A stretch of DNA of 64,000 nucleotides from Vibrio atlanticus (GTDB taxonomy: Bacteria; Pseudomonadota; Gammaproteobacteria; Enterobacterales; Vibrionaceae): contig NZ_AP025460.1 of NCBI RefSeq assembly GCF_024347315.1, positions 1,922,001 to 1,986,000 on the forward strand, written 5' to 3'. Every line of letters starts with the position of its first letter. Position 1 is the stretch's first letter. The notes under the pieces were generated by a model, which saw only the letters and a program-made list of their open reading frames with translations, was not told the origin of the DNA and did no database searches. Both the position numbers and the translations under genes were made by a program. Positions 1-64,000 of the stretch are shown one piece after another.

Positions 1-193
1 AATAGAAACTCCGTTATCACTCACAAATACTACCCATATATTTTTGTATTACCTGCTGACTTTACTAACCGACATCTGTTCCAAATAATTTTACCTATTT
101 AGAACAACTTTTGGTTATCTCTGTTTATATCAGCAAGATAAGAGCCACGTAAGCTAACACAGCTCTTACCTACCATGAACAGATTGAGATCAA
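1..193. other. intergenic, no gene seen
   Basis: AT-rich sequence beyond the pepF stop. A 7-bp inverted repeat (TAAGAGC at 139-145, GCTCTTA at 162-168) lies just past the stop but has a 16-nt loop and no T-run, so it is at best a weak terminator. Confidence 0.5.
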
Positions 194-1990
194 TTAATCT
201 TCCTGATCGAGCAATCTTTCAAATTCATCGATTTGAACTTTGACCATGTCGATGCTTTGTTGCCAAAAGTCAGCTTGAGTCAGGTCCATTCCTAAGTGCT
301 TTTGAACGACTTCTTCCGCCATCATGCTGCCCGTATCACGAAGCAACGAAACGTAATCGCCGTAGAATTGCTCACCTTTCGCATCGCGCTGAGCGTAAAC
401 ACCTTTACTGAACAGGTAACCGAACAGGTATGGGTAGTTGTAGAAGCTCACTTGAGAGATGCTGAAGTGCAGTTTGCTTGCCCAGAAGTAAGGGTCGGCT
501 TCTGTCATTGCATCGCCATACCACTCCTTCCAAGTGGTTTCCATCAAGTCACACAGCTGCTGAGCCGTTAGCTCACCTTTTTCACGCTGCTCATAGAAGG
601 CTTTCTCAAACTCAAAACGAACGGGAATATTCACCATTAATGCCAAAGAAGAAGAAAGCTCTTCCCACAACATTTCAAGTTTCTCATTGCGTGTTTGTGC
701 TTGTTTTAACAAGTGGTCACGGACGATGTTTTCAGCAAAGATCGAAGCGGTTTCTGCTAGAGTCATTGGGTAGCGTGTCTGACACAAAGGCATGTCCTTC
801 ATCACCCAGTTATGGAACGCATGGCCTAGCTCATGCGCCAATGTCATTAAGTCTGAGCGACTACCACTCCATGTCATGAACACAAGCGGGGTACGTGTCG
901 CAGCAAACTTGGTGCAGTACGCACCTAGACGTTTGTTCGCAGCTGGAGCTGCATCAATCCAACCGTTCTCAACCATCAAAGCGACAAAATCAGCCATCTC
1001 TGGATTCACTTCAGCGAACGCAGTTTTGATCACTTCGATCGCTTCATCAAATGGGTAGATCTTAGATTCAGCGTCACCAAGTGGTGGCATTGCTGCTAAA
1101 TGATTCCAAGGCTTCATTTCATCGAGCCCGTGAACTCTTGCCATCAACAAACCCGCTTTCTGGCCAACCGTTCGATTAGCTTTTGCTACCGACATCATGG
1201 TGTCTAACGTTTCTGGCACAATGCGGCTACCGTGTAGGCTTGGAGCAAGGAAATGCACATCGCTAATTTTCGAGCGCTTTTTGTTTTCCGTTAGTCGCCA
1301 ACCCGCCAATGCATTTAGAATCGAAGCAAACGACTCTTGATGCGTTTTCATTGCGCCTTGGACTGCGCGCCATGCCGGTTCTTGTTTGTCGAATTCGCTG
1401 CCGTACAACAAGCTCGCAGCTTGTGAAAAACCTAGCGCTTCGTCTTCACCGTTCAGCTTTAGCGACAGTTTTAAAGAACCGGTTAAGTTATCGTACAAAC
1501 GACCCCATCCATCACGGCCATCAACCTTCATCGCGGCTAATAACTGCTCTTCAGCAACACTAAGGCGGCTGCTTGATAACTTACGCGAGCTTTCAATCGC
1601 AAAGCGTTGTCCTGCTACATCTGCGCTGTCATGCTCTAAAACTGCATCAATAAACTCTGGTTCTGCGTGGATTAGCGTGTCTTCATAAGGGCTGAACGCT
1701 TGAGACATTTCAGAATTCAGTTTCGCAACTCGACCAAGCAGTGCTTTGGCTTCTGTGTGTGTCGCGTCTACCGATGCGTGGCAGTTAGCGAAGGTGTTGA
1801 TTGTACTCAGTAACGTGCCTGCCGCTTCAGAAGTTTGAATGGCGTTTTGCATCGCTAGGATAATATGACGCTTTTCAACGTGTAGGTACAACAGCTCAAT
1901 GCACTGCTGGATGAGTTCAATGTCCTGCTCGATTTTTGCATCATCAAGATCACGATAAGCAATGCTTAGATCCCAACTCGGTGTTGTCAT
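194..1990 (-). CDS. pepF: oligoendopeptidase F, M3 family metallopeptidase
   Basis: A 598-residue cytoplasmic zinc peptidase that should cut short peptides during peptide turnover. The M3 zinc site is visible: HELGH at residues 386-390 (HEXXH) and a downstream glutamate in LAET near residue 413 as the probable third ligand. The roughly 200-residue helical N-terminal part matches the usual PepF layout, and the length is normal for the family. There is no signal peptide or membrane segment. It lies 169 bp below cobC on the same strand, across a low-complexity hexamer tract, and is probably transcribed separately. The family is clear; the peptide substrates cannot be read from the sequence. Confidence 0.93.
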   Translation of the reverse strand: MTTPSWDLSIAYRDLDDAKIEQDIELIQQCIELLYLHVEKRHIILAMQNAIQTSEAAGTLLSTINTFANCHASVDATHTEAKALLGRVAKLNSEMSQAFSPYEDTLIHAEPEFIDAVLEHDSADVAGQRFAIESSRKLSSSRLSVAEEQLLAAMKVDGRDGWGRLYDNLTGSLKLSLKLNGEDEALGFSQAASLLYGSEFDKQEPAWRAVQGAMKTHQESFASILNALAGWRLTENKKRSKISDVHFLAPSLHGSRIVPETLDTMMSVAKANRTVGQKAGLLMARVHGLDEMKPWNHLAAMPPLGDAESKIYPFDEAIEVIKTAFAEVNPEMADFVALMVENGWIDAAPAANKRLGAYCTKFAATRTPLVFMTWSGSRSDLMTLAHELGHAFHNWVMKDMPLCQTRYPMTLAETASIFAENIVRDHLLKQAQTRNEKLEMLWEELSSSLALMVNIPVRFEFEKAFYEQREKGELTAQQLCDLMETTWKEWYGDAMTEADPYFWASKLHFSISQVSFYNYPYLFGYLFSKGVYAQRDAKGEQFYGDYVSLLRDTGSMMAEEVVQKHLGMDLTQADFWQQSIDMVKVQIDEFERLLDQED

Positions 1991-2057
1991 GACTAAATTC
2001 CTTTCACGTAGGTAGTAATACCAATCTGGTATAGCGGCTGTAAACGCCGCTTTATAC

Positions 2058-2108
2058 TTCTATTTCTGGTTCTATTTCTATTTCTATTTCTGTTTCTGTT
2101 TCTGTTTC
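2058..2108. repeat. hexamer microsatellite (TTTCTR)n
   Basis: About eight imperfect tandem copies of a pyrimidine-rich hexamer (TTTCTA changing to TTTCTG) fill the spacer between cobC and pepF. On the coding strand of the flanking genes the tract is purine-rich (GAAATA/GAAACA). Such tracts can vary in length between strains by slippage. An inverted repeat AGCGGC/GCCGCT lies beside it at about 2033-2051. Confidence 0.8.
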
Positions 2109-2159
2109 AATTTACAGGTCCAATAGATTGTTAACTCTTAAACTGTGTTTTTTGAACAC

Positions 2160-2777
2160 TCAGAGAACAGGTAGCCCTATCGATTTGACACTGGTAAAGC
2201 TCTGCGCAAACTGAGTGATTTGAATATGAGTTATCGACGCGTTTTCTATCGATAGCTTCGAGTACAAACTCGGATTTTTCCAATCAATATCAAGACAATG
2301 CGCTAGCAGTATGCGAATCACACCACCATGGGTAACCAACAATATATTGTCACTTGGATCATTCAAAAGTTGCGACCAAGCTTGAGTTACTCTGTCGTGG
2401 AAGCTCTGTAAACTTTCTGCACCAGTCAGTTGATGATTAGCAGGATCTTGCCAAAAGGTTTCTAGCATTCCCCACTTGTCTTCAAGCTCATCAAATGGGA
2501 CACCATCAACGTCACCGAAGTTCATTTCCTGAAAGTCTGGTGCTACAGATAAAGGCACAGACATACGCTGTGCGTATCTGTTTGCGAGATCGCTGCATCG
2601 CCTTAATGGCGAGGTAACCAGGCAATCAAAGGCAATATCTTGTTTTGCTAATGCCCCACATATCCGATCTTGAAGATCAGGATTAACCAACACATCGGAT
2701 AAACCATTAAGTGCCGCTTCGCCTTCGACTTTGCCATGTCTTAATAGATAGATGTTTTTGGTTGTTCCATTTTCCAT
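2160..2777 (-). CDS. cobC: alpha-ribazole phosphatase / histidine phosphatase
   Basis: A 205-residue histidine-phosphatase-superfamily protein. The signature RHG at residues 13-15 carries the phosphohistidine, and a second conserved histidine is in the VTHGG motif near residue 148. In cobalamin assembly CobC removes the 5'-phosphate from alpha-ribazole phosphate or adenosylcobalamin phosphate. The assignment rests mainly on position: it is the last gene of a cobT-cobS-cobU-cobC run, 26 bp after cobU. The fold alone would also fit a phosphoglycerate-mutase-like phosphatase. Cytoplasmic, with no odd features. Confidence 0.88.
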   Translation of the reverse strand: MENGTTKNIYLLRHGKVEGEAALNGLSDVLVNPDLQDRICGALAKQDIAFDCLVTSPLRRCSDLANRYAQRMSVPLSVAPDFQEMNFGDVDGVPFDELEDKWGMLETFWQDPANHQLTGAESLQSFHDRVTQAWSQLLNDPSDNILLVTHGGVIRILLAHCLDIDWKNPSLYSKLSIENASITHIQITQFAQSFTSVKSIGLPVL

Positions 2778-2803
2778 TTGTTCAACTAACCTTTGATACC
2801 AAT

Positions 2804-3412
2804 CTAATTATGAGTCGAGTTTTGAGTCGAATGGCTCGACGGTTTTAAGCTCAGTGGTAATCCTGCTGCAACCAGCGTAACGCGTTCAACGACGCGAGCT
2901 AGCGCTTGGTTCATGCGACCCGCATTGTCGACAAATAGGCGCGACACTTTCCCCAGCGGCACCACACCTAAACCGACTTCGTTAGAAACCATGATAATTT
3001 GCGCTGGGCTTTGCTCTACGCTTTTCACTAAAACTTCAACCACGGCCTCAACCTGTTCATTGGTCGCATCATCACCCAACTCAAAAATAATGTTGTTCAA
3101 CCACAAAGTTAGGCAGTCAATCAACACTACATCGTTTTGATCAAAAGACTGCAGTTTTTCGGCTAATTCAACAGGGGCTTCATGCTCAATCCACAGCTCG
3201 CCACGACGTTGCTGATGATGCGCAATTCTCTCACGCATTTCGTCGTCCAAATAAGTGGCCGTCGCAATATAGTTGAGACGTCCATTTGAACATGCTGCAA
3301 GCGAACATAATGCCTGTTGTTCTGCAAAACTCGACTTACCAGAACGAGCCCCACCCAATACCAAATGGCTATTTCGCTGACTTACTTGATTAATTTGATT
3401 CGTGTTTGTCAT
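2804..3412 (-). CDS. cobU: adenosylcobinamide kinase / guanylyltransferase
   Basis: A 202-residue bifunctional enzyme that phosphorylates adenosylcobinamide and transfers GMP to give adenosylcobinamide-GDP. The P-loop GGARSGKS is at residues 20-27. The paired histidines in ERIAHHQQRR (65-66) align with the guanylylated histidine of Salmonella CobU (His46). Compared with the Salmonella protein there is an extra N-terminal stretch of about 13 residues. The start is 9 bp after the cobS stop and the gene is followed by cobC, so it belongs to one operon. Confidence 0.94.
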   Translation of the reverse strand: MTNTNQINQVSQRNSHLVLGGARSGKSSFAEQQALCSLAACSNGRLNYIATATYLDDEMRERIAHHQQRRGELWIEHEAPVELAEKLQSFDQNDVVLIDCLTLWLNNIIFELGDDATNEQVEAVVEVLVKSVEQSPAQIIMVSNEVGLGVVPLGKVSRLFVDNAGRMNQALARVVERVTLVAAGLPLSLKPSSHSTQNSTHN

Positions 3413-3421
3413 AGGAACCTG

Positions 3422-4228
3422 TTATGGAAAACCATTGTAAAAAGCAGTAATGAACACAAGGTAAGTCAGCAACTCCATCAACTGTTGAGCCGCACCCAAA
3501 CAGTCGCCAGTAAAGCCACCAATTCGAGCCGTTAACCATTTTTTGAAACCTAATCTAAACAGGTAGGCGACGACAGATAAAACCAAAGCAAGCTCAAGAC
3601 CAAACCACAAGCTAGGAAGAACGCCCACAAGCAATAAAAAGACAAGTTCACCTTTAGTTTGCTTGTTCGCCAATGGCTTACTTTTACTGGTCTCTAAATC
3701 ACTGACATAAGGCATGTCATAAATAAGCGATGCGGCAATTGCGCGGCTAAAGGTATAACTGGTCACGATAACCATAAACAAACCGGTCATGTTCACCAGT
3801 TCATTCAATAATACCCACTTGCCAAGCAGAGTCATAACCAGTGCAGACGCGCCATAAGTACCAATTCGACTGTCTTTCATAATGGTCAAGCGGCGTTCTA
3901 AGGTCATGCCGCCGCCAATACCATCGGCCATATCGGTTAAACCATCTTCATGGAAAGCACCGGTTAGCATCAAGCTAAAGCTCATCATTGAAAAGATGGC
4001 CACTGTGCTTGGCAATATGACATCGAGTAGCAAGAACACACCGCCACACAGAACACCAAGTAACAAACCAACCGTTGAAAAGTAGCGACCCGAACGATTC
4101 ATGCGCTCTTCTGAATAAGGCGTATTCTTCGGCATCGGCAAACGAGAAAAGAAACCCATCGCCAACGAAAAAAGTTCCCATTGGTATGTGATGCTATCTT
4201 TCAACGATCTTTTTGGTGCATCACTCAT
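3422..4228 (-). CDS. cobS: adenosylcobinamide-GDP ribazoletransferase
   Basis: A 268-residue polytopic inner-membrane enzyme that joins adenosylcobinamide-GDP to alpha-ribazole (phosphate), the last joining step of the nucleotide loop pathway. Family marks include the early FFSRLPMP segment, the acidic DGLTDMADGIGGG motif near residue 100, and several hydrophobic helices in the second half. Its ATG overlaps the cobT stop by one base (TAATG), a sign of translational coupling. Normal length. Confidence 0.94.
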   Translation of the reverse strand: MSDAPKRSLKDSITYQWELFSLAMGFFSRLPMPKNTPYSEERMNRSGRYFSTVGLLLGVLCGGVFLLLDVILPSTVAIFSMMSFSLMLTGAFHEDGLTDMADGIGGGMTLERRLTIMKDSRIGTYGASALVMTLLGKWVLLNELVNMTGLFMVIVTSYTFSRAIAASLIYDMPYVSDLETSKSKPLANKQTKGELVFLLLVGVLPSLWFGLELALVLSVVAYLFRLGFKKWLTARIGGFTGDCLGAAQQLMELLTYLVFITAFYNGFP

Positions 4229-5274
4229 TAAACCGTGACTCCAGCACTCGCAAAACTCGCCATGTTGTTATAGAACTCTGCCGCCGCACGAATTATTGGC
4301 ATAGCTAGCGCAGCACCTGTGCCCTCGCCCAATCTCAATCCAAGATCGAGCAGTGGCTCAGCGTCTAGCAGCTCAAATAGAATCTTGTGCCCCGACTCTT
4401 CAGAGCGATGAGCAAAGATCATGTAATCACGGCAACTCGGTTCAATTAGAGTCGCGACATACGCCGCAACCGACACGATAAAGCCATCGACTAATACTGG
4501 TGTTCTGTTTTGGTAAGCACCAAGGAAACCACCGACCATTTGAACGATTTCATAACCGCCGACTTGTGCTAGTACCTCTTTAATATCTTTAACTTCAGTC
4601 GCATCTAAACCTTTGCAACGTGCAACACCTTGCTCAACCACAGTCACTTTACGTGTAAGCTGTTCATTGTTGATGCCAGTTCCGAGGCCAACACATTCAT
4701 CTGCAGAACGATTCGCTAACGCACTTAAAATCGCTGACGCGCTGCTGGTATTGCCGATGCCCATTTCACCAAACATGATGATATTAGTGCCATTCGAAAT
4801 GGTTCTAGATACAAGCTCTGCGCCCAGTTCAATCCCACGTTCCACCGTTTCTAAATTCATTGCCGCTTCGTTGGCAAAGTTTTTGGTTCGCGTACCCAAG
4901 CGCTGAGAAATCAACATGCCACTATCAGATTCCACAGGCAACAATATCCCCGTGTCGACTACCGTGATATCGATATTATTCACCGCACAGAAGCAATTAA
5001 TCGCTGCACCTCCATTTAGGAAGTTCAACACCATCTGCTGTGTTACCGCGCTTGGAGCAATACTCACACCTTCATCAGCTATGCCATGGTCGCCAGCAAA
5101 TATAATGATACTTGGCGTATTCAATTCGATGTGTTCAACCGCAGCTTGTTTGCCTTGGCTCTGAATCAATGCCAGTTGATGCGCGACTTTTTCTAGTAAG
5201 CCAAGCGCGCCATGTGGCTTGGTTTTTTGGTCAATACGGTGTTGGATGTACTGCGAGTATTGGGTATCTAACAT
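4228..5274 (-). CDS. cobT: nicotinate-nucleotide--dimethylbenzimidazole phosphoribosyltransferase
   Basis: A 348-residue cytoplasmic enzyme that makes alpha-ribazole-5'-phosphate from 5,6-dimethylbenzimidazole and nicotinate mononucleotide. The family motifs [11 protein letters not shown] (middle) and LGEGTGAAL (near the C-terminus, holding the catalytic glutamate) are present, and the length is typical. It is followed by cobS with a one-base overlap and preceded by a flavin reductase gene 43 bp upstream. I looked for a cobalamin riboswitch in front of cobT and of the flavin gene and saw none. Confidence 0.95.
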
Positions 5275-5317
5275 AGTTTTAAAAACGCTTATTCTGGGTA
5301 CGGTTTAGTTAGGAAAG

Positions 5318-5929
5318 CTATTTAGGGCGTGCTACAGAGAACACATTAGAAAGCGTCGCGTATTCACCGCCGCCCAGTCGAGATAAAGGATCAAGTGCTA
5401 GTGCATCAATCTTCAAGCGATCTCTCTCTTTATCGATCACACCTTCAGAGATATACACCTGTTCAACTTGAGCAAAGATAAGGCTTTGCGGTACTTCACC
5501 GACTTCTTTAACTTCATACAATGTGCAGCCAAAAGCCACGGCGCACTCTTTCACTCTCGGTAAAGAAAAGCCCTCAAATTCAACCAGCTCAATATTATTC
5601 GCGGTTACTTCAGAATCACCATGATCGAGAGTGGCAGCTGTTGCCGTCATTATTTCTGCAGAACTTGAAGACGCGATATGGATCACCAGCTTACCCGTTT
5701 CAAGGGCGTTACGAGTGGTATCTTTGATTTCGCCCGTTGGCTTCTTCCCGACCGACAACATCAGTAGCGGTGGATTGCTGGAAACGGGTGTGAAATAAGA
5801 GAAAGGCGCTAGGTTGTACTCTTGATCAGAAGATTCCGTCAATGCCCACGCAATAGGGCGAGGAACAACGGTTTGTGTCATCAGGTGATAAATCTGAGTG
5901 GGAGCAAGAGTATCAAGCTTGAAGTTCAT
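5318..5929 (-). CDS. flavin reductase-like domain protein (flavoredoxin family)
   Basis: A 203-residue protein of the FMN-binding split-barrel flavin reductase family. The N-terminal block TQTVVPRPIAWALT followed by NLAPFSYF is characteristic of the FMN site in this group. It should bind FMN and act as an NAD(P)H:flavin reductase or flavoredoxin in the cytoplasm. It is the first gene of the run leading into cobT (43-bp gap, same strand). This suggests, as inference only, that it supplies reduced flavin for cobalt reduction or benzimidazole formation. The substrate is unknown. Confidence 0.82.
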   Translation of the reverse strand: MNFKLDTLAPTQIYHLMTQTVVPRPIAWALTESSDQEYNLAPFSYFTPVSSNPPLLMLSVGKKPTGEIKDTTRNALETGKLVIHIASSSSAEIMTATAATLDHGDSEVTANNIELVEFEGFSLPRVKECAVAFGCTLYEVKEVGEVPQSLIFAQVEQVYISEGVIDKERDRLKIDALALDPLSRLGGGEYATLSNVFSVARPK

Positions 5930-6282
5930 AGCACGTCCTTGGTCTATGTGAATTACGGTTCAGTTTACGTGTTAAGCAATGCTGTATCTATGCCTAATCA
6001 ACAGAAACCGCAGAGAGTGTTCTTAATTTAGACAGATCACGTTAGTTTTTTCTCAAATTGACAATCAAATTGACAATCAAATTGACGAACCCTATAACAC
6101 CAACAATTCTGATAATAGATTTATCAATAACTTACATTTTGGCATCGTTTATGCTTTATCTAAAACACTTGTTAATCTCTCCATTGATAAGTACCCATAC
6201 AGTGAATTCCCACAACACTGACGCTACACAAAGAAACACAAGCGATAGAAATACTCAACAGAACAGCGATTTAGGAGGTGTA
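5930..6282. other. intergenic with 12-bp tandem repeat
   Basis: A spacer of about 350 bp between the flavin reductase gene and a 26-codon ORF. It holds a 12-bp direct repeat (unit CAAATTGACAAT) in nearly three copies at 6054-6087, otherwise AT-rich sequence. An open frame runs through from 6058, but it crosses the repeat and has no ribosome site, so I take only its last 26 codons as a gene. No B12 box was found. Confidence 0.6.
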
Positions 6283-6363
6283 ATGATTCCGAACTCAAGT
6301 AAAAGAAAGCCAAATAAGAAAACCAGCAAAAAGGTAAGGAAAATCCCACTGTCCTTCACCTAG
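6283..6363 (+). CDS. 26-residue basic small protein
   Basis: A very short ORF, about 35% Lys/Arg (sequence starts MIPNSSKRKPNKK and ends KIPLSFT). I call it because a near-perfect ribosome site TAGGAGGTG lies directly before the ATG and a strong 11-bp-stem terminator follows 17 bp after the stop. The function is unknown. A basic peptide of this kind could bind RNA or the ribosome, but nothing in the sequence proves it. Alternatively the ribosome site could belong to a leader peptide. Confidence 0.5.
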   Translation: MIPNSSKRKPNKKTSKKVRKIPLSFT

Positions 6364-6380
6364 TAAGCAGCAAAGCAAGT

Positions 6381-6415
6381 AACAAAGCCCGTCGCCCAGC
6401 GGGCTTTGTTATGTT
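6381..6415 (+). terminator. intrinsic terminator
   Basis: Perfect 11-bp inverted repeat (AACAAAGCCCG at 6381-6391, CGGGCTTTGTT at 6400-6410) with an 8-nt loop. It follows the 26-codon ORF. Confidence 0.8.
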
Positions 6416-6569
6416 TGAGACTCAACCAACACCGGATTCAGATCCCTACTATATTAAATACGTCATTAGCCACTCAGCATTCGCCCCTCATTTATCAAAC
6501 TTTTATTCGCTTAAAATTCAAACACTGTTTATATTAAACAAGCACTTGTGAAGCGAGTAAGGAGTTAGG

Positions 6570-7265
6570 ATGAGCATTTCTGGAGACAAAACATCGGTCG
6601 TAGTGGCTGGTGCTACTGGGCTAATTGGCCAACATGTGATGAAACTGCTCACCGACGAACCTGCCGTCGAGCATATCTATGCCCTATCTCGAAGAGCACT
6701 AAATTCACAGTTTGACTCCAACAAGCTCCACACGCTTATTCACAGCGACCTGCAAGTCACCAGTTGGGACGATACCCAAGCCACGCCAAATCTTGGCGTT
6801 ATCTGCTTAGGTACGACTAAGAAAAAGGCAGGATCAAAAGAAGCACTGCGCAAAATCGATGTGGAGCTGGTTAGCCAAGTCGCTCAGTCGATGAAATTTC
6901 TTGGGGTTCAACGCGTCGCGGTCGTTTCTAGCTATGGCGCTTCACCAGATTCCTATTCGCACTACCTTCGTTGCAAGGGGCAAATGGAGCAAAACTTAAA
7001 ACGTATTGGCTTCAAGCAACTTTTCATCGCACGCCCCGGACCGCTGGTTGGTGAGCGTGATGAACCAAGAGCTGATGAAAAACTCCTGCAAAGTGTCTTT
7101 CCTCTGCTGTCTCCATTTATGTTTGGTAAGTTCAAAAACCTACGCCCTATTCAGTCGGAAGACGTAGCTAAAGCAATGTTGTTCCGATTATTCGAAAATA
7201 ATTTCCAAAATATCGAAATTTACTCGTCAAGTGACATGCTCAATTTATTGGCAAAATATCGCTAA
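6570..7265 (+). CDS. NAD(P)-binding oxidoreductase, YraR-like
   Basis: A 231-residue short Rossmann-fold protein. The dinucleotide loop GATGLIG is at residues 14-20. Further conserved stretches are CLGTTKKKAGSKEA, VVSSYGAS and an IARPGPLVGER block, all matching my memory of E. coli YraR, an atypical SDR/NmrA-type protein of unknown substrate. The start is supported by AAGGAGTTAGG just before the ATG. No partner genes are adjacent. The fold is sure; the reaction is unknown. Confidence 0.82.
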   Translation: MSISGDKTSVVVAGATGLIGQHVMKLLTDEPAVEHIYALSRRALNSQFDSNKLHTLIHSDLQVTSWDDTQATPNLGVICLGTTKKKAGSKEALRKIDVELVSQVAQSMKFLGVQRVAVVSSYGASPDSYSHYLRCKGQMEQNLKRIGFKQLFIARPGPLVGERDEPRADEKLLQSVFPLLSPFMFGKFKNLRPIQSEDVAKAMLFRLFENNFQNIEIYSSSDMLNLLAKYR

Positions 7266-7292
7266 AAAGCTCACCTATTCATCACAATGTTG

Positions 7293-7322
7293 AATATCCA
7301 CCCATCCTATTGAGTGGATATT
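7293..7322. repeat. inverted repeat after the YraR-like gene
   Basis: A 9-bp stem (AATATCCAC / GTGGATATT) with a 12-nt loop, 27 bp after the stop. There is no T-run, so it may be a weak terminator or an mRNA 3' stabiliser. Confidence 0.4.
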
Positions 7323-7450
7323 ACTAATCGTTCTATTAAATTACTTTTCCTTATTTTACGTTTTGTTACAGGTCGCTACTGTAGCTAACAGTATTTGCGC
7401 CCATATATCTAAGCGCCCTATCGATTTAAAGAAATTCATAAGGAAAACAA

Positions 7451-8824
7451 ATGTCATTTTCAGCTATCGCTGCCTTAGCGGTATTCACTGGTATCCTCTT
7501 CTTTCTCTACGGACAGCAGAAAAAAGAAAACACGTTATCGCGCTTAGTTCTATTAGGTTTAGTTTTTGGTAGTGCTTTCGGCCTTGGTCTTCAGCTGCTA
7601 TTTGGTGAAGGCAATCCTGTTATTAACGAAACGCTAGACTGGGTAAACATTGTTGGTCGTGGTTACGTTGGCTTACTGAAAATGGTCATCATGCCATTAG
7701 TACTAGTTTCAATGATTGCGGCGGTAGTTAAGCTTGAGAAAGGCGGTTCACTGGGCAAGATTTCTGGCATCACCATTTCTGTCCTGCTAGCAACCACAGC
7801 AATCTCTGCGATTGTTGGTATTGTTGTTACGCAAACATTCGGCTTATCTGCTGAAGGCTTAACAGAAGGCGCTCGCGAAACAGCACGTATCGCAACACTA
7901 GAAAGCCGCATTGGCAGCGTTTCAGACCTAACAATTCCGCAGATGCTGATTAGCTTTATTCCGACTAACCCATTTGCAGACCTAACGGGCGCTCGCTCTA
8001 CGTCTATTATCGCAGTGGTTATCTTTGGTGTGCTAACGGGTATCGCTGCTCGTAAAGTGATGGCAGAGAAAGAAGAACTAGAATCTCCAATCCGTACCTT
8101 CGTTGAAGCGGCTCAATCTATCGTGATGCGCTTAGTTAAGATGATCATGGCACTAACACCATATGGCATCGCAGCGTTAATGGCGAAAGTAGTGGCAACA
8201 TCAAGCGCTTCTGACATCTTAAGCCTACTAGGTTTCATCGTAGCGTCTTACGTAGCGATTCTACTGATGTTCGTTGTACACGGTGTGTTGGTTTCTTTTG
8301 TTGGTGTGAACCCGAAAGAGTACTTCCAAAAGATCTGGCCAGTACTGACGTTCGCTTTCACGTCTCGTAGTTCTGCAGCAACGATTCCACTGAACGTTGA
8401 AGCTCAAATCACTAAGCTTAACGTACCACCAGCGATTGCTAACCTGTCTGCCTCTTTCGGTGCAACGATTGGTCAAAACGGTTGTGCGGGTATCTACCCT
8501 GCAATGCTTGCAGTTATGGTTGCACCTACGGTTGGTATTGACCCAATGGACATCAACTTCATTCTGTCTCTGATTGCTATTATCACAGTGAGCTCTTTCG
8601 GTATTGCTGGTGTGGGTGGCGGTGCAACATTCGCGGCGCTTATCGTACTGCCAGCGATGGGGCTTCCTGTAACTATCGCAGCACTGCTTATCTCTATCGA
8701 GCCACTTATCGATATGGCACGTACAGCGCTTAACGTATCTGGTGCAATGACAGCTGGTACAATCACAAGCCGCCTATTGGCTAAAAAGGACAAGCAGCAA
8801 GATTTGGAACAAGCGAACGCTTAA
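7451..8824 (+). CDS. tcyP: L-cystine symporter of the DAACS family
   Basis: A 457-residue inner-membrane protein with multiple hydrophobic helices, of the dicarboxylate/amino acid:cation symporter (SLC1-like) family. It matches the E. coli TcyP (YdjN) branch, which imports L-cystine. Typical parts are the N-terminal KMVIMPLVLVSMI helix, the serine-rich hairpin TFAFTSRSSAATIPLN (re-entrant loop HP1), and the final DMARTALNVSGAMTAG substrate-site region. The start has AAGGAAAACAA upstream. A terminator follows. Cystine rather than a dicarboxylate as substrate is inferred from family resemblance. Confidence 0.88.
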   Translation: MSFSAIAALAVFTGILFFLYGQQKKENTLSRLVLLGLVFGSAFGLGLQLLFGEGNPVINETLDWVNIVGRGYVGLLKMVIMPLVLVSMIAAVVKLEKGGSLGKISGITISVLLATTAISAIVGIVVTQTFGLSAEGLTEGARETARIATLESRIGSVSDLTIPQMLISFIPTNPFADLTGARSTSIIAVVIFGVLTGIAARKVMAEKEELESPIRTFVEAAQSIVMRLVKMIMALTPYGIAALMAKVVATSSASDILSLLGFIVASYVAILLMFVVHGVLVSFVGVNPKEYFQKIWPVLTFAFTSRSSAATIPLNVEAQITKLNVPPAIANLSASFGATIGQNGCAGIYPAMLAVMVAPTVGIDPMDINFILSLIAIITVSSFGIAGVGGGATFAALIVLPAMGLPVTIAALLISIEPLIDMARTALNVSGAMTAGTITSRLLAKKDKQQDLEQANA

Positions 8825-8862
8825 TGGGTTCGATTGATCCAATAACTTGAGTCTCGTTAAAC

Positions 8863-8892
8863 AAAAACCGATGCACATGCGTCGGTTTTTTA
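8863..8892 (+). terminator. intrinsic terminator of tcyP
   Basis: AAAAACCGA / TCGGTTTTT stem extended by an inner GC pair and a wobble pair, with a 4-nt loop and a run of T. Confidence 0.85.
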
Positions 8893-9064
8893 TTGCTTAT
8901 TAGTTTTGTTTATTACTTTACGACCATCCACATTCTATAACGCAAAACTCTATATTTGTTCAATAGTACAATAAGTTAGCCATGAAACATCAGCCAAACT
9001 GATATATGATGCACCGCTTCAATATGTCACATCATTCTGGCACCCGTTCGATAACAGGATCCTC

Positions 9065-9826
9065 ATGAGCTTTATTATATTATTACTTCTTCTAGTCTTC
9101 GTTGGCGTTACACGTTTATTTCAGTGGCGAAAAACCTCTAGTTTTATCAAACTTCTTCTTCTCTCTTTATTTATATTGATTGGTTCGGGTTTAATCCCTC
9201 GCTATCTACTAAACGACCTGCAAGCCAATTATGAGCGCAAACCTGACATTCAGTGGACCTCTCACAATGCCATTGTCTTGCTTGGTGCTGGTACTCAACT
9301 CATCGCAAGTACACAAGAATTTGAGCCGACCTTTTTCTCGTTCGGTCGCATCAATGAAACGGCAAGCCAATATAAAAACTGTGCGAAGGCTCAAACCATA
9401 TGCAAAGTGATTGTTAGTGGTGGAGATGCACAAAATAATGGTGTAACCGAAGCGGAAGTTTATCAACAGCAGTTGCTTAGACTCGGCGTTCCACTAGCCG
9501 ATATCATTCAAGAATCGAATAGCGTCAACACTTGGAAAAACGCGCAGCTCACCAGTGACTTAATGAAGCATCACCAGTTCGACAACATTGTTCTTGTTTC
9601 ATCAGGCCTACATATTCGTCGTAGTGAACTCTACTTTAATCATTTTGGATTAAACGTCGTCCCAGTACGAGCCGACTACATGGCTGCTCAAATTTCATGG
9701 TTACCATTATGGTACAACTTCGCAGTTACAGACTTTGCATTGCATGAACAATTGGGGTTTGCTCGTTACAACCTTTACAACTTTATGGGTTGGAACAGCA
9801 AACGTGAGAAGCCCGGTGACGCCTGA
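9065..9826 (+). CDS. DUF218 family membrane-anchored protein (YdcF/ElyC/SanA-like)
   Basis: A 253-residue protein with two N-terminal hydrophobic segments (about residues 1-20 and 28-50) and a DUF218 domain. Domain marks are AIVLLGAGTQ, the VSGGDAQNNG stretch and the ESNSVNTWKNAQ segment that gives the usual E-S-x-(N/S)-T motif. E. coli relatives ElyC and SanA affect envelope polysaccharide precursors and permeability; the exact reaction is not settled. Position after tcyP is separated by a terminator, so it is probably monocistronic. A bidirectional terminator follows. Confidence 0.8.
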   Translation: MSFIILLLLLVFVGVTRLFQWRKTSSFIKLLLLSLFILIGSGLIPRYLLNDLQANYERKPDIQWTSHNAIVLLGAGTQLIASTQEFEPTFFSFGRINETASQYKNCAKAQTICKVIVSGGDAQNNGVTEAEVYQQQLLRLGVPLADIIQESNSVNTWKNAQLTSDLMKHHQFDNIVLVSSGLHIRRSELYFNHFGLNVVPVRADYMAAQISWLPLWYNFAVTDFALHEQLGFARYNLYNFMGWNSKREKPGDA

Positions 9827-9902
9827 TCGCTTCAACCGAGATCTAACTAATTAGTTAGCTAGTGGTCGTTTAGTACCTAAAAGATTCACAGCTCATAAAC
9901 AA

Positions 9903-9942
9903 AAAATGCAGCCACAATCGAAGGATTGTCAGCTGCATTTTT
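9903..9942. terminator. bidirectional terminator
   Basis: AAAATGCAGC / GCTGCATTTT stem with an inner ACAATC/GATTGT helix, flanked by A and T runs. It lies between convergent genes. Confidence 0.85.
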
Positions 9943-9974
9943 AATTCGTGCTTCTACTCAGTACTAACGGGCAA

Positions 9975-10496
9975 TTACCACATTAGATCATCTGGGATCA
10001 CGAAGTCTTTGTACGGGTCATCTTCGTCTACTTCATCTGAGCTTGAAGCTTGAGTATCAACGATAGATTCTTCGTCACGCATCGCGATCTTGTTCGCTAC
10101 CGCAGTAGGGATAACAACATAGCTTTCGCCTTGACGCGCGATACTTAGAATACCTTTACTTAGTTGCTTTTGAGTCAGATCTTCTACGTAAAGATATTTA
10201 ACTAGCGTACCATCGGTGAAGTTGTATTTGATCTCACCATTCTTCTGTTCGATCTTGTTCATCTCAATCAGTTGCTTCACTTGAGCTTTAATTTCTTTGC
10301 TCAACTGTTGTTCTTTCAACTGTTGGTTTAACTCTTTGTCTTTCGCTTGCTGCGCCAGTTTAGTTTCTTCTGCTGCCGCTTTTGCTTCACGAGACTGAAC
10401 GCGAGACTTTTTAGAGCCCTTCTTCGCCTTCTTTAATTTTTTCTCATTTACCAAGCCAGCTTTAAGCATTTGCTCTTGGAGTGTTAACTTTGCCAT
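9975..10496 (-). CDS. DUF2058 family protein (YaiL-like)
   Basis: A 173-residue soluble protein. The N-terminus starts MAKLTLQEQMLKAGLVNEKK, followed by a highly basic and then alanine/glutamine/glutamate-rich helical stretch (about residues 20-90) and a small conserved C-terminal domain with NFTDGTLVKYLYV and ESYVVIPTAVA. This is the DUF2058 layout (E. coli YaiL), annotated as a nucleic-acid-associated protein of unknown role. The acidic C-terminal tail (SSDEVDEDDPYKDF) is normal for the group. No operon partner is seen. Confidence 0.85.
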   Translation of the reverse strand: MAKLTLQEQMLKAGLVNEKKLKKAKKGSKKSRVQSREAKAAAEETKLAQQAKDKELNQQLKEQQLSKEIKAQVKQLIEMNKIEQKNGEIKYNFTDGTLVKYLYVEDLTQKQLSKGILSIARQGESYVVIPTAVANKIAMRDEESIVDTQASSSDEVDEDDPYKDFVIPDDLMW

Positions 10497-10670
10497 GACT
10501 TTCCCAGTTCAGGATTAAAAACGGCACTATCATACCTGTTTTTAGGGTTTCTGTTTACTGAACAATCGCAAAATTTGCGCTGATAGATCTAAGCTGTGTC
10601 CATATTCCCTTCTTGTTGCTCACAACCTCCACTTTTCCACGAAATACCGTTTATACGCACATCGAGCCAA

Positions 10671-11714
10671 TTACCCAGAAGCACTCAATCTGCCACGAAA
10701 CTGCGCGGGCGTTTTATTGAGCCACCCTTTAAACGCCCTTCTGAAATTTGCAGGGTCGCTATAACCGAGCCTTTCACCGATGTCATCAATGCTCATGGTT
10801 GTGCCGAGTAATAGCTCTTTGGCCAGTTCCACTCGAACTTCGGTAAGCAATATTTGATAACTGGAATCATAGGTCAATAGCTCTCTCCTGAGTGTACGAG
10901 AGCTACAACCAAACTCATCCGCCAGTTGTTCTATAGTCGGGAAACTGCCTGCGGTTTGATAAAAGATCGTTTTGATCTGGTTAGTCAGCAGATGCTCAGA
11001 GTCCAACGTTTCCACTATCGACTGGCAAGACGCAAGATAGCGCTTCAGTGTCGCGGCATCATGAGTCAATAAGGTTTGCGACAAAACCGAGGCATCAAAA
11101 CGCAATTCACAATGCCTCTGCTCAAAAACTACAGGGCACTGGAAACGATCGTAATAAAGTTTGGCGTAATTAGTGCGAGCATAAGGCAAAGCCAAAGTGT
11201 GAATATCCAACTCATGACCAGTCAGTTCTTTGAACAAAGAGACAATTGAACTCAAGAAATACTCACTGCAGAAAGGGAGCAGATCGCCCACTTCCAAGGT
11301 GTTCTCTATCTGAATCACTGCTTGCTCGGAATCTAGAAACAATTTAACCGAGAAGATCGGCCCATTCAGGCGCAAATATTTGAAGCCCGACTTGATGGCC
11401 TCCCCGACATTTTGACTGGTCGATAGCGCATAACCCAACACACCAAAGTGGCTCAAGCTAGCGTGTTTTCCCAACCAAAGCCCTAGACCATCGTGAGGAA
11501 AACTCTGATTCGCCGCGCTAAATAACGAAAGTTTGTCAGCGTAAGTCAGCTTTCCATTCGGGTCTCGCCAATCCATGTTCGGCAAACCCACATCATTGAG
11601 TAGCCTTTCAATATCGAGACCTCGTTGCTCTAACGTATTCAACAGCAGCGCGATATCTAATGTACCCAATTGATGCCGATGTCCGGTCGGCTTATACTCC
11701 GCGATAATATCCAA
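10671..11714 (-). CDS. AraC-family transcriptional regulator with arabinose-binding-like N-terminal domain
   Basis: A regulator of 347 residues if it starts at the TTG at 11714. I prefer that codon because AAGGAG lies 6 bases before it; an upstream ATG at 11798 would add 28 residues with no ribosome site. The N-terminal half (GTLDIALLLNTLEQRGLD to the LGYALSTSQNVGEAI region) resembles the PF12625 arabinose-binding-like domain found in OruR/ArgR-type AraC members. The C-terminal 100 residues hold two helix-turn-helix motifs, ending IGERLGYSDPANFRRAFKGW. It is divergent from the DUF2804/fatty-acid-hydroxylase pair and so is their likely regulator (inference). The effector is unknown. Confidence 0.85.
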   Translation of the reverse strand: MDIIAEYKPTGHRHQLGTLDIALLLNTLEQRGLDIERLLNDVGLPNMDWRDPNGKLTYADKLSLFSAANQSFPHDGLGLWLGKHASLSHFGVLGYALSTSQNVGEAIKSGFKYLRLNGPIFSVKLFLDSEQAVIQIENTLEVGDLLPFCSEYFLSSIVSLFKELTGHELDIHTLALPYARTNYAKLYYDRFQCPVVFEQRHCELRFDASVLSQTLLTHDAATLKRYLASCQSIVETLDSEHLLTNQIKTIFYQTAGSFPTIEQLADEFGCSSRTLRRELLTYDSSYQILLTEVRVELAKELLLGTTMSIDDIGERLGYSDPANFRRAFKGWLNKTPAQFRGRLSASG

Positions 11715-11883
11715 TCGAATCTCCTTATATCTAACCCATTCCCATAAACATGACGACTCAGCTTCAACAACACTGCTAGCAAAATCGTGATTGCTCACGC
11801 GCTCTTGTCCGAATATGACCTCCCAATTCTACGCTACTCATCGCACAATGGCTTTAGTTGTTAAATTTATGTGAACCATCGCA

Positions 11884-12897
11884 ATGATAAAAACGAACCC
11901 AGCCCCATACAGTTTGATTGATTCTAATGGTCAGCCGATCATTGGACATTTCGATGGCATCCCAAAACACCTGAACATCGAGAACTTTGACTACCGAAAC
12001 TCGATGGATTCAAAAGCAGCCCCTTGGCAGAAGCACTTCCACTACAAGCAATTTCAGTTTGTCAGCATCGTCACCGACACACACATTATCGGCGTCGCGA
12101 TCGCGGATATTCGCTACTTAGGCTCGGCATTTTGTTATGTGTACGATATAGAGAGCAACAAACTTGAAGAGTGTTCATGGTTACGACCACTGGGGTTTGA
12201 TAAACAAGTAACGCCTTCACCATTTGACGGCACGACAAACATTGCAGGCCAAAGTATCACCTTTAATATTGAAGGCGGGCAATGGCAAGTTAGATTGAAT
12301 ACCAAACTCATCAAGGCCGATATCGCTTTAGAGCCTAAAGCAGACAGCTTGCCCTTGGCGATGTGCAGCCCAACGGGTTATTCAGGTTGGACTTACACCC
12401 AAAAGCACAATGCTTTGCGCATCAGCGGTGGCATCCAAATCAAGGGAGAATCACTCGTTCTCGAACAAGCTCGTGCTGGTTATGACTTTTCAGCGGGTTA
12501 CATGAGACGTGAAACCAGTTGGCGCTGGGCAAGTATCAACACGCAATCCAATGGCACAGATATTGGCTTAAACCTCGCGGCGGGCGTGAATGAAACCGGA
12601 GGCTGCGAAAACGTGTTATGGGTCAATGGAACCAGACACTTACTTAACCCGGTACAGTTTACGTTCAGTCGCCAAGACACGAATTTACCTTGGCAGATAA
12701 CATCACAAGATGGACGTATAAACCTGACCTTTACGCCCTTAAATAACCGCAGCGAAAAGCTCAATTTATGGCTGTTAAAGAGTAACTTTCGTCAGTTCAT
12801 TGGTCACTTTTCTGGCTCGATTGAAGACAACAATGGAGTGACACATCAACTTGATGGTGTTCTTGGCCTAACTGAAGATCACTTTGCTCGCTGGTAG
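11884..12897 (+). CDS. DUF2804 family protein
   Basis: A 337-residue protein with no signal peptide or clear membrane helix. The family match comes from the early GHFDGIPKHLNIENFDYR block, the WQKHFHYKQFQFVSI segment and the repeated G-x-W strands typical of this beta-rich domain. DUF2804 has no established function. It is divergent from the AraC regulator and 87 bp ahead of a fatty acid hydroxylase gene on the same strand, so the pair may form a lipid-related operon (inference from context). The ATG has no strong ribosome site. Confidence 0.78.
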   Translation: MIKTNPAPYSLIDSNGQPIIGHFDGIPKHLNIENFDYRNSMDSKAAPWQKHFHYKQFQFVSIVTDTHIIGVAIADIRYLGSAFCYVYDIESNKLEECSWLRPLGFDKQVTPSPFDGTTNIAGQSITFNIEGGQWQVRLNTKLIKADIALEPKADSLPLAMCSPTGYSGWTYTQKHNALRISGGIQIKGESLVLEQARAGYDFSAGYMRRETSWRWASINTQSNGTDIGLNLAAGVNETGGCENVLWVNGTRHLLNPVQFTFSRQDTNLPWQITSQDGRINLTFTPLNNRSEKLNLWLLKSNFRQFIGHFSGSIEDNNGVTHQLDGVLGLTEDHFARW

Positions 12898-12984
12898 CGA
12901 AATGCTGCAGACCGAATCTCCAACGCTTAAGTCTAAGTAAACTTGATACCAAGAACGCGTATGGCGTCTCAACAAGGATAAAAC

Positions 12985-13833
12985 ATGAATATTGACGCAT
13001 TAATCAATCACCCAGAATGGCTACTGTTGGTATTAGCGCCCTTGTTCGTGGTGTGCATGTTGGCTGAATATTTTATTGGTCAGAAGCAAGGTCGACTGCC
13101 GGAAAACTCCAGCTATAAACTTTCAGAAGTGATGTGTAACTTCACGCTGGCGGGAATGCATCAACTCTCCGATTTACTCACCGGGTTATTGGTCGTTCAG
13201 TTGTATCTCTGGATGTTTGGTTGGCGTTTAATGGACGTTGAAATGGGTGTTCTGAGTTTTGTCGTGTTGATGGTGTTGCAAGACTTTTTCTATTACTGGT
13301 TCCATAGAGCAAGCCATCGTATTCGCTGGATGTGGGCCGCGCACGTCGCGCACCACAGTTCAGAACAGATGAACTTCAGTACGGCTTTCCGTCAGAGTTT
13401 GATGTACCCATTCGCAGGCATGTGGCTATTTTGGGTACCGCTCGTCATCATAGGTTTCGACCCCAAATGGGTCATCTTTGTAGTGCTTCTGAACCTAGGT
13501 TTGCAGTTCTTCGTCCATACACAATGGATACGAAGCTTGGGGCCACTTGAATACATCTTTAACACCCCTTCGCATCATCGAGTACATCACGGCAAAAACC
13601 CGCAATACATAGATAAGAACTACGTCGGTGTTTTGATCATTTGGGATAAATTGTTTGGTACGTTCGAACCGGAAGTTGAAACCGTACGTTACGGCGTCAC
13701 TAAACCAGTAAACAGTTTTAACCCTATAATCGTCACCTTTCAAGAATGGAAGGCTATATTCAAAGATTTGAGAAACCGAGAGCTAACCATTAAACAGAAA
13801 GTCCAGTTGATACTCTCACCCCCATCGGATTAA
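12985..13833 (+). CDS. sterol desaturase / fatty acid hydroxylase superfamily membrane protein
   Basis: A 282-residue integral membrane protein with hydrophobic segments near residues 10-28, 60-78, 85-105 and 140-175. The histidine clusters that bind the di-iron centre are present: HRASH, HVAHH and HHRVHH. Members hydroxylate or desaturate lipid chains using O2; the substrate here is unknown. Ribosome site AACAAGGATAAA precedes the ATG. Context with DUF2804 and an AraC regulator suggests an inducible lipid modification. Confidence 0.87.
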   Translation: MNIDALINHPEWLLLVLAPLFVVCMLAEYFIGQKQGRLPENSSYKLSEVMCNFTLAGMHQLSDLLTGLLVVQLYLWMFGWRLMDVEMGVLSFVVLMVLQDFFYYWFHRASHRIRWMWAAHVAHHSSEQMNFSTAFRQSLMYPFAGMWLFWVPLVIIGFDPKWVIFVVLLNLGLQFFVHTQWIRSLGPLEYIFNTPSHHRVHHGKNPQYIDKNYVGVLIIWDKLFGTFEPEVETVRYGVTKPVNSFNPIIVTFQEWKAIFKDLRNRELTIKQKVQLILSPPSD

Positions 13834-14039
13834 ACGGACGATAGACAGATTGTATTAACTAAGATACCGCCTCAACTGGATTCAAAGACATCCCTACCGA
13901 CTCGATTGAATAGTAAAGCACCGTTTTCCGACAATTTATTTGTGATCTGGGTTGCACGCGTACCGCATACTATCAGATACTGAACAAAACTAACCTTCAG
14001 CCACAGTAAACGTTCTGCGCTTGCTGTTCAGGAATTTCA

Positions 14040-15464
14040 ATGAGTTCAGATAATCAGCCGACCTACTTCTTTTTCGATTACGAAACGTGGGGCGTTAGCC
14101 CAGCAAAAGACCGTCCGAGTCAGTTTGCGGGTGTTCGTACCGACCAAGATTTCAATGTTATTGGAGAGCCTCTGGTTATCTATTGCCAACCTCCTGCTGA
14201 TTACCTTCCTGCGCCTGAAGCTGCACTGATCACCCGTATCACACCACAAAAAGCAGCTTCACAAGGTCTTCCTGAGCCGGAGTTTATCGCTAAGATCCAT
14301 GCTGAGTTAGCCAAACCAAACACCACAAGCCTTGGCTACAACAGTATCCGATTCGATGATGAAGTAACGCGTTACACCTGTTACCGAAATTTCATTGACC
14401 CATATGCGTGGAGCTGGCAGAACGGCAACTCACGTTGGGATCTATTAGATGTAATGCGCGCTGTTCACGCACTGCGCCCTGAAGGCATTGTTTGGCCAGA
14501 GAACGAAGAAGGTTATCCAAGTTTCAAACTGGAACACCTATCTGTGGCAAACGGCATTGAACACGAGAACGCGCACGATGCGATGGCAGATGTTATTGCG
14601 ACCATCGAACTGGCTAAGAAGTTAAAGGCCGCACAACCTAAGATGTTTGATTACCTCTACAACATGCGTCATAAGCGTAAGCTGAATGACCTGGTTGATA
14701 TTGTAAACATGACACCATTGATGCACGTTTCGGGCATGTTTGGCCGTGACTGCAACTACACAAGTTGGATTGTGCCTATGGCTTGGCACCCAACCAATCA
14801 AAATGCCGTTATCGTGGTTGATTTAGCCAAAGATCCAAGCCCACTGTTAGAACTGGACGCTGATGAACTCAGAGACAGACTCTACACCAAACGCAGTGAA
14901 CTGGGTGAAGACGAGCTACCCGTACCAATCAAATTGGTTCAACTGAACAAGTGCCCTATTCTTGCTCCAGCTAAAACGCTGACGGCTGAAAATGCCGAAA
15001 CCATCGGTATTGATCGCCAACAATGCTTGAAGAACTTGGCACTGCTGCGCGAACACCCAGAGATCCGCGAAAAACTGATCGGCCTGTACTCACAAGAGCG
15101 AGAGTACGAAAAGAGTGATGATGTTGATACACACCTTTATGACGGTTTCTTCTCACCTGCTGATAAAACAGCGATGAACATCATTCGCGAAACTGACCCA
15201 AATAACTTGGCAGCTTTAGATATCACCTTCGGTGATGAACGTATTAAACCGTTACTGTTCCGTTACCGTGCTCGTCATTTTCCATGGACGCTCGACGAAG
15301 CTGAGCAATTGAAATGGGCGAACCATTGTCGTGAGTTTTATGAAAGCCGTTTAGAAGAGTACATGCTCAACCTTGAAAACCTCGCGCATGAACATGAAAG
15401 CGACGAGAAGAAAATGGCTATCTTGAAGGCGGTTTATCAATACGTAGAAAAGTTAGCTAGCTAA
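14040..15464 (+). CDS. sbcB: exodeoxyribonuclease I
   Basis: A 474-residue 3'-5' single-strand DNA exonuclease used in recombination and mismatch repair. The DEDD active site is visible: Asp13 and Glu15 in FFDYETWG, Asp108 in IRFDDE, and His179/Asp184 in HDAMADV. The length equals that of E. coli ExoI, whose C-terminal part binds SSB and DNA. It is followed 25 bp later by the LrgA-like gene, though transcription may be separate. No anomalies. Confidence 0.96.
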   Translation: MSSDNQPTYFFFDYETWGVSPAKDRPSQFAGVRTDQDFNVIGEPLVIYCQPPADYLPAPEAALITRITPQKAASQGLPEPEFIAKIHAELAKPNTTSLGYNSIRFDDEVTRYTCYRNFIDPYAWSWQNGNSRWDLLDVMRAVHALRPEGIVWPENEEGYPSFKLEHLSVANGIEHENAHDAMADVIATIELAKKLKAAQPKMFDYLYNMRHKRKLNDLVDIVNMTPLMHVSGMFGRDCNYTSWIVPMAWHPTNQNAVIVVDLAKDPSPLLELDADELRDRLYTKRSELGEDELPVPIKLVQLNKCPILAPAKTLTAENAETIGIDRQQCLKNLALLREHPEIREKLIGLYSQEREYEKSDDVDTHLYDGFFSPADKTAMNIIRETDPNNLAALDITFGDERIKPLLFRYRARHFPWTLDEAEQLKWANHCREFYESRLEEYMLNLENLAHEHESDEKKMAILKAVYQYVEKLAS

Positions 15465-15489
15465 TTCCATTATCAAGAGACGTAACACT

Positions 15490-15861
15490 TTGAAAGAAAG
15501 ATTGATCCAACTGGTTTACTGCTTAATCTCCTTCACCTTAATCATAGGTGCACTTACAGCAGGTAACGCGTTACAGCACTTTTTGGATACCTCAATCCCA
15601 GGCAGTATTTTTGGCATGTTGATTCTGTTTGCCGCCATGGTGATTGGTATTATTCCTTCGCACTGGGTACAACCCGGTGCAAGCTTGATTATCCGGCTAA
15701 TGATCTTACTGTTTGTTCCGATCAGTGTTGGGTTGATGGATCACTTCGACATGCTCATCGCGAACGCATTGCCAATTATGGCGAGCGCCGTTGGTGGCAC
15801 GTTGCTGGTGTTGGTGTCCTTATCATGGTTTTTAGACCGCTTGCTTTCGAGAGGTAACTGA
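15490..15861 (+). CDS. CidA/LrgA family membrane protein (YohJ-like)
   Basis: A 123-residue protein with four hydrophobic helices, a holin-like family that works with LrgB partners. The start is a TTG at 15490 with AAGAGACG upstream; it gives the conserved N-terminus of the YohJ group. The motif NALQHFLDTSIPGSIFGMLILF is diagnostic. The next gene, lrgB-like, starts two bases after its stop. Relatives in enteric bacteria and Gram-positives have been linked to export of small metabolites or control of lysis; which applies here is open. Confidence 0.87.
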   Translation: MKERLIQLVYCLISFTLIIGALTAGNALQHFLDTSIPGSIFGMLILFAAMVIGIIPSHWVQPGASLIIRLMILLFVPISVGLMDHFDMLIANALPIMASAVGGTLLVLVSLSWFLDRLLSRGN

Positions 15862-15863
15862 TC

Positions 15864-16541
15864 ATGTGGATTCTACTCACCATCGTGGTATTCCTGTTTG
15901 CTCGCTGGGTAAGTCAAAAAGTAAACTCGCCGCTTTGTAATCCCCTGCTTATCAGCATTGGTATCATCATTCCGATACTCACGTTCTTTAGAGTACCGTT
16001 TGAGACTTACTATGCCGACAACACCTGGATTACCTACATGCTTCAGCCTGCGGTTGTTGCCCTTGCTTACCCGCTTTATGAACAGCTCCCTCAAATCAGA
16101 GCCAACTGGCGCATTATTACCTTTGCTTGCACGCTAGGCAGTGTGATGTCGATGACAACGACAGCATTAATCGCAGTGGCTTTTAAAGCGGACTTGAGTT
16201 TGATTGCGAGTTTATTAGGTAAATCAGTCACCACACCAATTGCGATGGAAGTATCGAGCCATTTAGGTGGTGAAGCAGCGATTGCGGCAATACTGGTATT
16301 GATTGTTGGTCTATTTGGGGCAATTTTTGCTTACCCAATCTACAATCTCATTGGTATTAAGAGCCCTATCGCGCGTGGTTTAACCATGGGTACCGTGTCT
16401 CACGCTTTAGGTACTGCGACATGTGCTGAAAAGAATCAGGAAGATGCTGCATTCAGTTCGTTGGCATTGGTTCTTTGTGGGGTTATCACCTCAATCATTG
16501 CGCCGAGTATATTTTCGCTCGTGGTTTGGTTCTATTCTTAA
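15864..16541 (+). CDS. LrgB/CidB family membrane protein (YohK-like)
   Basis: A 225-residue polytopic inner-membrane protein of the LrgB family. Conserved segments include the QPAVVALAYPLYEQ loop, LGKSVTTPIAMEVS and TMGTVSHALGTATCAE. It directly follows the LrgA-like gene and forms a two-gene unit with it. The distal cdd gene (358 bp away, behind a terminator) is frequently a neighbour in enterics too (yohJ-yohK-cdd), which points to a link with nucleoside metabolism. Confidence 0.9.
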   Translation: MWILLTIVVFLFARWVSQKVNSPLCNPLLISIGIIIPILTFFRVPFETYYADNTWITYMLQPAVVALAYPLYEQLPQIRANWRIITFACTLGSVMSMTTTALIAVAFKADLSLIASLLGKSVTTPIAMEVSSHLGGEAAIAAILVLIVGLFGAIFAYPIYNLIGIKSPIARGLTMGTVSHALGTATCAEKNQEDAAFSSLALVLCGVITSIIAPSIFSLVVWFYS

Positions 16542-16635
16542 CCACTTTGATTACAGTTTATACGCGCTCTAATAGATGAGTTGGTAAATAGCTAAACTCA
16601 CTGGTTCGCGACTTTTAAGCGTTACAGATATCAAT

Positions 16636-16682
16636 AAGCCCAAGCATAACCTGATTATTTCAGTGGTAGCTTGGGCTTTTTT
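16636..16682 (+). terminator. intrinsic terminator after the LrgA/LrgB-like pair
   Basis: AAGCCCAAGC (16636-16645) pairs with GCTTGGGCTT (16669-16678), then a T-run. The loop is long (23 nt) but the stem is perfect. The rest of the 16542-16898 spacer shows no gene. Confidence 0.75.
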
Positions 16683-16898
16683 CTCTCATTTATTCATCAA
16701 TACGTGACAAACCAAACTCAATTTCAAGCAATAAGTGGGATATCAATGGTAGTTTTTACTCTTGCAATCGATTTCATCTGTGACCTCACTCTAATTATGC
16801 AAACCAATGTAACAACAACAGCGCAGTGGTGATCAAGGCCACAGAAAATTCCTGAGCATTGCATAGAATTAAAGCCTAAGGTCAATTAAGGATTCAAC

Positions 16899-17786
16899 AT
16901 GAACAGTCGTATTACCCTGGCGCTGGAAAGTGCTCCATCATCAATGAAAGCGCTTTTGAGTGACATCGTATTAGCAGACAACTTTGACGCGACATTGTCT
17001 CCAGAACAATTTGCTAGCCTACTGCAAGCAAGTGGTCTAGCGGATGACGAACTACGTATTGCGCTACTTCCTTTTGCCGCAGCGTATTCTTACGCTCCGT
17101 TATCTGACTTTTATGTTGGTGCAATCGTGCGTGGTTTGTCTGGTACTCTGTATTTTGGTGCAAACCTTGAAATCGCTGGTGCTCAACTTGGTCAAACCGT
17201 TCACGCTGAGCAATCTGCAATCAGCCACGCTTGGATGAAAGGCGAACTAGGTATCTCAGATATCACCATCAACTTCAGTCCTTGTGGTCACTGTCGTCAA
17301 TTCATGAACGAACTGACAACAGCAAAAGAACTTAAAGTTCAGCTGCCACAACGTGATGAAATGTCTCTGCAAGAGTACCTGCCAGACTCGTTCGGCCCTG
17401 CTGATTTAGGTGTGACAACAGGCCTAATGACAAAGCTTGATCATAAGTACACGACCGAAGAAACAACGCCTATTGTTGTAGAAGCGCTAGCAGCACTAAA
17501 CCGCAGCCATGCTCCTTACACCAAAAACTTAAGTGGTGTTTCGCTACAACTGACGTCAGGTGAAATTTTTACGGGTGCTTACGCTGAAAACGCAGCGTTT
17601 AACCCGAGCCTACCTCCTCTGCAAGTCGCGTTAATTCAACTTAAACTGGCTGGCTTAGATTTCGAACAAATTGAAAGTGCTGCTTTGGTAGAAATCGCGG
17701 AAGGTAGCATCAGTCACCTAGCGGATACGCAATCTACATTAGAAGCGATTAACCCCGACATTCCAGTGACTTACTTAGCAATCTAA
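16899..17786 (+). CDS. cdd: cytidine deaminase
   Basis: A 295-residue enzyme of the long, homodimeric E. coli type with a catalytic N-terminal domain and a degenerate C-terminal copy. It deaminates cytidine and deoxycytidine in pyrimidine salvage. Active-site marks are HAE at 102-104 (zinc histidine and catalytic glutamate) and PCGHC with zinc cysteines at 129 and 132. The C-terminal copy ([16 protein letters not shown]) lacks the zinc ligands, as is normal. It has its own terminator. Confidence 0.95.
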
Positions 17787-17813
17787 GTACATCTGATTAA
17801 CAAAAATTTAAAT

Positions 17814-17847
17814 AAGCAGCCCTATTTAACAGGGCTGCTTTTTTTAT
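17814..17847 (+). terminator. intrinsic terminator of cdd
   Basis: AAGCAGCCCT / AGGGCTGCTT perfect 10-bp stem with a 7-nt loop, followed by a long T-run. Confidence 0.9.
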
Positions 17848-17871
17848 GCCTGTAATTAACGCAACAACTTG

Positions 17872-17887
17872 CGCAAACGTTTGCTTT
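17872..17887 (+). promoter_or_regulatory. PurR operator upstream of purT
   Basis: CGCAAACGTTTGCTTT matches the PurR box core GCAAACGTTTGC exactly. It lies 67 bp before the purT start, so hypoxanthine/guanine-bound PurR should repress purT (known for the family; inferred here). Confidence 0.85.
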
Positions 17888-17953
17888 TGTCATTGAAATA
17901 AGTATGATCACCCCGTTTTCAATCAATCGTTCAAAAGATCGGAAGGAATTTCT

Positions 17954-19129
17954 ATGTTTGGTACTGCTACTCGTGAAAATGCTACTCGTGTACTTCTATT
18001 AGGTTCAGGTGAACTCGGCAAAGAAGTTGCTATCGAGTGCCAACGTTTAGGTTTGGAAGTTATTGCTTGTGATCGTTATGCAGACGCACCAGCAATGCAA
18101 GTTGCGCATCGTAACCATGTATTAGACATGTTAGACGGCGATGCACTTCAAGCGATCATTGAACTAGAAAAGCCAGATTATGTGGTTCCTGAAATTGAAG
18201 CTATTGCCACCAGCAAGTTGGTAGAGCTAGAAGCACAAGGCTTAAATGTCGTTCCAACTGCGAATGCGACCAAGCTAACGATGAACCGCGAAGGTATCCG
18301 TCGTCTAGCGGCAGAAGAACTAAAACTGAGCACTTCTCCTTACCGCTTTGCAGACACCTTTGAAGATTTCTCAGCCGCTGTTGAATTCGTGGGCATGCCT
18401 TGCGTTGTTAAGCCAGTAATGAGCTCTTCAGGTAAAGGCCAAAGCGTTATCAAAACAGAAGAAGATATTCAGAAGTCTTGGGACTACGCACAAGAAGGCG
18501 GTCGTACTGGCGCGGGTCGCGTAATCGTTGAAGGCTTCATCGACTTTGATTACGAAATTACGCTACTTACCGTTCGCGCAGTCGACGGCGTTCATTTCTG
18601 TGCACCAATCGGCCACCGCCAAGAAGATGGTGATTACCGTGAGTCATGGCAACCACAAGTCATGTCAGACAACGCACTTAAAGCCGCGCAATACACCGCT
18701 AAACAAGTGGTTAATGCACTAGGTGGTCACGGTATCTTCGGCGTAGAGCTGTTTGTTAAAGGCGATCACGTTATCTTCAACGAAGTATCCCCTCGCCCAC
18801 ACGATACTGGCTTAGTGACATTGATGTCTCAAGACTCATCTGAATTCGCACTGCACGTACGTGCCTTTACGGGTATGCCGATCAAATCAATCACGCAATA
18901 CGGTCCGTGTGCATCAGCGGTTATCCTTGGCCAAGGCACTTCAACCAACATTCGTTTTGAAGGTCTTACAGAGGCGCTAGACGCACCACAAACGCAGGTT
19001 CGCTTGTTTGGTAAGCCTGATATCGATGGCCGCCGTCGTCTAGGTGTGGCGCTTACTCGTCGTAACAGTACTGAGGCAGCGATTGAAGATGCAATTGAGA
19101 GCGCGTCAAAAGTAAAAGTGATTTACTAA
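17954..19129 (+). CDS. purT: formate-dependent phosphoribosylglycinamide formyltransferase (GAR transformylase 2)
   Basis: A 391-residue ATP-grasp enzyme that makes formyl-GAR from GAR, formate and ATP in purine synthesis. Visible parts are the N-terminal preATP loop [15 protein letters not shown], the ATP-grasp segment [14 protein letters not shown] near residue 155, and the metal site [12 protein letters not shown] near residue 280. The length is standard. Regulation by PurR is supported by the operator upstream; a strong terminator follows. Confidence 0.97.
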
Positions 19130-19175
19130 CCTGCTATTCAATTCTGAACAATCACGATTTCAAATCTGAACAATA

Positions 19176-19206
19176 AAAAAGACGGGCTATCGAGCCCGTC
19201 TTTTTG
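19176..19206. terminator. bidirectional terminator between purT and tpm
   Basis: AAAAAGACGGGCT (19176-19188) / AGCCCGTCTTTTT (19193-19205), a perfect 13-bp stem with a 4-nt loop. It serves both convergent genes. Confidence 0.92.
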
Positions 19207-19257
19207 TTGATGTTATCATTTTATTGAAGCGGTCTTTTCGCTTGAAAGCTCACTGAC

Positions 19258-19911
19258 TTAAGCGTCTGACTCAATCAAATACACTTCTTCGCTGAATCGA
19301 GACAAGCCTTTCTTAGCAATCTTCGGATGTTCATCGTCCGCTATATCTTGATTCAACAATGTGATTTTGTATCCAGCGAACAACTGATCGATCTCTAGTT
19401 TAGGTACGCTAAACGGAGGCCCCGCCATCTCGCTTTGATCATAATCCAGCGTCACCAGAAGGATCTTACCGCCCGGTTTCAACAGTTGTTTCAAACGCTC
19501 TACATACTGCACTCGCATCTCTTCAGGCAATGCGACTAAAGACGCGCGATCATAAATGGTATCGACAGGCTGGATTGGCGCCGTGAAGTAATCGCCCGTG
19601 TAGATGTTCAGTTCATCGAATTGATACAGCTCGTGCTGACCACTGATTTGAGTCACAGTCGGGGTGTAAAGGTGCTCTGCAAAAAATGCGCGAACCGCAA
19701 TCTGGCTTAACTCGACACCTTGAACATCTTCATGCTTTGAAGCTAGCCAAATCAGATCTTCACTTTTACCACAAAGTGGAACAAACACACTCTTCTCGTA
19801 GCTAGGCTCAGTCTTTTCCCAAAATTTAATCAGAAGTGGGTTAACATCTTCGAGGTGGAAACCAATTTGGTTGGCTGCCCATTTATTGTGCCAAAATTCA
19901 GGATTATTCAT
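19258..19911 (-). CDS. tpm: thiopurine S-methyltransferase
   Basis: A 217-residue SAM-dependent methyltransferase. The bacterial TPMT N-terminus ([23 protein letters not shown]) and the SAM loop [16 protein letters not shown] are clear, followed by GVELS and [11 protein letters not shown]. It methylates thiopurines and in bacteria also selenium and tellurium compounds; the natural substrate is unknown. Normal length, cytoplasmic, single gene. Confidence 0.94.
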
Positions 19912-20235
19912 CTTTCGTTCATGTTAAACAGTCATAATGCAAGGGTACAGTATAGAGAGGTAAGAGCAACCTTAGCTTGGTTTAAAGTACCAAATTGCTT
20001 TCGATAAAATCAGAAACTGGCTAAGTTCAAAGTTCTGATAATTGCGGAACTAACGCTTGGATTATTTGTCTATATCTTCACATTTTAAAGCAATATTAAA
20101 CGTTAGAGTTGGTTTCTGTCTTAGCTAGCCCAATTTAATATGTAGTAAGTTTAGTTAAGCTGTTTTTACTCTTGTGCGTTACTGGTTACCCCTTTTGACT
20201 ACCCGTTTTTTGTAACCTTGTATTTTGGAGTTTGA
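19912..20235. other. intergenic between tpm and relV, divergent promoters
   Basis: An AT-rich spacer of about 320 bp. It must hold both the tpm and relV promoters. I see no palindrome, repeat or small gene in it. Confidence 0.5.
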
Positions 20236-21012
20236 ATGAGTGTATTTCTCCGTACGACGGCCCTAATGCTTTTGGTATTGAGCCGAGCGCCTGCATTCGC
20301 AGCAGCACCTGTTTCAACAAGTTCAACAGATCAAACGCGCACTCCTGCGCAAAACCAAATATCTTCAAACGTATTCCGTCATAGTTTGAGCGGCCTTTAC
20401 GGCATCAAAGCCTTCGACTCACGCCCGACTCAGCCTTACACCGACTTCGATATTCTGTACAGCAAAGCGCATCAAGGCCAAGCTGAACTTGAAACTATCT
20501 GTAAAAGTACTGCCCTACTCACCAATTCTGAAGCGCTATTTGCTGGCGTTAAATCTCAAGCTCGTGCAGAAGAAAAAATCGCCCTTGAGCTTGATGGTGA
20601 TGTGACAAAAATTACCGACTTAGCCCGTGCAACTATCATCGCGAATGATGTCGAGAGCTTGGTTGAAGTGTACGAAGCGCTAAGCCGTGAAGCAGACGTT
20701 GTTAAGCTGAAAAACAAGTTTAAATCACCAGCTGACTCTGGCTACCGTGACCTTAACTTGTTGGTTCGTTTGCCAAAGACCAACATCATTGCAGAAGTTC
20801 AACTTCACTTAAAAGCGATTGCTGATGTGAAAAGTGGCCCTGAGCACGAACTCTACGAAATCATCCAAGGCATTGAGCGTCACGCAATTGCAGAACATCG
20901 CCCAATCAACGATATCGAAGCGGCACAAATCAATAGCCTAAGACGCCAATCTTTAGAGCTTTACCAACAAGCATGGCAACCTTACATTACCACGCACATT
21001 AAAGCGGCATAA
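20236..21012 (+). CDS. relV: single-domain (p)ppGpp synthetase RelV
   Basis: A 258-residue protein with one RelA/SpoT synthetase domain (about residues 60-220) and no hydrolase domain. Synthetase residues are visible: Lys106 and Arg110 in GVKSQAR, Asp128 and Arg131 in TDLARATI, Leu149, Tyr170 in DSGYRDLN and Glu187 in AEVQLHLK. These fall one position before residues I recall as essential in V. cholerae RelV (Lys107, Asp129, Arg132, Leu150, Glu188). The odd part is the N-terminus: residues 1-22 look like a Sec signal peptide with an AFA cleavage site, although GTP and ATP are cytoplasmic. The start has TTTTGGAG 7 bp upstream. Position near tpm, purT and ihfA matches V. cholerae. Confidence 0.9.
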   Translation: MSVFLRTTALMLLVLSRAPAFAAAPVSTSSTDQTRTPAQNQISSNVFRHSLSGLYGIKAFDSRPTQPYTDFDILYSKAHQGQAELETICKSTALLTNSEALFAGVKSQARAEEKIALELDGDVTKITDLARATIIANDVESLVEVYEALSREADVVKLKNKFKSPADSGYRDLNLLVRLPKTNIIAEVQLHLKAIADVKSGPEHELYEIIQGIERHAIAEHRPINDIEAAQINSLRRQSLELYQQAWQPYITTHIKAA

Positions 21013-21036
21013 ACGCTTACCATAAACAAGAACAAC

Positions 21037-21069
21037 AAAGGGCTGCATAATCGCAGCCCTTTCTTTTTA
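21037..21069 (+). terminator. intrinsic terminator of relV
   Basis: AAAGGGCTGC / GCAGCCCTTT, a perfect 10-bp stem with a 6-nt loop, then TCTTTTT. Confidence 0.88.
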
Positions 21070-21090
21070 TTAGTGCTCTCGCGTTGCTTT

Positions 21091-21129
21091 CATTAGTTCA
21101 TTAGTTCATTAGTTCATTAGTTCATTAGT
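21091..21129. repeat. 8-bp microsatellite (CATTAGTT) x5
   Basis: Four perfect copies and one nearly perfect copy of an octamer in the relV-ihfA spacer, directly after the relV terminator. Copy number probably varies between strains. Confidence 0.9.
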
Positions 21130-21263
21130 ATCAGAAAGCAAAATATAGGGGATGTCACTATTAGTGGTTAACGAGAAGGGTAGCTAAGAAAAGAGAGTCA
21201 GGTGATACCACTAAGAGAAACTAGTGACAAGACAGTCAGCAAATGATGCATAAGACGTAGATA

Positions 21264-21289
21264 CAAAAAGACCACGCTAGGCGTGGTCT
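21264..21289 (-). terminator. intrinsic terminator of ihfA
   Basis: AGACCACGC (21269-21277) / GCGTGGTCT (21281-21289) with a 3-nt loop; the minus strand then reads TTTTTG. Confidence 0.85.
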
Positions 21290-21298
21290 ATTGCTTGG

Positions 21299-21595
21299 CT
21301 ACTTCTCGATTTTAATATTTTCGACTCGGGCCTTTAGTTTTTGTCCCGGTCTAAAAGTAACAACACGTCGAGCAGAAATTGGAATGTCTTCACCAGTTTT
21401 CGGGTTACGACCAGGTCGCTCGTTTTTCTCACGAAGATCAAAGTTACCAAAACCAGACAGTTTTACCTGTTCGCCATTTTCAAGTGCCTTACGAACTTCT
21501 TCGAAAAACACTTCAACCGTTTCCTTGGCATCCCGCTTGCTGTATCCGAGTGTTTCAAACAGGTTCTCAGCCAAATCGGCTTTAGTGAGTGCCAT
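21299..21595 (-). CDS. ihfA: integration host factor subunit alpha
   Basis: A 98-residue DNABII protein. The N-terminus [14 protein letters not shown] and the DNA-binding arm [21 protein letters not shown] (with the intercalating proline) are those of IHF-alpha rather than HU. It pairs with IHF-beta to bend DNA at specific sites. Ribosome site GAGGAAAG precedes the ATG. In V. cholerae and enterics ihfA follows pheT; here the upstream 1.3 kb holds no pheT but an unlinked EamA gene, so the operon is broken at this point. Confidence 0.96.
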
Positions 21596-22063
21596 AAAAC
21601 TTTCCTCAAAGCTATGTTATACATTGCTACCATCTTCAGTAGCGCCAAAGCATTTACCCTATTCAATCAATGAGATAAGGTCATTTACAAGGAAAGTGTA
21701 TGCCAAGCTTCTGATTTTCGCCAACTTTTTTATCTCATCAATTTAATTATTCTTTCAAATCAGGAAGATAACTCCCTTGTAAAGTCACATATATAGCTAA
21801 AAAACACCTAACCAACAGGTACGATGTGATATTATATCCCGCAAAATCTAACATAATAAGAATTTAAAACTTTAGTGTTCTAAAAGATAATTTTTGAGAC
21901 CTCTATCCTATACCCAATAAAATCAGCCACTTGATTTGATATCAAACTCAACAGAGGTTACTAAGCAACCATTATTAAATATGATATTTGTATCATTTCA
22001 GAATTTAATTCGAATTAGTCAATCCTTTCGACAATGCTATTCTGCTGTGTTTTTAGAAAACGC
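21596..22063. other. intergenic upstream of ihfA
   Basis: 470 bp of AT-rich sequence with no convincing gene; the only open frame (76 codons, plus strand, overlapping the EamA gene) has no ribosome site or family match. It should contain the ihfA promoter. It is also where pheT is missing. Confidence 0.5.
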
Positions 22064-22957
22064 TCAATCAATCGTCTTTATTTCCCTAAGAGGTCTTACG
22101 GTTGTCTTAGCAGGCTTCACTATCAAACCTATACCGACTAGAAACAGTACAGATGCCACAACTTGAGCGACTGATAGCACCTCGTCATACATAAAGTAAC
22201 CACTGATCAATGCGAATATAGGCACTAGCAAGGTTAACGGCGCTGTCGTGCTTAACGGATATTGAATTAACAGTTTATTCCACACCCAGTAACCGAATAG
22301 CGTGGTTGGGTAAGCCTGAAACAACACAGCAATCGTTGTGTTCCAATCCCATTGCTCTATCCCCAGCCAAATAATTTGGTCACCGTGCAACATCACGGCA
22401 AACAACACTAATGGAACTGGCGCAAATAACATGCCCCACACGTTAAACGCAAAAGCCTGAGTGGTTTGAGACGCTTTAACAATCACGCCCATTAACGTCC
22501 AACTACACGCTGCGATCATAATAAGAATCACGCCATTAACAGTGACATTGCCCGTTGCTGCGGAAACCAGCACCGCCAACGCGCACATGGCTAACATCGC
22601 ACCCATTAACTTGCGAACCGACGCACTTTCTTTGAAAACCCACACGCCAACCGCCATACCAATTAGCACATTGGTTGAAAGCAACACCGACGAAAGCCCC
22701 GATGAGAGCCCAGCGGTGATTGACCATGAAGCCATGCCCCAGATGCCCACACCAAACACAAAGCCATAACTCACTAAATAACGCCACGCGACATTCGGTC
22801 TTGCTACAAAAAATATCACCGGAATCACCGCTAGCGAGAAACGCGCGGCGGTTGCCAACAAAGGATGAACATTGGTTACACCCATTTTGATCATCGAGAA
22901 ATTGAATCCCCAAATTGCCATCACGAACACCGCTAGCAACAAATCATTTCTTTTCAT
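22064..22957 (-). CDS. EamA/DMT-superfamily exporter
   Basis: A 297-residue inner-membrane protein with about ten helices in two EamA repeats, closest in feel to E. coli EamA (YdeD), an exporter of cysteine-pathway metabolites. The start at 22957 is chosen because AAAGGAGG stands 7 bp before it; the upstream in-frame start at 23068 would add a cysteine-rich tail and overlap the divergent gene. The first helix reads LLLAVFVMAIWGFNF. It is divergent from a MocR regulator, so substrate and regulation are likely linked to an amino acid or PLP-related compound (inference). Confidence 0.87.
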   Translation of the reverse strand: MKRNDLLLAVFVMAIWGFNFSMIKMGVTNVHPLLATAARFSLAVIPVIFFVARPNVAWRYLVSYGFVFGVGIWGMASWSITAGLSSGLSSVLLSTNVLIGMAVGVWVFKESASVRKLMGAMLAMCALAVLVSAATGNVTVNGVILIMIAACSWTLMGVIVKASQTTQAFAFNVWGMLFAPVPLVLFAVMLHGDQIIWLGIEQWDWNTTIAVLFQAYPTTLFGYWVWNKLLIQYPLSTTAPLTLLVPIFALISGYFMYDEVLSVAQVVASVLFLVGIGLIVKPAKTTVRPLREIKTID

Positions 22958-22999
22958 ACTGACCCCTCCTTTGTTTTGAATGAGTATCCCTTGATCAAT

Positions 23000-23042
23000 A
23001 AAACCAGTACAGATACAATTTTTACAATAAAAACCAGTACAG
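23000..23042. promoter_or_regulatory. paired direct repeats, candidate MocR operator
   Basis: AAAACCAGTACAG occurs twice, at 23000-23012 and 23030-23042, exactly 30 bp apart (about three helical turns). The pair lies between the divergent EamA and MocR genes. MocR/PdxR-type regulators bind direct repeats of this kind, so this is the probable operator. Confidence 0.7.
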
Positions 23043-23060
23043 TTAACAACGGTCGTGACC

Positions 23061-24443
23061 ATGAGCATCTACAGAAAGCTAGCCAATCAGTTTATTGATG
23101 AGATTGAAACGGGGAAAAGACCCGAAGGTGGACGCATGCCTTCGCTGCGTCAATTAGCTAAACAACAAGCCATCAGCATGTCGACCGTGGTGAGCTGCTA
23201 CCAAGAACTGGAATCACAAGGCTGGATACACTCTCGACCGCAAGCAGGGTATTTTGTTTCTCCTCATAAACCTGCTCGTTCAACCCCAGAGTGGGCACAG
23301 TTTGAAAGTAAAGTGTCGAGCGTCAAGCTAACCTCATCGACTCACAACTCAATTAATGGACCTTTAGGGGTGTCTAGCACCGCCAATGATGAACAGTCGA
23401 TTGTTGAACTGGAACGCAGTTTTCGCCGCGCTATTCGGCGTATGAGCAGCAGGCTAAACCATTACCCAGATACACAAGGTGAGCCAATGTTACGTCTGGC
23501 ATTATCCACTCACTTTGCCAAGCTCGATGTACACTTTTCACCTGAAGAGATGGTGATTACGGCAGGCTGTATGTCTGCGATTAAGGCTGCACTTGAATCG
23601 TGCACCAAAGAAGGCGACACCATCGCGATTAGTTCACCTTGTTTCAACGGCATTCTGGAGTTGCTCGGAAAGATGTCGCGACAAATCATCGAGATCCCAT
23701 CTCTAGATGACGGTATCGACTTGCAACAATTAGAAGCACATTTGAAGAATAAACGAGTGGATGCCGCGATTTTTTGTACCTCTCATATGAACCCTCAAGG
23801 GATCAACATGTCGGCTAGTCAAAAACAAAAGCTTGCTGAATTAGCGAATCACTATCAAGTACCGATCATTGAAGATGATGTGTATCTGGAACTTTCTTAT
23901 TCCTCACACACTCCACTCCCCGCGAAATACTACGACAAAGGCGGCTATGTACTATGGTGTGGTTCAATATCGAAAAGCTTGTCACCGAGTTACCGATTAG
24001 GATGGTGCTTACCAGGGAGGTTCATTAACGAATACAAGGCTCAGTTTTCTGCTGCAAGCTATGGCGTCGCCCTACCCACTCAGCTTGCAGTTGCTGACTT
24101 TATCGAATCTGGTCAATACGCAAAACACGTTAGAAGAAGGTGTACTCAGCTTCTCTCTTTGCGCCAGCAATACCTAAGTTATTTGGCTCAGCACCTTCCT
24201 CAAGGAGTAAAGATAAGTAACCCACAAGGTGGCATGGTACTTTGGCTACAAATACCAAATTTGAACCAATCAAGCTTTGCTCAGGCAGTTGCCGACCACA
24301 ACATTGATATCAGGCTTGGGCACCTGTTTAGCACTCATGACCTTTACAGCAATTGCTTACGCATCAATATTGGTTACTCGTTAGAGGGAAAAGCCAAGCA
24401 GGAATTGAACGACTTAATCGAACTGATTCACGTTCATAGCTAA
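23061..24443 (+). CDS. MocR-family regulator (GntR HTH fused to aminotransferase domain)
   Basis: A 460-residue protein if started at the ATG at 23061; a GTG at 23055 is also possible. Residues 1-70 form a GntR winged helix (RMPSLRQLAKQQAISMSTVVSCYQELESQGW). The rest is a fold-type-I aminotransferase-like domain. The PLP lysine is in CGSISKSLSPSYRLGW and the PLP aspartate motif in PIIEDDVYLEL. Such proteins usually act as transcription factors that sense PLP or amino-acid adducts and control a divergent gene, here the EamA exporter. Confidence 0.9.
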   Translation: MSIYRKLANQFIDEIETGKRPEGGRMPSLRQLAKQQAISMSTVVSCYQELESQGWIHSRPQAGYFVSPHKPARSTPEWAQFESKVSSVKLTSSTHNSINGPLGVSSTANDEQSIVELERSFRRAIRRMSSRLNHYPDTQGEPMLRLALSTHFAKLDVHFSPEEMVITAGCMSAIKAALESCTKEGDTIAISSPCFNGILELLGKMSRQIIEIPSLDDGIDLQQLEAHLKNKRVDAAIFCTSHMNPQGINMSASQKQKLAELANHYQVPIIEDDVYLELSYSSHTPLPAKYYDKGGYVLWCGSISKSLSPSYRLGWCLPGRFINEYKAQFSAASYGVALPTQLAVADFIESGQYAKHVRRRCTQLLSLRQQYLSYLAQHLPQGVKISNPQGGMVLWLQIPNLNQSSFAQAVADHNIDIRLGHLFSTHDLYSNCLRINIGYSLEGKAKQELNDLIELIHVHS

Positions 24444-24482
24444 TACGTTCCAGTTCTTAATACGTGCCAGTTCATAATACGC
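24441..24482. repeat. 17-bp tandem repeat after the MocR gene
   Basis: TAATACGTTCCAGTTCT and TAATACGTGCCAGTTCA are adjacent, followed by a partial third copy TAATACG. The repeat begins at the MocR stop codon. The rest of the spacer up to cqsA (to 24758) shows no gene. Confidence 0.8.
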
Positions 24483-24758
24483 AGCTAGGACATCAAAGCT
24501 TTTCAGAATCGACTTTTTTCAGGGTCATTAGAACACCGAAATTTTAATAGCCTTTTATCATAAAAAAGAAGGCTATCATTCCAATCTGATCTAGGTTAAA
24601 GCCCCGCACCGTAAGGAAAATGACTCTCTTCGATACCTTTAAATACTGAGTTTGCTAGCACATACAAAATTATGCAAACTGGCTAATGACACATCACTTT
24701 TTAACTTCAATATACAACCGCCGGCGCTGGCGTTTTCCCGTATTTGAAGAGAATAATT

Positions 24759-25940
24759 ATGAGTGATACAACAAAAAACAAACCACTACCTTCCTTTATC
24801 GAAGAACGCTTGAACTTCTATATTCAAGACCTCATTACCCAGAACCAAAGCCAAAAGCACTTGGTATTGGGTAAACGACCTCAGCGCAACGCCGTCGTGA
24901 TGCAGAGCAATGATTACTTAGCACTGTCACACAACAAACCGATTCAAGACGCCCATCAAGCGGCGATTATCGAACACGATGACAACGTAGTGATGTCTGC
25001 AATTTTTTTACAAGATGAAGAGTCTAAACCTGCGTTTGAAACCGAGCTCGCGAACTATGTCGGAATGGAGAGCTGTTTGCTTTCTCAGTCAGGTTGGGCG
25101 GCCAATATTGGACTATTACAAACCATCTGCCCGCCGGACACATCGGTGTATATCGACTTTTTTGCCCATATGTCGCTATGGGAAGGCATTCGTGCCGCTG
25201 GCGGCATCGCCCACCCGTTTATGCATAACAATATGAATCACCTGCGTAAACAGTTAGAGCGCCACGGCTCAGGCGTTATTGTGGTCGATTCGGTTTACAG
25301 TACCATTGGGACCATCGCCCCACTACGCGACATCTACGAAATGGCGCAGGAGTTTGATTGTGCCGTCGTCGTTGATGAATCGCATTCATTGGGCACGCAT
25401 GGGGAAAATGGTGCCGGCATAGTTCACGCATTGGGCCTTACAAAGCAAGTCGACTTCATCACCGTAAGTTTGGCTAAAACCTTTGCTTATCGTGCAGGCG
25501 CGATCCTTGGACCAAAACTACTTTCAGAAACCTTACCGTTTGTTGCTTATCCCGCGATTTTCAGCTCGACCGTGTTACCACAAGAGGTGGTCCGTTTAGA
25601 GAAAACATTAGAGGTAATCAAAGGTGCAGATGATAAACGACAGGCTCTGTTCCAGCGTGCTAAATCGTTGACTACGGGTCTAAAACGAATTGGCTTTAAT
25701 ATCCGCAGCGAGTCTCAAATTGTGGCATTAGAATGTGGTAGTGAAAGAAACACTGAACGTGTTCGCGATTTCCTCGAAGAACGGAATGTGTTCGGTGCGG
25801 TGTTCTGCCGCCCCGCTACGGGCAAGAACAAGAACATCATCCGATTTTCAGTGAATGCCGATATGACACCACGAGACATTGACCATGTGCTCACCGTTTG
25901 TCACGAAGCGTACCATCACCCAGAGTTAGAGTTCGTATAA
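24759..25940 (+). CDS. cqsA: CAI-1 autoinducer synthase
   Basis: A 393-residue PLP enzyme of the alpha-oxoamine synthase family. CqsA joins an acyl-CoA to SAM (or 2-aminobutyrate) to give the precursor of CAI-1, a long-chain alpha-hydroxy or amino ketone used for cell-density sensing in Vibrio. The PLP lysine is Lys240 in TVSLAKTFAYRAG, with VVDESHSLGTHG ahead of it. The start at 24759 has AAGAGA upstream; an in-frame TTG five codons earlier is less likely. It is convergent with its receptor gene cqsS, as expected. A slightly longer N-terminus than V. cholerae CqsA (Lys236 there) is seen. Confidence 0.95.
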   Translation: MSDTTKNKPLPSFIEERLNFYIQDLITQNQSQKHLVLGKRPQRNAVVMQSNDYLALSHNKPIQDAHQAAIIEHDDNVVMSAIFLQDEESKPAFETELANYVGMESCLLSQSGWAANIGLLQTICPPDTSVYIDFFAHMSLWEGIRAAGGIAHPFMHNNMNHLRKQLERHGSGVIVVDSVYSTIGTIAPLRDIYEMAQEFDCAVVVDESHSLGTHGENGAGIVHALGLTKQVDFITVSLAKTFAYRAGAILGPKLLSETLPFVAYPAIFSSTVLPQEVVRLEKTLEVIKGADDKRQALFQRAKSLTTGLKRIGFNIRSESQIVALECGSERNTERVRDFLEERNVFGAVFCRPATGKNKNIIRFSVNADMTPRDIDHVLTVCHEAYHHPELEFV

Positions 25941-26010
25941 CTCTGTACACACCAATTCTATAACTAACACAAACGGCAGGACTGAATAGACGCTATCATG
26001 TCGCGATACA

Positions 26011-26042
26011 AAAAGAGCCCAGCGAATTGCTGAGCTCTTTCT
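26011..26042. terminator. bidirectional terminator between cqsA and cqsS
   Basis: AAAGAGC / GCTCTTT stem plus an inner CAGC/GCTG helix. The minus strand continues TTTTTG, favouring cqsS; the plus strand is weaker. Confidence 0.78.
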
Positions 26043-26047
26043 TGTGT

Positions 26048-26087
26048 TCATCTATTCATCTATTCATCTATTCATCTATTCATCTAG
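26048..26087. repeat. 8-bp microsatellite (TCATCTAT) x5
   Basis: Four perfect copies and one with a last-base change, in the cqsA-cqsS spacer just past the terminator. Confidence 0.9.
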
Positions 26088-26117
26088 TTCAGCTGGATAA
26101 CCGGACGGTACAACAAA

Positions 26118-28166
26118 TCAAATCCAGTGTGCAATTTTATCGAACAGTCGGGTTTTATCTGCTGGCTTCACAATAAAATCTGACATGCCTGACGATTCCA
26201 TTTTTTCCAATGTCACTGGGGAACTGTCGCCTGTGTGAGCAATAATCGGCACTGTAGAGTATTCTTTGGCTGCACTGCGGATTCGACGAGAAGCTTCAAT
26301 ACCATCCATAATTGGCATCTCGATATCCATCAGAATCAAATCAACATCCTCGGTATCCAAAGCATCTAACGCTTGTTGGCCATCTTCTTTCTGTACAACG
26401 TCAAAGCCCTGTTTTTCCAATAACATTGCGGTAAAACGGCGCAAAGATTCGTTGTCATCCACCACCATTATCGTACGTTTATTAGTCGCCTCTAGTGGTT
26501 TCACAGCAACCGACGGCAACACGTAATTGGAATCGAAAAGTAAGCGCTCGATGGTGGCTTTGGTATTCAGTAGCCAAACTTGTGTTTCCACCCAAATCGG
26601 TTCAAAAGCAACGTTACGAACACGCTTAATGGGGTGATGCTCATACAAATAGATGATTCTCGCTTCAGTGAACGATAGTAAAGATTCAATTCTATCGAGG
26701 TAATTGGCTCTTAAATCTAAGCTCTCCATATCAACGAAAATCAAGTCGAACTCAAATTGATATTCCTTATTTTTAAGTGCTGATACAACGTCTAATACGG
26801 TGAGGTCAAACCCCATAAAATGTGACGTCTCAGTAATTTTGTCAAAGAGTACTTTCTGGTCACTCACCATCAACACTGTCTTTAGTTTAGTGAGCTCACT
26901 CTTAATTTCATTCACAGAGTGAGAAGTCAAAGATGGAAAAGTCATCGTGAACTGCGTCCACTGTTCCACCTCAGACTTACACTTAATCTCTCCACCAAAC
27001 GACCGCATTACTTTCTGACAAAATGGCAAACCTAAGCCGTAGTTACCTGATTGTCCGGTGGTGTAAAAATCCTGGAAAATACGTCGAATGATATCGTTTG
27101 AAATACCAGCTCCGTTATCGGTAACCATAATTTGATTGGTCACGTCATCACTGCACATGGTGACATGAATATGAAAATCTTCAGGGCTGCGATGATGGAA
27201 TGCGTTCTTGAACAAGTTATACATCACGTACTTCAACAAGGTATCACTGCCCAAGAAATCAAAGTTGCTTTGTACATCTAAAGAGATCGCTGATTTATCA
27301 GCTGAGCGCTTATAGTTAAAGCTATCTATCGCCCCTTCAACCACCGCTTGAGCTGAATGTTTCTTGAACGTAGAACGAGATACTCGGTTTTCATCAATTG
27401 AAGTCAATAGAAGATCAATCGTCTCGTTACCTGAGTGAATAATCTCCATCGCTTCATCACCCACTTCACGTAACTGTATAACTTCTTCATTGCTCAAAGC
27501 GTATTGCCCTTGGTGGCCACCACTTTTCGGATTCGGCAATATGGACTGCATAACATCAATAGAAGTCAGTAAACCACTTAGTGGGTTTCTCATCTCATGC
27601 GCGATACCGGCTCCAAAAGATTTCGCCAATGACACCTTATTCTCATGTTCCACCTGATTACGGAAGTAAAATAAGTTACCGAACAAATAGATAAATAAGA
27701 AGATTGGCACATGCTTCCAATCCATTGTGAGCTCTAAGTAGAAGCCTTGTGCCACCCATGCACACAAGGTAGCAATCCCTATCCCGGCGAAGGTTTGTGC
27801 AAACATCACTCGAGTGACGTGAACTAATAGAATATGGAGGAAAATAGCCGACATGAAAGACATAACCCATACGTTGGACCAGTTATTCATCAGCAGCATG
27901 TAAAAGAAAAAACACGGTAAGCAGAGGGTAATAGCGACTTGATAATAAGCCGGAAGGTACTTTCGCCAATCAAATGGAATACGATTACGAACAACAATCC
28001 CAAGGAACAATACCGAGCAAAACAGACGCACGGCTAAATTTTCATAGGGTTGCGGAAACAAGAATTCCCATACAATGTAGTAAGCAGGGAAACCGACAAA
28101 GCCCATCCAACCCACAAGGGTTAGGTTAGGTTCTGCGTACTGATAAACTTTACGAATCGCGTTCAT
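26118..28166 (-). CDS. cqsS: CAI-1 receptor, hybrid histidine kinase
   Basis: A 682-residue hybrid sensor. Residues 1-170 form about six membrane helices that bind CAI-1. The kinase H-box holds His190 in GIAHEMRNPLSG, the ATPase domain follows (DNGAGIS, GNYGLGLPFCQK), and the C-terminal receiver has Asp614 in LILMDIEMP. At low cell density the family passes phosphate to LuxU and LuxO; ligand binding stops it. V. cholerae numbers are His194 and Asp618, so a constant shift of four suggests good alignment. Phe166 then falls at the place of V. cholerae Cys170, which sets ligand preference. It is convergent with cqsA. Confidence 0.95.
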   Translation of the reverse strand: MNAIRKVYQYAEPNLTLVGWMGFVGFPAYYIVWEFLFPQPYENLAVRLFCSVLFLGIVVRNRIPFDWRKYLPAYYQVAITLCLPCFFFYMLLMNNWSNVWVMSFMSAIFLHILLVHVTRVMFAQTFAGIGIATLCAWVAQGFYLELTMDWKHVPIFLFIYLFGNLFYFRNQVEHENKVSLAKSFGAGIAHEMRNPLSGLLTSIDVMQSILPNPKSGGHQGQYALSNEEVIQLREVGDEAMEIIHSGNETIDLLLTSIDENRVSRSTFKKHSAQAVVEGAIDSFNYKRSADKSAISLDVQSNFDFLGSDTLLKYVMYNLFKNAFHHRSPEDFHIHVTMCSDDVTNQIMVTDNGAGISNDIIRRIFQDFYTTGQSGNYGLGLPFCQKVMRSFGGEIKCKSEVEQWTQFTMTFPSLTSHSVNEIKSELTKLKTVLMVSDQKVLFDKITETSHFMGFDLTVLDVVSALKNKEYQFEFDLIFVDMESLDLRANYLDRIESLLSFTEARIIYLYEHHPIKRVRNVAFEPIWVETQVWLLNTKATIERLLFDSNYVLPSVAVKPLEATNKRTIMVVDDNESLRRFTAMLLEKQGFDVVQKEDGQQALDALDTEDVDLILMDIEMPIMDGIEASRRIRSAAKEYSTVPIIAHTGDSSPVTLEKMESSGMSDFIVKPADKTRLFDKIAHWI

Positions 28167-28437
28167 ACAAATACTTTATTTACTAAGCCCTAACGTTTAC
28201 AAAGTCTAAAATTTGATGTTGGTTCTTATGTTTTCCGCTGAGTATATTACACATCACCTCAGAGCAGTGAGCTTTCAATCAAATATGTATCAACGCTTTT
28301 GATTTTATTATGACTTAGATGAATAAAGTCTCGGTTTCATACTTTAACTCAGACAACATCCCTAAGTGATTCAGATTTATACGCTCACGCCTACACCAAT
28401 AACGCGCCTTAGCAAGTGCTGCGCCTCTTCGTTTGCA

Positions 28438-29253
28438 TTATGTCACTGTAACGCGATGCATCTTTCTTGGAGTATCGCCGTAATCAATCACCGCGTAATG
28501 TTGCGTTACCCTATTGTCCCAAATAGCCATTGATCCCTTGTCCCATTTGAAACGGACTTGAAACTCAGGGCGTCGTGCAATTTCAAACAGTTGGTAAAGT
28601 AAAACATCACTATCTTGTCGGTCGAGCTCGTTGATATAACGAGTAAACTGTTCATTGATATAAAGTGTTTCTTTACCGGTTTCCGGATGGCTCTGAACAA
28701 CAGGATGGATTACAGGTGGATTTTTCTGCGCGGTTTTAAGTAGTGATTTGTGCCAATCAAGCTCTATCTGATCTGACTCAACTCCCTCGAAAGCCACCAG
28801 CGAATGAGTCGCAGACAACCCTCTCAGCTTTGCTTTCATGTCTTCATCTAATGACTCGAAAACCGCCGTCATCGAACACCAAATCGTATCCCCACCGGTG
28901 CTTGGAATATGTTGAGCATGCAACAAAGAAGCTTTCGATGGCACTTTGCGCCAGGTTAGATCCGTATGCCAATAGCTTTCCATGGGTGCATTACCACAGG
29001 TTGTTTCGATGACACTCACCTGAGGTGCGCTTTCGACGCGAGGAAAGAAGGGATGCGCAGGCTCGAGCTGTCCAAATCGCTCTGCAATCATCAAGTGTTG
29101 TTCTGGTGAGAGTACTTGATCACCTAGGAAGATTACTTTATGGGTAATCAGCGCCTGATAAACCTCATCGAGCTCAGTCACACTGCATGTGGCGAGATCG
29201 ACTCCATGGATTCGCGCACCGATATGAGGGGTAACTTGTTCTATTTTCGCCAT
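28438..29253 (-). CDS. TauD/TfdA-family Fe(II)/2-oxoglutarate dioxygenase
   Basis: A 271-residue cytoplasmic oxygenase. The iron ligands are His96 and Asp98 in YWHTDLTW and His252 in NRVTQHYAVIDY, with a conserved Arg267 (MHRVTVT) for 2-oxoglutarate. The length and motifs match taurine dioxygenase, but no sulfonate transport genes are nearby, so the substrate may be another sulfonate or carboxylate. The gene stands alone. A (CAGTCT) repeat lies in its leader. Confidence 0.88.
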   Translation of the reverse strand: MAKIEQVTPHIGARIHGVDLATCSVTELDEVYQALITHKVIFLGDQVLSPEQHLMIAERFGQLEPAHPFFPRVESAPQVSVIETTCGNAPMESYWHTDLTWRKVPSKASLLHAQHIPSTGGDTIWCSMTAVFESLDEDMKAKLRGLSATHSLVAFEGVESDQIELDWHKSLLKTAQKNPPVIHPVVQSHPETGKETLYINEQFTRYINELDRQDSDVLLYQLFEIARRPEFQVRFKWDKGSMAIWDNRVTQHYAVIDYGDTPRKMHRVTVT

Positions 29254-29762
29254 ACTTTTTCTTTTTGGTTTTCTCTAAGTTGAGTTGGAGACTGAGACTG
29301 AGACTGAGAGGAATAGCCTGTTATTAAACCGGACAAATACAACATTTCTTTCAACACTGTACGTTCCAAAAGAAAGTCTCACTTTAATAAGAACAAGGCC
29401 ATCTAAAAAAAGAGCCCCTACATAGGAGCTCTTTTCGTTTTTTGATACTTCCTGTATCCATAGACAAGTCCAATCTGTAGTACTTTCACTGAAAGCCAGA
29501 TCATCGATATCTCCAGTTGTGTATCAACTTAAATGTAACACAATCTCCAGGCTTTTCTAAAACACAACAGAGATAATGAGTTTAGTCCCACTCCATCTCA
29601 CCACTCAGCACTTGTTCGATGTCATCAAGATGGAAGGAATCTCGACATTAACGATACTGATGTGGAATAAGTATTATTAATTTTACTTATGCAAAACTAC
29701 ATTCTATCTTGGCTGCATTATACAACACCATAAACAAACGCAATTACGCAGGGAAAAAGACG
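29254..29762. other. intergenic with hexamer repeat, orphan terminator and possible gene relic
   Basis: A spacer of about 510 bp between divergent genes. It holds a GAGACT hexamer in three copies (29288-29305, in the tauD-like leader), a hairpin terminator at 29408-29435 that serves no visible gene, and on the minus strand at 29582-29647 a 21-codon open tail ending DDIEQVLSGEMEWD that reads like the C-terminus of a lost protein. Confidence 0.5.
29408..29438. terminator. orphan intrinsic terminator
   Basis: AAAAGAGC (29408-29415) / GCTCTTTT (29428-29435) with an inner CCT/AGG helix. Both strands have T-runs. No gene ends here, so it may end a small RNA or be left over from a lost gene. Confidence 0.65.
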
Positions 29763-30164
29763 ATGACCGCCATTACCGATTTAGACATTCTGCTAAAGTC
29801 CATGTCACCAGAGCTCATTGAAGGTGATTATGTTTTTTGTACTGTAGACGGGGGATTGGGAGATTATGTTCAACTCGAACCAATCGCGACCTTTCGTGAA
29901 AAGGAAAGTTTAACACTGGTTCTTGAAGAAGGCGTTGCGACCAAAGCTCAGTTAGACTTCGACGGTGTATTTAGCCTGATAACTTTATCGGTCCACTCGA
30001 GTCTTGAAGCGGTTGGATTAACAGCGGCTTTTGCCACCAAGCTAGGTTCATACGGCATTAGCGCAAACGTAATTGCTGGTTATTACCATGACCATATCTT
30101 CGTTCAGAAAGAGAAAGCAGAAACTGCAATGAGTGCGCTGAAAGAGTTTTCAGAAACTGATTAA
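29763..30164 (+). CDS. ACT domain-containing protein
   Basis: A 133-residue cytoplasmic protein. The C-terminal half reads as an ACT-type ligand-binding fold (ITLSVHSSLEAVGLTAAFATKL then GISANVIAGYYHDHIFV), preceded by a small N-terminal domain (DYVFCTVDGG). This is the two-ACT CASTOR/ACT_7-like layout, which usually binds amino acids. The start at 29763 is favoured by AGGGAAAAAG upstream and by the family-typical MTAITDLD N-terminus. No partner enzyme is adjacent, so the role is unknown. Confidence 0.8.
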   Translation: MTAITDLDILLKSMSPELIEGDYVFCTVDGGLGDYVQLEPIATFREKESLTLVLEEGVATKAQLDFDGVFSLITLSVHSSLEAVGLTAAFATKLGSYGISANVIAGYYHDHIFVQKEKAETAMSALKEFSETD

Positions 30165-30194
30165 TAAATAATTTGATTACTCACAAATACAAAA

Positions 30195-30220
30195 AAAGCG
30201 ACGTAATCTACGTCGCTTTG
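30195..30220. terminator. bidirectional terminator
   Basis: AAAGCGACGTA / TACGTCGCTTT, a perfect 11-bp stem with a 3-nt loop and an A-run on the left, between the convergent ACT and chemoreceptor genes. Confidence 0.88.
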
Positions 30221-30270
30221 ACTTATTGCTTAACAATCACTCACTGATCAGGCATCAGTGAGTGACACAG

Positions 30271-32157
30271 TTAAGCAAGCTTAAAAGTCGCCACTTTGTC
30301 ACTTAAACCAGCGGCTTGGCTCTTAAGTTCGTTCGACTCAGTTAAGCTGTCCTGTGCGCCCACAACTAAGTGGTCCGTAACATCTTTAATGGTCGTAATG
30401 TTCTGAGTAATTTCACCCGTCACGTGCGTTTGCTCTTCTGCTGCGGTAGCAATTTGAGTCGCCATATCACTAATCAAAGCCACCGCTGTGTTGATCTCTT
30501 CTAGCGCATGTGAAGCTCGGTCGGCATCTTCGACGGAATGTATTGCCAGTTTCGAGCTGCTCTCCATAAGATCAACCGCTTGAGCCGTTGTGCGTTGTAA
30601 AACATCAATCGTTGACTTTATCTCTTCTGTTGAAGAGTGAGTTCGTTGAGAAAGCACACGTACTTCATCTGCAACTACAGCAAAACCACGACCTTGTTCA
30701 CCAGCACGCGCCGCTTCAATCGCAGCATTCAAAGCAAGCAAGTTAGTTTGCTCTGCAATACCTTGAATCGTAGCAAGTACCGTCGAAATCTCTTGAGCAT
30801 GCTTGTTTAGCTCACTGATCACATTACCTGCTTCATTCACTTCATTGGCAAGGTTATTGATAGAACCTTTGGTATCGACAACCAGGGCGTGACCGCTATT
30901 AGTGCTTGTCGCAGAGTCTTGTGCCGCTTTTGCTGTTTGCTCAGCATGCGATGCAATCTCTTGCGTTGCACTCGCCATTTCCGTTACAGCCGTCGCCACC
31001 ATGGTGATCTCTTGCTGTTGATGATTAAGCTCATCCACCGAACGATTCGCTCGCTGAGTACTTTTCTCTGACTGGCTGTTAAGCTGCTCTGATTGCCCAC
31101 GAATATGACCAATCAACTGCTGTAAACTTCCTACAAAAGTGTTGAAGTTCTGTGCTAGTTCTCCTACTTCATCTTGGTTCTCAACATGAATACGCTGAGT
31201 TAAATCACCACTACCATTAGCGATCTGCGCCAGTGCTTGAGACACATGGTTCAACGGACGGAACAGAATAGTACACAGCAGGTTAAACAATATGGTACAT
31301 ACAATCACAACCAACAGTGTCACCAACACTTGACCGATCACCGCATCAAATAACGGTGCAACCAAAGAGTCATGATTAACAACACTGATAGTAATCAGGC
31401 TTGTACCATCAATCGCACGTGCGTACAAAACATAGTCGCTGCCATTTAACTCGATAGCCGTGTCTTTACCGCTAGTCAGTGCCTTCTGTACATCAGAAAA
31501 ATCTAGCCCTAGCGAGCTAATGTTCTCATTCAGCAACTTTGTATCAGCGTGCGTGTAAACCGTGCCTTTGTTGGTCGCGATAAACATGTAGCCTTCGCCT
31601 GGAAGAATCACTTTTTCAAGGCTGTTTAGAATGTCGGTAATTTCTACATCAGCACCTAAAACGACCTGCTGGCCATGCAGTTGCATTGCAGTACCCAACG
31701 ACACAACGTTCGCCCCAGTTGCCGCGGCAACCGTTGGGTTATCCATGAACACCTTACTTGGGTTCGCAACCGCATTGGTGTACCAACCCCATACGCGTGG
31801 ATCATCATTGCCCGGTGGCAACACTACGCCATTCGCATTTTTTTGCGAGCCATCAGGGAACGCTAAGAACACATTATCAAACGAGCCTGAATCACGAACC
31901 TGCTTCAGGTGAGTGACCAAGCTTTCTTGTTGTGACTCCTTCGAAAGTGAAGTAAGCGCACGCTCTTTGGATAAGATCCAATCCGATACATATTGATTGT
32001 AAGAAGCTGACGCACCTTCTAAGCGCTGTTCAACTTCAATATCCAACCGTTGCAATGAAGCACGAAAAGACAATACCTCGACCAAAATCCCCCCCAGGAT
32101 AATGGCCATGCTAGCAGAGATCGCCAGCTTATTTTTAAGCGAGAGTTTCTTGAACAT
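30271..32157 (-). CDS. methyl-accepting chemotaxis protein with dCache sensor
   Basis: A 628-residue receptor. A first membrane helix (about 9-30), a periplasmic dCache-type domain (about 35-275) with DDPRVWGWYTNA and MDNPTVAAATG, a second helix, a HAMP domain (RPLNHVSQALAQIANGSGDLTQR) and a long coiled-coil signalling domain with the conserved tip EQTNLLALNAAIEAARAGEQGRGFAVVADEVR. The R-x-W-x-W-Y pattern is like that of amino-acid-binding dCache receptors, so amino acids are possible ligands (inference). The start at 32157 gives the normal short cytoplasmic N-terminus; an upstream start would add 21 unlikely residues. Confidence 0.93.
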   Translation of the reverse strand: MFKKLSLKNKLAISASMAIILGGILVEVLSFRASLQRLDIEVEQRLEGASASYNQYVSDWILSKERALTSLSKESQQESLVTHLKQVRDSGSFDNVFLAFPDGSQKNANGVVLPPGNDDPRVWGWYTNAVANPSKVFMDNPTVAAATGANVVSLGTAMQLHGQQVVLGADVEITDILNSLEKVILPGEGYMFIATNKGTVYTHADTKLLNENISSLGLDFSDVQKALTSGKDTAIELNGSDYVLYARAIDGTSLITISVVNHDSLVAPLFDAVIGQVLVTLLVVIVCTILFNLLCTILFRPLNHVSQALAQIANGSGDLTQRIHVENQDEVGELAQNFNTFVGSLQQLIGHIRGQSEQLNSQSEKSTQRANRSVDELNHQQQEITMVATAVTEMASATQEIASHAEQTAKAAQDSATSTNSGHALVVDTKGSINNLANEVNEAGNVISELNKHAQEISTVLATIQGIAEQTNLLALNAAIEAARAGEQGRGFAVVADEVRVLSQRTHSSTEEIKSTIDVLQRTTAQAVDLMESSSKLAIHSVEDADRASHALEEINTAVALISDMATQIATAAEEQTHVTGEITQNITTIKDVTDHLVVGAQDSLTESNELKSQAAGLSDKVATFKLA

Positions 32158-32188
32158 AGGAAACCTATAATTTGGAAGTAAAAACCGC

Positions 32189-32206
32189 GGTGACAAATTT
32201 GTCACC
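32189..32206. promoter_or_regulatory. 18-bp perfect palindrome in the chemoreceptor leader
   Basis: GGTGACAAATTTGTCACC lies 32-49 bp upstream of the chemoreceptor ATG. It could be an operator for an unidentified dimeric regulator or a leader hairpin near the ribosome site. Confidence 0.55.
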
Positions 32207-32221
32207 AACACAGTTTGCAAG

Positions 32222-32634
32222 CACCATTTATTTTACGCTTTAAAATAAATTAATAAACCATCCAAGGTTAATATCAGCAATATATGTGAGTAGGGGCACG
32301 CATAGCGAGACATTCACCAAGTAAATTATTGATTGCATGAGAAATTATACAGAACGGCCTGTTGGAGGATAATTAAGTTAAATACGCTCAACATAGCGTT
32401 GTTAACTAGACGAAAAATAGAAAAGGACCCAACACATAACGTTCAGCCCTTTATTTCTCGTCATTTAAACCCAACGGCATTCTTATTTCCATCAGATCAA
32501 TATTTATATTCGATTACTTAGATTTCACCGAAGTTGGGGTTAGTTAATAATCGCTTTAATTACTTTACTAACTATTAGTTTTGTCAGTTATTGTATTTTC
32601 ACTTACCCAATACTAACTCAACAACCAACGACTA
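32222..32634. other. intergenic, no gene supported
   Basis: About 410 bp of AT-rich sequence. A 62-codon plus-strand frame at 32333 lacks a ribosome site and family resemblance. No repeat or strong hairpin was seen. Confidence 0.5.
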
Positions 32635-32778
32635 CTAGTTGTTCGTCACAGAAAGTTTGTAGCCCAAATGTTGAACATTCACATCAGCGTAGCCTAGAGC
32701 AACGGCATAGTCTGCTGCGTTTGTTAAAGCAGAAAACATGATTGAAACGGCTAGTGTTATAAACATACTCATTTTCAT
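32635..32778 (-). CDS. 47-residue secreted peptide or outer-membrane protein remnant
   Basis: A short ORF with a clean signal peptide (MKMSMFITLAVSIMFSALTNA, cut before ADYAV) and a good ribosome site AAGGAACAAAAT. The mature part is only about 26 residues (AVALGYADVNVQHLGYKL) and resembles the first beta-strand of an OmpX/Ail-type barrel. It is either a short secreted peptide or what remains after a nonsense mutation or deletion. It stands alone, between the chemoreceptor and the cytochrome gene. Confidence 0.45.
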   Translation of the reverse strand: MKMSMFITLAVSIMFSALTNAADYAVALGYADVNVQHLGYKLSVTNN

Positions 32779-32850
32779 ATTTTGTTCCTTTTTGGCTAAA
32801 TAATTTTAACTGGTTAAATGGAGTTAGTTAATTGAACGGACTGAATGTTA

Positions 32851-33312
32851 TTACCAACGTGAGCGATATGAACGATGGCAACTTTTGCAAGTCGCCTGCG
32901 CTGCTTCTAATCCTGATTCCGCCAGTGATACATCACCTTGTTGGCTACCTTGATAGAGTTCTTGGAACCCTTGATTCATTTGACTTAGTAGTCGTTCGAA
33001 TTTTTCAGGCTCACTCCACACACTCTCTTTAGCTTTACTTCCCTCTTGGCTGCCCACCGGAAATGACGTCAGTAACAACTCGCTATGAGCTGTTAGCTCT
33101 AAACTTGTTTCTTCTAATACCTGCCAACTCGTATCGTTGCCATCTAATAAGTCTTTGGCTTGCTCAATCAAGGTTTCAACTTGTGTAAATGCGTATTGGC
33201 GCTCTTCAATTTGGTTCGCATGATCTTGTGATGCCAAAGCGTGGGTACTAAGTAAAACGGTTGTAGTACACAGTAGGCTCACCAATCTCTTGTGCGTCAT
33301 TCTCTTGTTCAT
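32851..33312 (-). CDS. periplasmic cytochrome c' / c556-type protein
   Basis: A 153-residue secreted protein. It has a signal peptide (MNKRMTHKRLVSLLCTTTVLLS, cleaved after ALA) and a single haem motif CKSCH at residues 142-146, close to the C-terminus, as in the four-helix class II cytochromes c. Such proteins bind NO or act in electron transfer. The start at 33312 has AGGAGAG upstream. It is divergent from a cytochrome b561 gene across a large palindrome; cytochrome c'/b561 neighbours are common, and b561 may pass electrons to it. Confidence 0.88.
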   Translation of the reverse strand: MNKRMTHKRLVSLLCTTTVLLSTHALASQDHANQIEERQYAFTQVETLIEQAKDLLDGNDTSWQVLEETSLELTAHSELLLTSFPVGSQEGSKAKESVWSEPEKFERLLSQMNQGFQELYQGSQQGDVSLAESGLEAAQATCKSCHRSYRSRW

Positions 33313-33441
33313 ACTGATCTCTCCTCGCTTCATATAGCTTTTGTTGTCTGGTTTCGATACAGACATCGATGATTCGTTTCGATGTTCCGTTTTGCTCTGA
33401 TGTCTGTGTTTCTTTGATGCCTGTGTTTCCTTGATAAAGTC

Positions 33442-33487
33442 AATTTACACGGCAATAGTTGCAATTGCAACTATTGCTGTGTAAATT
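33442..33487. promoter_or_regulatory. 46-bp dyad in the divergent cytochrome promoter
   Basis: Near-perfect palindrome: outer arms AATTTACAC (33442-33450) and GTGTAAATT (33479-33487), and an inner perfect 24-bp part at 33453-33476 centred on GTTGCAATTGCAAC. Only one base pair (33451/33478) is mismatched. It lies 48 bp before the b561 ATG and 130 bp before the c' ATG, so one regulator could control both. The regulator is unknown. Confidence 0.8.
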
Positions 33488-33534
33488 ACTGTAAAGCGAA
33501 CAGAGATTAAATAAACAAAAGAGAGAGTGAAACT

Positions 33535-34158
33535 ATGAAGATTTGGGATCTATCAACTCGCCTATACCATTGGACGCAAGCGGCGCTTTTCATGGGGTTA
33601 ATGGCATCGGGCATTTCAGGTAATGGACCCCACGTTCAACTTGGGCTAGCACTTATGACATTAATCGTTTGGCGATTGGTCTGGGGTTGGGTGGGTAGCG
33701 AAACGAGCCGATTCAGACAGTTTTTACGACCACCTAAATCAGTAGTTCGTTATTTATTAGGAAAAGAAAAAGAAAAGCCAGGCCATAATCCTGCTGGCGG
33801 TTGGATGGTTATTACACTGTTATCAGCTTTAACTATTCAGTGTGTTTCTGGTTTAGCCTTAGCTGGGCTTCTTGATCACTTACCCTATGCAAATATCTGG
33901 TTGAATGACTCCGTGTTTTCATTATTGGAAAACATTCACCTCACTATGGTAAAAGTACTTCCAACTCTGGTTGCGTTACACGTCCTTGCTGTTTTGTTCT
34001 ACAAATTACGTTCAAAACCATTAACTTGGACAATGGTCACTGGCTTCCAAACAAAAATCGAACTTAATGGCAGTGTTACGTTTGTTTCTCAATGGCGTGC
34101 GTTAGGCGTACTAGCTTTAGCGGCGCTGCTCATCATTATGCTGACAGTGTTGGCGTAA
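33535..34158 (+). CDS. cytochrome b561 family protein
   Basis: A 207-residue inner-membrane dihaem protein with four main helices plus a C-terminal one. Candidate haem histidines are His12 (LYHWTQ), His33, His135 (LENIHLTM) and His149 (VALHVLA). The loop KPGHNPAGGW is typical of this b-type cytochrome group. It probably moves electrons from the quinone pool to a periplasmic acceptor, most likely the divergently encoded cytochrome c'. The start has AGAGAGAG upstream. Confidence 0.9.
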   Translation: MKIWDLSTRLYHWTQAALFMGLMASGISGNGPHVQLGLALMTLIVWRLVWGWVGSETSRFRQFLRPPKSVVRYLLGKEKEKPGHNPAGGWMVITLLSALTIQCVSGLALAGLLDHLPYANIWLNDSVFSLLENIHLTMVKVLPTLVALHVLAVLFYKLRSKPLTWTMVTGFQTKIELNGSVTFVSQWRALGVLALAALLIIMLTVLA

Positions 34159-34244
34159 ATTAATAGGTTTGACGAGTATAAAACCGGATGTACAAAAGGG
34201 GTAAGCCGACGACTTCTAAAAATCGTCTCGCGAATAGAGCGCGA

Positions 34245-34961
34245 CTAACCAAAATCTAACGTCAGCAACAATCGCGTCTCGTTAGATGAAGTTACGGGTG
34301 AGCAATGCACCAGACCCGCGTTTTCGTTGCCACTCCATCGCTCCCCTTTAAGCAATGCCACATCACCACTCGAAAGTTGCTCGATATCCGACTCATGACT
34401 GTACAAGCCTGACTCTGAATCTGGCTTTCCGTTACTCCCTCTTCCTAGTTTCGTACGGTCGACCAAGTCGTTTGGCAGCCATTGAGTGGCAACACCATGA
34501 TAGGTAGTCACTAAACGGCAAGGGACTTGGTCAACATGGAAGCGTGGACACATCGCTTTATTCAGAACCGCTAAACGGAGCCCTACTTCTTCAAGATCAA
34601 ACAAACAACAGAACATATCCACCAGCTCTACCATGTTTTCTAGTAGTGCTTTAGATGCGGTTTCGTCGGTAGCAAACTCCAATTTCTCATAGGCGTTGTC
34701 TGGAGACAGGCTCATAGATTTACTGAAGCTTGGATTCAAGACGATAAATTCACTGATTGCCATTGTTAAATCTTCATCAAATGTACGCTGCCAAATAGCA
34801 ATATTGACATCGCTTTGATAGATGTCTGCCAGCACCGTTGGCTGCTCAGAAGCGCTAAAGCATGGAGCATAATTCGCCTGCTCCTTGATACTCGCAGCAG
34901 AACCAATGTTAGGTGGCTGGTTATTATTGGTTGTCACAGGTTTCGTTAACACGGCATCCAT
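34245..34961 (-). CDS. DUF1826 family protein, probably Zur-controlled
   Basis: A 238-residue cytoplasmic protein. It matches DUF1826 by its central region (VDMFCCLFDLEEVGLRLAVLNKAMCPRFHVD, then CRLVTTYHG) and C-terminal GLVHCSPV...RLLLTLDFG. A His-x-Asp pair (FHVD) and a late His suggest a metal site like that of 2-oxoglutarate oxygenases, but no activity is established. From memory these genes often sit near zinc-responsive COG0523 genes. The start at 34961 has AAGGAG upstream. A 40-bp Zur-like palindrome stands 68 bp before it, so expression in zinc shortage is likely. Confidence 0.85.
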   Translation of the reverse strand: MDAVLTKPVTTNNNQPPNIGSAASIKEQANYAPCFSASEQPTVLADIYQSDVNIAIWQRTFDEDLTMAISEFIVLNPSFSKSMSLSPDNAYEKLEFATDETASKALLENMVELVDMFCCLFDLEEVGLRLAVLNKAMCPRFHVDQVPCRLVTTYHGVATQWLPNDLVDRTKLGRGSNGKPDSESGLYSHESDIEQLSSGDVALLKGERWSGNENAGLVHCSPVTSSNETRLLLTLDFG

Positions 34962-35028
34962 TACGTCATCTCCTTGATACATGCTTGATGTTTTCCTCTT
35001 ACCGATACGAACGTTATTCTCAGTAAGA

Positions 35029-35068
35029 GTGATATTTTAGTTATGTTATAACATAACTAAAATATCAC
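35029..35068. promoter_or_regulatory. 40-bp perfect palindrome, candidate Zur box
   Basis: A perfect dyad whose centre TATGTTATAACATA matches the gamma-proteobacterial Zur box core (TGTTATA-type half-sites). It lies 68-107 bp upstream of the DUF1826 ATG. The symmetry continues well beyond the usual Zur site, to GTGATATT / AATATCAC at the ends. Confidence 0.8.
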
Positions 35069-35381
35069 AAGCAACTTGCCGTACATGTTTCCAATTATAT
35101 GGATATGCCTTTGCAGCCTTAGGTAACTTGATGAATGTGGATCACTGCAGAAAAACGCGAAAGCTTAGCTATGGCGTTCATATAAATTGACTCACCAAAC
35201 AACTGCTTTCACATCATAAGCCCCAAGTTGGTCGAGAACTCAGACACGAAAGTGTTGAATTACGCGTTCTATAAGTTCAGAGATGTCGTTGATGTCACAT
35301 GTCGTTACACAGCATGACGTCTTAAGGCTTTACATCTTGAGCGAGGTAAACAACAATCCCTGAGAATAAATCCATAACATA
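35069..35381. other. intergenic, no gene seen
   Basis: About 310 bp between the Zur-like palindrome and the VC0807-type gene. It should hold the latter's promoter. No repeat, hairpin or small gene stood out. Confidence 0.45.
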
Positions 35382-36092
35382 ATGTATTTAGAAATTATGA
35401 GCAGCACAGAAAACAAAAAATCGAGTCCTCTTTTCGAAGTCGTATTTAACGTCTTTCTTCCTTCATTCATCTTAATGAAGTTCAGTGGAGAGGAGCACCT
35501 AGGAACTGGCTTAGCACTACTTGTCGCGCTTGCCTTCCCTATTGCTTACGGTGGTATGGAGTTAGTCCGCAACAAGAAGTTTAACTTCATCGCGGCACTT
35601 GGCTTTGTCAGCGTATTATTAACCGGCGGTATCGGCTTCTTCGAACTTGATACTCGTTGGTTAGCATTAAAAGAAGCATTAATACCCGGCCTAATTGGTT
35701 TAGCGGTTCTTGGCTCAACCTTCACTCGCTACCCGTTTATCCAAAAAGTTATCTTCACGCCTGCACTGTTAAACATATCTCTAATCGAAGAGCGTTTAAG
35801 AGAGTTTGGTAACCAAGCAGAGTTTAATCGTTGCCTAATGAAGTCAAACTACCTATTCGCTAGTACCTTCGCATTTTCTTCTGCGATGAACTACTTTCTT
35901 GCGACTTGGATTGTGACTAGCCCAGCAGGTACTGCAGCTTTTAATGAAGAATTGGGTAAGTTGACACTTTACAGCTACCCGGCCATCGCTATACCAAGTA
36001 TGTTGATGATGTTAGGTATCTTCTACTACATTTGGCGCCAAGTTCGCTCGATGACTTCGCTAAAAACGGAACAGATCTTTATTACTAAATAA
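35382..36092 (+). CDS. VC0807-family integral membrane protein
   Basis: A 236-residue inner-membrane protein with about six helices. The family is recognised from the VFLPSFILMKFSGEEHLGTGLALLVALAFPIAYGG opening and the segment FNRCLMKSNYLFASTFAFSSAMNYFLA. The function of the VC0807 family is unknown. The start could be 35382 or the in-frame ATG at 35397 (MSSTENKK); neither has a strong ribosome site. A terminator follows. No partner gene. Confidence 0.85.
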   Translation: MYLEIMSSTENKKSSPLFEVVFNVFLPSFILMKFSGEEHLGTGLALLVALAFPIAYGGMELVRNKKFNFIAALGFVSVLLTGGIGFFELDTRWLALKEALIPGLIGLAVLGSTFTRYPFIQKVIFTPALLNISLIEERLREFGNQAEFNRCLMKSNYLFASTFAFSSAMNYFLATWIVTSPAGTAAFNEELGKLTLYSYPAIAIPSMLMMLGIFYYIWRQVRSMTSLKTEQIFITK

Positions 36093-36173
36093 TTTTCGTT
36101 GCGTTAGCTCCGAGTACAAAACCGCTTCAAATACTCGATTGCTTTAAAAAACAGATTGCTTCAAAAAAGCATG

Positions 36174-36201
36174 AGCCCAGCACACACGCTGGGCTTTTTT
36201 G
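36174..36201 (+). terminator. intrinsic terminator
   Basis: AGCCCAGC / GCTGGGCT stem with a 6-nt loop and a T6 run, after the VC0807-type gene. The remainder of the spacer up to 36484 is AT-rich with no gene. Confidence 0.88.
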
Positions 36202-36484
36202 TCTGTTCTACATACAGAAAAATATTAACTTTCAATTGATATCATGAATTAATTTAAACAAAACGATGTTCATTTTCATGACTCACTGTCCATAACTGGC
36301 CGAAAACAAGTAATAGTCAATGATTTGCATTGAATGAGGCGTGATATGTTTTTATAATCAACTTCGTTTGTTACTTTACAAAGTTCAATCCTAGCAATGA
36401 CATAACTTCAGTTCATATTGGTCATATTTAACCAATAGTTTGCAAAAACCAAACGCCAGACGAACTCGACAAGGAATTTAAAAC

Positions 36485-36760
36485 ATGAACAAATCTCAAT
36501 TAGTTGAACACATCGCAACTTCTGCTGACATCTCAAAAGAGCAAGCAGGCACAGCACTCAATGCACTCGTTGAAGGCATCTCGACTACGCTTGCTAATGG
36601 CGACGATGTATCTATCCTTGGATTTGGTAGCTTTAAAGTGAATAGCCGCGCTGCTCGCACTGGTCGCAATCCAAGAACTGGAGAAGAGATTCAAATCTCA
36701 GCGTCAAAAACACCAGCATTTAAAGCAGGTAAAGCACTAAAAGAGACATGCAACCTGTAA
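36485..36760 (+). CDS. HU-family DNA-binding protein
   Basis: A 91-residue DNABII protein. It has the [11 protein letters not shown] start, the GFGSFKV strand and the DNA arm [17 protein letters not shown] with the intercalating proline. It is HU-like rather than IHF and differs from a standard HupA/HupB in its C-terminus (KALKETCNL, including a cysteine). It may be a secondary HU paralogue. It is followed 26 bp later by a 47-codon ORF and then a terminator, so both are probably co-transcribed. Confidence 0.9.
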
Positions 36761-36786
36761 GATAGAAAATACAAGGAAGGTTACCG

Positions 36787-36930
36787 ATGACAACTAAGGA
36801 AAAAACAAAAACGAGCCGCAGTAAAAAAGCCGGCAAGTCAACCAAAGCACAAGCTGAAGGGCCTAAGGCTCGTCAACGCATTGAAGAGCTTCTCGAAGAG
36901 CGTGAATTGGCCAAACTGTTAGAACTATAG
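36787..36930 (+). CDS. 47-residue basic/coiled-coil small protein in HU operon
   Basis: A short ORF (MTTKEKTKTSRSKKAGKS at the start, LLEERELAKLLEL at the end). The first half is lysine-rich and disordered, the second a charged amphipathic helix. It has a good ribosome site AAGGAAGG and lies between the HU-like gene and a terminator, so it is probably real. The C-terminal helix recalls the small PA3496-type proteins, a weak resemblance. It may accompany the HU protein on DNA or RNA, but this is not shown. Confidence 0.6.
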   Translation: MTTKEKTKTSRSKKAGKSTKAQAEGPKARQRIEELLEERELAKLLEL

Positions 36931-36985
36931 TTTATGTAAGAACTAAAGTTTAAGTTTAAGCAAAGTGATAGTTTGTTGTCGTTCT

Positions 36986-37020
36986 AATGCCACTTCAGAT
37001 TTGTAGTGGCATTTTAGTTT
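36986..37020 (+). terminator. intrinsic terminator of the HU-like unit
   Basis: AATGCCACT (36986-36994) / AGTGGCATT (37005-37013) followed by TTAGTTT. The spacer from here to 37251 holds no gene I can see. Confidence 0.82.
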
Positions 37021-37251
37021 GTAGAACAAGCCCTAGCGCATCACTCTTCTTCCCCCTTTCAATCCCCTCTTCACTTTTAATCCCCCTCGCTTTCAAAAAC
37101 GAAACTTTAGCTTACTGGCTTTAAGCTGATATCGCGTTGACGACCAAGCTTGAGAAGCGCATGATTTTATTTCGAGCAGAATAGTTTTTTGGCCGTGTAG
37201 CCCACCCCATAATTGTTTCTGTGCAACGTACCCTATTGAACAGCAGGTCAC

Positions 37252-37455
37252 ATGAATAAAATTGTTATGTTAGTAATGGGGCTGCTTTTTACCAGTCGAT
37301 TGTTCGCTAGTATTGTGCCGCATGTTAGTCAACTTGAGCATGATGCACCTATTCTACTTCGCTCAGCGTTGATCGTAGGTGTTTCGGCTTATGCCGTCTG
37401 GACAGCGTTCAAATACTTCAAAAAGAACAAAGCTTCTAGTTCAGATCAAATCTAG
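37252..37455 (+). CDS. 67-residue small membrane protein
   Basis: A short protein with an N-terminal hydrophobic stretch (LVMGLLFTSRLFA, possibly a signal peptide) and one membrane helix (about 33-52), ending in a lysine-rich tail. A CAGGT ribosome site precedes the ATG. The last 20 bp overlap the convergent thioesterase gene. No family was recognised. Confidence 0.55.
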   Translation: MNKIVMLVMGLLFTSRLFASIVPHVSQLEHDAPILLRSALIVGVSAYAVWTAFKYFKKNKASSSDQI

Positions 37456-37927
37456 GCGGGGCAGACATGAACTGACTCTGTGCCGACGAACATAACTTCC
37501 CGCACTGCGTAATTTGGCTTTCGAGGAAATAAAGATTACGTCTGCTATTCACCCATTGAGCGCGAATTTCGAGTTCCTGACCAATGGCAATTGGATGGTG
37601 AAAGCGAGAAGTTAAACTCACCGTCATCGCATTGATATTGTTATGGAACAAGCAATACAGCATCGCGCTGTCGTGTAATGCGGTAACAATGCCCCCCTGC
37701 ATAATACCGTCGTAGCCCTCAGCTTTATCTGTTGGTACAATCTTGGCCATAGCTTCATACTTAGCTAAATTTTCATGCTTAACTGGCGTTTCATGCTTAG
37801 CTAGCGTTTCGTACTGAGCCAAAGTCTCACCTTCGCCAATAGCTACAAAACAAATGGGACTGTCTGTGAAAAAACCTTGGCTGCACACTTGGCAACGCCG
37901 ATGGTTGTGAGGAATGAAAACCTTCAT
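37436..37927 (-). CDS. PaaI-like hotdog-fold thioesterase with repeat insertion
   Basis: A 163-residue protein. The hotdog core is visible from YDGIMQGGIVTALHDSAM (catalytic-loop region) through TSRFHHPIAIGQELEIRAQW, as in PaaI/YbgC-type acyl-CoA thioesterases. The N-terminus carries a Cys-x-x-Cys (CQVC). Between residues 36 and 62 a degenerate six-residue repeat (variants of LAKHET, LAKYEA) is inserted, matched by an 18-bp repeat in the DNA. The substrate is unknown. Convergent overlap of 20 bp with the small membrane protein gene. Confidence 0.78.
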   Translation of the reverse strand: MKVFIPHNHRRCQVCSQGFFTDSPICFVAIGEGETLAQYETLAKHETPVKHENLAKYEAMAKIVPTDKAEGYDGIMQGGIVTALHDSAMLYCLFHNNINAMTVSLTSRFHHPIAIGQELEIRAQWVNSRRNLYFLESQITQCGKLCSSAQSQFMSAPPRFDLN

Positions 37928-37971
37928 ACTTACCCTTATTCCTGTGTACCCTTAGATTCCTAGAGATAGAT

Positions 37972-38250
37972 ATGGCTCGACCAAAAAAACATCGTCAATT
38001 ATGTACCCGTGCGGCTTACTCATGTTTTAAGCCTAATGGCGTTCCTATGGGCGAGCTTCATAAAGAAGAACTGCTATTAGAAGAGTTGGAAGCCTTACGC
38101 TTAGCTGATCAAGAAGGATTGAGCCAGCTTGAAGCCGCCGAGCAGATGCAGGTGTCTCGCCAAACGTTCGGCAACATCATTAAGCGAGCACGTACCAAAG
38201 TAGCCAAGTGCATCGTCAACGGCCATGCGTTGGTGATTCAAGGCAGTTAA
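37972..38250 (+). CDS. DUF134 family DNA-binding protein
   Basis: A 92-residue protein recognised as DUF134 by MARPKKHRQLC at the N-terminus, the LEELEALRLADQEGLSQLEAAEQM segment and a sigma70-region-4-like helix-turn-helix (VSRQTFGNIIKRART). These are predicted transcription regulators. In many genomes DUF134 and NifX/NifB-type domains are fused or adjacent; here a NifX-like gene is 270 bp away, convergent. Target and signal are unknown. Confidence 0.88.
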   Translation: MARPKKHRQLCTRAAYSCFKPNGVPMGELHKEELLLEELEALRLADQEGLSQLEAAEQMQVSRQTFGNIIKRARTKVAKCIVNGHALVIQGS

Positions 38251-38295
38251 GTCACGTGTTAGCCAGAAGTTATTTAACTCAGCGAGCGAGAACTC

Positions 38296-38336
38296 TTGAT
38301 ACTTAACTTGATACTTAACTTGATACTTAGCTTGAT
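38296..38336. repeat. 12-bp tandem repeat (TTGATACTTAAC) x3.4
   Basis: Two perfect copies, a third with one change and a partial fourth. It overlaps the 3' end of the NqrM-like gene and provides its stop codon. Confidence 0.88.
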
Positions 38337-38524
38337 GGCTCAGTAATCTGATACAACTTTCGGCTTTGCCCTTCACACACATCCTTGCAATTGCATTCGC
38401 GCTCAATGTCTAACTGTGCGAGTCCTCCACAACTGCCTTTGATTGGCTTGCGCGAAAAAATCACGCCTATCGCCATCAGTGTAACGACTCCGACAAACCC
38501 CAATAGCGTCAACAAAAAGGTCAT
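38327..38524 (-). CDS. NqrM-like small membrane protein
   Basis: A 65-residue protein with one membrane helix (about 4-24), then RKPIKGSCGG and a cysteine set at residues 32, 44, 46 and 50 (SCGG...CNCKDVC). This is the pattern of NqrM, the maturation factor that helps place the iron centre in the Na+-pumping NADH:quinone reductase. It is not beside nqr or apbE genes here. Its ATG overlaps the stop of a NifX-like gene by 4 bp, so it is a likely paralogue with another iron-related client. The C-terminus ends inside a tandem repeat. Confidence 0.8.
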   Translation of the reverse strand: MTFLLTLLGFVGVVTLMAIGVIFSRKPIKGSCGGLAQLDIERECNCKDVCEGQSRKLYQITEPSS

Positions 38525-38967
38525 TTACGGAACCCTCGAATAGCGCCTAGCTGATTAGGCTGTGCCATTAAAATCGAAGCTTGTTTTTTGTGCCCTTTCT
38601 CGCCGCAAGTTTTATTGCTACACCCGCTATTTCGGGACTCGCGACCATAATCGAGGTCGGTTACTTCTTGTAGATTGCTGAAATCCAGAGTGGTAACTTC
38701 CGCCTTTGCTTTAGATGCAAAAACGCGAACATCATGATTGAACAAGTGCGACAGCATTTTCTTCCCGATGTGACGAACCACAACAGCTTTCACATCATAA
38801 GATTTAACGACGGACATCCATTGCTTCTTCTTATTGCACGGGCTGTCTGACTCAACCAAAGGAATAAGATGCTTTATTTGTTGTTGCTCATCGACAATCG
38901 CGATCTGTGGAGAACGGGCAAAATGGTTGCCGACATGAAGGTCACGACAAGGTATTGCGTATAACAT
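38521..38967 (-). CDS. NifX/NifB-type dinitrogenase iron-molybdenum cofactor-like protein
   Basis: A 148-residue cytoplasmic protein. The fold is that of the NifX/NafY/NifB C-terminal domain: MLYAIPC at the start, VGNHFARSPQIAIVDE, and DVKAVVVRHIGKKMLSHLF. A cysteine cluster near the C-terminus (GCSNKTCGEKG) may hold metal. No nif genes are present, so it is not for nitrogenase; iron-sulfur carriage or storage is possible. Ribosome site AGGAAG. It is coupled to the NqrM-like gene downstream. Confidence 0.82.
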   Translation of the reverse strand: MLYAIPCRDLHVGNHFARSPQIAIVDEQQQIKHLIPLVESDSPCNKKKQWMSVVKSYDVKAVVVRHIGKKMLSHLFNHDVRVFASKAKAEVTTLDFSNLQEVTDLDYGRESRNSGCSNKTCGEKGHKKQASILMAQPNQLGAIRGFRK

Positions 38968-39167
38968 AGTAACTTCCTGTTATTGATGATCAGAAGTTCA
39001 GCATACGCCCCGTTATTGGCATATGCCAACAACTATCATGTGAAAAATAAGATTTACTGGATCGATGGCTAAGATCAAAAGCTACAAGCTACAAGCAGCC
39101 AATAGGGTTGGCGCAGGTTACTCTACCTCCCGAACCTGTTCATGGAGTACCTCCCTTCCCAAAAACA

Positions 39168-39197
39168 AGAATGCCCCACTAGTGCGGGGCATTCTTT
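39168..39197 (-). terminator. intrinsic terminator of the histidine kinase gene
   Basis: AGAATGCCCC (39168-39177) / GGGGCATTCT (39186-39195) stem; the minus strand continues TTGTTTTTG. It lies 50 bp past the kinase stop. Confidence 0.82.
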
Positions 39198-39246
39198 GTG
39201 CGTAAGAGTTGAAATTTCAAAGACGAAGTGACGATATAAATCGTTG

Positions 39247-40656
39247 TTACAACGAAAGAGTAAAAGTACTTCCCACACCCAATTCAGATTCAACGACTAA
39301 CGTTCCTTCTAGATTCTCGACCATGGCAAGCGCTAAAGATAACCCAAGACCATACCCCTCGATATTGCTGCGGCTGCTGTCGACTCGGTAAAGTCGGTCA
39401 AAAATCAAGTCCTGATATTTCTGTTCAATGCCCACACCGGTGTCCTGGATACTTATCTCGACCTTACCTTCGGTGCTTTGCTCCGCTTTGACCGTCACTC
39501 TTCCTTCGGGCTCGGTGTACTTAATCGCGTTATCAACAAGATTAACCAACACCTGAGTCAACTTATCAGGGTCTGACTGAATCACAAGACCATCAGCGCT
39601 CTCAACCACCAGCTCGATTCGTTTGTCCTCTGCAACATCTTCATACCAGCTCACCACATTGCTGATCACGTCAGAGACCTGAGTCGATACTTTCTGCGGT
39701 ATGCGTTTACCAGTTAGCTCATCATTCAGTTTCATCAAGGCGGTTAACATATTACTGGCCTGCATAGCGTGCTCAGAGCAGTCCGCCAATGCATCTTTCA
39801 TCGCTTGTTGGTCGGCGTTGTTAAGTAAAGCAGTTTGAGAGGCTAACGTAATACGCGACAAAGGAGTTCGAATATCATGAGCGATCGCATCGACGGTCGT
39901 ATTCAAGCTTGTCGTCACGTGCTGTAACTTGGCAACCGCAGTATGGACACTATAACTGATCACGTTGAGCCCTTGCGGTAAATCAGATTCGGCTTCATTT
40001 TTAGTGCTAGTGCTAGTGCTAGGAAATTCTAACTGCCCTTTTTTCAGCTTATCGAGCAAGTCGCCAAAGGTCACTAACGGAGACATTGCACTCTGAATGA
40101 TGTTACGAGTAAAGACTGCGGTCACGGCCACGAGAGCAAGCAACGCATATAAGGTCATTAGCCATTGATTGTATGCGATAAAGTCTCTTGATCGGTTATC
40201 CAAAACCAACCAGAAATCATACTGCTCCCCTTCAATAGATAACGACATATAGGGACTAAAGATAAAGCTCTCTAACCATGAACGATTCTCATCAATTTGA
40301 TAGCTAGAAAAAGACTGTTCTGTCGATAAATGTTGAACACCAGCGATAAACACGGCATCAGATGAAGCGCCCTTCTCAAGCTTATACGCCGCAATGTTGT
40401 TTTCGAGTAGCCGATGAGGATTCGCCTCTAAAACATGAATCAATCGCTCACCCGAATCGTAAGTCAAAATACGCTGATACTCGGTCGACATAGACGTAAG
40501 GATCTTCTTTTCCGTTTGGTAAAGGTCGAAAAAGAAGATCGCCCCAACAATCAGTTCCACCAGCAGCAAGCAGAGCAGTAAAGTCGACATAAAGCGAACC
40601 AACAAATGTCTCTGCGTTTTAGCAAGCGCCTGTTCAATACTACGACTTGAGGACAT
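39247..40656 (-). CDS. sensor histidine kinase (EnvZ/OmpR class)
   Basis: A 469-residue kinase. It has two membrane helices (about 23-43 and 175-195) around a periplasmic sensor region of about 130 residues, a HAMP-like linker, the H-box AIAHDIRTPLSR and an ATPase domain (DNAIKYTEPEG, DTGVGIE, GYGLGLSLA). The ATG at 40656 is preferred over an upstream GTG because GAGG stands 8 bp before it. It overlaps the response regulator gene by 17 bp. A (ST)n run in the linker comes from a CTAGTG repeat. Context with a haem-binding protein suggests a haem or redox signal (inference). Confidence 0.92.
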   Translation of the reverse strand: MSSSRSIEQALAKTQRHLLVRFMSTLLLCLLLVELIVGAIFFFDLYQTEKKILTSMSTEYQRILTYDSGERLIHVLEANPHRLLENNIAAYKLEKGASSDAVFIAGVQHLSTEQSFSSYQIDENRSWLESFIFSPYMSLSIEGEQYDFWLVLDNRSRDFIAYNQWLMTLYALLALVAVTAVFTRNIIQSAMSPLVTFGDLLDKLKKGQLEFPSTSTSTKNEAESDLPQGLNVISYSVHTAVAKLQHVTTSLNTTVDAIAHDIRTPLSRITLASQTALLNNADQQAMKDALADCSEHAMQASNMLTALMKLNDELTGKRIPQKVSTQVSDVISNVVSWYEDVAEDKRIELVVESADGLVIQSDPDKLTQVLVNLVDNAIKYTEPEGRVTVKAEQSTEGKVEISIQDTGVGIEQKYQDLIFDRLYRVDSSRSNIEGYGLGLSLALAMVENLEGTLVVESELGVGSTFTLSL

Positions 40657-41314
40657 AGCCAACACCTCGAAGTGTGTGAATTAACGGCTTAGAAAAACCC
40701 TTATCAACTTTGCTGCGAAGCCTACAAACCAAAACATCGACCACGTTGGTTTGCGGATCAAACTGATGCCCCCAAACATGCTCAAGAATCGCGGTTTTCG
40801 ACATCACAGCCTCTCGGTTTTCGAGCAGTAATTTCATCAACATAAACTCGCGCTGATTAATGGTGATCGTTTGTTGATCTCTTTGTAGAGTGTGTTTAAG
40901 TAGGTCTAGGCTAAGCGGGCCGTAATGCAATTCTAATGGCTGAGGTGTCGGTTGCTTGCCTCGACGCACCAAGGTTTGGCAACGAGCCAATAACTCAGGA
41001 AACGCAAAAGGTTTTACCAAATAATCATCAGCACCTGACTGTAGCCCTTGCACTCGTTCTTCTACTGAGTGTTTGGCACTTAATATGATGACGGGCGTCG
41101 CGTAGCCTTGCCCTCTGAGTTCAGCCAACACTTCAAACCCATCTTTCTTTGGCAACATGATATCGAGAATGATCACGTCATACTCTTCGGTTACGGCCTC
41201 GTGTAATCCATCAACACCATCTGTTGCGTGCGTCACCGTTATCCCTTCTTGCTGAAAACCATTCACCAAAAATCTCGCGATATGAATGTCATCTTCAATC
41301 AATAGTATTTTCAT
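40640..41314 (-). CDS. OmpR-family response regulator
   Basis: A 224-residue two-domain regulator. The receiver has the acidic pair EDD and the phosphorylated aspartate in VIILDIMLPKKDG, with the conserved Lys in YLVKPF. The C-terminal winged helix ends THTLRGVGYVL as usual. It forms a unit with the overlapping kinase gene and is divergent (244 bp) from the HbpS/GlcG-like gene, its first candidate target. Confidence 0.94.
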   Translation of the reverse strand: MKILLIEDDIHIARFLVNGFQQEGITVTHATDGVDGLHEAVTEEYDVIILDIMLPKKDGFEVLAELRGQGYATPVIILSAKHSVEERVQGLQSGADDYLVKPFAFPELLARCQTLVRRGKQPTPQPLELHYGPLSLDLLKHTLQRDQQTITINQREFMLMKLLLENREAVMSKTAILEHVWGHQFDPQTNVVDVLVCRLRSKVDKGFSKPLIHTLRGVGYVLKS

Positions 41315-41509
41315 TAACGTCCGTTTATATATTTGCCGTGGTCTTAATACACTCTATCAATATCCTTTCTCGAATATAACCAACATTGCAACTTTGTAAT
41401 GTTCAAGAAAGCCAGTCGTAATCATGCATTCGTTAGTATGAACCTGTTGATTAAAAACACCCTTTCTAAACAAACAAAAAATAGAATTCGGAATTTGAAA
41501 AACGAATAT

Positions 41510-41541
41510 TTTTTGAAAACAGATTCTTTTTGAAAACAGAT
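41510..41541 (+). promoter_or_regulatory. 15-bp direct repeat before the haem-binding protein gene
   Basis: TTTTTGAAAACAGAT occurs at 41510-41524 and again at 41527-41541, 17 bp apart, just ahead of the ribosome site of the HbpS-like gene. It could be a regulator site, or a simple duplication in the leader. Confidence 0.5.
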
Positions 41542-41558
41542 GCTTTAACGGAGTAAAC

Positions 41559-42056
41559 ATGAAAACGACAAAACTAACAGTACTAGCAGCAACCCTTGGT
41601 TTCCTTAGCCTTTCTCACAATGCAATGGCAGCAGAAACACAAACGGTCTCTTTCACTCAAATATCATCAGAAGCGGCCTTCAAGCTTGCCCATGAAGCCG
41701 TTAATCAATGTGAAGCCGATGGCTACAAGGTTTCTGCGACTGTTGTCGACTTGTCGGGTAATGTGATTGCTCAACTACGTTCTGACGGCGCAGGCATCCA
41801 CACTCTTGATAGCTCACGCAAAAAAGCGTTCACAGTGGCAAGCATGAAGCAGCCGTCAGGTAACCTGATGAAACTCATCGCCGACAAACCTATCATGCAA
41901 CCCTTGCAGAATATGGACGACAACTTGTTATTCCTGGCGGGTGGTGTTCCGGTACAACTGAACAATGCCATGATAGGCGCGATTGGTGTGGGTGGCGCTC
42001 CGGGTGGCCACTTAGATGTCGCTTGTGCTGAAAAAGCGATTAAGAAGTTTTTCTAA
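41559..42056 (+). CDS. secreted HbpS/GlcG-family (DUF336) haem-binding-type protein
   Basis: A 165-residue protein with a Sec signal peptide (cleavage after NAMA, about residue 24) and a GlcG/HbpS domain (SSEAAFKLAHEAVNQCEADGYKV, then AGGVPVQLNNAMIGAIGVGGAPGG and DVACAEKAI). Streptomyces HbpS binds haem outside the cell and modulates the SenS-SenR two-component system. Here the gene is divergent from a two-component system, the same arrangement in a Gram-negative. Histidines at 45, 81 and 151 are available for metal or haem. The ATG has ACGGAGTAAAC upstream. Confidence 0.85.
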   Translation: MKTTKLTVLAATLGFLSLSHNAMAAETQTVSFTQISSEAAFKLAHEAVNQCEADGYKVSATVVDLSGNVIAQLRSDGAGIHTLDSSRKKAFTVASMKQPSGNLMKLIADKPIMQPLQNMDDNLLFLAGGVPVQLNNAMIGAIGVGGAPGGHLDVACAEKAIKKFF

Positions 42057-42540
42057 GAAAACCCATTAACAGAAAACTAATTAGCTAGCCCTATTTGATT
42101 ATACGCTAGCCTCTAAATACCTCGCACTTGCGGGGTAATTTGTTATAAGAACAACATTTCATCTGATAGAACAGTAAGCGGTCTAACATCATTCATTTAA
42201 TATAGAAACGTATAGAACAGCTGTTACCTTGGGTTAAAATTACAACAACGAAAAAAGAAAAGCCGTGAGTATAGGAAGACTGGGGTCGCCAAGTTGGTGT
42301 CGCATGAAGTCGGTATCTAAAGCGCAATACAATGAATGGAGCAACAAGGTTACTTAAAATAGCTATGAGACATGACAGCTTGTCGCGGGGCGACCACTTA
42401 GCTACAGCGTAACAATTTAGCTATCATGCGAGTAAACGCATTCAGTATTATTGATTTACAAAAGAGGATTGAAACCGCTAAGACAAACCAGCGTGAAGCG
42501 ATATAATGCGCCTCAACAAAGAACTACAAAGTAGCCACAC
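42057..42540. other. intergenic, weak hairpin only
   Basis: About 480 bp. A hairpin with TACCTCGC / GCGGGGTA arms (one wobble) at about 42118-42137 may terminate the HbpS-like gene. No gene of more than 26 codons with a ribosome site was seen. Confidence 0.5.
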
Positions 42541-43044
42541 ATGCCTAAAGATCCCGGTTTCACCACAGAATACACCCTCGACAAAACGTTTTTCGCAGAG
42601 TGTTATGTTCAAACTAGCCTTCCGACTCAGTTTCCAAAAGCCTATTTAAAGGCATTTTTGTTTCTTATTTTTGGTTGGGTTCTATTGGAGTTTGAACTGT
42701 TACCTAGTGGCTACGTAGGCTGGTTTTTTATCGTTTTGAGTGTGATTGAAGCGTTCAGTGTATATTGCAAGAGAACCTGGTGGTTATGGCGACAAAAAAT
42801 CAGCTCAGGCGCTGGCAGCAAAGTGGTCTTTTCAGGGGATACTGATGGTGTGAGTTATAAAAACCGTAAAGCCACCAATACTATCGCTTGGCGTGACATC
42901 GACCAACTTGAACAAACCGATTTAGGTTTTATCCTTCATATTGGAAAACAGCGCCAATACGTCAGTAAATCTTGTCTAAACGATGAAGCCATTGCCTTCA
43001 TGATTGCACAACACGAAGCATCTAAAACATCCAAAGATTCCTAA
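42541..43044 (+). CDS. YcxB-like membrane protein
   Basis: A 167-residue protein with two membrane helices (about 35-51 and 57-73) and a C-terminal soluble YcxB-type beta domain (DGVSYKNRKATNTIAWRDIDQLEQTDLGFILHI). The function of the family is unknown. The stop is directly followed by a 9-bp repeat (GCTTTCTAT) in three copies at 43045-43071 and then a terminator. No ribosome site of note. Confidence 0.75.
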   Translation: MPKDPGFTTEYTLDKTFFAECYVQTSLPTQFPKAYLKAFLFLIFGWVLLEFELLPSGYVGWFFIVLSVIEAFSVYCKRTWWLWRQKISSGAGSKVVFSGDTDGVSYKNRKATNTIAWRDIDQLEQTDLGFILHIGKQRQYVSKSCLNDEAIAFMIAQHEASKTSKDS

Positions 43045-43071
43045 GCTTTCTATGCTTTCTATGCTTTCTAA
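43045..43071. repeat. 9-bp tandem repeat (GCTTTCTAT) x3
   Basis: Three copies (the last with one changed base) immediately after the stop of the YcxB-like gene. Confidence 0.85.
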
Positions 43072-43080
43072 GCATCAATT

Positions 43081-43110
43081 AATGCCTGCCAACTTGGTGG
43101 GCATTTTTAC
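43081..43110. terminator. intrinsic terminator
   Basis: AATGCC / GGCATT outer stem and CCAA / TTGG inner stem, then T5, between the convergent YcxB-like and cystathionine-synthase-like genes. Confidence 0.7.
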
Positions 43111-43194
43111 ATCACCCTAAGTGTCATGACTGGACTACAACAGTGGCCACCGTATACCAAATAAGTGATTGTCACCTTTCCTTAATAACTCAGC

Positions 43195-45006
43195 TTACTG
43201 AGTAAGTTGCTCAAACTTCGGCAAGCTCTTCACAAACCTCTGGTGTACATCCATATAGGTTTGCATATAGATTTCATCGATACTCTCACCACTCGGGAAA
43301 CTCGATGAGAAGTCTGCGTGTTTGCGGTCAATCGACAATTTAGCGGCCTCGATAATGTGAGCGATGAACATTCGCGGATCTTCCAAGCCGATAGAGATAC
43401 GCATTGTGGTTGGCTTGATGCCTGCTTCATTTAACGCTTCATCGCTGAGCTCTGAGTGCGTGGTCAGTGCTGGGCACAAGGCCACAGTGTTGGTTTGCCC
43501 TAAGCTCACTTGCATGCCGATTGCTGGCTCAAGCATGTCGAAGAACTGTTTAAACCCATCTCGATTGATTGGTGCACGGTCGCCGTTGCCTTCCATATCG
43601 ATAGTGAAAAGCGCGGCTGGCAAACCCAAGTACATGTTGTTCTGGCAGTGCTCATAGTTATCACTGTCTGGCAAAGCTGGACACGACACATTGATGTCTG
43701 GGTGAGCGTCGAAGATCTTCGCGAGCGTCAGAGTGTTGATGGTTTTCTGCACCACACGCATCTCATAGGTTTTCATGCCATTGAGCACTTCAAACGCTTT
43801 GTCTGCATCTAAGAATGCGCCTTTGATGTAATACACATTCCAAAACAGCGTTTCGTTCCATGGAATGGTGACCTCATCGCCGTTGGACTTGGTGAAAGTG
43901 ACCTCCTCTCCTTTTGGAATAAACATGGTCTCGTTGCGGCCAATCACAACTCCAGCTGTTGTGGTGCCAGAACCCGCCAGTTCTTTGGTGTAAGAGTGAA
44001 TGACATAATCGGGTCTTTCCGCCATATCGTCGCGCTTCAGTACTGGATGCAGCAATGGAGTCCCCACTGTCGAGTCAACAATCACATCCCAACCACGAAC
44101 GTGACCTGCTTTACTGATGCTAGCAACATCTAACACGTATCCATGCGGGTTACACGGTGACTCTAGGTAGACGTAGATTTTCTTACCCGCAGCGATGCGA
44201 TCTGCGTATTTATCGGCAACCTCATCAAGTCGCGTCGCAAACTCATCCCCGGAGTAACCATCCACCCACTCTACCGCGACATTCAGGTTCGAAGGCTTGC
44301 CAAACCAATCTTCCAACAGTTGGTAAGAACCGCCGTAGATATTGCGTGAAGCTAAGACAATGTCTTCATACCCAAGTAGATGGCTCAACAACCCATCAAT
44401 AGCGGCCATCCCCGAGTTAAAGTTCCATGCGAGGTACTCATTGGCTCTAGAGCCTGCCTCAATATCAACCATGTGGTTAGCCAGTGAAATCGATGTTGGG
44501 TTAAGCAGTCGAGAGTAAATATCGTGCAGCGGCTCCTTACCATTAAACGCATCTTCAATCCATTCTGTACACGCAAACAAATAGGTCGCGGTACGTGTAA
44601 TCACAGGGCTCGCAGAGAAAATAGCAGCGACATTATCGAAGATAGGATACGCACCTTTGGATGCAAAATTACCATTATTGGTGGCAATAGACTGGTAAGT
44701 GGCGCGCATTGGGTTTTGCAGATTGTCGAGGATCTTAGCGATCTGGAATGACAAAAAACGTTTGGCGTTAAACCAAGCGATTCGGTCGCTCTTATCGAGC
44801 TCTGAAAGGCCATCAACCGTCAATGCCCAAAGATCGTGTGTCTTGGTATTGGCTTTGTACAGTGTCGTCGCCAGTTCGATAAGCGTGACGCCGTAATCAC
44901 TGTTTGGGTCGATACCAAAATGCTTGGCTTGCTCAATGGCAAGGGCTTCTGCTTGTTCGAGTTTGGTAGTTTTACGCAGCGGGCTAAGTTGAGTTGAAGT
45001 ATTCAT
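43195..45006 (-). CDS. long Cys/Met-metabolism PLP enzyme (cystathionine gamma-synthase-like)
   Basis: A 603-residue fold-type-I PLP enzyme, about 200 residues longer than ordinary cystathionine gamma-synthases or methionine gamma-lyases. The extra part is at the N-terminus. The PLP lysine is Lys341 in HSYTKELAGSGTTTAG, and the PLP aspartate is in VIVDSTVGTPLL (Asp311); the tyrosine/arginine phosphate site lies near residues 219-231 (SRNIYGGSY). The long form recalls fungal cystathionine gamma-synthases. It is divergent from an Lrp-type regulator, the usual setting for an amino-acid catabolic enzyme. Substrate unknown. Confidence 0.85.
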   Translation of the reverse strand: MNTSTQLSPLRKTTKLEQAEALAIEQAKHFGIDPNSDYGVTLIELATTLYKANTKTHDLWALTVDGLSELDKSDRIAWFNAKRFLSFQIAKILDNLQNPMRATYQSIATNNGNFASKGAYPIFDNVAAIFSASPVITRTATYLFACTEWIEDAFNGKEPLHDIYSRLLNPTSISLANHMVDIEAGSRANEYLAWNFNSGMAAIDGLLSHLLGYEDIVLASRNIYGGSYQLLEDWFGKPSNLNVAVEWVDGYSGDEFATRLDEVADKYADRIAAGKKIYVYLESPCNPHGYVLDVASISKAGHVRGWDVIVDSTVGTPLLHPVLKRDDMAERPDYVIHSYTKELAGSGTTTAGVVIGRNETMFIPKGEEVTFTKSNGDEVTIPWNETLFWNVYYIKGAFLDADKAFEVLNGMKTYEMRVVQKTINTLTLAKIFDAHPDINVSCPALPDSDNYEHCQNNMYLGLPAALFTIDMEGNGDRAPINRDGFKQFFDMLEPAIGMQVSLGQTNTVALCPALTTHSELSDEALNEAGIKPTTMRISIGLEDPRMFIAHIIEAAKLSIDRKHADFSSSFPSGESIDEIYMQTYMDVHQRFVKSLPKFEQLTQ

Positions 45007-45148
45007 AATTCCTAAGTCATTCCATGCTGGTTGTTCCTCCTTTAATTTTAGTTTTGCGCGGATGTTAAAAATTGCTATTTGCGAAGTAAGACATACACTT
45101 TGAGCAATAATATTGCCAAATTAAAATCAATATTGATGGAATATGCCA

Positions 45149-45604
45149 ATGGACGAGATCGATAAGAAAATACTGGCTGAACTGCAAAGCAACGCTAGAC
45201 TGACTAATCAAGAGTTGGCCGACCGAGTAGCGCTGTCGCCCTCTCCTTGCTTACGCCGAATTCGAGCATTAGAGAAACAAGGGATTATTCGCGGCTATCA
45301 CGCCAGTGTTGACCAAGAAGCGTGTGGCCTGCCAGTCAATGTGTTTGTGTTGGTGAAGCTTGAAAAGCCAACTGAAGAGAATATGCGAGACTTTGAACAG
45401 CACATCGAAGTGATTGACGAGGTGTTAGAGTGTTTTCTGATGACGGGCAATCACGACTACCTACTGCATGTGGTGAGCGAGTCGCTCAAGAGCTACGAGC
45501 AGTTTATCCGTAAACAACTAACTCGCCTGCCCAATATCGCTTCTATTGAATCCAGCTTCGCCTTCGGTCAGGTAAAAACAAAGACCAAGCTGCCAGTCAG
45601 GTAA
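45149..45604 (+). CDS. Lrp/AsnC-family transcriptional regulator
   Basis: A 151-residue regulator. The N-terminal helix-turn-helix (DEIDKKILAELQSNARLTNQELADRVALSPSPCLRRI) and the C-terminal RAM ligand domain (EVIDEVLECFLMTGNHDYLLHV) are standard. The ATG at 45149 is favoured by GATGGA 8 bp before; one at 45143 is too close to it. It is divergent from the PLP enzyme gene and probably activates it in response to an amino acid (inference). Confidence 0.92.
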   Translation: MDEIDKKILAELQSNARLTNQELADRVALSPSPCLRRIRALEKQGIIRGYHASVDQEACGLPVNVFVLVKLEKPTEENMRDFEQHIEVIDEVLECFLMTGNHDYLLHVVSESLKSYEQFIRKQLTRLPNIASIESSFAFGQVKTKTKLPVR

Positions 45605-45888
45605 TGAGTGTCACGATAACTTGGGTTTAAAGACCTCTAGATCATTATCGGCACTGATCGAGTCCTGTCCATTGCTACTGAGCCAGTGCCACCCAGTTTT
45701 CGCGCCTACGCCATTGAGTTAAGCGCTTGGTTCAACGTTTATTTACCTGTCTTGGTTGCGCCAGCATTGTGAGATGCCCTAGGTCTCATTGTCGTGAATT
45801 CGGTTTTCGATAGCCCGAAATTTCCTTTATTTTCAAAGCTGTTTTGTTATATTCATGTGAAACATTACTAATATAAGAAATGGCTTAA

Positions 45889-46896
45889 ATGATAAAACAA
45901 AGTTGTACTTTTTTAACGTCACTGTCGCTGCTGCTATCCGCTAGCACTTTTGCATACGATCTTGAGATAGAAGCTTTTGAAGGCGAAGAACTCGCACTTT
46001 TAAAGAACGCAGAAACGTCTAGCGATAACGAATTGCTAATGCAAGCTGCTAACCTTTTAATTGAAGATTCAATGTATGAAGAGAACTTACAACGCGGATA
46101 TGAGTACATGAATCAAGTAGCGGAGTCTGGTGAGGTAAAAGCGATGATTACCTTGGCAGATAATTATTACTACGAAGAGCAATACGAAAAAGCACTGGCT
46201 TGGTACCACAAAGCTGAAACCAGCAAAGACCCTTATGTGCTCTACTCATTAGGCGTAATGTATTTTGATGGTGAAGGTACACCTATCGACCTAAAGAAAG
46301 GCAACGATTATTACCTAGCTTCTGCAAAAGCGGGGTATTCTGACGCTATGTATCAACTCGCATTTTCATACGATGAAGGTCAAGGCGTCACTCAAGACTT
46401 CTCCAAATCTGCGTATTGGTTTGAGCAATCGGCTAACTTAGGCGATGCAAGTGCTATGTACAATTTGGGTATTTCTTACCTAAATGGACAAGGCGTTGAA
46501 AAGAGTTGCTCTAAAGCGATGCAATTATTTAGCAAAGCCATTGAAGAAGATGAACATACACTTTCTTATGTGAAGATGGGTGATATTTACTCTTCTACGC
46601 GATACAAAAAACCGTGTGGTTTCAAAACTACAGACGCAAAAAAAGCATTAGAGTATTACACTCACGCCGCAATGCAGGGCAACGATTATGGTCAATATTC
46701 CGTTGGTTACGCCTACCGTAATGGTCACGGTACATGGAGCGATTTTGTTAAAGCGCTAGCATGGTTTGAAGTCGCGCAGGAATACGGAAACTCGGATGCA
46801 GAGAAAGAGATAATCGACGTGAAACAGTACATGTCGAAAGAAAACATTGCCGCAGCTGCGCAGCTTAAAGACTCTTTAATCGAAGATATCTGGTAA
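45889..46896 (+). CDS. secreted Sel1-like repeat protein
   Basis: A 335-residue protein with a signal peptide (about 1-20, ending STFA) and at least six Sel1/TPR-like repeats (YSLGVMYFDGEGTPIDLKKG, YQLAFSYDEGQGVTQDFSKS, YNLGISYLNGQGVEKSCSKA and others). Such solenoids mediate protein contacts in the periplasm or at the envelope. No partner is evident; the next gene, a response regulator, is behind a terminator. Function unknown. Confidence 0.85.
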   Translation: MIKQSCTFLTSLSLLLSASTFAYDLEIEAFEGEELALLKNAETSSDNELLMQAANLLIEDSMYEENLQRGYEYMNQVAESGEVKAMITLADNYYYEEQYEKALAWYHKAETSKDPYVLYSLGVMYFDGEGTPIDLKKGNDYYLASAKAGYSDAMYQLAFSYDEGQGVTQDFSKSAYWFEQSANLGDASAMYNLGISYLNGQGVEKSCSKAMQLFSKAIEEDEHTLSYVKMGDIYSSTRYKKPCGFKTTDAKKALEYYTHAAMQGNDYGQYSVGYAYRNGHGTWSDFVKALAWFEVAQEYGNSDAEKEIIDVKQYMSKENIAAAAQLKDSLIEDIW

Positions 46897-46942
46897 CAAT
46901 AATTTATTACAGATTAGATTATTGTTATTACTCGAAAATCAA

Positions 46943-46975
46943 AAGGCCTCGCACACGCGAGGCCTTAATTTTATC
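46943..46975 (+). terminator. terminator hairpin, copy 1 of a dispersed family
   Basis: Stem AAGGCCTCGC (46943-46952) and GCGAGGCCTT (46957-46966), loop ACAC, then AATTTTATC. Nearly the same hairpin recurs at 51384, 53895 and 61062, with diverged forms at 62295 and 63063. Confidence 0.9.
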
Positions 46976-47053
46976 CATCAATAAACGCCCCTCTCTTTCA
47001 TCGATAACATACATATTGAAAGTGTTTGCTCTACTAGGCGTAACGGCCCCCCG

Positions 47054-47086
47054 TTAACCTTTTAATAACTATTTGCGTGATATAAT
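47054..47086 (+). promoter_or_regulatory. promoter with 11-bp-spaced TAAC repeats before the response regulator
   Basis: TTAAC (47054-47058) and ATAAC (47065-47069) share TAAC cores exactly 11 bp apart, and a consensus -10 TATAAT at 47081-47086 starts 12 bp after the second core. Binding of an OmpR-type regulator in place of a -35 is likely, which would mean autoregulation. The same layout occurs at 49051-49085. Confidence 0.65.
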
Positions 47087-47123
47087 AGAAAGATCAATAT
47101 AAGAATGATTAGGAAGCTCCACC

Positions 47124-47789
47124 ATGCTTGTTTTATTGGTTGAAGACGACAAAGTGCTAGCGTCTGCGTTAAGCGATTACCTAGAGCTTGATAACATTGA
47201 ATGTGATTTTGCATACAATGGTATTACTGGCCTTAGTTTAGCGACGGAGAACCAATACGACATCATCATTCTAGATGTCATGCTTCCCAAGTTGAGTGGA
47301 TTCTCAATCTGCCAATCATTGAGAGATAAAGGCGTTGAGACTCCTATATTAATGATGACCGCCAAAGACTCATTAGATGACAAGCTTGAAGGTTTTCAGG
47401 TAGGTACTGATGATTATGTGACGAAGCCTTTTGCCATGGCTGAACTAAGTGCAAGGCTAAAAGCCCTTGCGAATCGAAGTACAGGAAGAGTATCGAAAGT
47501 CATTCATATTGGTGATCTGAGCGTGGATATGGCTTCACATACGGCACACCGTGGCTCTATAGAATTAAGTTTGTCACCGCTTAGTTGGAAGTTGCTTAAG
47601 TCTCTTGTAAAGCACAGCCCAAATGTGGTGGCTAAGGAAACGTTAGAGCGTGAGGTTTGGGGCGAGGAAACCAGCGACAATAATCTGAAAGTTCAGATTC
47701 ACAAGCTACGGCAGGCTATCGATAAGCCTTTTTCTTCGTCGCTTGTCCACAGTGTTCCCAAAGTCGGTTTCGCCCTGAGAGAATCATAA
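47124..47789 (+). CDS. OmpR-family response regulator
   Basis: A 221-residue regulator. The receiver has EDD near the N-terminus, the phosphorylated aspartate in IIILDVMLPKLSG and Lys in YVTKPF; the C-terminal winged helix ends VHSVPKVGFAL. Ribosome site TAGGAAG precedes the ATG. It is followed after one base by its kinase gene. Sites with 11-bp-spaced TAAC repeats lie before this gene and before the downstream flavoprotein gene, so it probably controls both. Confidence 0.94.
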   Translation: MLVLLVEDDKVLASALSDYLELDNIECDFAYNGITGLSLATENQYDIIILDVMLPKLSGFSICQSLRDKGVETPILMMTAKDSLDDKLEGFQVGTDDYVTKPFAMAELSARLKALANRSTGRVSKVIHIGDLSVDMASHTAHRGSIELSLSPLSWKLLKSLVKHSPNVVAKETLEREVWGEETSDNNLKVQIHKLRQAIDKPFSSSLVHSVPKVGFALRES

Positions 47790-47790
47790 T

Positions 47791-49053
47791 ATGCCGAGCC
47801 TTCGTAAAAGAATTTATACCTTTTTAGCACTATCTCTTGTGACCATTTTAATCTTTCTCTGTGTATTAGGGTACGTGATTCAAAAGGCCAGTATTAATAC
47901 CGATACCAAAAATATGATGGTCTATTATGGATTATTCATTGAAGAAAACGCCCTAGAACAAGATTTAGCGAACCTTCAACGAGGAGGGTTAATAGCGGCT
48001 TACCACGATGTTAATCAGCTTCCATCTTATATCCGAGAAGCCTTCCCATGGCAAAGCATGGGCTCTGAGTCTTTATACGAAAAAGAGTTAACGAATTTAG
48101 ATAATGAAAATGTGTATGCCTACGCCCTAAAGTATCGCTTAAAAGATCAACGAGGCGATGTATTCATTATCTCCGAGTATCTTGAGACGTTAGAAAACCA
48201 GATGCAATATGAGCAATCGATTTGGTATGAGAATACACTCAAGTTACTCGTGGCAGGTTCACTGCTGCTCATCAGTATTGTTTTAATTTTCCTATTGTTT
48301 TATTACATCTTAATAAAACCTATACGTTCACTGTCTTTATGGCTCTCAGATCCGACGCAACCAATCCCCCATAACAGAATCAAATACCAAGAGCTGCTTG
48401 CTATCGTTCAAAGCTACGAAAATAATTTAGAAAAGCAGAAAGAAATAATAAAGAAAGAGGAGCTATTTCTCAGTACGATGAGCCATGAGTTGAGAACACC
48501 AATTGCCATAATTTCTTCAAGTGTCGAGCTATTAGATAGATTAGGTGTTGAGGAAAAAGTGTCTAGAATTAACAACCGAATATCCTACGCCATTTCCAAC
48601 ATGAATTATCTAGCAAAAACGTTGTTGTGGCTTTCCCGAAAAAACAATCAGCCACTCAGTACCGAGATAGTGGATTTGTCCGAGCTCATTTATCAAGTGA
48701 TTAAGGATAATGAGTATCTGCTTGAGGGAAGAGACACAGAGCTCTCAATAGCATGCAACATTGAGCCAGAATACGAAATACAGGACAACTATGGTGCTGT
48801 GCACCTGGCTATCGTCAACCTCATCCGTAATGCGCTTCAGTACAGTGCCGACGGGCAAATTTTGGTTGTTCTTAAAGGTGGTGTTATGACTATTGAAAAC
48901 CCGTATGAAAAGGATTTTGAACAAGCTAATGATATAGAGTCATATGGTTATGGCTTGTATCTGGTAGAAAAAATATGCGTTGCTAGAGGGTATCGTTTTT
49001 CCATTGACTATCAACCTGAAAGTGTCGTCGCTACCTTACGCTTAAAATGCTGA
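47791..49053 (+). CDS. sensor histidine kinase
   Basis: A 420-residue kinase. It has two membrane helices (about 10-30 and 150-172), a periplasmic loop of about 120 residues with no recognised sensor domain, the H-box STMSHELRTPIAII and an ATPase domain whose G2 box reads SYGYGLYLVEK. The N box region (HLAIVNLIRNALQYSADG) is intact; the G1 box (D-x-G-x-G) is hard to find between it and the G2 box, where the sequence reads MTIENPYEKDFE, so the domain is shortened there. The gene starts two bases after the regulator stop. The signal is unknown. Confidence 0.88.
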   Translation: MPSLRKRIYTFLALSLVTILIFLCVLGYVIQKASINTDTKNMMVYYGLFIEENALEQDLANLQRGGLIAAYHDVNQLPSYIREAFPWQSMGSESLYEKELTNLDNENVYAYALKYRLKDQRGDVFIISEYLETLENQMQYEQSIWYENTLKLLVAGSLLLISIVLIFLLFYYILIKPIRSLSLWLSDPTQPIPHNRIKYQELLAIVQSYENNLEKQKEIIKKEELFLSTMSHELRTPIAIISSSVELLDRLGVEEKVSRINNRISYAISNMNYLAKTLLWLSRKNNQPLSTEIVDLSELIYQVIKDNEYLLEGRDTELSIACNIEPEYEIQDNYGAVHLAIVNLIRNALQYSADGQILVVLKGGVMTIENPYEKDFEQANDIESYGYGLYLVEKICVARGYRFSIDYQPESVVATLRLKC

Positions 49054-49085
49054 TAACCGATTGATAACCGTTCCTCGTTTATACT
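49051..49085 (+). promoter_or_regulatory. promoter with TGATAACCG direct repeat before the flavoprotein gene
   Basis: TGATAACCG at 49051-49059 and again at 49062-49070, 11 bp apart, then a -10-like TATACT at 49080-49085, 12 bp after the last TAAC core. The first repeat overlaps the kinase stop codon. The geometry equals that at 47054-47086, so the neighbouring response regulator is the likely activator. Confidence 0.7.
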
Positions 49086-49139
49086 TGTTTGTGTCGAAAA
49101 TCTAAGTTCACATTTAAATGATTCAAGCAGCAGGTATCT

Positions 49140-50555
49140 ATGAAGCTTATCCAACTATCAACAACGATTGCATTAGCCACGACGTTATTCACAAGTAACG
49201 TATTTGCAGACGAACCCCAATATGAGTATGTCGTTATTGGCGCTGGCTCTGCTGGCCTATCAGCCGCTTATAAATTACAGAGCTTGGATAAAGAGTTTAT
49301 TGTTCTAGAGAGAAACACACGCCCTGGGGGCATTGCAGAGAATGGAGTCCGAGGACGTTTTCATTACGCCAAAGGGACAGAGTATCTTGGAGAACCTGAA
49401 GGATACTTAGCGGATGTCATTCAGGATCTAAAGATTCCGATGGTTGAGATACCGCTACCTATGGATGCCAGTTTCTTTCAAGGAGAGATGTATATCGGCG
49501 ACAAAGAGTTGGCCCGCTTAACCATTGAACAAGCCGGAGAGCAAGAGTTTCAGAAGTTTATCGATCTGTTGAATGGTGTTAAAGATCTGAAATTTAGGGA
49601 GTTACGTAAACTCGACAATATTACGGCTAAACAATGGCTTGATGACAATCAAATCCCTCCCTTTATACAGCAACGATACAAGGTTATGTCTCGAGGGTTA
49701 TTTGGCGCCAATTTAACTGATATATCCGCTTTAAGCTTCATTCCCGAAGCTATCTTTGATTATGTCGACGTCGAAGAGGTGTCAGATTTAATGGAGCCAG
49801 ATACAAACGGCCACTCAGAATCTTGGACAACGCAAACCGGCATCGCCACTATAGCAACGAGCATTGCTAAAAACCTTGATGAACATATTCGTTACCAGTC
49901 TAGTGTTAAGCACATAGCCAAGATAAAGGCCGGTTATCAGATAGAATTTAACGCCGACGGTAAAGTACATACGCTAACTACTGAGAAAGTCATTGTCGCA
50001 ACACCCGCTCCGGTTGCGGCTTATATTGCGAATGATGTTCTGACGGCCGAGCAGATTCGCATACTGGAGCAAGTTAACTATGCGCAGTATGCCACTGTAG
50101 CTCTTTTTTCTGAGACTCCCATATTCAACAAGGCCTTTGACCTCGCCATTTTAGATGGGAAAGTGATCACCGACCTTTATGATGCCACATGGGTAGAAAG
50201 ACATCACAACCCCGAGCTTAGCGATGTCAAAGAATATATCGCCAGTGTGTATTTAGCGCCTCAAGGTGTCGCTGATAAATCACTTTTGAAGAACAGTGAC
50301 GCCGAGATAATGGACATCATCTTCACAGAGCTAAACGCCGCCGTTCCGGGTATCAAAGACAAAGTCAGCGGGTATGATATTAAACGCTTTTACCACGCAT
50401 ACCCAGTGTTCAACAAAGGCTACTTCACCCGTTTACATCAATTAAAATCAAGTTTCTCTGGTGTTTATTTAGCGGGAGATTACATGTCTTACCCAACATT
50501 TGATGCCGCATTTGAATCTGGTTTTGAAGCCGTAATACAAGCTGAAGGCGAGTAA
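49140..50555 (+). CDS. secreted FAD-dependent amine oxidase-like flavoprotein
   Basis: A 471-residue protein with an N-terminal signal peptide (about 1-23, ending VFA) and then an FAD Rossmann motif VIGAGSAGLSAAY followed by VLERNTRPGG, as in amine oxidases, phytoene desaturases and protoporphyrinogen oxidases. The C-terminal FAD motif YLAGDYMSYPTFDAAFESG is present. A typical Sec signal on a flavoprotein is unusual, since FAD is loaded in the cytoplasm; periplasmic action on an amine or lipid is possible. It lies downstream of a two-component system and before an acetyltransferase gene. Confidence 0.85.
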   Translation: MKLIQLSTTIALATTLFTSNVFADEPQYEYVVIGAGSAGLSAAYKLQSLDKEFIVLERNTRPGGIAENGVRGRFHYAKGTEYLGEPEGYLADVIQDLKIPMVEIPLPMDASFFQGEMYIGDKELARLTIEQAGEQEFQKFIDLLNGVKDLKFRELRKLDNITAKQWLDDNQIPPFIQQRYKVMSRGLFGANLTDISALSFIPEAIFDYVDVEEVSDLMEPDTNGHSESWTTQTGIATIATSIAKNLDEHIRYQSSVKHIAKIKAGYQIEFNADGKVHTLTTEKVIVATPAPVAAYIANDVLTAEQIRILEQVNYAQYATVALFSETPIFNKAFDLAILDGKVITDLYDATWVERHHNPELSDVKEYIASVYLAPQGVADKSLLKNSDAEIMDIIFTELNAAVPGIKDKVSGYDIKRFYHAYPVFNKGYFTRLHQLKSSFSGVYLAGDYMSYPTFDAAFESGFEAVIQAEGE

Positions 50556-50624
50556 TAACTCTTCATACTATCTATGTAGTGCGCTGTACTAGCGCACTAT
50601 AGAATAAGACGCACGGGAGAGTGT

Positions 50625-51284
50625 ATGTCTGCGAAAACATATCGATTTGTACCTTATGAAGAAAAACACTTCTTTGGCTGTGTAGACCTTGTCATGTCAA
50701 CTTGGAACTTCCACTCAAACTTTATGGACGTTCCTTGCAACAGAATTATCTACGAGTATTACTTAAAAACCTGCCTCAATTGGAATCATCATTTGGACGT
50801 CATTGTTGATGAACACGAACAAGTGATCGGCATTCTATTTGGGAGCAAAGAGGATACTTCGTTTATCGAAGAGCTCAAATTTTCCAGAAAAGACAGGCTC
50901 AATAACAAATGGAAAAATAAGAAGATTCAGAATGGACACTTCGGTAATAAAGAAGTGGCGAACAGAGAGCTAGCACGATTCGCGATGAACGATGTTCTAG
51001 GGGAAAAAGATGCAAGCCGCTTTGATGGTGAGGTCAACTTGTTTATTGTTAGCCAAGCTTATCAGGGGCAAGGGTTAGGTAAACAGTTAATGGATCGCTA
51101 CCTAAACTTTTGTCGAAGCAACAAGTTAAGAAGCGTGTTCCTATGGACTGATGAAGATTGTAATCACGCCTTTTATTCTCGTTATGGGTTCTCGCTTCAC
51201 AAGCGTTTTAAAACCTATACTCGTTCCGGATTAAAAAGCCCAACCGAAAACGGGATGGTGTTTTCTCTCAAAGTTCAGCAATGA
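50625..51284 (+). CDS. GNAT-family N-acetyltransferase
   Basis: A 219-residue protein. The acetyl-CoA loop is visible in VSQAYQGQGLGKQLMDRYL, followed by the LRSVFLWTDEDCNHAFYSRYGF motif typical of GNATs. Roughly 45 residues in the middle (KEDTSFIEELKFSRKDRLNNKW onward) form a basic insertion. The start has GGGAGAGTGT upstream. It follows the flavoprotein gene by 69 bp and probably shares its promoter. The substrate is unknown; an amine made by the oxidase would be one idea. Confidence 0.85.
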   Translation: MSAKTYRFVPYEEKHFFGCVDLVMSTWNFHSNFMDVPCNRIIYEYYLKTCLNWNHHLDVIVDEHEQVIGILFGSKEDTSFIEELKFSRKDRLNNKWKNKKIQNGHFGNKEVANRELARFAMNDVLGEKDASRFDGEVNLFIVSQAYQGQGLGKQLMDRYLNFCRSNKLRSVFLWTDEDCNHAFYSRYGFSLHKRFKTYTRSGLKSPTENGMVFSLKVQQ

Positions 51285-51383
51285 CAAACACAGGAAAAAA
51301 GTAACGCAACTTCGGTCTAAGCTTCTTCTAAATGTCGTACTATTCCAAGTTGCTGCCCCATTACTTAATTGCCCGAAAAGCAA

Positions 51384-51412
51384 AAGGCCTCGCACACACG
51401 AGGCCTTAGTTT
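51384..51412. terminator. terminator hairpin, copy 2 of the family
   Basis: AAGGCCTCG / CGAGGCCTT stem, loop CACACA, then AGTTTTATC. It lies between the acetyltransferase gene and the convergent hydrolase gene. Confidence 0.88.
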
Positions 51413-51530
51413 TATCTATCGAAAGGTTGTCCCCCGACTCCACCAACTTAGCCGCTTTCATCAACTTTTCATTAAACTGCTTTGGTTGCTCTAGCATATG
51501 GACATAGCCTGAACCTTCAACGTAGCTAGT
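51413..51530 (-). pseudogene. relic of an alpha/beta-hydrolase 3' end (copy A)
   Basis: On the minus strand this reads as about 35 residues including YVEGSGYVHMLEQPKQFNEK, the usual C-terminal tail of an alpha/beta hydrolase (GHFPMLEQPE-type). It begins directly at the end of the secreted hydrolase gene in another frame and has no start of its own. A hairpin of the dispersed family follows. Confidence 0.65.
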
Positions 51531-51532
51531 AA

Positions 51533-53056
51533 TCAATGGCCTTGACAGAGATTAGTAGGATGAAAACTTTGAAAAGGTACTGCATAACGTGCCGACACAT
51601 CATAGCGTCCAGACAAATGCTGAGTGACTAAATACTGACGTTGCTCCTCATTATAAAAGTGTTGTGTTGCTTCTAGTTCAATAGCATCTCCATCCCCAGC
51701 ACAAATGAAATAGTCGTCGTCCATATCTCGAAATGCTATTGGGGTTTCATCTACCAATCCATATCTATCGGTCATCTTTCTTGACCTCCAAATATCTTTA
51801 AATGTACCTAGCTCAAAGCGTTTTAAATTTCGCCATTGTACGAACATATAAGTGTCTTGCGAGGGAATCGATGGAATGTCATTCATTGCCTCGTTCGGGC
51901 TTTTACAAGTATCAAACAAAACCACAGCATTGTTCTCAACTCTAAATGGCAATCTATCTTCATCTTGTATATAAGAATCCACGTTCCTTTTGAACCAAGA
52001 ATCACCCTCTGGGCTGAGATAGAAAGAAGGAGACTTTAGGTAAGACCCAAATTCGTCAGTTTTACTTGCGTCAACAATTTCATAAACAGGATTATCATGA
52101 AGTGAGTCATAGCTCGCACTATAATCGAACTCAATTTTAAACAAAAAATCTTCCATCTCGGGTTTAGTAAGAGACGTGAAAGCTTTATCGACCGACGCTT
52201 TGATTTTCTCAATGGATTTGGGGTGAGTGAGGTAAATAGGAATGAGTCCGTGTCCAGTAATGTCTAATTTACTCGGTGCTATCGTGGTGTTGGGAGGCGG
52301 AACACTGCCTATCCCTGTAAAGTTAAGCAAATTAATCACAAGGTCTGAGGCCGATAAAATATAATCACTGTCTGGGCTAAGGGTTGGGGAAGCGGGAGCG
52401 ATGTGAACAACGTGAATGTTATCGGCACTGTAACCGTATTGGGACGTAACATGCTTATATGATTCGTTTACCCATAAGTTCCCTTGTGAATGAGCGATGT
52501 AAATGAGCTTTTTTCCTTTCCACGTAAGAGAGTCATTTAAAAGATGATGCTGCATTCTAGTCTGGCTAGTTTCGGGGGCATCAACAAGTGAAGCTAATTC
52601 TTTTAAAAATGTCGTGATAGTTGCATTGATGGTTTGGTTTGTGAAGTCGAGAACAAACCCAGCAAACCAAACAAAAGTAGCGCTGATTTTTTGGATGATA
52701 GCGCTGTTTTGCCTACCGCTTACGATGTCCCCAAAGGCCTCCCACCGGTCGAATTGTTTCTGCTCTAACTCGGAAGTTCTTTGGTCAAAGGTTTCAGCAA
52801 AATCAGCCAGTACGTTAAGGCCACTTCCTTCAATATAAGAATCGTTATAGAAAAGCTGGTATTCGACAGACTCACTTTTGTATTGGCTGATACCTAGAGT
52901 GGCTTTGATCTTCTTTTGTCCCCTTTTAGCTTGTTCTTTGGTTGTTGCTACCCCATTAAAAAAGGCGATAGTGTAACCTTCTATTTTGCATGAGTTAGCG
53001 ATTGCATTGAATGGCAGTAAAACCACTAATATGAGTAATATTGTTTGCCTATTCAC
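51533..53056 (-). CDS. secreted serine hydrolase (lipase-like), unrecognised family
   Basis: A 507-residue protein with a signal peptide (about 1-20, ending AIA). The nucleophile elbow is IAHSQGN near residue 197, with HSQG in a strand-turn-helix context (YIAHSQGNLWVNES); a late histidine in DITGHGLIPIYL could complete the triad. The C-terminal 200 residues match nothing I know. It starts with GTG (GAGGAAAAA upstream), overlapping the lipoprotein gene by 8 bp, so the two are coupled. A secreted lipase or a toxin with the lipoprotein as partner are options. Confidence 0.75.
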   Translation of the reverse strand: MNRQTILLILVVLLPFNAIANSCKIEGYTIAFFNGVATTKEQAKRGQKKIKATLGISQYKSESVEYQLFYNDSYIEGSGLNVLADFAETFDQRTSELEQKQFDRWEAFGDIVSGRQNSAIIQKISATFVWFAGFVLDFTNQTINATITTFLKELASLVDAPETSQTRMQHHLLNDSLTWKGKKLIYIAHSQGNLWVNESYKHVTSQYGYSADNIHVVHIAPASPTLSPDSDYILSASDLVINLLNFTGIGSVPPPNTTIAPSKLDITGHGLIPIYLTHPKSIEKIKASVDKAFTSLTKPEMEDFLFKIEFDYSASYDSLHDNPVYEIVDASKTDEFGSYLKSPSFYLSPEGDSWFKRNVDSYIQDEDRLPFRVENNAVVLFDTCKSPNEAMNDIPSIPSQDTYMFVQWRNLKRFELGTFKDIWRSRKMTDRYGLVDETPIAFRDMDDDYFICAGDGDAIELEATQHFYNEEQRQYLVTQHLSGRYDVSARYAVPFQSFHPTNLCQGH

Positions 53057-53648
53057 AATATTTTTCCTCAGCAGGAAGGAGTGTACTTACAGATCCATCT
53101 TGTAAATGATTATAAGCTAAGTACGCCATAGTACGAGCTTTGGTGTTGTAGGTGAGAGATGTGATTGTGTTGGAGGTGTTTATGCCGTCATCAATATCAA
53201 TTCCTACAAACTCTTCACAGGCGAGGACTTCGTCGTACTTGTATGAAATTTCGAGGGCTTTTTTGATGTTAGCATGGGTCTTCTGTGAAAAATCGTGATA
53301 GAGATTTTCTTGTGTGTAACGGGCGTTTTGTTTTAAGGCTTTTCGGACTGGCTCGGTCACTTCTAGCGCATCAATAAACGCCTCAATGTCATCGCGGATA
53401 CCATCATTGTTTGCATCCGTACCAGTAAGAGAGTCGCTGCGGTCAAGCATGGGTTCAAAACGCTCATATAGAAGCCTAAGTTGATCATCAATTGTTTCTT
53501 GTGCCTTTAATTCCGCGACTAGCTCAGGTGTTTTCTCTATGTGAGAGATGACACTCGGTTGTTCCACTACAGCAGCGTTTGGCTCATTCGATTCTTTGCA
53601 CCCCACGATTATCATCACGGCTAATGCGCAGACTAACCCATTTTTCAT
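53049..53648 (-). CDS. small lipoprotein, unknown
   Basis: A 199-residue lipoprotein. The lipobox IIVGC puts the lipidated cysteine at residue 17. The body is acidic and helical; a DANNDGIRDDIEAFID stretch (about 79-94) looks like a calcium-binding dockerin or EF-hand-type loop. Ribosome site GGGGATACAG. The stop overlaps the start of the hydrolase gene, which suggests a working pair (chaperone, immunity or activator). I recognise no family. Confidence 0.72.
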   Translation of the reverse strand: MKNGLVCALAVMIIVGCKESNEPNAAVVEQPSVISHIEKTPELVAELKAQETIDDQLRLLYERFEPMLDRSDSLTGTDANNDGIRDDIEAFIDALEVTEPVRKALKQNARYTQENLYHDFSQKTHANIKKALEISYKYDEVLACEEFVGIDIDDGINTSNTITSLTYNTKARTMAYLAYNHLQDGSVSTLLPAEEKYCE

Positions 53649-53998
53649 TTCTGTATCCCCTAGTATTTCAAATAGTTACCAGAGAATACGGACAAATTAA
53701 CTCACTGAATAATAAAGAGTTTGCATAGGGACATAACAAACAAAAATAGAAAGTTAGATGTTGTTACCCTCCGCCTTTTCTGTGTTTCAAAAAAGGCGGA
53801 AAATATCAATGAAGGGGGAGATTTGAACGGGGGTTGGCAGTATATTATCACGAGCTTCTGGCCAAGTTATTTCGCTCGCTAAACAACACATAAAAAAGGC
53901 CTCGCACACGCGAGGCCTTAGTTTTATCTACAGAGCAGCTTATTCGCAACCAATTATTCAATTAACCAATCAACCGCTCCAAACCCACTGAATAATAT
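53649..53998. other. intergenic with hairpins
   Basis: A 350-bp spacer. A 10-bp inverted repeat (TCCGCCTTTT at 53770-53779, AAAAGGCGGA at 53791-53800) has no T-run on either strand and is unexplained. A family terminator hairpin lies at 53895-53918. No gene was seen. Confidence 0.6.
53895..53920 (-). terminator. terminator hairpin, copy 3 of the family
   Basis: AAGGCCTCGC / GCGAGGCCTT, loop ACAC. The minus strand continues TTTTTTATG, so it serves the 112-residue protein gene. Confidence 0.9.
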
Positions 53999-54337
53999 TC
54001 AGTCCATTCGGGTAATGAAGGTTTGTTCGTCATCGACAAAAGCCACATAGTCGCCGTGATAAATAAACACTCGACCTCGCCCTTCAACGATACACGCAAG
54101 CTGTGGGTTCAAATCTTCGTCAAGATTTTCACTTTGATACGTGCCGGTATCGGTGATCACACCGCGGAGTTTAGGTAAAAATCCATAGCTGCGCTTGGCT
54201 TGATCAATCAGGCTCAATTCACTGGCGGTCGAGAAGTAAGATGGGATTGGACCTGCATCTTCGATAAACATAGTTTTCAGTTCTTCAAAAGCTGTAATCA
54301 CCAGCCAGTCGATGCCGTTAACGTGATGGATAAACAT
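53999..54337 (-). CDS. 112-residue protein, unrecognised
   Basis: A small soluble protein (MFIHHVNGIDWL start; FIYHGDYVAFVDDEQTF near the end). The segments LACIVEGRGRVFIYHGD suggest a small beta-rich fold. No motif or family is known to me. It has its own terminator and is divergent from the pterin genes. It looks like a real coding region by composition and position. Confidence 0.6.
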   Translation of the reverse strand: MFIHHVNGIDWLVITAFEELKTMFIEDAGPIPSYFSTASELSLIDQAKRSYGFLPKLRGVITDTGTYQSENLDEDLNPQLACIVEGRGRVFIYHGDYVAFVDDEQTFITRMD

Positions 54338-54506
54338 TGTTTATAAATACCTAGATTCTCGATAATTCTGATGCGGGGATTCTATCACTATCAGAGGCGA
54401 TTTGCGGCAGAACCCTATTTTCTTTTATCTTCCTGTTTTTAATAGGATGCATGGCTGATCTTCATCGCGAATTGGACGTATAGGCTCCTTAAAAGGAAGG
54501 ATAACT

Positions 54507-55004
54507 ATGGCCTACGTCTACGTCAGCATCGGAAGCAACATTAACCGCGAACACCACGTCACAGAATCTCTCAAAGCATTGAATGACCGCTTTGCACCGC
54601 TGCACATTTCTAATTTCTACGATTGCGAGCCTGTCGGTTTCGAAGGGGATAACTTCCTAAACCTTGTCGTTGGGTTTCAATGTAACCTCCCTGTCGCAGA
54701 GTTGGTTCAGGTTCTACATCAAATCGAAGCAGAGAATGATCGCAAGCGTCAGACCAAAGCCTATGCTTCACGCACGATGGATATCGACATCCTTCTTTAT
54801 GGTAATCAAGTGGGCGTTATCGATGGCGTAGAACTGCCTAGAGGTGAAATCACCGAGTACGCTTTTGTACTAAGACCGTTAGTCGATGTTGCCGCGCAAG
54901 AACGTCACCCCACTCTAGACATCTCATATCAACAGCTCTGGGAAAGCTTCGATCAGTTAAGTCAGAAAACCGAACCCATCCCGTTCGAGCTCAGTTTCAC
55001 TTAG
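54507..55004 (+). CDS. folK: hydroxymethyldihydropterin pyrophosphokinase
   Basis: A 165-residue HPPK. The start VYVSIGSNINRE and the signature RTMDIDILLYG (Mg/ATP site) are clear. The enzyme transfers pyrophosphate from ATP to 6-hydroxymethyl-7,8-dihydropterin in folate synthesis. This copy lies before a folX-folE-folM run rather than beside pcnB, so it may be a second copy tied to pterin metabolism. A strong ribosome site (AAAAGGAAGG) precedes it; folX starts 127 bp later. Confidence 0.88.
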   Translation: MAYVYVSIGSNINREHHVTESLKALNDRFAPLHISNFYDCEPVGFEGDNFLNLVVGFQCNLPVAELVQVLHQIEAENDRKRQTKAYASRTMDIDILLYGNQVGVIDGVELPRGEITEYAFVLRPLVDVAAQERHPTLDISYQQLWESFDQLSQKTEPIPFELSFT

Positions 55005-55131
55005 CCTTTCCATGACTGAAAAAAGAACGGCTGCAATAGGAACAACTGAACTTTTAATAACCTGAGATTTACTGATCTTTTCTTAAAACAAGCACGTAAC
55101 TGACTTCACTTTCTAAGGATTGGACACTGTT

Positions 55132-55509
55132 ATGAATCACAACGCCATTATCACCATTACAAACCTCAGACTAAGAACCTTCATCGGCTTCAACGAAGAA
55201 GAAAAGTCCAAGCAGCAAGACATTGTTATCAACGCAGAAATCCACTACCCCGCTAACAACCTTTGCCTCTCTGATGATGTGGACAACGCGCTTAACTACA
55301 AAAACATCTGCAAGAAGATCATTCAACATGTCGAATCCGGAAGGTTTCTGCTTTTGGAAAAGCTAACCAGTGACGTTCTCGGCATTTGTATCGACCATCC
55401 ATGGGTGAAATACGCTCAAGTGAGAATCGACAAGCCTCATGCGCTACGTTTTGCTGACTCTGTTTCGCTCACTCTGAGCTATGAAGCAGACAACGACAAT
55501 AATTCATAA
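55132..55509 (+). CDS. folX: dihydroneopterin triphosphate 2'-epimerase
   Basis: A 125-residue protein close to E. coli Fol[25 protein letters not shown], then [26 protein letters not shown] and [18 protein letters not shown]. It converts dihydroneopterin triphosphate to dihydromonapterin triphosphate. The ATG at 55132 gives the FolX-like N-terminus; a TTG four codons upstream is less likely. Next is folE, with a stop-to-start gap of 10 bp. Part of a tetrahydromonapterin unit. Confidence 0.92.
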
Positions 55510-55519
55510 GGAGTGCGTC

Positions 55520-56158
55520 ATGCTGAACACAGAAGCCGAAAAAGTAAGAGAAGCTTTGCTCGCAAGAGGACTTGAAACTCCAATGACACCGAGCGAAATG
55601 AATCCCAACCAGAAGTACAACCGCATCAAAGGACTGTTGACGGAAGTGGTCAGTACGCTTGGACTGGATTTAACCGATGACAGCCTTGCTGAAACACCTC
55701 ATCGCATTGCAAAGATGTACGTCCATGAGATATTTTCAGGGCTCGATTACGATAACTTCCCGAAAATCAGTGTTATAGAAAACAAAATGTCGGTTGATGA
55801 AATGGTCAAGGTATCGGATATCGATTTAACGTCGACGTGCGAACACCACTTCATTACCATCGATGGTTTAGCGGAAGTGGCTTATATACCTGAAAACAAG
55901 ATTCTTGGGCTGTCTAAAATAAACCGTATCGTTCGATTCTTTGCTCAGCGTCCTCAGGTACAAGAACGCCTTACTCAGCAAATCCTAGTCGCGATACAGA
56001 CTCTAGTAGAGACAGAAAACGTGGCCGTGACGATTAAAGCCACGCACTATTGCGTTAAATCCAGAGGCGTCATGGATGCAAACTCTGAAACCTCAACAAC
56101 CGCTCTCGGTGGTATTTTCAAAACTAACCCTCAAACCAGAGCTGAGTTTTTACGATGA
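55520..56158 (+). CDS. folE: GTP cyclohydrolase I
   Basis: A 212-residue enzyme that makes dihydroneopterin triphosphate from GTP. The zinc site CEHH ([12 protein letters not shown]) and the histidine and cysteine of [12 protein letters not shown] are present. The length fits type I. The ATG at 55520 has AAGGAG upstream; an earlier in-frame start overlaps folX and is unlikely. Its stop overlaps the folM start by 4 bp. It is probably a second copy beside a main folE elsewhere. Confidence 0.95.
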
Positions 56159-56871
56159 GTGAAACGATATTAATAACCGGCGTGGGAAAGCGACTCGGCT
56201 TCGCACTGGCGCAGCAACTTTTAGCGGATGGATTCAAAGTGGTTGGCACTTATCGCAACGACTATCCTCAATTGCAACTGTTGCGCGACAGTGGAGCCGA
56301 CTTGCAGCATGTAGACTTTTATCAGCAAAGTAGTCTAGAGAGTTTTCTTCACTATGTTGGTCAAGAATATAAGACACTCCGAGCCATCATACATAACGCT
56401 TCCGACTGGAAACCTGAGAACAAAAACAATCCTAGTGACAATGCGTCACACATCATGCACCAGATGATGACGATTCACGCTACCGTGCCTTATCTGTTCA
56501 ACTTAACACTCAAAGACCAATTGATGTCTGGCGATAAAACCTCAGACATCATCCACATCAGTGACTACGTTGCAGAAAAAGGCAGTAAAAAACACATCGC
56601 TTACGCGGCCAGTAAAGCGGCGCTCAACAACCTAACGCTATCGTTTTCAGCGATGCTGGCTCCCAAGGTCAAAGTAAATACCCTCTCTCCAGCCATGATT
56701 AAGTTTAATGAGCATGACGATGAGGCATACAAGACCAAAGCGCTGCAGAAAGCTCTGATTCCCACAGAAGCGGGCTTTGAGGAAATAATAGATGGCATCA
56801 AGTTTGTGTTGGCCAGTCACTACATGACAGGAAGAACTTTGCACCTTGATGGCGGCAGACATTTGAAGTAA
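56155..56871 (+). CDS. folM: dihydromonapterin reductase
   Basis: A 238-residue short-chain dehydrogenase. The NADP loop is [18 protein letters not shown] (TGxxxRLG, the FolM/PTR1-type form with arginine), followed by [11 protein letters not shown] with catalytic Tyr/Lys. It reduces dihydromonapterin to tetrahydromonapterin, the cofactor used by phenylalanine hydroxylase in Pseudomonas and similar bacteria. It is coupled to folE by a 4-bp overlap. No phhA gene is in the window. Confidence 0.93.
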
Positions 56872-56959
56872 TGCGCTTACATTGTCTGCTACCTAAAACT
56901 GCTGCTATATAGCGAATGCGGTTAACTAGAAACCGTTATAAGCTAGAAACTGCTATGAC

Positions 56960-57316
56960 CTAGAAACTAGTATAATACTGAGGAAGGCGAGTCTCTTCAT
57001 CCCAGCCTAACAACTCAATATTGATCAATGACTTGCGCTTCTCATTACACAGTGAAGCGAGATTGATGATAGGGAGCTGGCTACGAAACTGCGCGGTGAG
57101 GATGACCTTTTTATTTTCACTCAGGCAGTCTCGGCATTGCACCACAATCGCTTCAGTATCTAGCTGGTGTGCGTTCTCGATAATCTTAATAACAGCGTTC
57201 TCTTGATAGCACTCTATCAGCCAAGATACGGCAGCCACTTCTGAGCTGGTAAGCACGATGACATCTTTTGTTGCCATAAGCTCGTGGAGTTCAAGCTCTT
57301 TTAGTTCAGTTTCCAT
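56960..57316 (-). CDS. 118-residue protein, unrecognised
   Basis: A soluble protein beginning METELKELELHELMATKDVIVLTSS. The start at 57316 has TGAGAG upstream; one 12 bp earlier is possible. The sequence alternates helices and strands (IVVQCRDC, KVILTAQFRSQLPIINLA) like a small alpha/beta fold. No known family. It follows the patatin gene on the same strand (27-bp gap), so they may be co-transcribed. Confidence 0.6.
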   Translation of the reverse strand: METELKELELHELMATKDVIVLTSSEVAAVSWLIECYQENAVIKIIENAHQLDTEAIVVQCRDCLSENKKVILTAQFRSQLPIINLASLCNEKRKSLINIELLGWDEETRLPQYYTSF

Positions 57317-57343
57317 AAATACTCTCATTCAGCAGCAAATACA

Positions 57344-58216
57344 TTAAAGTCGATTGCCCAGTTTAGCCTGTGCCAAATGGTAGCCTCTGTCTATCATCTC
57401 TTGTGAACGATCAAACTCTAAGGTGCCACAAGCATTGCGTGGGATCTCAAGCGTAATATCGGCGGGATAAGCGGCCAATTTTTGGCGAGCAATGGTCGAT
57501 TGCATCGCATCAAACGCTTGGTTGGCAATGTCGTAGGCTGCAAAGTTAAAGCTCATTTTACTTTTTACACTGCTACCGAGATTATCGATAAAGTGAACAA
57601 CCTTCTCATGCAAATTGCTCTCTTTGGTAGGTAGGGAAACCGGTATCACTTCCTGTTGAAGCATCTCAGGTTCACCACCTAAGTTCACAGCCAGAGTAAA
57701 GTCTGTCTTATCACTAAAGGTAGGCGCAATCGGTACGGGATTGAGCACTCCGCCATCAATCAGCACTTCGCCATTAATCACATGAGGCGTGAAGAACAGT
57801 GGTAAAGAGATAGAGGCGCGAATGGCGTCAAACAGAGAACCGGATTGCAGCCAAACCTCTTTTTCATCGGCGACGTTAGCGGCAACCGCGGTATAAGGGA
57901 TAGGCAGATCTTCAATTGAAATCTCACCGATCAATCCACGCAGTGTGTCGATGATCTTGTCCCCTTTGAAGATACCACTCGATTGCCATGAAAAATCCAA
58001 CATCATCGCCATATCCGATTGGTCGATACTGGTGACCCACTCTTCAAATTCATCCAACTTACCCGCCGCATAGACACCACCGATAAGTGCGCCAATTGAA
58101 CAACCAGAGATAGATTTTATCTGATAGCCATGCTCAATTAACCAACGGATTATTCCAACGTGAACCAAGCCTCTTGCGCCACCACTGCCAAGTACCAATG
58201 AGACCGTTTTTTCCAT
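57344..58216 (-). CDS. patatin-like phospholipase (RssA-like)
   Basis: A 290-residue hydrolase of the patatin family. The oxyanion motif GSGGARG (near residue 10) and the nucleophile GCSIG lie in the first 45 residues, and the catalytic aspartate is in DGGVLNPVP near residue 155. The start at 58216 has AAAGG at 9 bp; an ATG three codons upstream lies too close to that site. Such proteins cleave acyl chains from phospholipids; E. coli RssA is the nearest relative I know. The target is unknown. Confidence 0.88.
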   Translation of the reverse strand: MEKTVSLVLGSGGARGLVHVGIIRWLIEHGYQIKSISGCSIGALIGGVYAAGKLDEFEEWVTSIDQSDMAMMLDFSWQSSGIFKGDKIIDTLRGLIGEISIEDLPIPYTAVAANVADEKEVWLQSGSLFDAIRASISLPLFFTPHVINGEVLIDGGVLNPVPIAPTFSDKTDFTLAVNLGGEPEMLQQEVIPVSLPTKESNLHEKVVHFIDNLGSSVKSKMSFNFAAYDIANQAFDAMQSTIARQKLAAYPADITLEIPRNACGTLEFDRSQEMIDRGYHLAQAKLGNRL

Positions 58217-58550
58217 CGTACTCATCCTTTAATTCATTAGCTCTTCAAAGCTTTGGGCAAAAATTATATCACTTCGTGTCAGTGTAAGCTGTGTAATGCT
58301 TTGAAAACTGCACCACCTGCGTGCCTAAATGTGTCTCGGATTGAGATCGGGCAGCTTAAGTTGATTGCTGAAACTCATAGACTTTAGACTACCGAACTAA
58401 ACTAAAAGTGAGTCATTCCAGCAAGCCTAAGCGCGACTAGGAATCTGCTTTCCGTTAGCGCTTGATACAAAAAAGTCGCCCACTTGAAAGCGAGCGACCT
58501 CTTGTTGTTCATTGTGTTTTTGAGCTCATTCTGTAAGTGAGAACAAAGAA
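58217..58550. other. intergenic between patatin gene and 184-residue protein gene
   Basis: About 330 bp. The part near 58472-58500 is a terminator for the upstream minus-strand gene; the rest holds the patatin promoter. No small gene was seen. Confidence 0.5.
58471..58500 (-). terminator. intrinsic terminator of the 184-residue protein gene
   Basis: GTCGC / GCGAC outer stem with a broken inner stem; the minus strand continues TTTTTTG. Confidence 0.65.
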
Positions 58551-59105
58551 TTACAACACGCGTAAGCACTCTTCTGGCGACAAGCTCAAGAGCGTATTGG
58601 CGAAGTTGATCTTCTCATCGCGCCATCTCAATGCTGCCTCTCGACCTTCTTGTGAGTGTCGGTCGGCCTCAAAATAGCTTTTTCTTGGAAGCCCGTCTGC
58701 TGGCGTCATCACCATAGACTGTTCATTCAAGCGAAGCGTAAACAAGAACTGACCACGTTGTCCGGTTTGCGCTGCTGGGTGATGCAATGTGGTATCACAG
58801 CAATAGCGCCTATCACGCAGTGCGCGGCATGTGTACTCAAAAGCATCTTGAGCACCACGTCCAGGGAACGCGGTATAAACACTGATGCCATCACGTTGCA
58901 AAGACTGCTCACCCGCCGCGAGTTGCACCGCATGTTGGATCATCCTAAAGCCCAGAACCACGCCACCAATGCTGTTCAATCCACTGTATTGAATTGCGCC
59001 TTCTAAGCTCAGATGAAGTTTGTCTTCCCCTTCATAGAGAAAGAGATCAGGCGATGCCCAATCGCTCTTTGGAATAAGCAGTTGAGTAATATCCGAGTGT
59101 TCCAT
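58551..59105 (-). CDS. 184-residue protein, unrecognised
   Basis: A soluble protein starting MEHSDITQLLIPKSDWAS. The ATG at 59105 has GGAG 7 bp upstream; in-frame codons farther out are not preferred. The centre has GLNSIGGVVLGFRMIQHAVQLA and GISVYTAFPGRGAQDAFEYTCRA; the end is rich in charged residues. It looks conserved and structured, but I know no family for it. It is divergent from the DUF3360 permease gene. Confidence 0.65.
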   Translation of the reverse strand: MEHSDITQLLIPKSDWASPDLFLYEGEDKLHLSLEGAIQYSGLNSIGGVVLGFRMIQHAVQLAAGEQSLQRDGISVYTAFPGRGAQDAFEYTCRALRDRRYCCDTTLHHPAAQTGQRGQFLFTLRLNEQSMVMTPADGLPRKSYFEADRHSQEGREAALRWRDEKINFANTLLSLSPEECLRVL

Positions 59106-59517
59106 GTTGGTCTCCGCAACAATGAGTGTGTTTGAGCCCACAAGGTAACGTAATGAGAATTATTATCAATAGTTTTTAACCAAAAACGTTACCCCAGAAA
59201 CCACTCATCGATGGATGCTATCTGATGCTTTAACGCCAAGCATTTCTTGTTAGATATTCATTTATTACCAATAAAGCTCATCGCCTACAAATAAACAGAC
59301 ACATACTATCTACAGGGTCTAATACTAGTCGTCCGACTCTACGACTAATGTCTAACCGACTGAGTCTATTTGTTTTTTTTGGTTTGGTATAAGGTACTAA
59401 CAACTAAATGTTAATGAATTTTTAATGATAAGTTGACGCATTGTTTTCACTTCATGCCGTGAGTCAACAACGTTTGTTGGAATAACACACCTCAGAGTGT
59501 GAACGAAAGGAATCAAA
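59106..59517. other. intergenic, leader of the DUF3360 permease gene
   Basis: About 410 bp holding divergent promoters. A hairpin TAGTCG / CGACTA (59325-59347) lies near the centre, followed by an AT-rich tract with T8. The DUF3360 gene seems to have a long 5' leader. No small gene was seen. Confidence 0.45.
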
Positions 59518-61026
59518 ATGAGCACTACTTTAGAGTCCGCACATATACAAACAGAGAAGCCTCAAGTCCATGAGGATGAACTCACCTATGAACAACAACA
59601 CAAACCAAGCTCGGAATTTGATTCCCGAGAACAGTATTTAGAGCACGAGTTACAAATCATGGCGCCTAAACGTTGGCGTCCCAATTTGCCGTTTAAAGAT
59701 TATCGATTTGAAATAGAAGACACCATCCCAGCGATGGCGGCGACCATTGGCAAGATTGTTATGGTGGGTGCCATTGCAGCCACCTTTGCCGGGGCGCTAG
59801 GGCTAAATGAAGGCTTTATTTTAGAAAACGTTCGTTATGAACTGCTCATCGCCTCTGTTTTCATCATTCTTTTCTCTGGCTTTCTATTGCCGACCGCGAA
59901 CCTTGCAGGTACACACGGCCCACTCATTCCATTAATTCCGATTGTGGTTGCAGCTGGCGGACACCCTATGGCGTTTGGCCTGTTAATTGGCGCTTTTGGT
60001 TTACTCTTAGCCATCAGTAAAGGTGGCAGCATGTTGGCCAACCTTACCAGTAAAGGCGTGTGTGGCGGTTTACTGCTCTACCTCGGCTTTGTTGGCACCG
60101 CCTCTCAAGTTAAGAAGCTGTTCGCTTGGGCTGACGGAATTGGCATGAGCCATATCGCTTTTGTCGTGATCTTCTGCACCATCATTTTGTACGCGTTATT
60201 GGAACATTTCCGTAAGCGTTGGTTAGCCGTCCCTCTTAGCTGCTTGCTGGGTGGTACGTTAGCGTTTGCCATGGGCGCGCCGTTTTCTTTTCAAACCGAG
60301 CCAGGTTTACCCAACATGAACCCTATGTATTGGTGGGGAGAAGATACAGGTTGGATGTTAGGTCTACCGACGATTGAACACTTCATGGTGGTATTGCCGT
60401 TTGCGATTTTAGCCGTAGCGATGTGGTCACCAGATTTCTTAGGGCATCAAGTATTCCAGAAGATCAGCTACCCAGAACGTACCGAAAAAGTACACATGAA
60501 CATTGACGATACCATGACCACAGCTTCAATTCGCCAAACGTTCGGTTCTCTGCTCGGTGGTACTAACTTTACGTCTTCATGGGGTACTTATATCGTACCG
60601 GCGGCGATTGCTAAACGCCCTATTCCTGCTGGTGCATTGCTTACAGCTCTGTTCTGTATCATCGCCGCAGTTTGGGGTTACCCGATGGATTTAGCTATCT
60701 GGCAACCGGTACTGTGTGTCGCGCTGATTGTTGGAGTATTTGTGCCATTGCTAGAAGCTGGAATGGAAATGACGCGTGAAGGGAAAACCACCCAGTCGGC
60801 CGCGATTGTTGTGTTTTCTTCAGCACTGGTTAACCCTGCATTTGGTTGGGCTCTCACCATGCTGTTAGATAACTTAGGCTTAGTCGGTTGTAAAGAACGT
60901 AGTAGTGAGCTTAGTAAAATGAGCCGTTGGGTGTTGCCTGGAACGATGTTTATTGTGCTAACTGGTGTGATGGCGTTGGTTGGCCTTCTACCGGGGATTC
61001 CGGCGATTATCCCGAGTTTTCGTTAA
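59518..61026 (+). CDS. DUF3360 family permease
   Basis: A 502-residue inner-membrane protein with about twelve helices after an acidic N-terminal region of about 60 residues (HELQIMAPKRWRPNLPFKDYRFE). I recall DUF3360 as a Vibrio-type family distantly related to SulP/NCS2 permeases; motifs such as TANLAGTHGPLIPLIPIVVAAGG and GGTNFTSSWGTYIVPA fit. The substrate is unknown. AAAGGAATCAAA precedes the ATG. A family hairpin terminator follows. Confidence 0.82.
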   Translation: MSTTLESAHIQTEKPQVHEDELTYEQQHKPSSEFDSREQYLEHELQIMAPKRWRPNLPFKDYRFEIEDTIPAMAATIGKIVMVGAIAATFAGALGLNEGFILENVRYELLIASVFIILFSGFLLPTANLAGTHGPLIPLIPIVVAAGGHPMAFGLLIGAFGLLLAISKGGSMLANLTSKGVCGGLLLYLGFVGTASQVKKLFAWADGIGMSHIAFVVIFCTIILYALLEHFRKRWLAVPLSCLLGGTLAFAMGAPFSFQTEPGLPNMNPMYWWGEDTGWMLGLPTIEHFMVVLPFAILAVAMWSPDFLGHQVFQKISYPERTEKVHMNIDDTMTTASIRQTFGSLLGGTNFTSSWGTYIVPAAIAKRPIPAGALLTALFCIIAAVWGYPMDLAIWQPVLCVALIVGVFVPLLEAGMEMTREGKTTQSAAIVVFSSALVNPAFGWALTMLLDNLGLVGCKERSSELSKMSRWVLPGTMFIVLTGVMALVGLLPGIPAIIPSFR

Positions 61027-61061
61027 GCTCGATTAATATTGAGTTTTAGTCGGAACACAAA

Positions 61062-61092
61062 AAGGCCTCGCACACGCGAGGCCTTGTTTTAT
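61062..61092. terminator. terminator hairpin, copy 4 of the family
   Basis: AAGGCCTCGC (61062-61071) / GCGAGGCCTT (61076-61085), loop ACAC, then GTTTTATC; the minus strand continues TTTTTGTG. It serves the permease and the convergent hydrolase genes. Confidence 0.9.
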
Positions 61093-61141
61093 CTAAGTAT
61101 CAACGAGCGAACAGCGAAGAAATTTACGATGGTAAACCAAA

Positions 61142-62068
61142 TCAACTAGAGAGCCATTCATCCAGTACTTTGATGAATTTAGGGTTGATGAGATAACCGA
61201 TGGAAGCGTGCGGATTGCTTTTTCCGTTTCGAATATTGAGGTTATAAACTGGGTAGATGTCTTTCATTCCGCCGGGTATCAGATCCAGTTTGAGCATATC
61301 TTTAAAGTCATTTCTAATTTTGCTGTCATGAGAGATAAAATCATCTTCTGCCGATATGTTTATCCATTGCTGAATGTTTAAAGGGTACTTCTTCTCATCT
61401 TTCAAGCGACTCCCTTTTAGCCTATCTTTTACGTTTTCATCTCCTAACGGCGACCCGAGCGTCAGCAATAAGTTGACCTTCTTGTCCGCACCATAGTCGT
61501 GTCTATACTCTCCGTAATGAGACAGCTTCCACAACACGTCATAACTGATCATCGACCCGAGACTGTGCGACACAATCATCACATCATCTTGATTATCGAG
61601 CGCTTCCTTCAGTTCAACCATTATCCTTTGCCTAACATCGCTGCCGAAATAGGTATCTTCATACCAATAATGTGCCATATCTGGCGCGACCTTGGTTATA
61701 AGTGTCTCAGCCACACCCAGCTTTCCAAATAGCGATGAAAAGGTATCTGCTAGCGCCTCTTTTAGAAAACCAATTTTAGATACCTTGTTATACGTTGTTT
61801 TATTGAATTGGCTTGTCTTGTACTTTTTGAGTTCAGACAGCGCTTGTTGTCGACTTGCAGGGTCTTCCGTTGGTTTCTCTAACAATGTGTTTGATAGTTC
61901 TCCGTAATAGACAAACCGTTTATCGACATCTTTAAAAGCTTGTAATGAACCTGAGTCTTCACAATCTCGCTGTAAGCCATGTTCTATAGCCTCGTACCAA
62001 AGTGCTTGAAGGGGAGCTTTATCGGGCTTTTGAGCGCGACCATGAATGAATATTATTTTCTTAGCCAT
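61142..62068 (-). CDS. cytosolic alpha/beta hydrolase
   Basis: A 308-residue hydrolase. It opens with MAKKIIFIHGRAQKP, whose HG is the oxyanion motif, and the nucleophile Ser169 is in VSHSLGS; a late region LLTLGSPLGDENV carries the usual GSP segment. Likely aspartate and histidine partners lie in the last third (NISAEDDFISHD; NPHASIGYL). The ATG at 62068 is preferred to an upstream TTG. It lies between hairpin copies 4 and 5 in the mosaic part of the window. The substrate is unknown. Confidence 0.8.
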   Translation of the reverse strand: MAKKIIFIHGRAQKPDKAPLQALWYEAIEHGLQRDCEDSGSLQAFKDVDKRFVYYGELSNTLLEKPTEDPASRQQALSELKKYKTSQFNKTTYNKVSKIGFLKEALADTFSSLFGKLGVAETLITKVAPDMAHYWYEDTYFGSDVRQRIMVELKEALDNQDDVMIVSHSLGSMISYDVLWKLSHYGEYRHDYGADKKVNLLLTLGSPLGDENVKDRLKGSRLKDEKKYPLNIQQWINISAEDDFISHDSKIRNDFKDMLKLDLIPGGMKDIYPVYNLNIRNGKSNPHASIGYLINPKFIKVLDEWLSS

Positions 62069-62292
62069 AGCAGCACGTCCTAAACACATAGTTAAAGTGA
62101 TTATCAGTAGAAAGTACCTACCAGATTCGGTCAACCCTTACTAAGAACAGCAGCGTTAATGACGTATCTAGAGGTGGTTGATAGATCATTTATATAACTA
62201 TGAGGCACAAGTTTAAGGACCATAAACGAGTGAAAAATACGATCATTACTCGCAAATTAGGAATGAATGTAGCTAGCAAAACCTCCAATTAA

Positions 62293-62510
62293 CAAAAGGT
62301 CCTGTACACGCAAGGCCTTTGTTATATCTTCTAAGGGTTACCACTATCCTTTGACAGCTATAGCGCCCTACCTTACTGACTTAACCGCTTTCATCAACGT
62401 TGTATTGAGCGGTTCTGGTTGATCTAGTATTGGGAAGTGGCTGAATCTTCGATGTAGTAAAGGCGGTAGTCCTTGATATGCTTCTTGTTTGCTTCTGTTA
62501 CAGTTAACGT
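62293..62510 (-). pseudogene. relic of an alpha/beta-hydrolase 3' end (copy B) with decayed hairpin
   Basis: The minus strand reads KDYRLYYIEDS and, after a single missing base, HFPILDQPEPLNTTLMKAV then KSVR and a stop. This is the same C-terminal tail as copies A and C but longer upstream. A diverged hairpin (AAAGG / CCTTT arms, about 62294-62320) follows the stop. It is frameshifted and has no start. Confidence 0.7.
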
Positions 62511-62575
62511 TAAATTTTTCTTGCTAAAAAGGTAGAAAAGTTTATAGTATTTTTTAGATGAAGTTGAGAATCGAT

Positions 62576-62833
62576 ATGTCATTACAGAAGAAGCAACCTA
62601 AAGTATCACTGAACATTAAAATCTCTTCAGACTTGGATGCTCGCCTTAAACTAGCGAGAAAAGCAGCGCGTGAACAAGGGCTAATGTTCAATGTATCTCA
62701 AGAAGTTGAAAAGTTTCTTGAGAAGGAAATAAAGAAAGTGGAACGCCAGCTATCAATCGATGAAGCGATTAAGAATAATCTCGAGGAACTTGGTGGGCTT
62801 AATATAGATAAAATAATGAAATCAATGGATTAA
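62576..62833 (+). CDS. 85-residue RHH-like protein
   Basis: A small charged protein starting MSLQKKQPKVSLNIKISSDLDARLK. A beta-strand (KVSLNIKIS) followed by two helices resembles a ribbon-helix-helix DNA-binding domain, and the rest is a coiled-coil helix (FLEKEIKKVERQL) plus an acidic tail. The start at 62576 has TTGAGAA upstream; one six codons earlier lacks a site. It could be an antitoxin or small regulator. Its next neighbour is a 40-residue membrane peptide. Confidence 0.65.
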   Translation: MSLQKKQPKVSLNIKISSDLDARLKLARKAAREQGLMFNVSQEVEKFLEKEIKKVERQLSIDEAIKNNLEELGGLNIDKIMKSMD

Positions 62834-62898
62834 TCATAATACCGACATGTATTGATTCACTTTTGAATGACGAACGATAACTAATTTTGGAGATAATT

Positions 62899-63021
62899 AT
62901 GGGCACAATAATTGGACTGTTAATTTTGGCTGGTATCAGTGTATTCCTAAAGCGCCAAACGGGACTTCATTTGCATGAGTGGATTGCAAAGAAATATAAA
63001 GACTCTCAAGACAAAAAGTAA
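62899..63021 (+). CDS. 40-residue small membrane peptide
   Basis: A short ORF with a hydrophobic N-terminus (MGTIIGLLILAGISVFL) and a polar tail (KKYKDSQDKK). A strong ribosome site TTGGAGATAATT lies before the ATG, 65 bp after the RHH-like gene, and a perfect 12-bp-stem terminator follows. It may be a toxin-like membrane peptide or a small regulator of the region; there is no family match. Confidence 0.6.
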   Translation: MGTIIGLLILAGISVFLKRQTGLHLHEWIAKKYKDSQDKK

Positions 63022-63062
63022 TGGACTCTATCAGATTGACAGGCTCCATCGATTTAACTTAA

Positions 63063-63098
63063 AAAACTAAGGCCCCGCAATCTCGAGGCCTTAGTTTT
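63063..63098. terminator. bidirectional terminator, diverged copy of the hairpin family
   Basis: AAAACTAAGGCC (63063-63074) / GGCCTTAGTTTT (63087-63098), a perfect 12-bp stem with a 12-nt loop. It terminates the small membrane peptide gene and abuts relic copy C. Confidence 0.9.
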
Positions 63099-63225
63099 AT
63101 CTATAGAATGATTACAACCGCCTTACTTCACTGATTTCACCGCTTCCATCAAGGTTGCGTTGAACAGCTGTGATTGCTCTAGCATTGGGAAGTGGCCTTA
63201 TTTGCAATGTAGTAAATGCTGTAAT
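63099..63225 (-). pseudogene. relic of an alpha/beta-hydrolase 3' end (copy C)
   Basis: The minus strand reads GHFPMLEQSQLFNATLMEAV then KSVK and a stop, with in-frame stops just upstream. The same gene tail as copies A and B. The rest of the spacer to 63337 is AT-rich with no gene. Confidence 0.7.
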
Positions 63226-63337
63226 CTTAGATGTATTTTTATATCGAACAATCTCATCCTGATTTGACGGCTGTTCAGGATTATAAACAACTCCTAAGTT
63301 AAAATGCAGAAACGCTAATTAAGAAGTAAGGCAAAAA

Positions 63338-64000
63338 ATGTCACGCAAAAAATTTATGGAATCCTACGGTGCAACGAACCGAAATGCACGGTATGGGTGG
63401 GCTTTTGTTAATCACGAAAAAAAAGAAGTTTATTTTGGTGCGTGGGACGTCAATACAAACCGAGAAAGATCGTTGATTTTTTCTATGGACTGGGAGTTCA
63501 ACAACGACGGACGTAGAGTTAATGCGTTTGGCGAAGCTCTCGAGTACATCAAGTTGGTTGAAAACGAAGGATATTCATTAAGAACATTTCCAATAATCTG
63601 GGATGAAGATAACGACAGTTATTTAGACACAGGCAGTGCCAAGATAAAAGAGTACATAGAAGAAGTCTCTGAGATGTCCCTTGAGGTAATTAGCAGCAAT
63701 TACTATGCGATTGGAAAGCATAACGTAAAGTATTCAAAAATGCCTTCACCCAACGTAGCACAAGACGTCAACATAATATTCGGTACTACCATCAATAAGA
63801 CAGAACGTGAAAGTCTAGTTCTCTCGCGTATTGGGCAGGGGCGATTTAGACAAAACGTTATCAGCTCATGGGGGAATGGTGAGTGCTGTGCGCTAACGCT
63901 TACAAGCGTACGCGAGATTTTAATTGCATCTCACATAGTGCCTTGGTCCAAATGTGAAAGTGATGAACAGAGACTTGATGGCGCAAATGGCATACTGCTT
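63338..64000 (+). CDS. HNH endonuclease, truncated by the window end
   Basis: An open frame of 221 codons that runs off the right edge. The start MSRKKFMESYGATNRN has AAGG upstream. The N-terminal part (YGWAFVNHEKKEVYFGAWDV) is a small unrecognised domain. The C-terminal part has RIGQGRFRQNVISSWGNGECC and then LIASHIVPWSKC...DGANGILL, the pattern of HNH restriction endonucleases of the COG3440 type. It is probably a modification-dependent or standalone restriction enzyme. The end of the HNH motif is outside the window. Confidence 0.82.
   Translation, partial: MSRKKFMESYGATNRNARYGWAFVNHEKKEVYFGAWDVNTNRERSLIFSMDWEFNNDGRRVNAFGEALEYIKLVENEGYSLRTFPIIWDEDNDSYLDTGSAKIKEYIEEVSEMSLEVISSNYYAIGKHNVKYSKMPSPNVAQDVNIIFGTTINKTERESLVLSRIGQGRFRQNVISSWGNGECCALTLTSVREILIASHIVPWSKCESDEQRLDGANGILL

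Follow-up and report, generated by a model that had tools for sequence, protein, structure and literature searches.

The 3' end of one alpha/beta-hydrolase gene recurs on the minus strand of a Vibrio atlanticus chromosomal region together with its terminator, marking insertions, as the original prediction from this DNA had proposed. Judged from sequence comparison, the tails are probably scars of repeated insertion at gene tails, followed by reshuffling by homologous recombination. This is best read as behaviour akin to the displacement and minimal-mobile-element behaviour that is already known. Taken as a whole, the original prediction is partly supported.

The window was the whole analysed stretch of 64,000 nt (GCF_024347315.1, NZ_AP025460.1, positions 1,922,001-1,986,000), and the surrounding 82 kb (C1:1,922,001-2,004,000), which reach beyond the window, were also examined. 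Twenty-six Vibrio loci were mapped, 25 of them chosen for a matching tail or hydrolase, and one genome per species was used in all comparisons. For the map set, 18 named loci were considered and five were added; the 13 others were places already mapped (6), the homologues described next (6), and a short contig (1). Neither pheT nor tails were seen around the hydrolase homologues of Photobacterium, Shewanella, and Vibrio sp. Of7-15 (L078-L082, L084; 14-21 kb each). An open-licence literature search yielded no paper appearing to describe this Vibrio locus.

The parent hydrolase gene, for which a search had been proposed, was found in 24 of the 26 mapped loci (290 aa; damaged in three of the 24). 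It was missing at the locus studied here, where a helicase / DarT-like / ADP-ribosylglycohydrolase set occupied the place of its first ~794 nt, and no working copy was found in this genome. In the 17 loci with pheT in view, the hydrolase gene or its stump was located 3' of pheT, and in L065 at least 7 kb to the left of the hydrolase consisted of other genes, with no pheT seen. Variable genes lay between pheT and the hydrolase, and a module array lay beyond the hydrolase.

Tails A, B, and C (Table 1) were identified by blast, with the tails of five relatives, as 3' fragments of this one gene on the minus strand, each running into a hairpin of one family, which bears out the original prediction. 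The predicted KSV-stop ending was present in B (KSVR-stop) and C (KSVK-stop) but not in A, which reads KLVESG and continues through the hairpin. Both B and C were damaged, as had been noted: each shifts frame upstream of its KSV end, and C also has stops there. Tail A follows the 199-aa and 507-aa genes, tail B closes the two-gene small module on the right (a joint common to five other genomes), and tail C is the right end of the HNH module, with the same joint to the HNH gene in L053. The displaced 3' fragments were found downstream of new modules and in the same orientation. In L059, a tail relic lay between the same two genes as the weak old relic here. As a control, 74 mechanically called ORFs of at least 100 aa in the 82-kb region were searched with their own tails: seven had any second match, all of 22-53 nt and none beginning further upstream than the last 8 coding nt, and no duplicated coding tail was found among the 74.

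Table 1. Tails, terminator joints, and module genes, in window positions.
Feature	Position	Strand	Description
Tail A	51381..51525	-	hydrolase nt 783-930 and terminator; best E 7e-36
Tail B	62306..62497	-	hydrolase nt 743-934 and decayed hairpin; E 2e-54
Tail C	63069..63238	-	hydrolase nt 757-926 and terminator; E 1e-57
Fourth tail	64272-64405	-	hydrolase nt 795-929; E 1e-25; outside the window
Weak old relic	45705..45799	-	hydrolase nt 778-874; 72% identity; E 1e-7; no hairpin
Bare terminator joint	46943..46978	-	outermost exact copy of the cluster
Terminator joint	53896..53934	-	follows the 112-aa gene; bounds the 199/507-aa insertion on the left
Terminator joint without tail	61062..61095	-	separates the 330-aa gene from the 502-aa DUF3360 gene
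507-aa gene of the tail-A module	51533..53056	-	no Pfam hit
199-aa gene of the tail-A module	53049..53648	-	no Pfam hit
Module gene, 315-330 aa	61142..62134	-	lipase-like motif HSLGS by eye; no Pfam hit
91-aa gene	62558..62833	+	small module; ribbon-helix-helix look by eye
40-aa reading frame	62899..63021	+	small module; membrane-like by eye
HNH endonuclease module	63338..64000	+	299 aa; ends at 64237, outside the window; also in L053

If a tail-terminator unit had been duplicated serially and locally in one lineage and had then decayed, this would explain why the coding tail copies share one orientation and one neighbourhood. The copies differ, however, in 5' breakpoint and cargo, and other species carry the same cargo-tail joints in different orders. 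The tails of this genome were also closer to the parent-gene tails of relatives (78-90%) than to each other (64-74%), though decay alone could suffice for this; as proof of independent insertion these identities were set aside, since independent insertion and decay of one old copy give the same pattern. Because the 91-aa and HNH modules share their joints with other species, the serial duplication within this genome that had been suggested is superfluous, and the explanation is considered highly improbable.

The exact hairpin was also found without a tail, at 46943, 53896, 61062, and, outside the window, 68289. Seven copies of the exact palindrome were present genome-wide, six of them inside 21.4 kb (binomial P 5e-12, for a wider 48-kb region picked after the copies had been seen). 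The joint core measured ~40 bp, centred on the hairpin: among 77 hairpins, the pairs whose flanks were unrelated (2739 and 2447 of the 2926) dropped to background identity at about +9 on one side and some -12 to -16 nt on the other, and the loop was partly conserved. An Rfam search of the window for known RNA families gave 0 matches at gathering scores, and no attC boxes were seen by eye at the joints. The repeat CCCCTCCTAACCTCCCC, 3' of some tails, was first taken as part of the unit and was set aside because it is missing downstream of many tails. Crossovers in a cassette system without an integrase could favour the hairpin block itself, either through a palindrome that draws breaks and strand exchange or through an unlinked recombinase that recognises it, which is doubtful; if so, the hydrolase or pheT tail with its terminator would do the job of attC and supply the pheT-side defence hotspot.

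Small modules form a shuffled array, in which either a displaced tail or the terminator alone links one to the next. The 62.3-63.2 kb unit, previously described as a cassette, is indeed a module recurring in relatives: its 91-aa gene, with no Pfam or PADLOC match, had relatives in eight other mapped loci (two of them partial), and the 40-aa frame was 95-97.5% identical in the same eight. The 199-aa and 507-aa genes were present at this locus only among the 26 mapped. In all six genomes compared, alignment of the 89-91-aa module extended through both edges with differing left neighbours, and the module followed at least two tail alleles. It joins the tail at nt 735-743 in seven of nine carriers (735-739; own 743), the HNH joint is at nt 757 in both carriers, and that of p311 at 738, also in both. 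Joints were more variable for MFS395 (772-802 in four of seven carriers, the other three having no hydrolase tail), lipo317 (714 and 736), and p609 (744 and 778), a scatter that may be part alignment edge and part independent joining. Hydrolase joints overall span 576 to 863, with no single crossover position.

Site-specific integration classically places an element at the 3' end of a gene and restores the gene's tail; in that case integrase-bearing elements would have used the hydrolase 3' end as an attachment site and left cargo and displaced tails behind. The close joints of the 89-91-aa module, p311, and one lipo317 copy (736) fit this explanation, whereas the others, at 576, 629, 714, 757, 772-802, 831-836, and 859-863, and the duplication of the pheT tail as well, do not. 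No match to tyrosine integrases (Phage_integrase), serine resolvases (Resolvase), or two transposase families (rve and DDE_Tnp_1), the four families searched, was obtained in C1:1,922,001-2,004,000, and the nearest tyrosine integrase match was at C1:1,917,384. Pfam gave no hit for two IS-like reading frames that had been picked out visually in L055 and L056. Attachment-site integration, which the original prediction had offered as a model, is unsupported, given the lack of a nearby match to the four families searched and the breakpoints differing between modules, and is very unlikely. Like the chromosomal integrons of Vibrio, the present array strings together small cassettes at a recurring joint; it differs in having no integrase match alongside and in its joint, a gene tail plus terminator with no attC boxes by eye, and an integron reading was rejected on these grounds.

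Comparison of filled and empty sites between species revealed modules of 1.1-1.3 kb whose insertion had duplicated 181-240 bp of tail and terminator. L056 aligned with L059, L062, and L064 as one piece of 2245-2283 nt (empty), whereas its alignments with L053 and L054 were each split in two, with overlaps of 181 and 220 nt (filled), and an HNH gene or a 317-aa gene was located between the parts; with L059 as the reference, the overlaps were 196 and 240 nt. L066 was left out of this comparison. Empty sites, in these species rather than strains, have one copy and filled sites two long direct copies, and the left tail copy ends 5-6 nt past the hairpin in both filled sites. In agreement with the original prediction, arrangements differ among relatives and empty sites exist. 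The pheT tail was duplicated too: beyond a 263-aa gene, L055 had a second copy of the last 122 nt of pheT with the terminator (97.7%), and L061 had one of the last 86 nt with the terminator (92%). In L064, where pheT was not in view, a truncated copy was present. The edges are compatible with one homologous and one non-homologous edge per event in these between-species data, in which no strain-level event was seen.

The 89-aa gene was 97.8-99.3% identical among L051, L052, and L064, compared to 89.9-91.7% for the DUF3360 gene. Other pairs showed no such elevation for this gene (own 89-94%), and pheT was also near 97%, so constraint is possible, and sliding identity across the module was set aside as proof of tail crossover owing to unequal constraint. 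Tails were less identical than cargo, which lack of constraint could produce.

Different recognisable anti-phage systems occupied the pheT-hydrolase interval in 10 of the 13 loci tested with PADLOC (20 of 56 listed proteins, no background control; pheT out of view in one locus, L064): 10 loci scored below 1e-20, one at 2e-19, and two weakly only. Interval cassettes differed between species, as did module order, while pheT and the DUF3360/patatin side recurred. This would also be expected if whole intervals were swapped through flanking homology as a minimal mobile element, with the repeats as passengers without a role; in the excerpt of PMC3082526, Neisseria pheS/pheT is an example of such an element, with content differing by strain. 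Single modules, however, differ one by one with tail duplication and have terminator edges, and swapping of whole intervals only is unlikely.

Repeated insertion with later reshuffling would have started from the hydrolase gene, which in a group of Vibrio species lies with its own terminator on the 3' side of pheT. Incoming modules would have repeatedly displaced or truncated resident genes, leaving the 3' end and terminator behind. We infer that uptake of related DNA produced the first joints, through illegitimate insertion anchored by homology on one side, and that the scattered tail-terminator repeats then allowed modules to be excised, inserted, and swapped by ordinary homologous recombination.

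Several known systems are comparable, as far as the excerpts of the cited papers describe them. In V. cholerae T6SS effector modules, a newcomer shifts the resident 3' end downstream and arrays grow, for which homology-facilitated illegitimate recombination was proposed with no integrase known (Kirchberger 2017, PMC5361080). Module entry is alike here, but the displaced gene is the hydrolase or pheT tail rather than cargo, the cargo is varied, and the terminator block is the common joint. Restriction-modification genes insert with long target duplications of variable length (Nobusato 2000, cited in PMC3031569); similarly, cargo here lies between long, variable-length direct target repeats, but modules are serial at one target, few are nuclease-like, and they share the same terminator end. 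The minimal mobile element (PMC3082526), recombination-driven by definition, likewise has variable cassettes beside pheT, whereas the internal repeats here would allow single-module change. In P. aeruginosa, the core defence hotspot cDHS1 is at pheS/pheT (PMC10250203), and anti-phage systems similarly gather beside pheT in vibrios, although the hotspot here is bounded by the hydrolase gene and then the module array. PMC12137116 was rejected as a related case, pheS being a selection marker in its excerpt.

The locus bears on the open question of how small integrase-free modules, and defence systems, accumulate at particular places in the chromosome. Its value lies in the many related species, the scars that can be counted, the sites both filled and empty, and the defined joint, which make the process readable from sequence and directly testable. 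The pheT-side interval in vibrios is a place to seek new anti-phage systems, as in Pseudomonas and Neisseria.

In total, 26 loci were mapped: the window's own, 20 fetched by tail match, and five named (L049-L084 denote stretches from relatives). pheT was visible in 17 of them, and in these it was followed, in order, by a terminator, variable cargo, the hydrolase or a stump of it, a further terminator, and modules. Further along, 20 of the 26 loci carried a 502-aa DUF3360 gene (PF11840), 19 a patatin gene, and 10 a GTP-cyclohydrolase gene, several stretches ending early. In L065, at least 7 kb left of the hydrolase was occupied by other genes.

Hydrolase tails in the V. atlanticus genome (GCF_024347315.1) were searched with parent-gene tails from five relatives (see table). 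The three relics of the original prediction proved genuine, A, B, and C matching one gene. Tail A lacked the stop at its original position; tails B and C were frameshifted as predicted, and C was additionally broken by stops. As a control, the tails of 74 ORFs from the 82-kb region (C1:1,922,001-2,004,000) were examined: seven had any second match, each of 22-53 nt, and none of these was a duplicated coding tail.

Features of the V. atlanticus locus (window numbering)
Feature	Position	Hydrolase gene match (nt)	Best E
Tail A	51381-51525	783-930	7e-36
Tail B	62306-62497	743-934	2e-54
Tail C	63069-63238	757-926	1e-57
Fourth tail	64272-64405 (beyond window)		
Fifth, weak tail	45705-45799		
91-aa gene	62558-62833		
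40-aa membrane-like frame	62899-63021		
Helicase, DarT-like, and ADP-ribosylglycohydrolase genes, consecutive	64448-68091 (L016, own locus beyond window, 1448-5091)		

The parent gene product, 290 aa long, is an alpha/beta hydrolase (PF00561, E 4.5e-22). It was present at E 1e-60 or better in 34 of 227 genus genomes, with an identity of at least 92% in 30 of these; among the named carriers are V. fortis, V. chagasii, V. lentus, V. splendidus, and V. profundi. At this threshold it had no match in V. atlanticus, where only distant hydrolases (26-29% identity) were found apart from the tails. The search for the intact gene among Vibrio genomes succeeded, with the hydrolase in 24 of the 26 mapped loci; V. 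atlanticus retained a tail from nt 795 and L067 one from nt 576. Among the 24 copies, three were damaged (in-frame stop in L068 and L077, early termination in L065). Tail DNA was matched in 30 of 148 genus genomes, own counted, and among the matches listed (at most five candidates scored per genome) at least 11 genomes had three or more, some hairpin only. In 18 full-length loci the match started 89-94 nt upstream of the start codon (reference L050). Displaced 5' fragments, left of or inside the cargo in L062, L058, and L054, mirror the 3' tails. In L080, L081, and L082 (stretches from one Photobacterium, one Vibrio, and one Shewanella), the hydrolase lay downstream of a GNAT-like gene, and a segment of approximately 30 nt, located upstream of this row, matched positions -89 to -59 relative to the Vibrio gene; L080 and L082 also carried a 395-aa regulator-like gene (by eye) in the row.

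The terminator hairpin was the common joint. The 77 24-nt hairpins of the 26 loci shared a core and a partly conserved loop, and in pairs with unrelated flanks background identity was reached about 9 nt after and 12-16 nt before the hairpin. Counted over the whole V. atlanticus genome, the exact palindrome occurred seven times, six of them within 21.4 kb and the seventh behind a gene resembling metE (by eye); a looser palindrome occurred at 15 places, six at the locus.

Empty and filled sites were compared between different species, approximately 90-94% identical at the locus. L056 aligned without interruption with L059, L062, and L064 from the hydrolase through a 315-aa gene. Against L053 the alignment was split by an HNH gene (~1.1 kb), the halves overlapping by 181 nt of L056, and against L054 by a 317-aa gene (~1.3 kb), with a 220-nt overlap; with L059 as the empty reference, the overlaps were 196 and 240 nt, respectively. 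The duplicated stretch was the hydrolase tail plus terminator. In L055 the final 122 nt of pheT, together with the terminator, were likewise present twice (97.7%, extra copy beyond a 263-aa gene), as were the final 86 nt and terminator in L061 (92%). L064, with pheT out of view, had a truncated pheT-tail copy (from -116), L058 a second terminator stretch (96%), and L067 a weak pheT-tail copy (77%) much further right. Because the pheT tail is duplicated likewise, such scars are not confined to the hydrolase.

The 89-91-aa module was present in nine of the 26 loci and was directly followed by a tail starting at nt 735-743 in seven (no such tail in L057 and L058). Base by base in six loci, its cargo aligned up to the joint, and its left edge was the right half of the hairpin, behind at least two tail alleles; its left neighbours varied (hydrolase, HNH, p311, p637, or MFS395). 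Joints were constant for HNH (757, 2/2) and p311 (738, 2/2) and variable for MFS395 (772-802 in 4/7, three without a hydrolase tail), lipo317 (714, 736), and p609 (744, 778). Among L051, L052, and L064 the 89-aa gene was 97.8-99.3% identical versus 89.9-91.7% for the DUF3360 gene, a hint that some species acquired it by transfer from one another; constraint could also account for the difference. In pairs with V. atlanticus its identity was not raised, and pheT itself was ~97% identical. The 40-aa frame was 95-97.5% identical in eight other mapped loci, the same that carry the 91-aa gene; the two may form a pair, either toxin-antitoxin-like or small and regulatory. A second repeat (CCCCTCCTAACCTCCCCTTGG ... 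GAGGGGGAG) followed some tails (L049 6000-6200, L051 10020-10200, and others; strand on which pheT reads left to right).

Left of the hydrolase, 56 proteins were listed in 20 loci, and 20 of them (13 loci) were run against PADLOC. Ten loci had a match below 1e-20, the best family differing in each: NsnB-like ATPase, AbiO/Nhi, DRT3, PARIS AriA/AriB, retron II-A, retron III-A, Dsr1, Gabija, Hachiman, and HerA. Of the remaining three, one matched at 2e-19 and two weakly. The V. atlanticus slot held a UvrD-like helicase, a DarT-like protein (PF14487, E 2.6e-16), and an ADP-ribosylglycohydrolase (PF03747, E 3e-31) that had no PADLOC match; the row may be a little-described DarTG-like arrangement. 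Earlier work on P. aeruginosa describes pheS/pheT as marking a defence hotspot (PMC10250203).

Insertion at an attachment site had also been suggested, together with a look for an integrase or transposase just past 64 kb, and was not supported: Phage_integrase, Resolvase, rve, and DDE_Tnp_1, the four families searched, matched 26, 3, 10, and 66 times in the whole genome and never in C1:1,922,001-2,004,000. Many of the DDE_Tnp_1 matches were identical in score. Six tyrosine recombinase frames (C1:1917384, 2122060; C2:15205, 1223258, 1226047, 1228961) each measured 296 aa and scored alike; three are consecutive on C2, and the group is perhaps a recombinase-type insertion element.

The first joints would instead have been homology-anchored illegitimate insertions, and later shuffling would have been homologous recombination between tail-terminator repeats. 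Earlier papers propose homology-anchored illegitimate insertion for V. cholerae T6SS arrays (PMC5361080), describe long target duplication of variable length for restriction genes (PMC3031569), and report variable pheS/pheT content in Neisseria (PMC3082526). The pheT-tail duplications speak for displacement and minimal mobile elements beside pheT, and the narrower pheT view (17/26 loci) and L065 slightly against. The locus is best read as belonging to this known type, with a gene tail plus terminator as the repeated joint.
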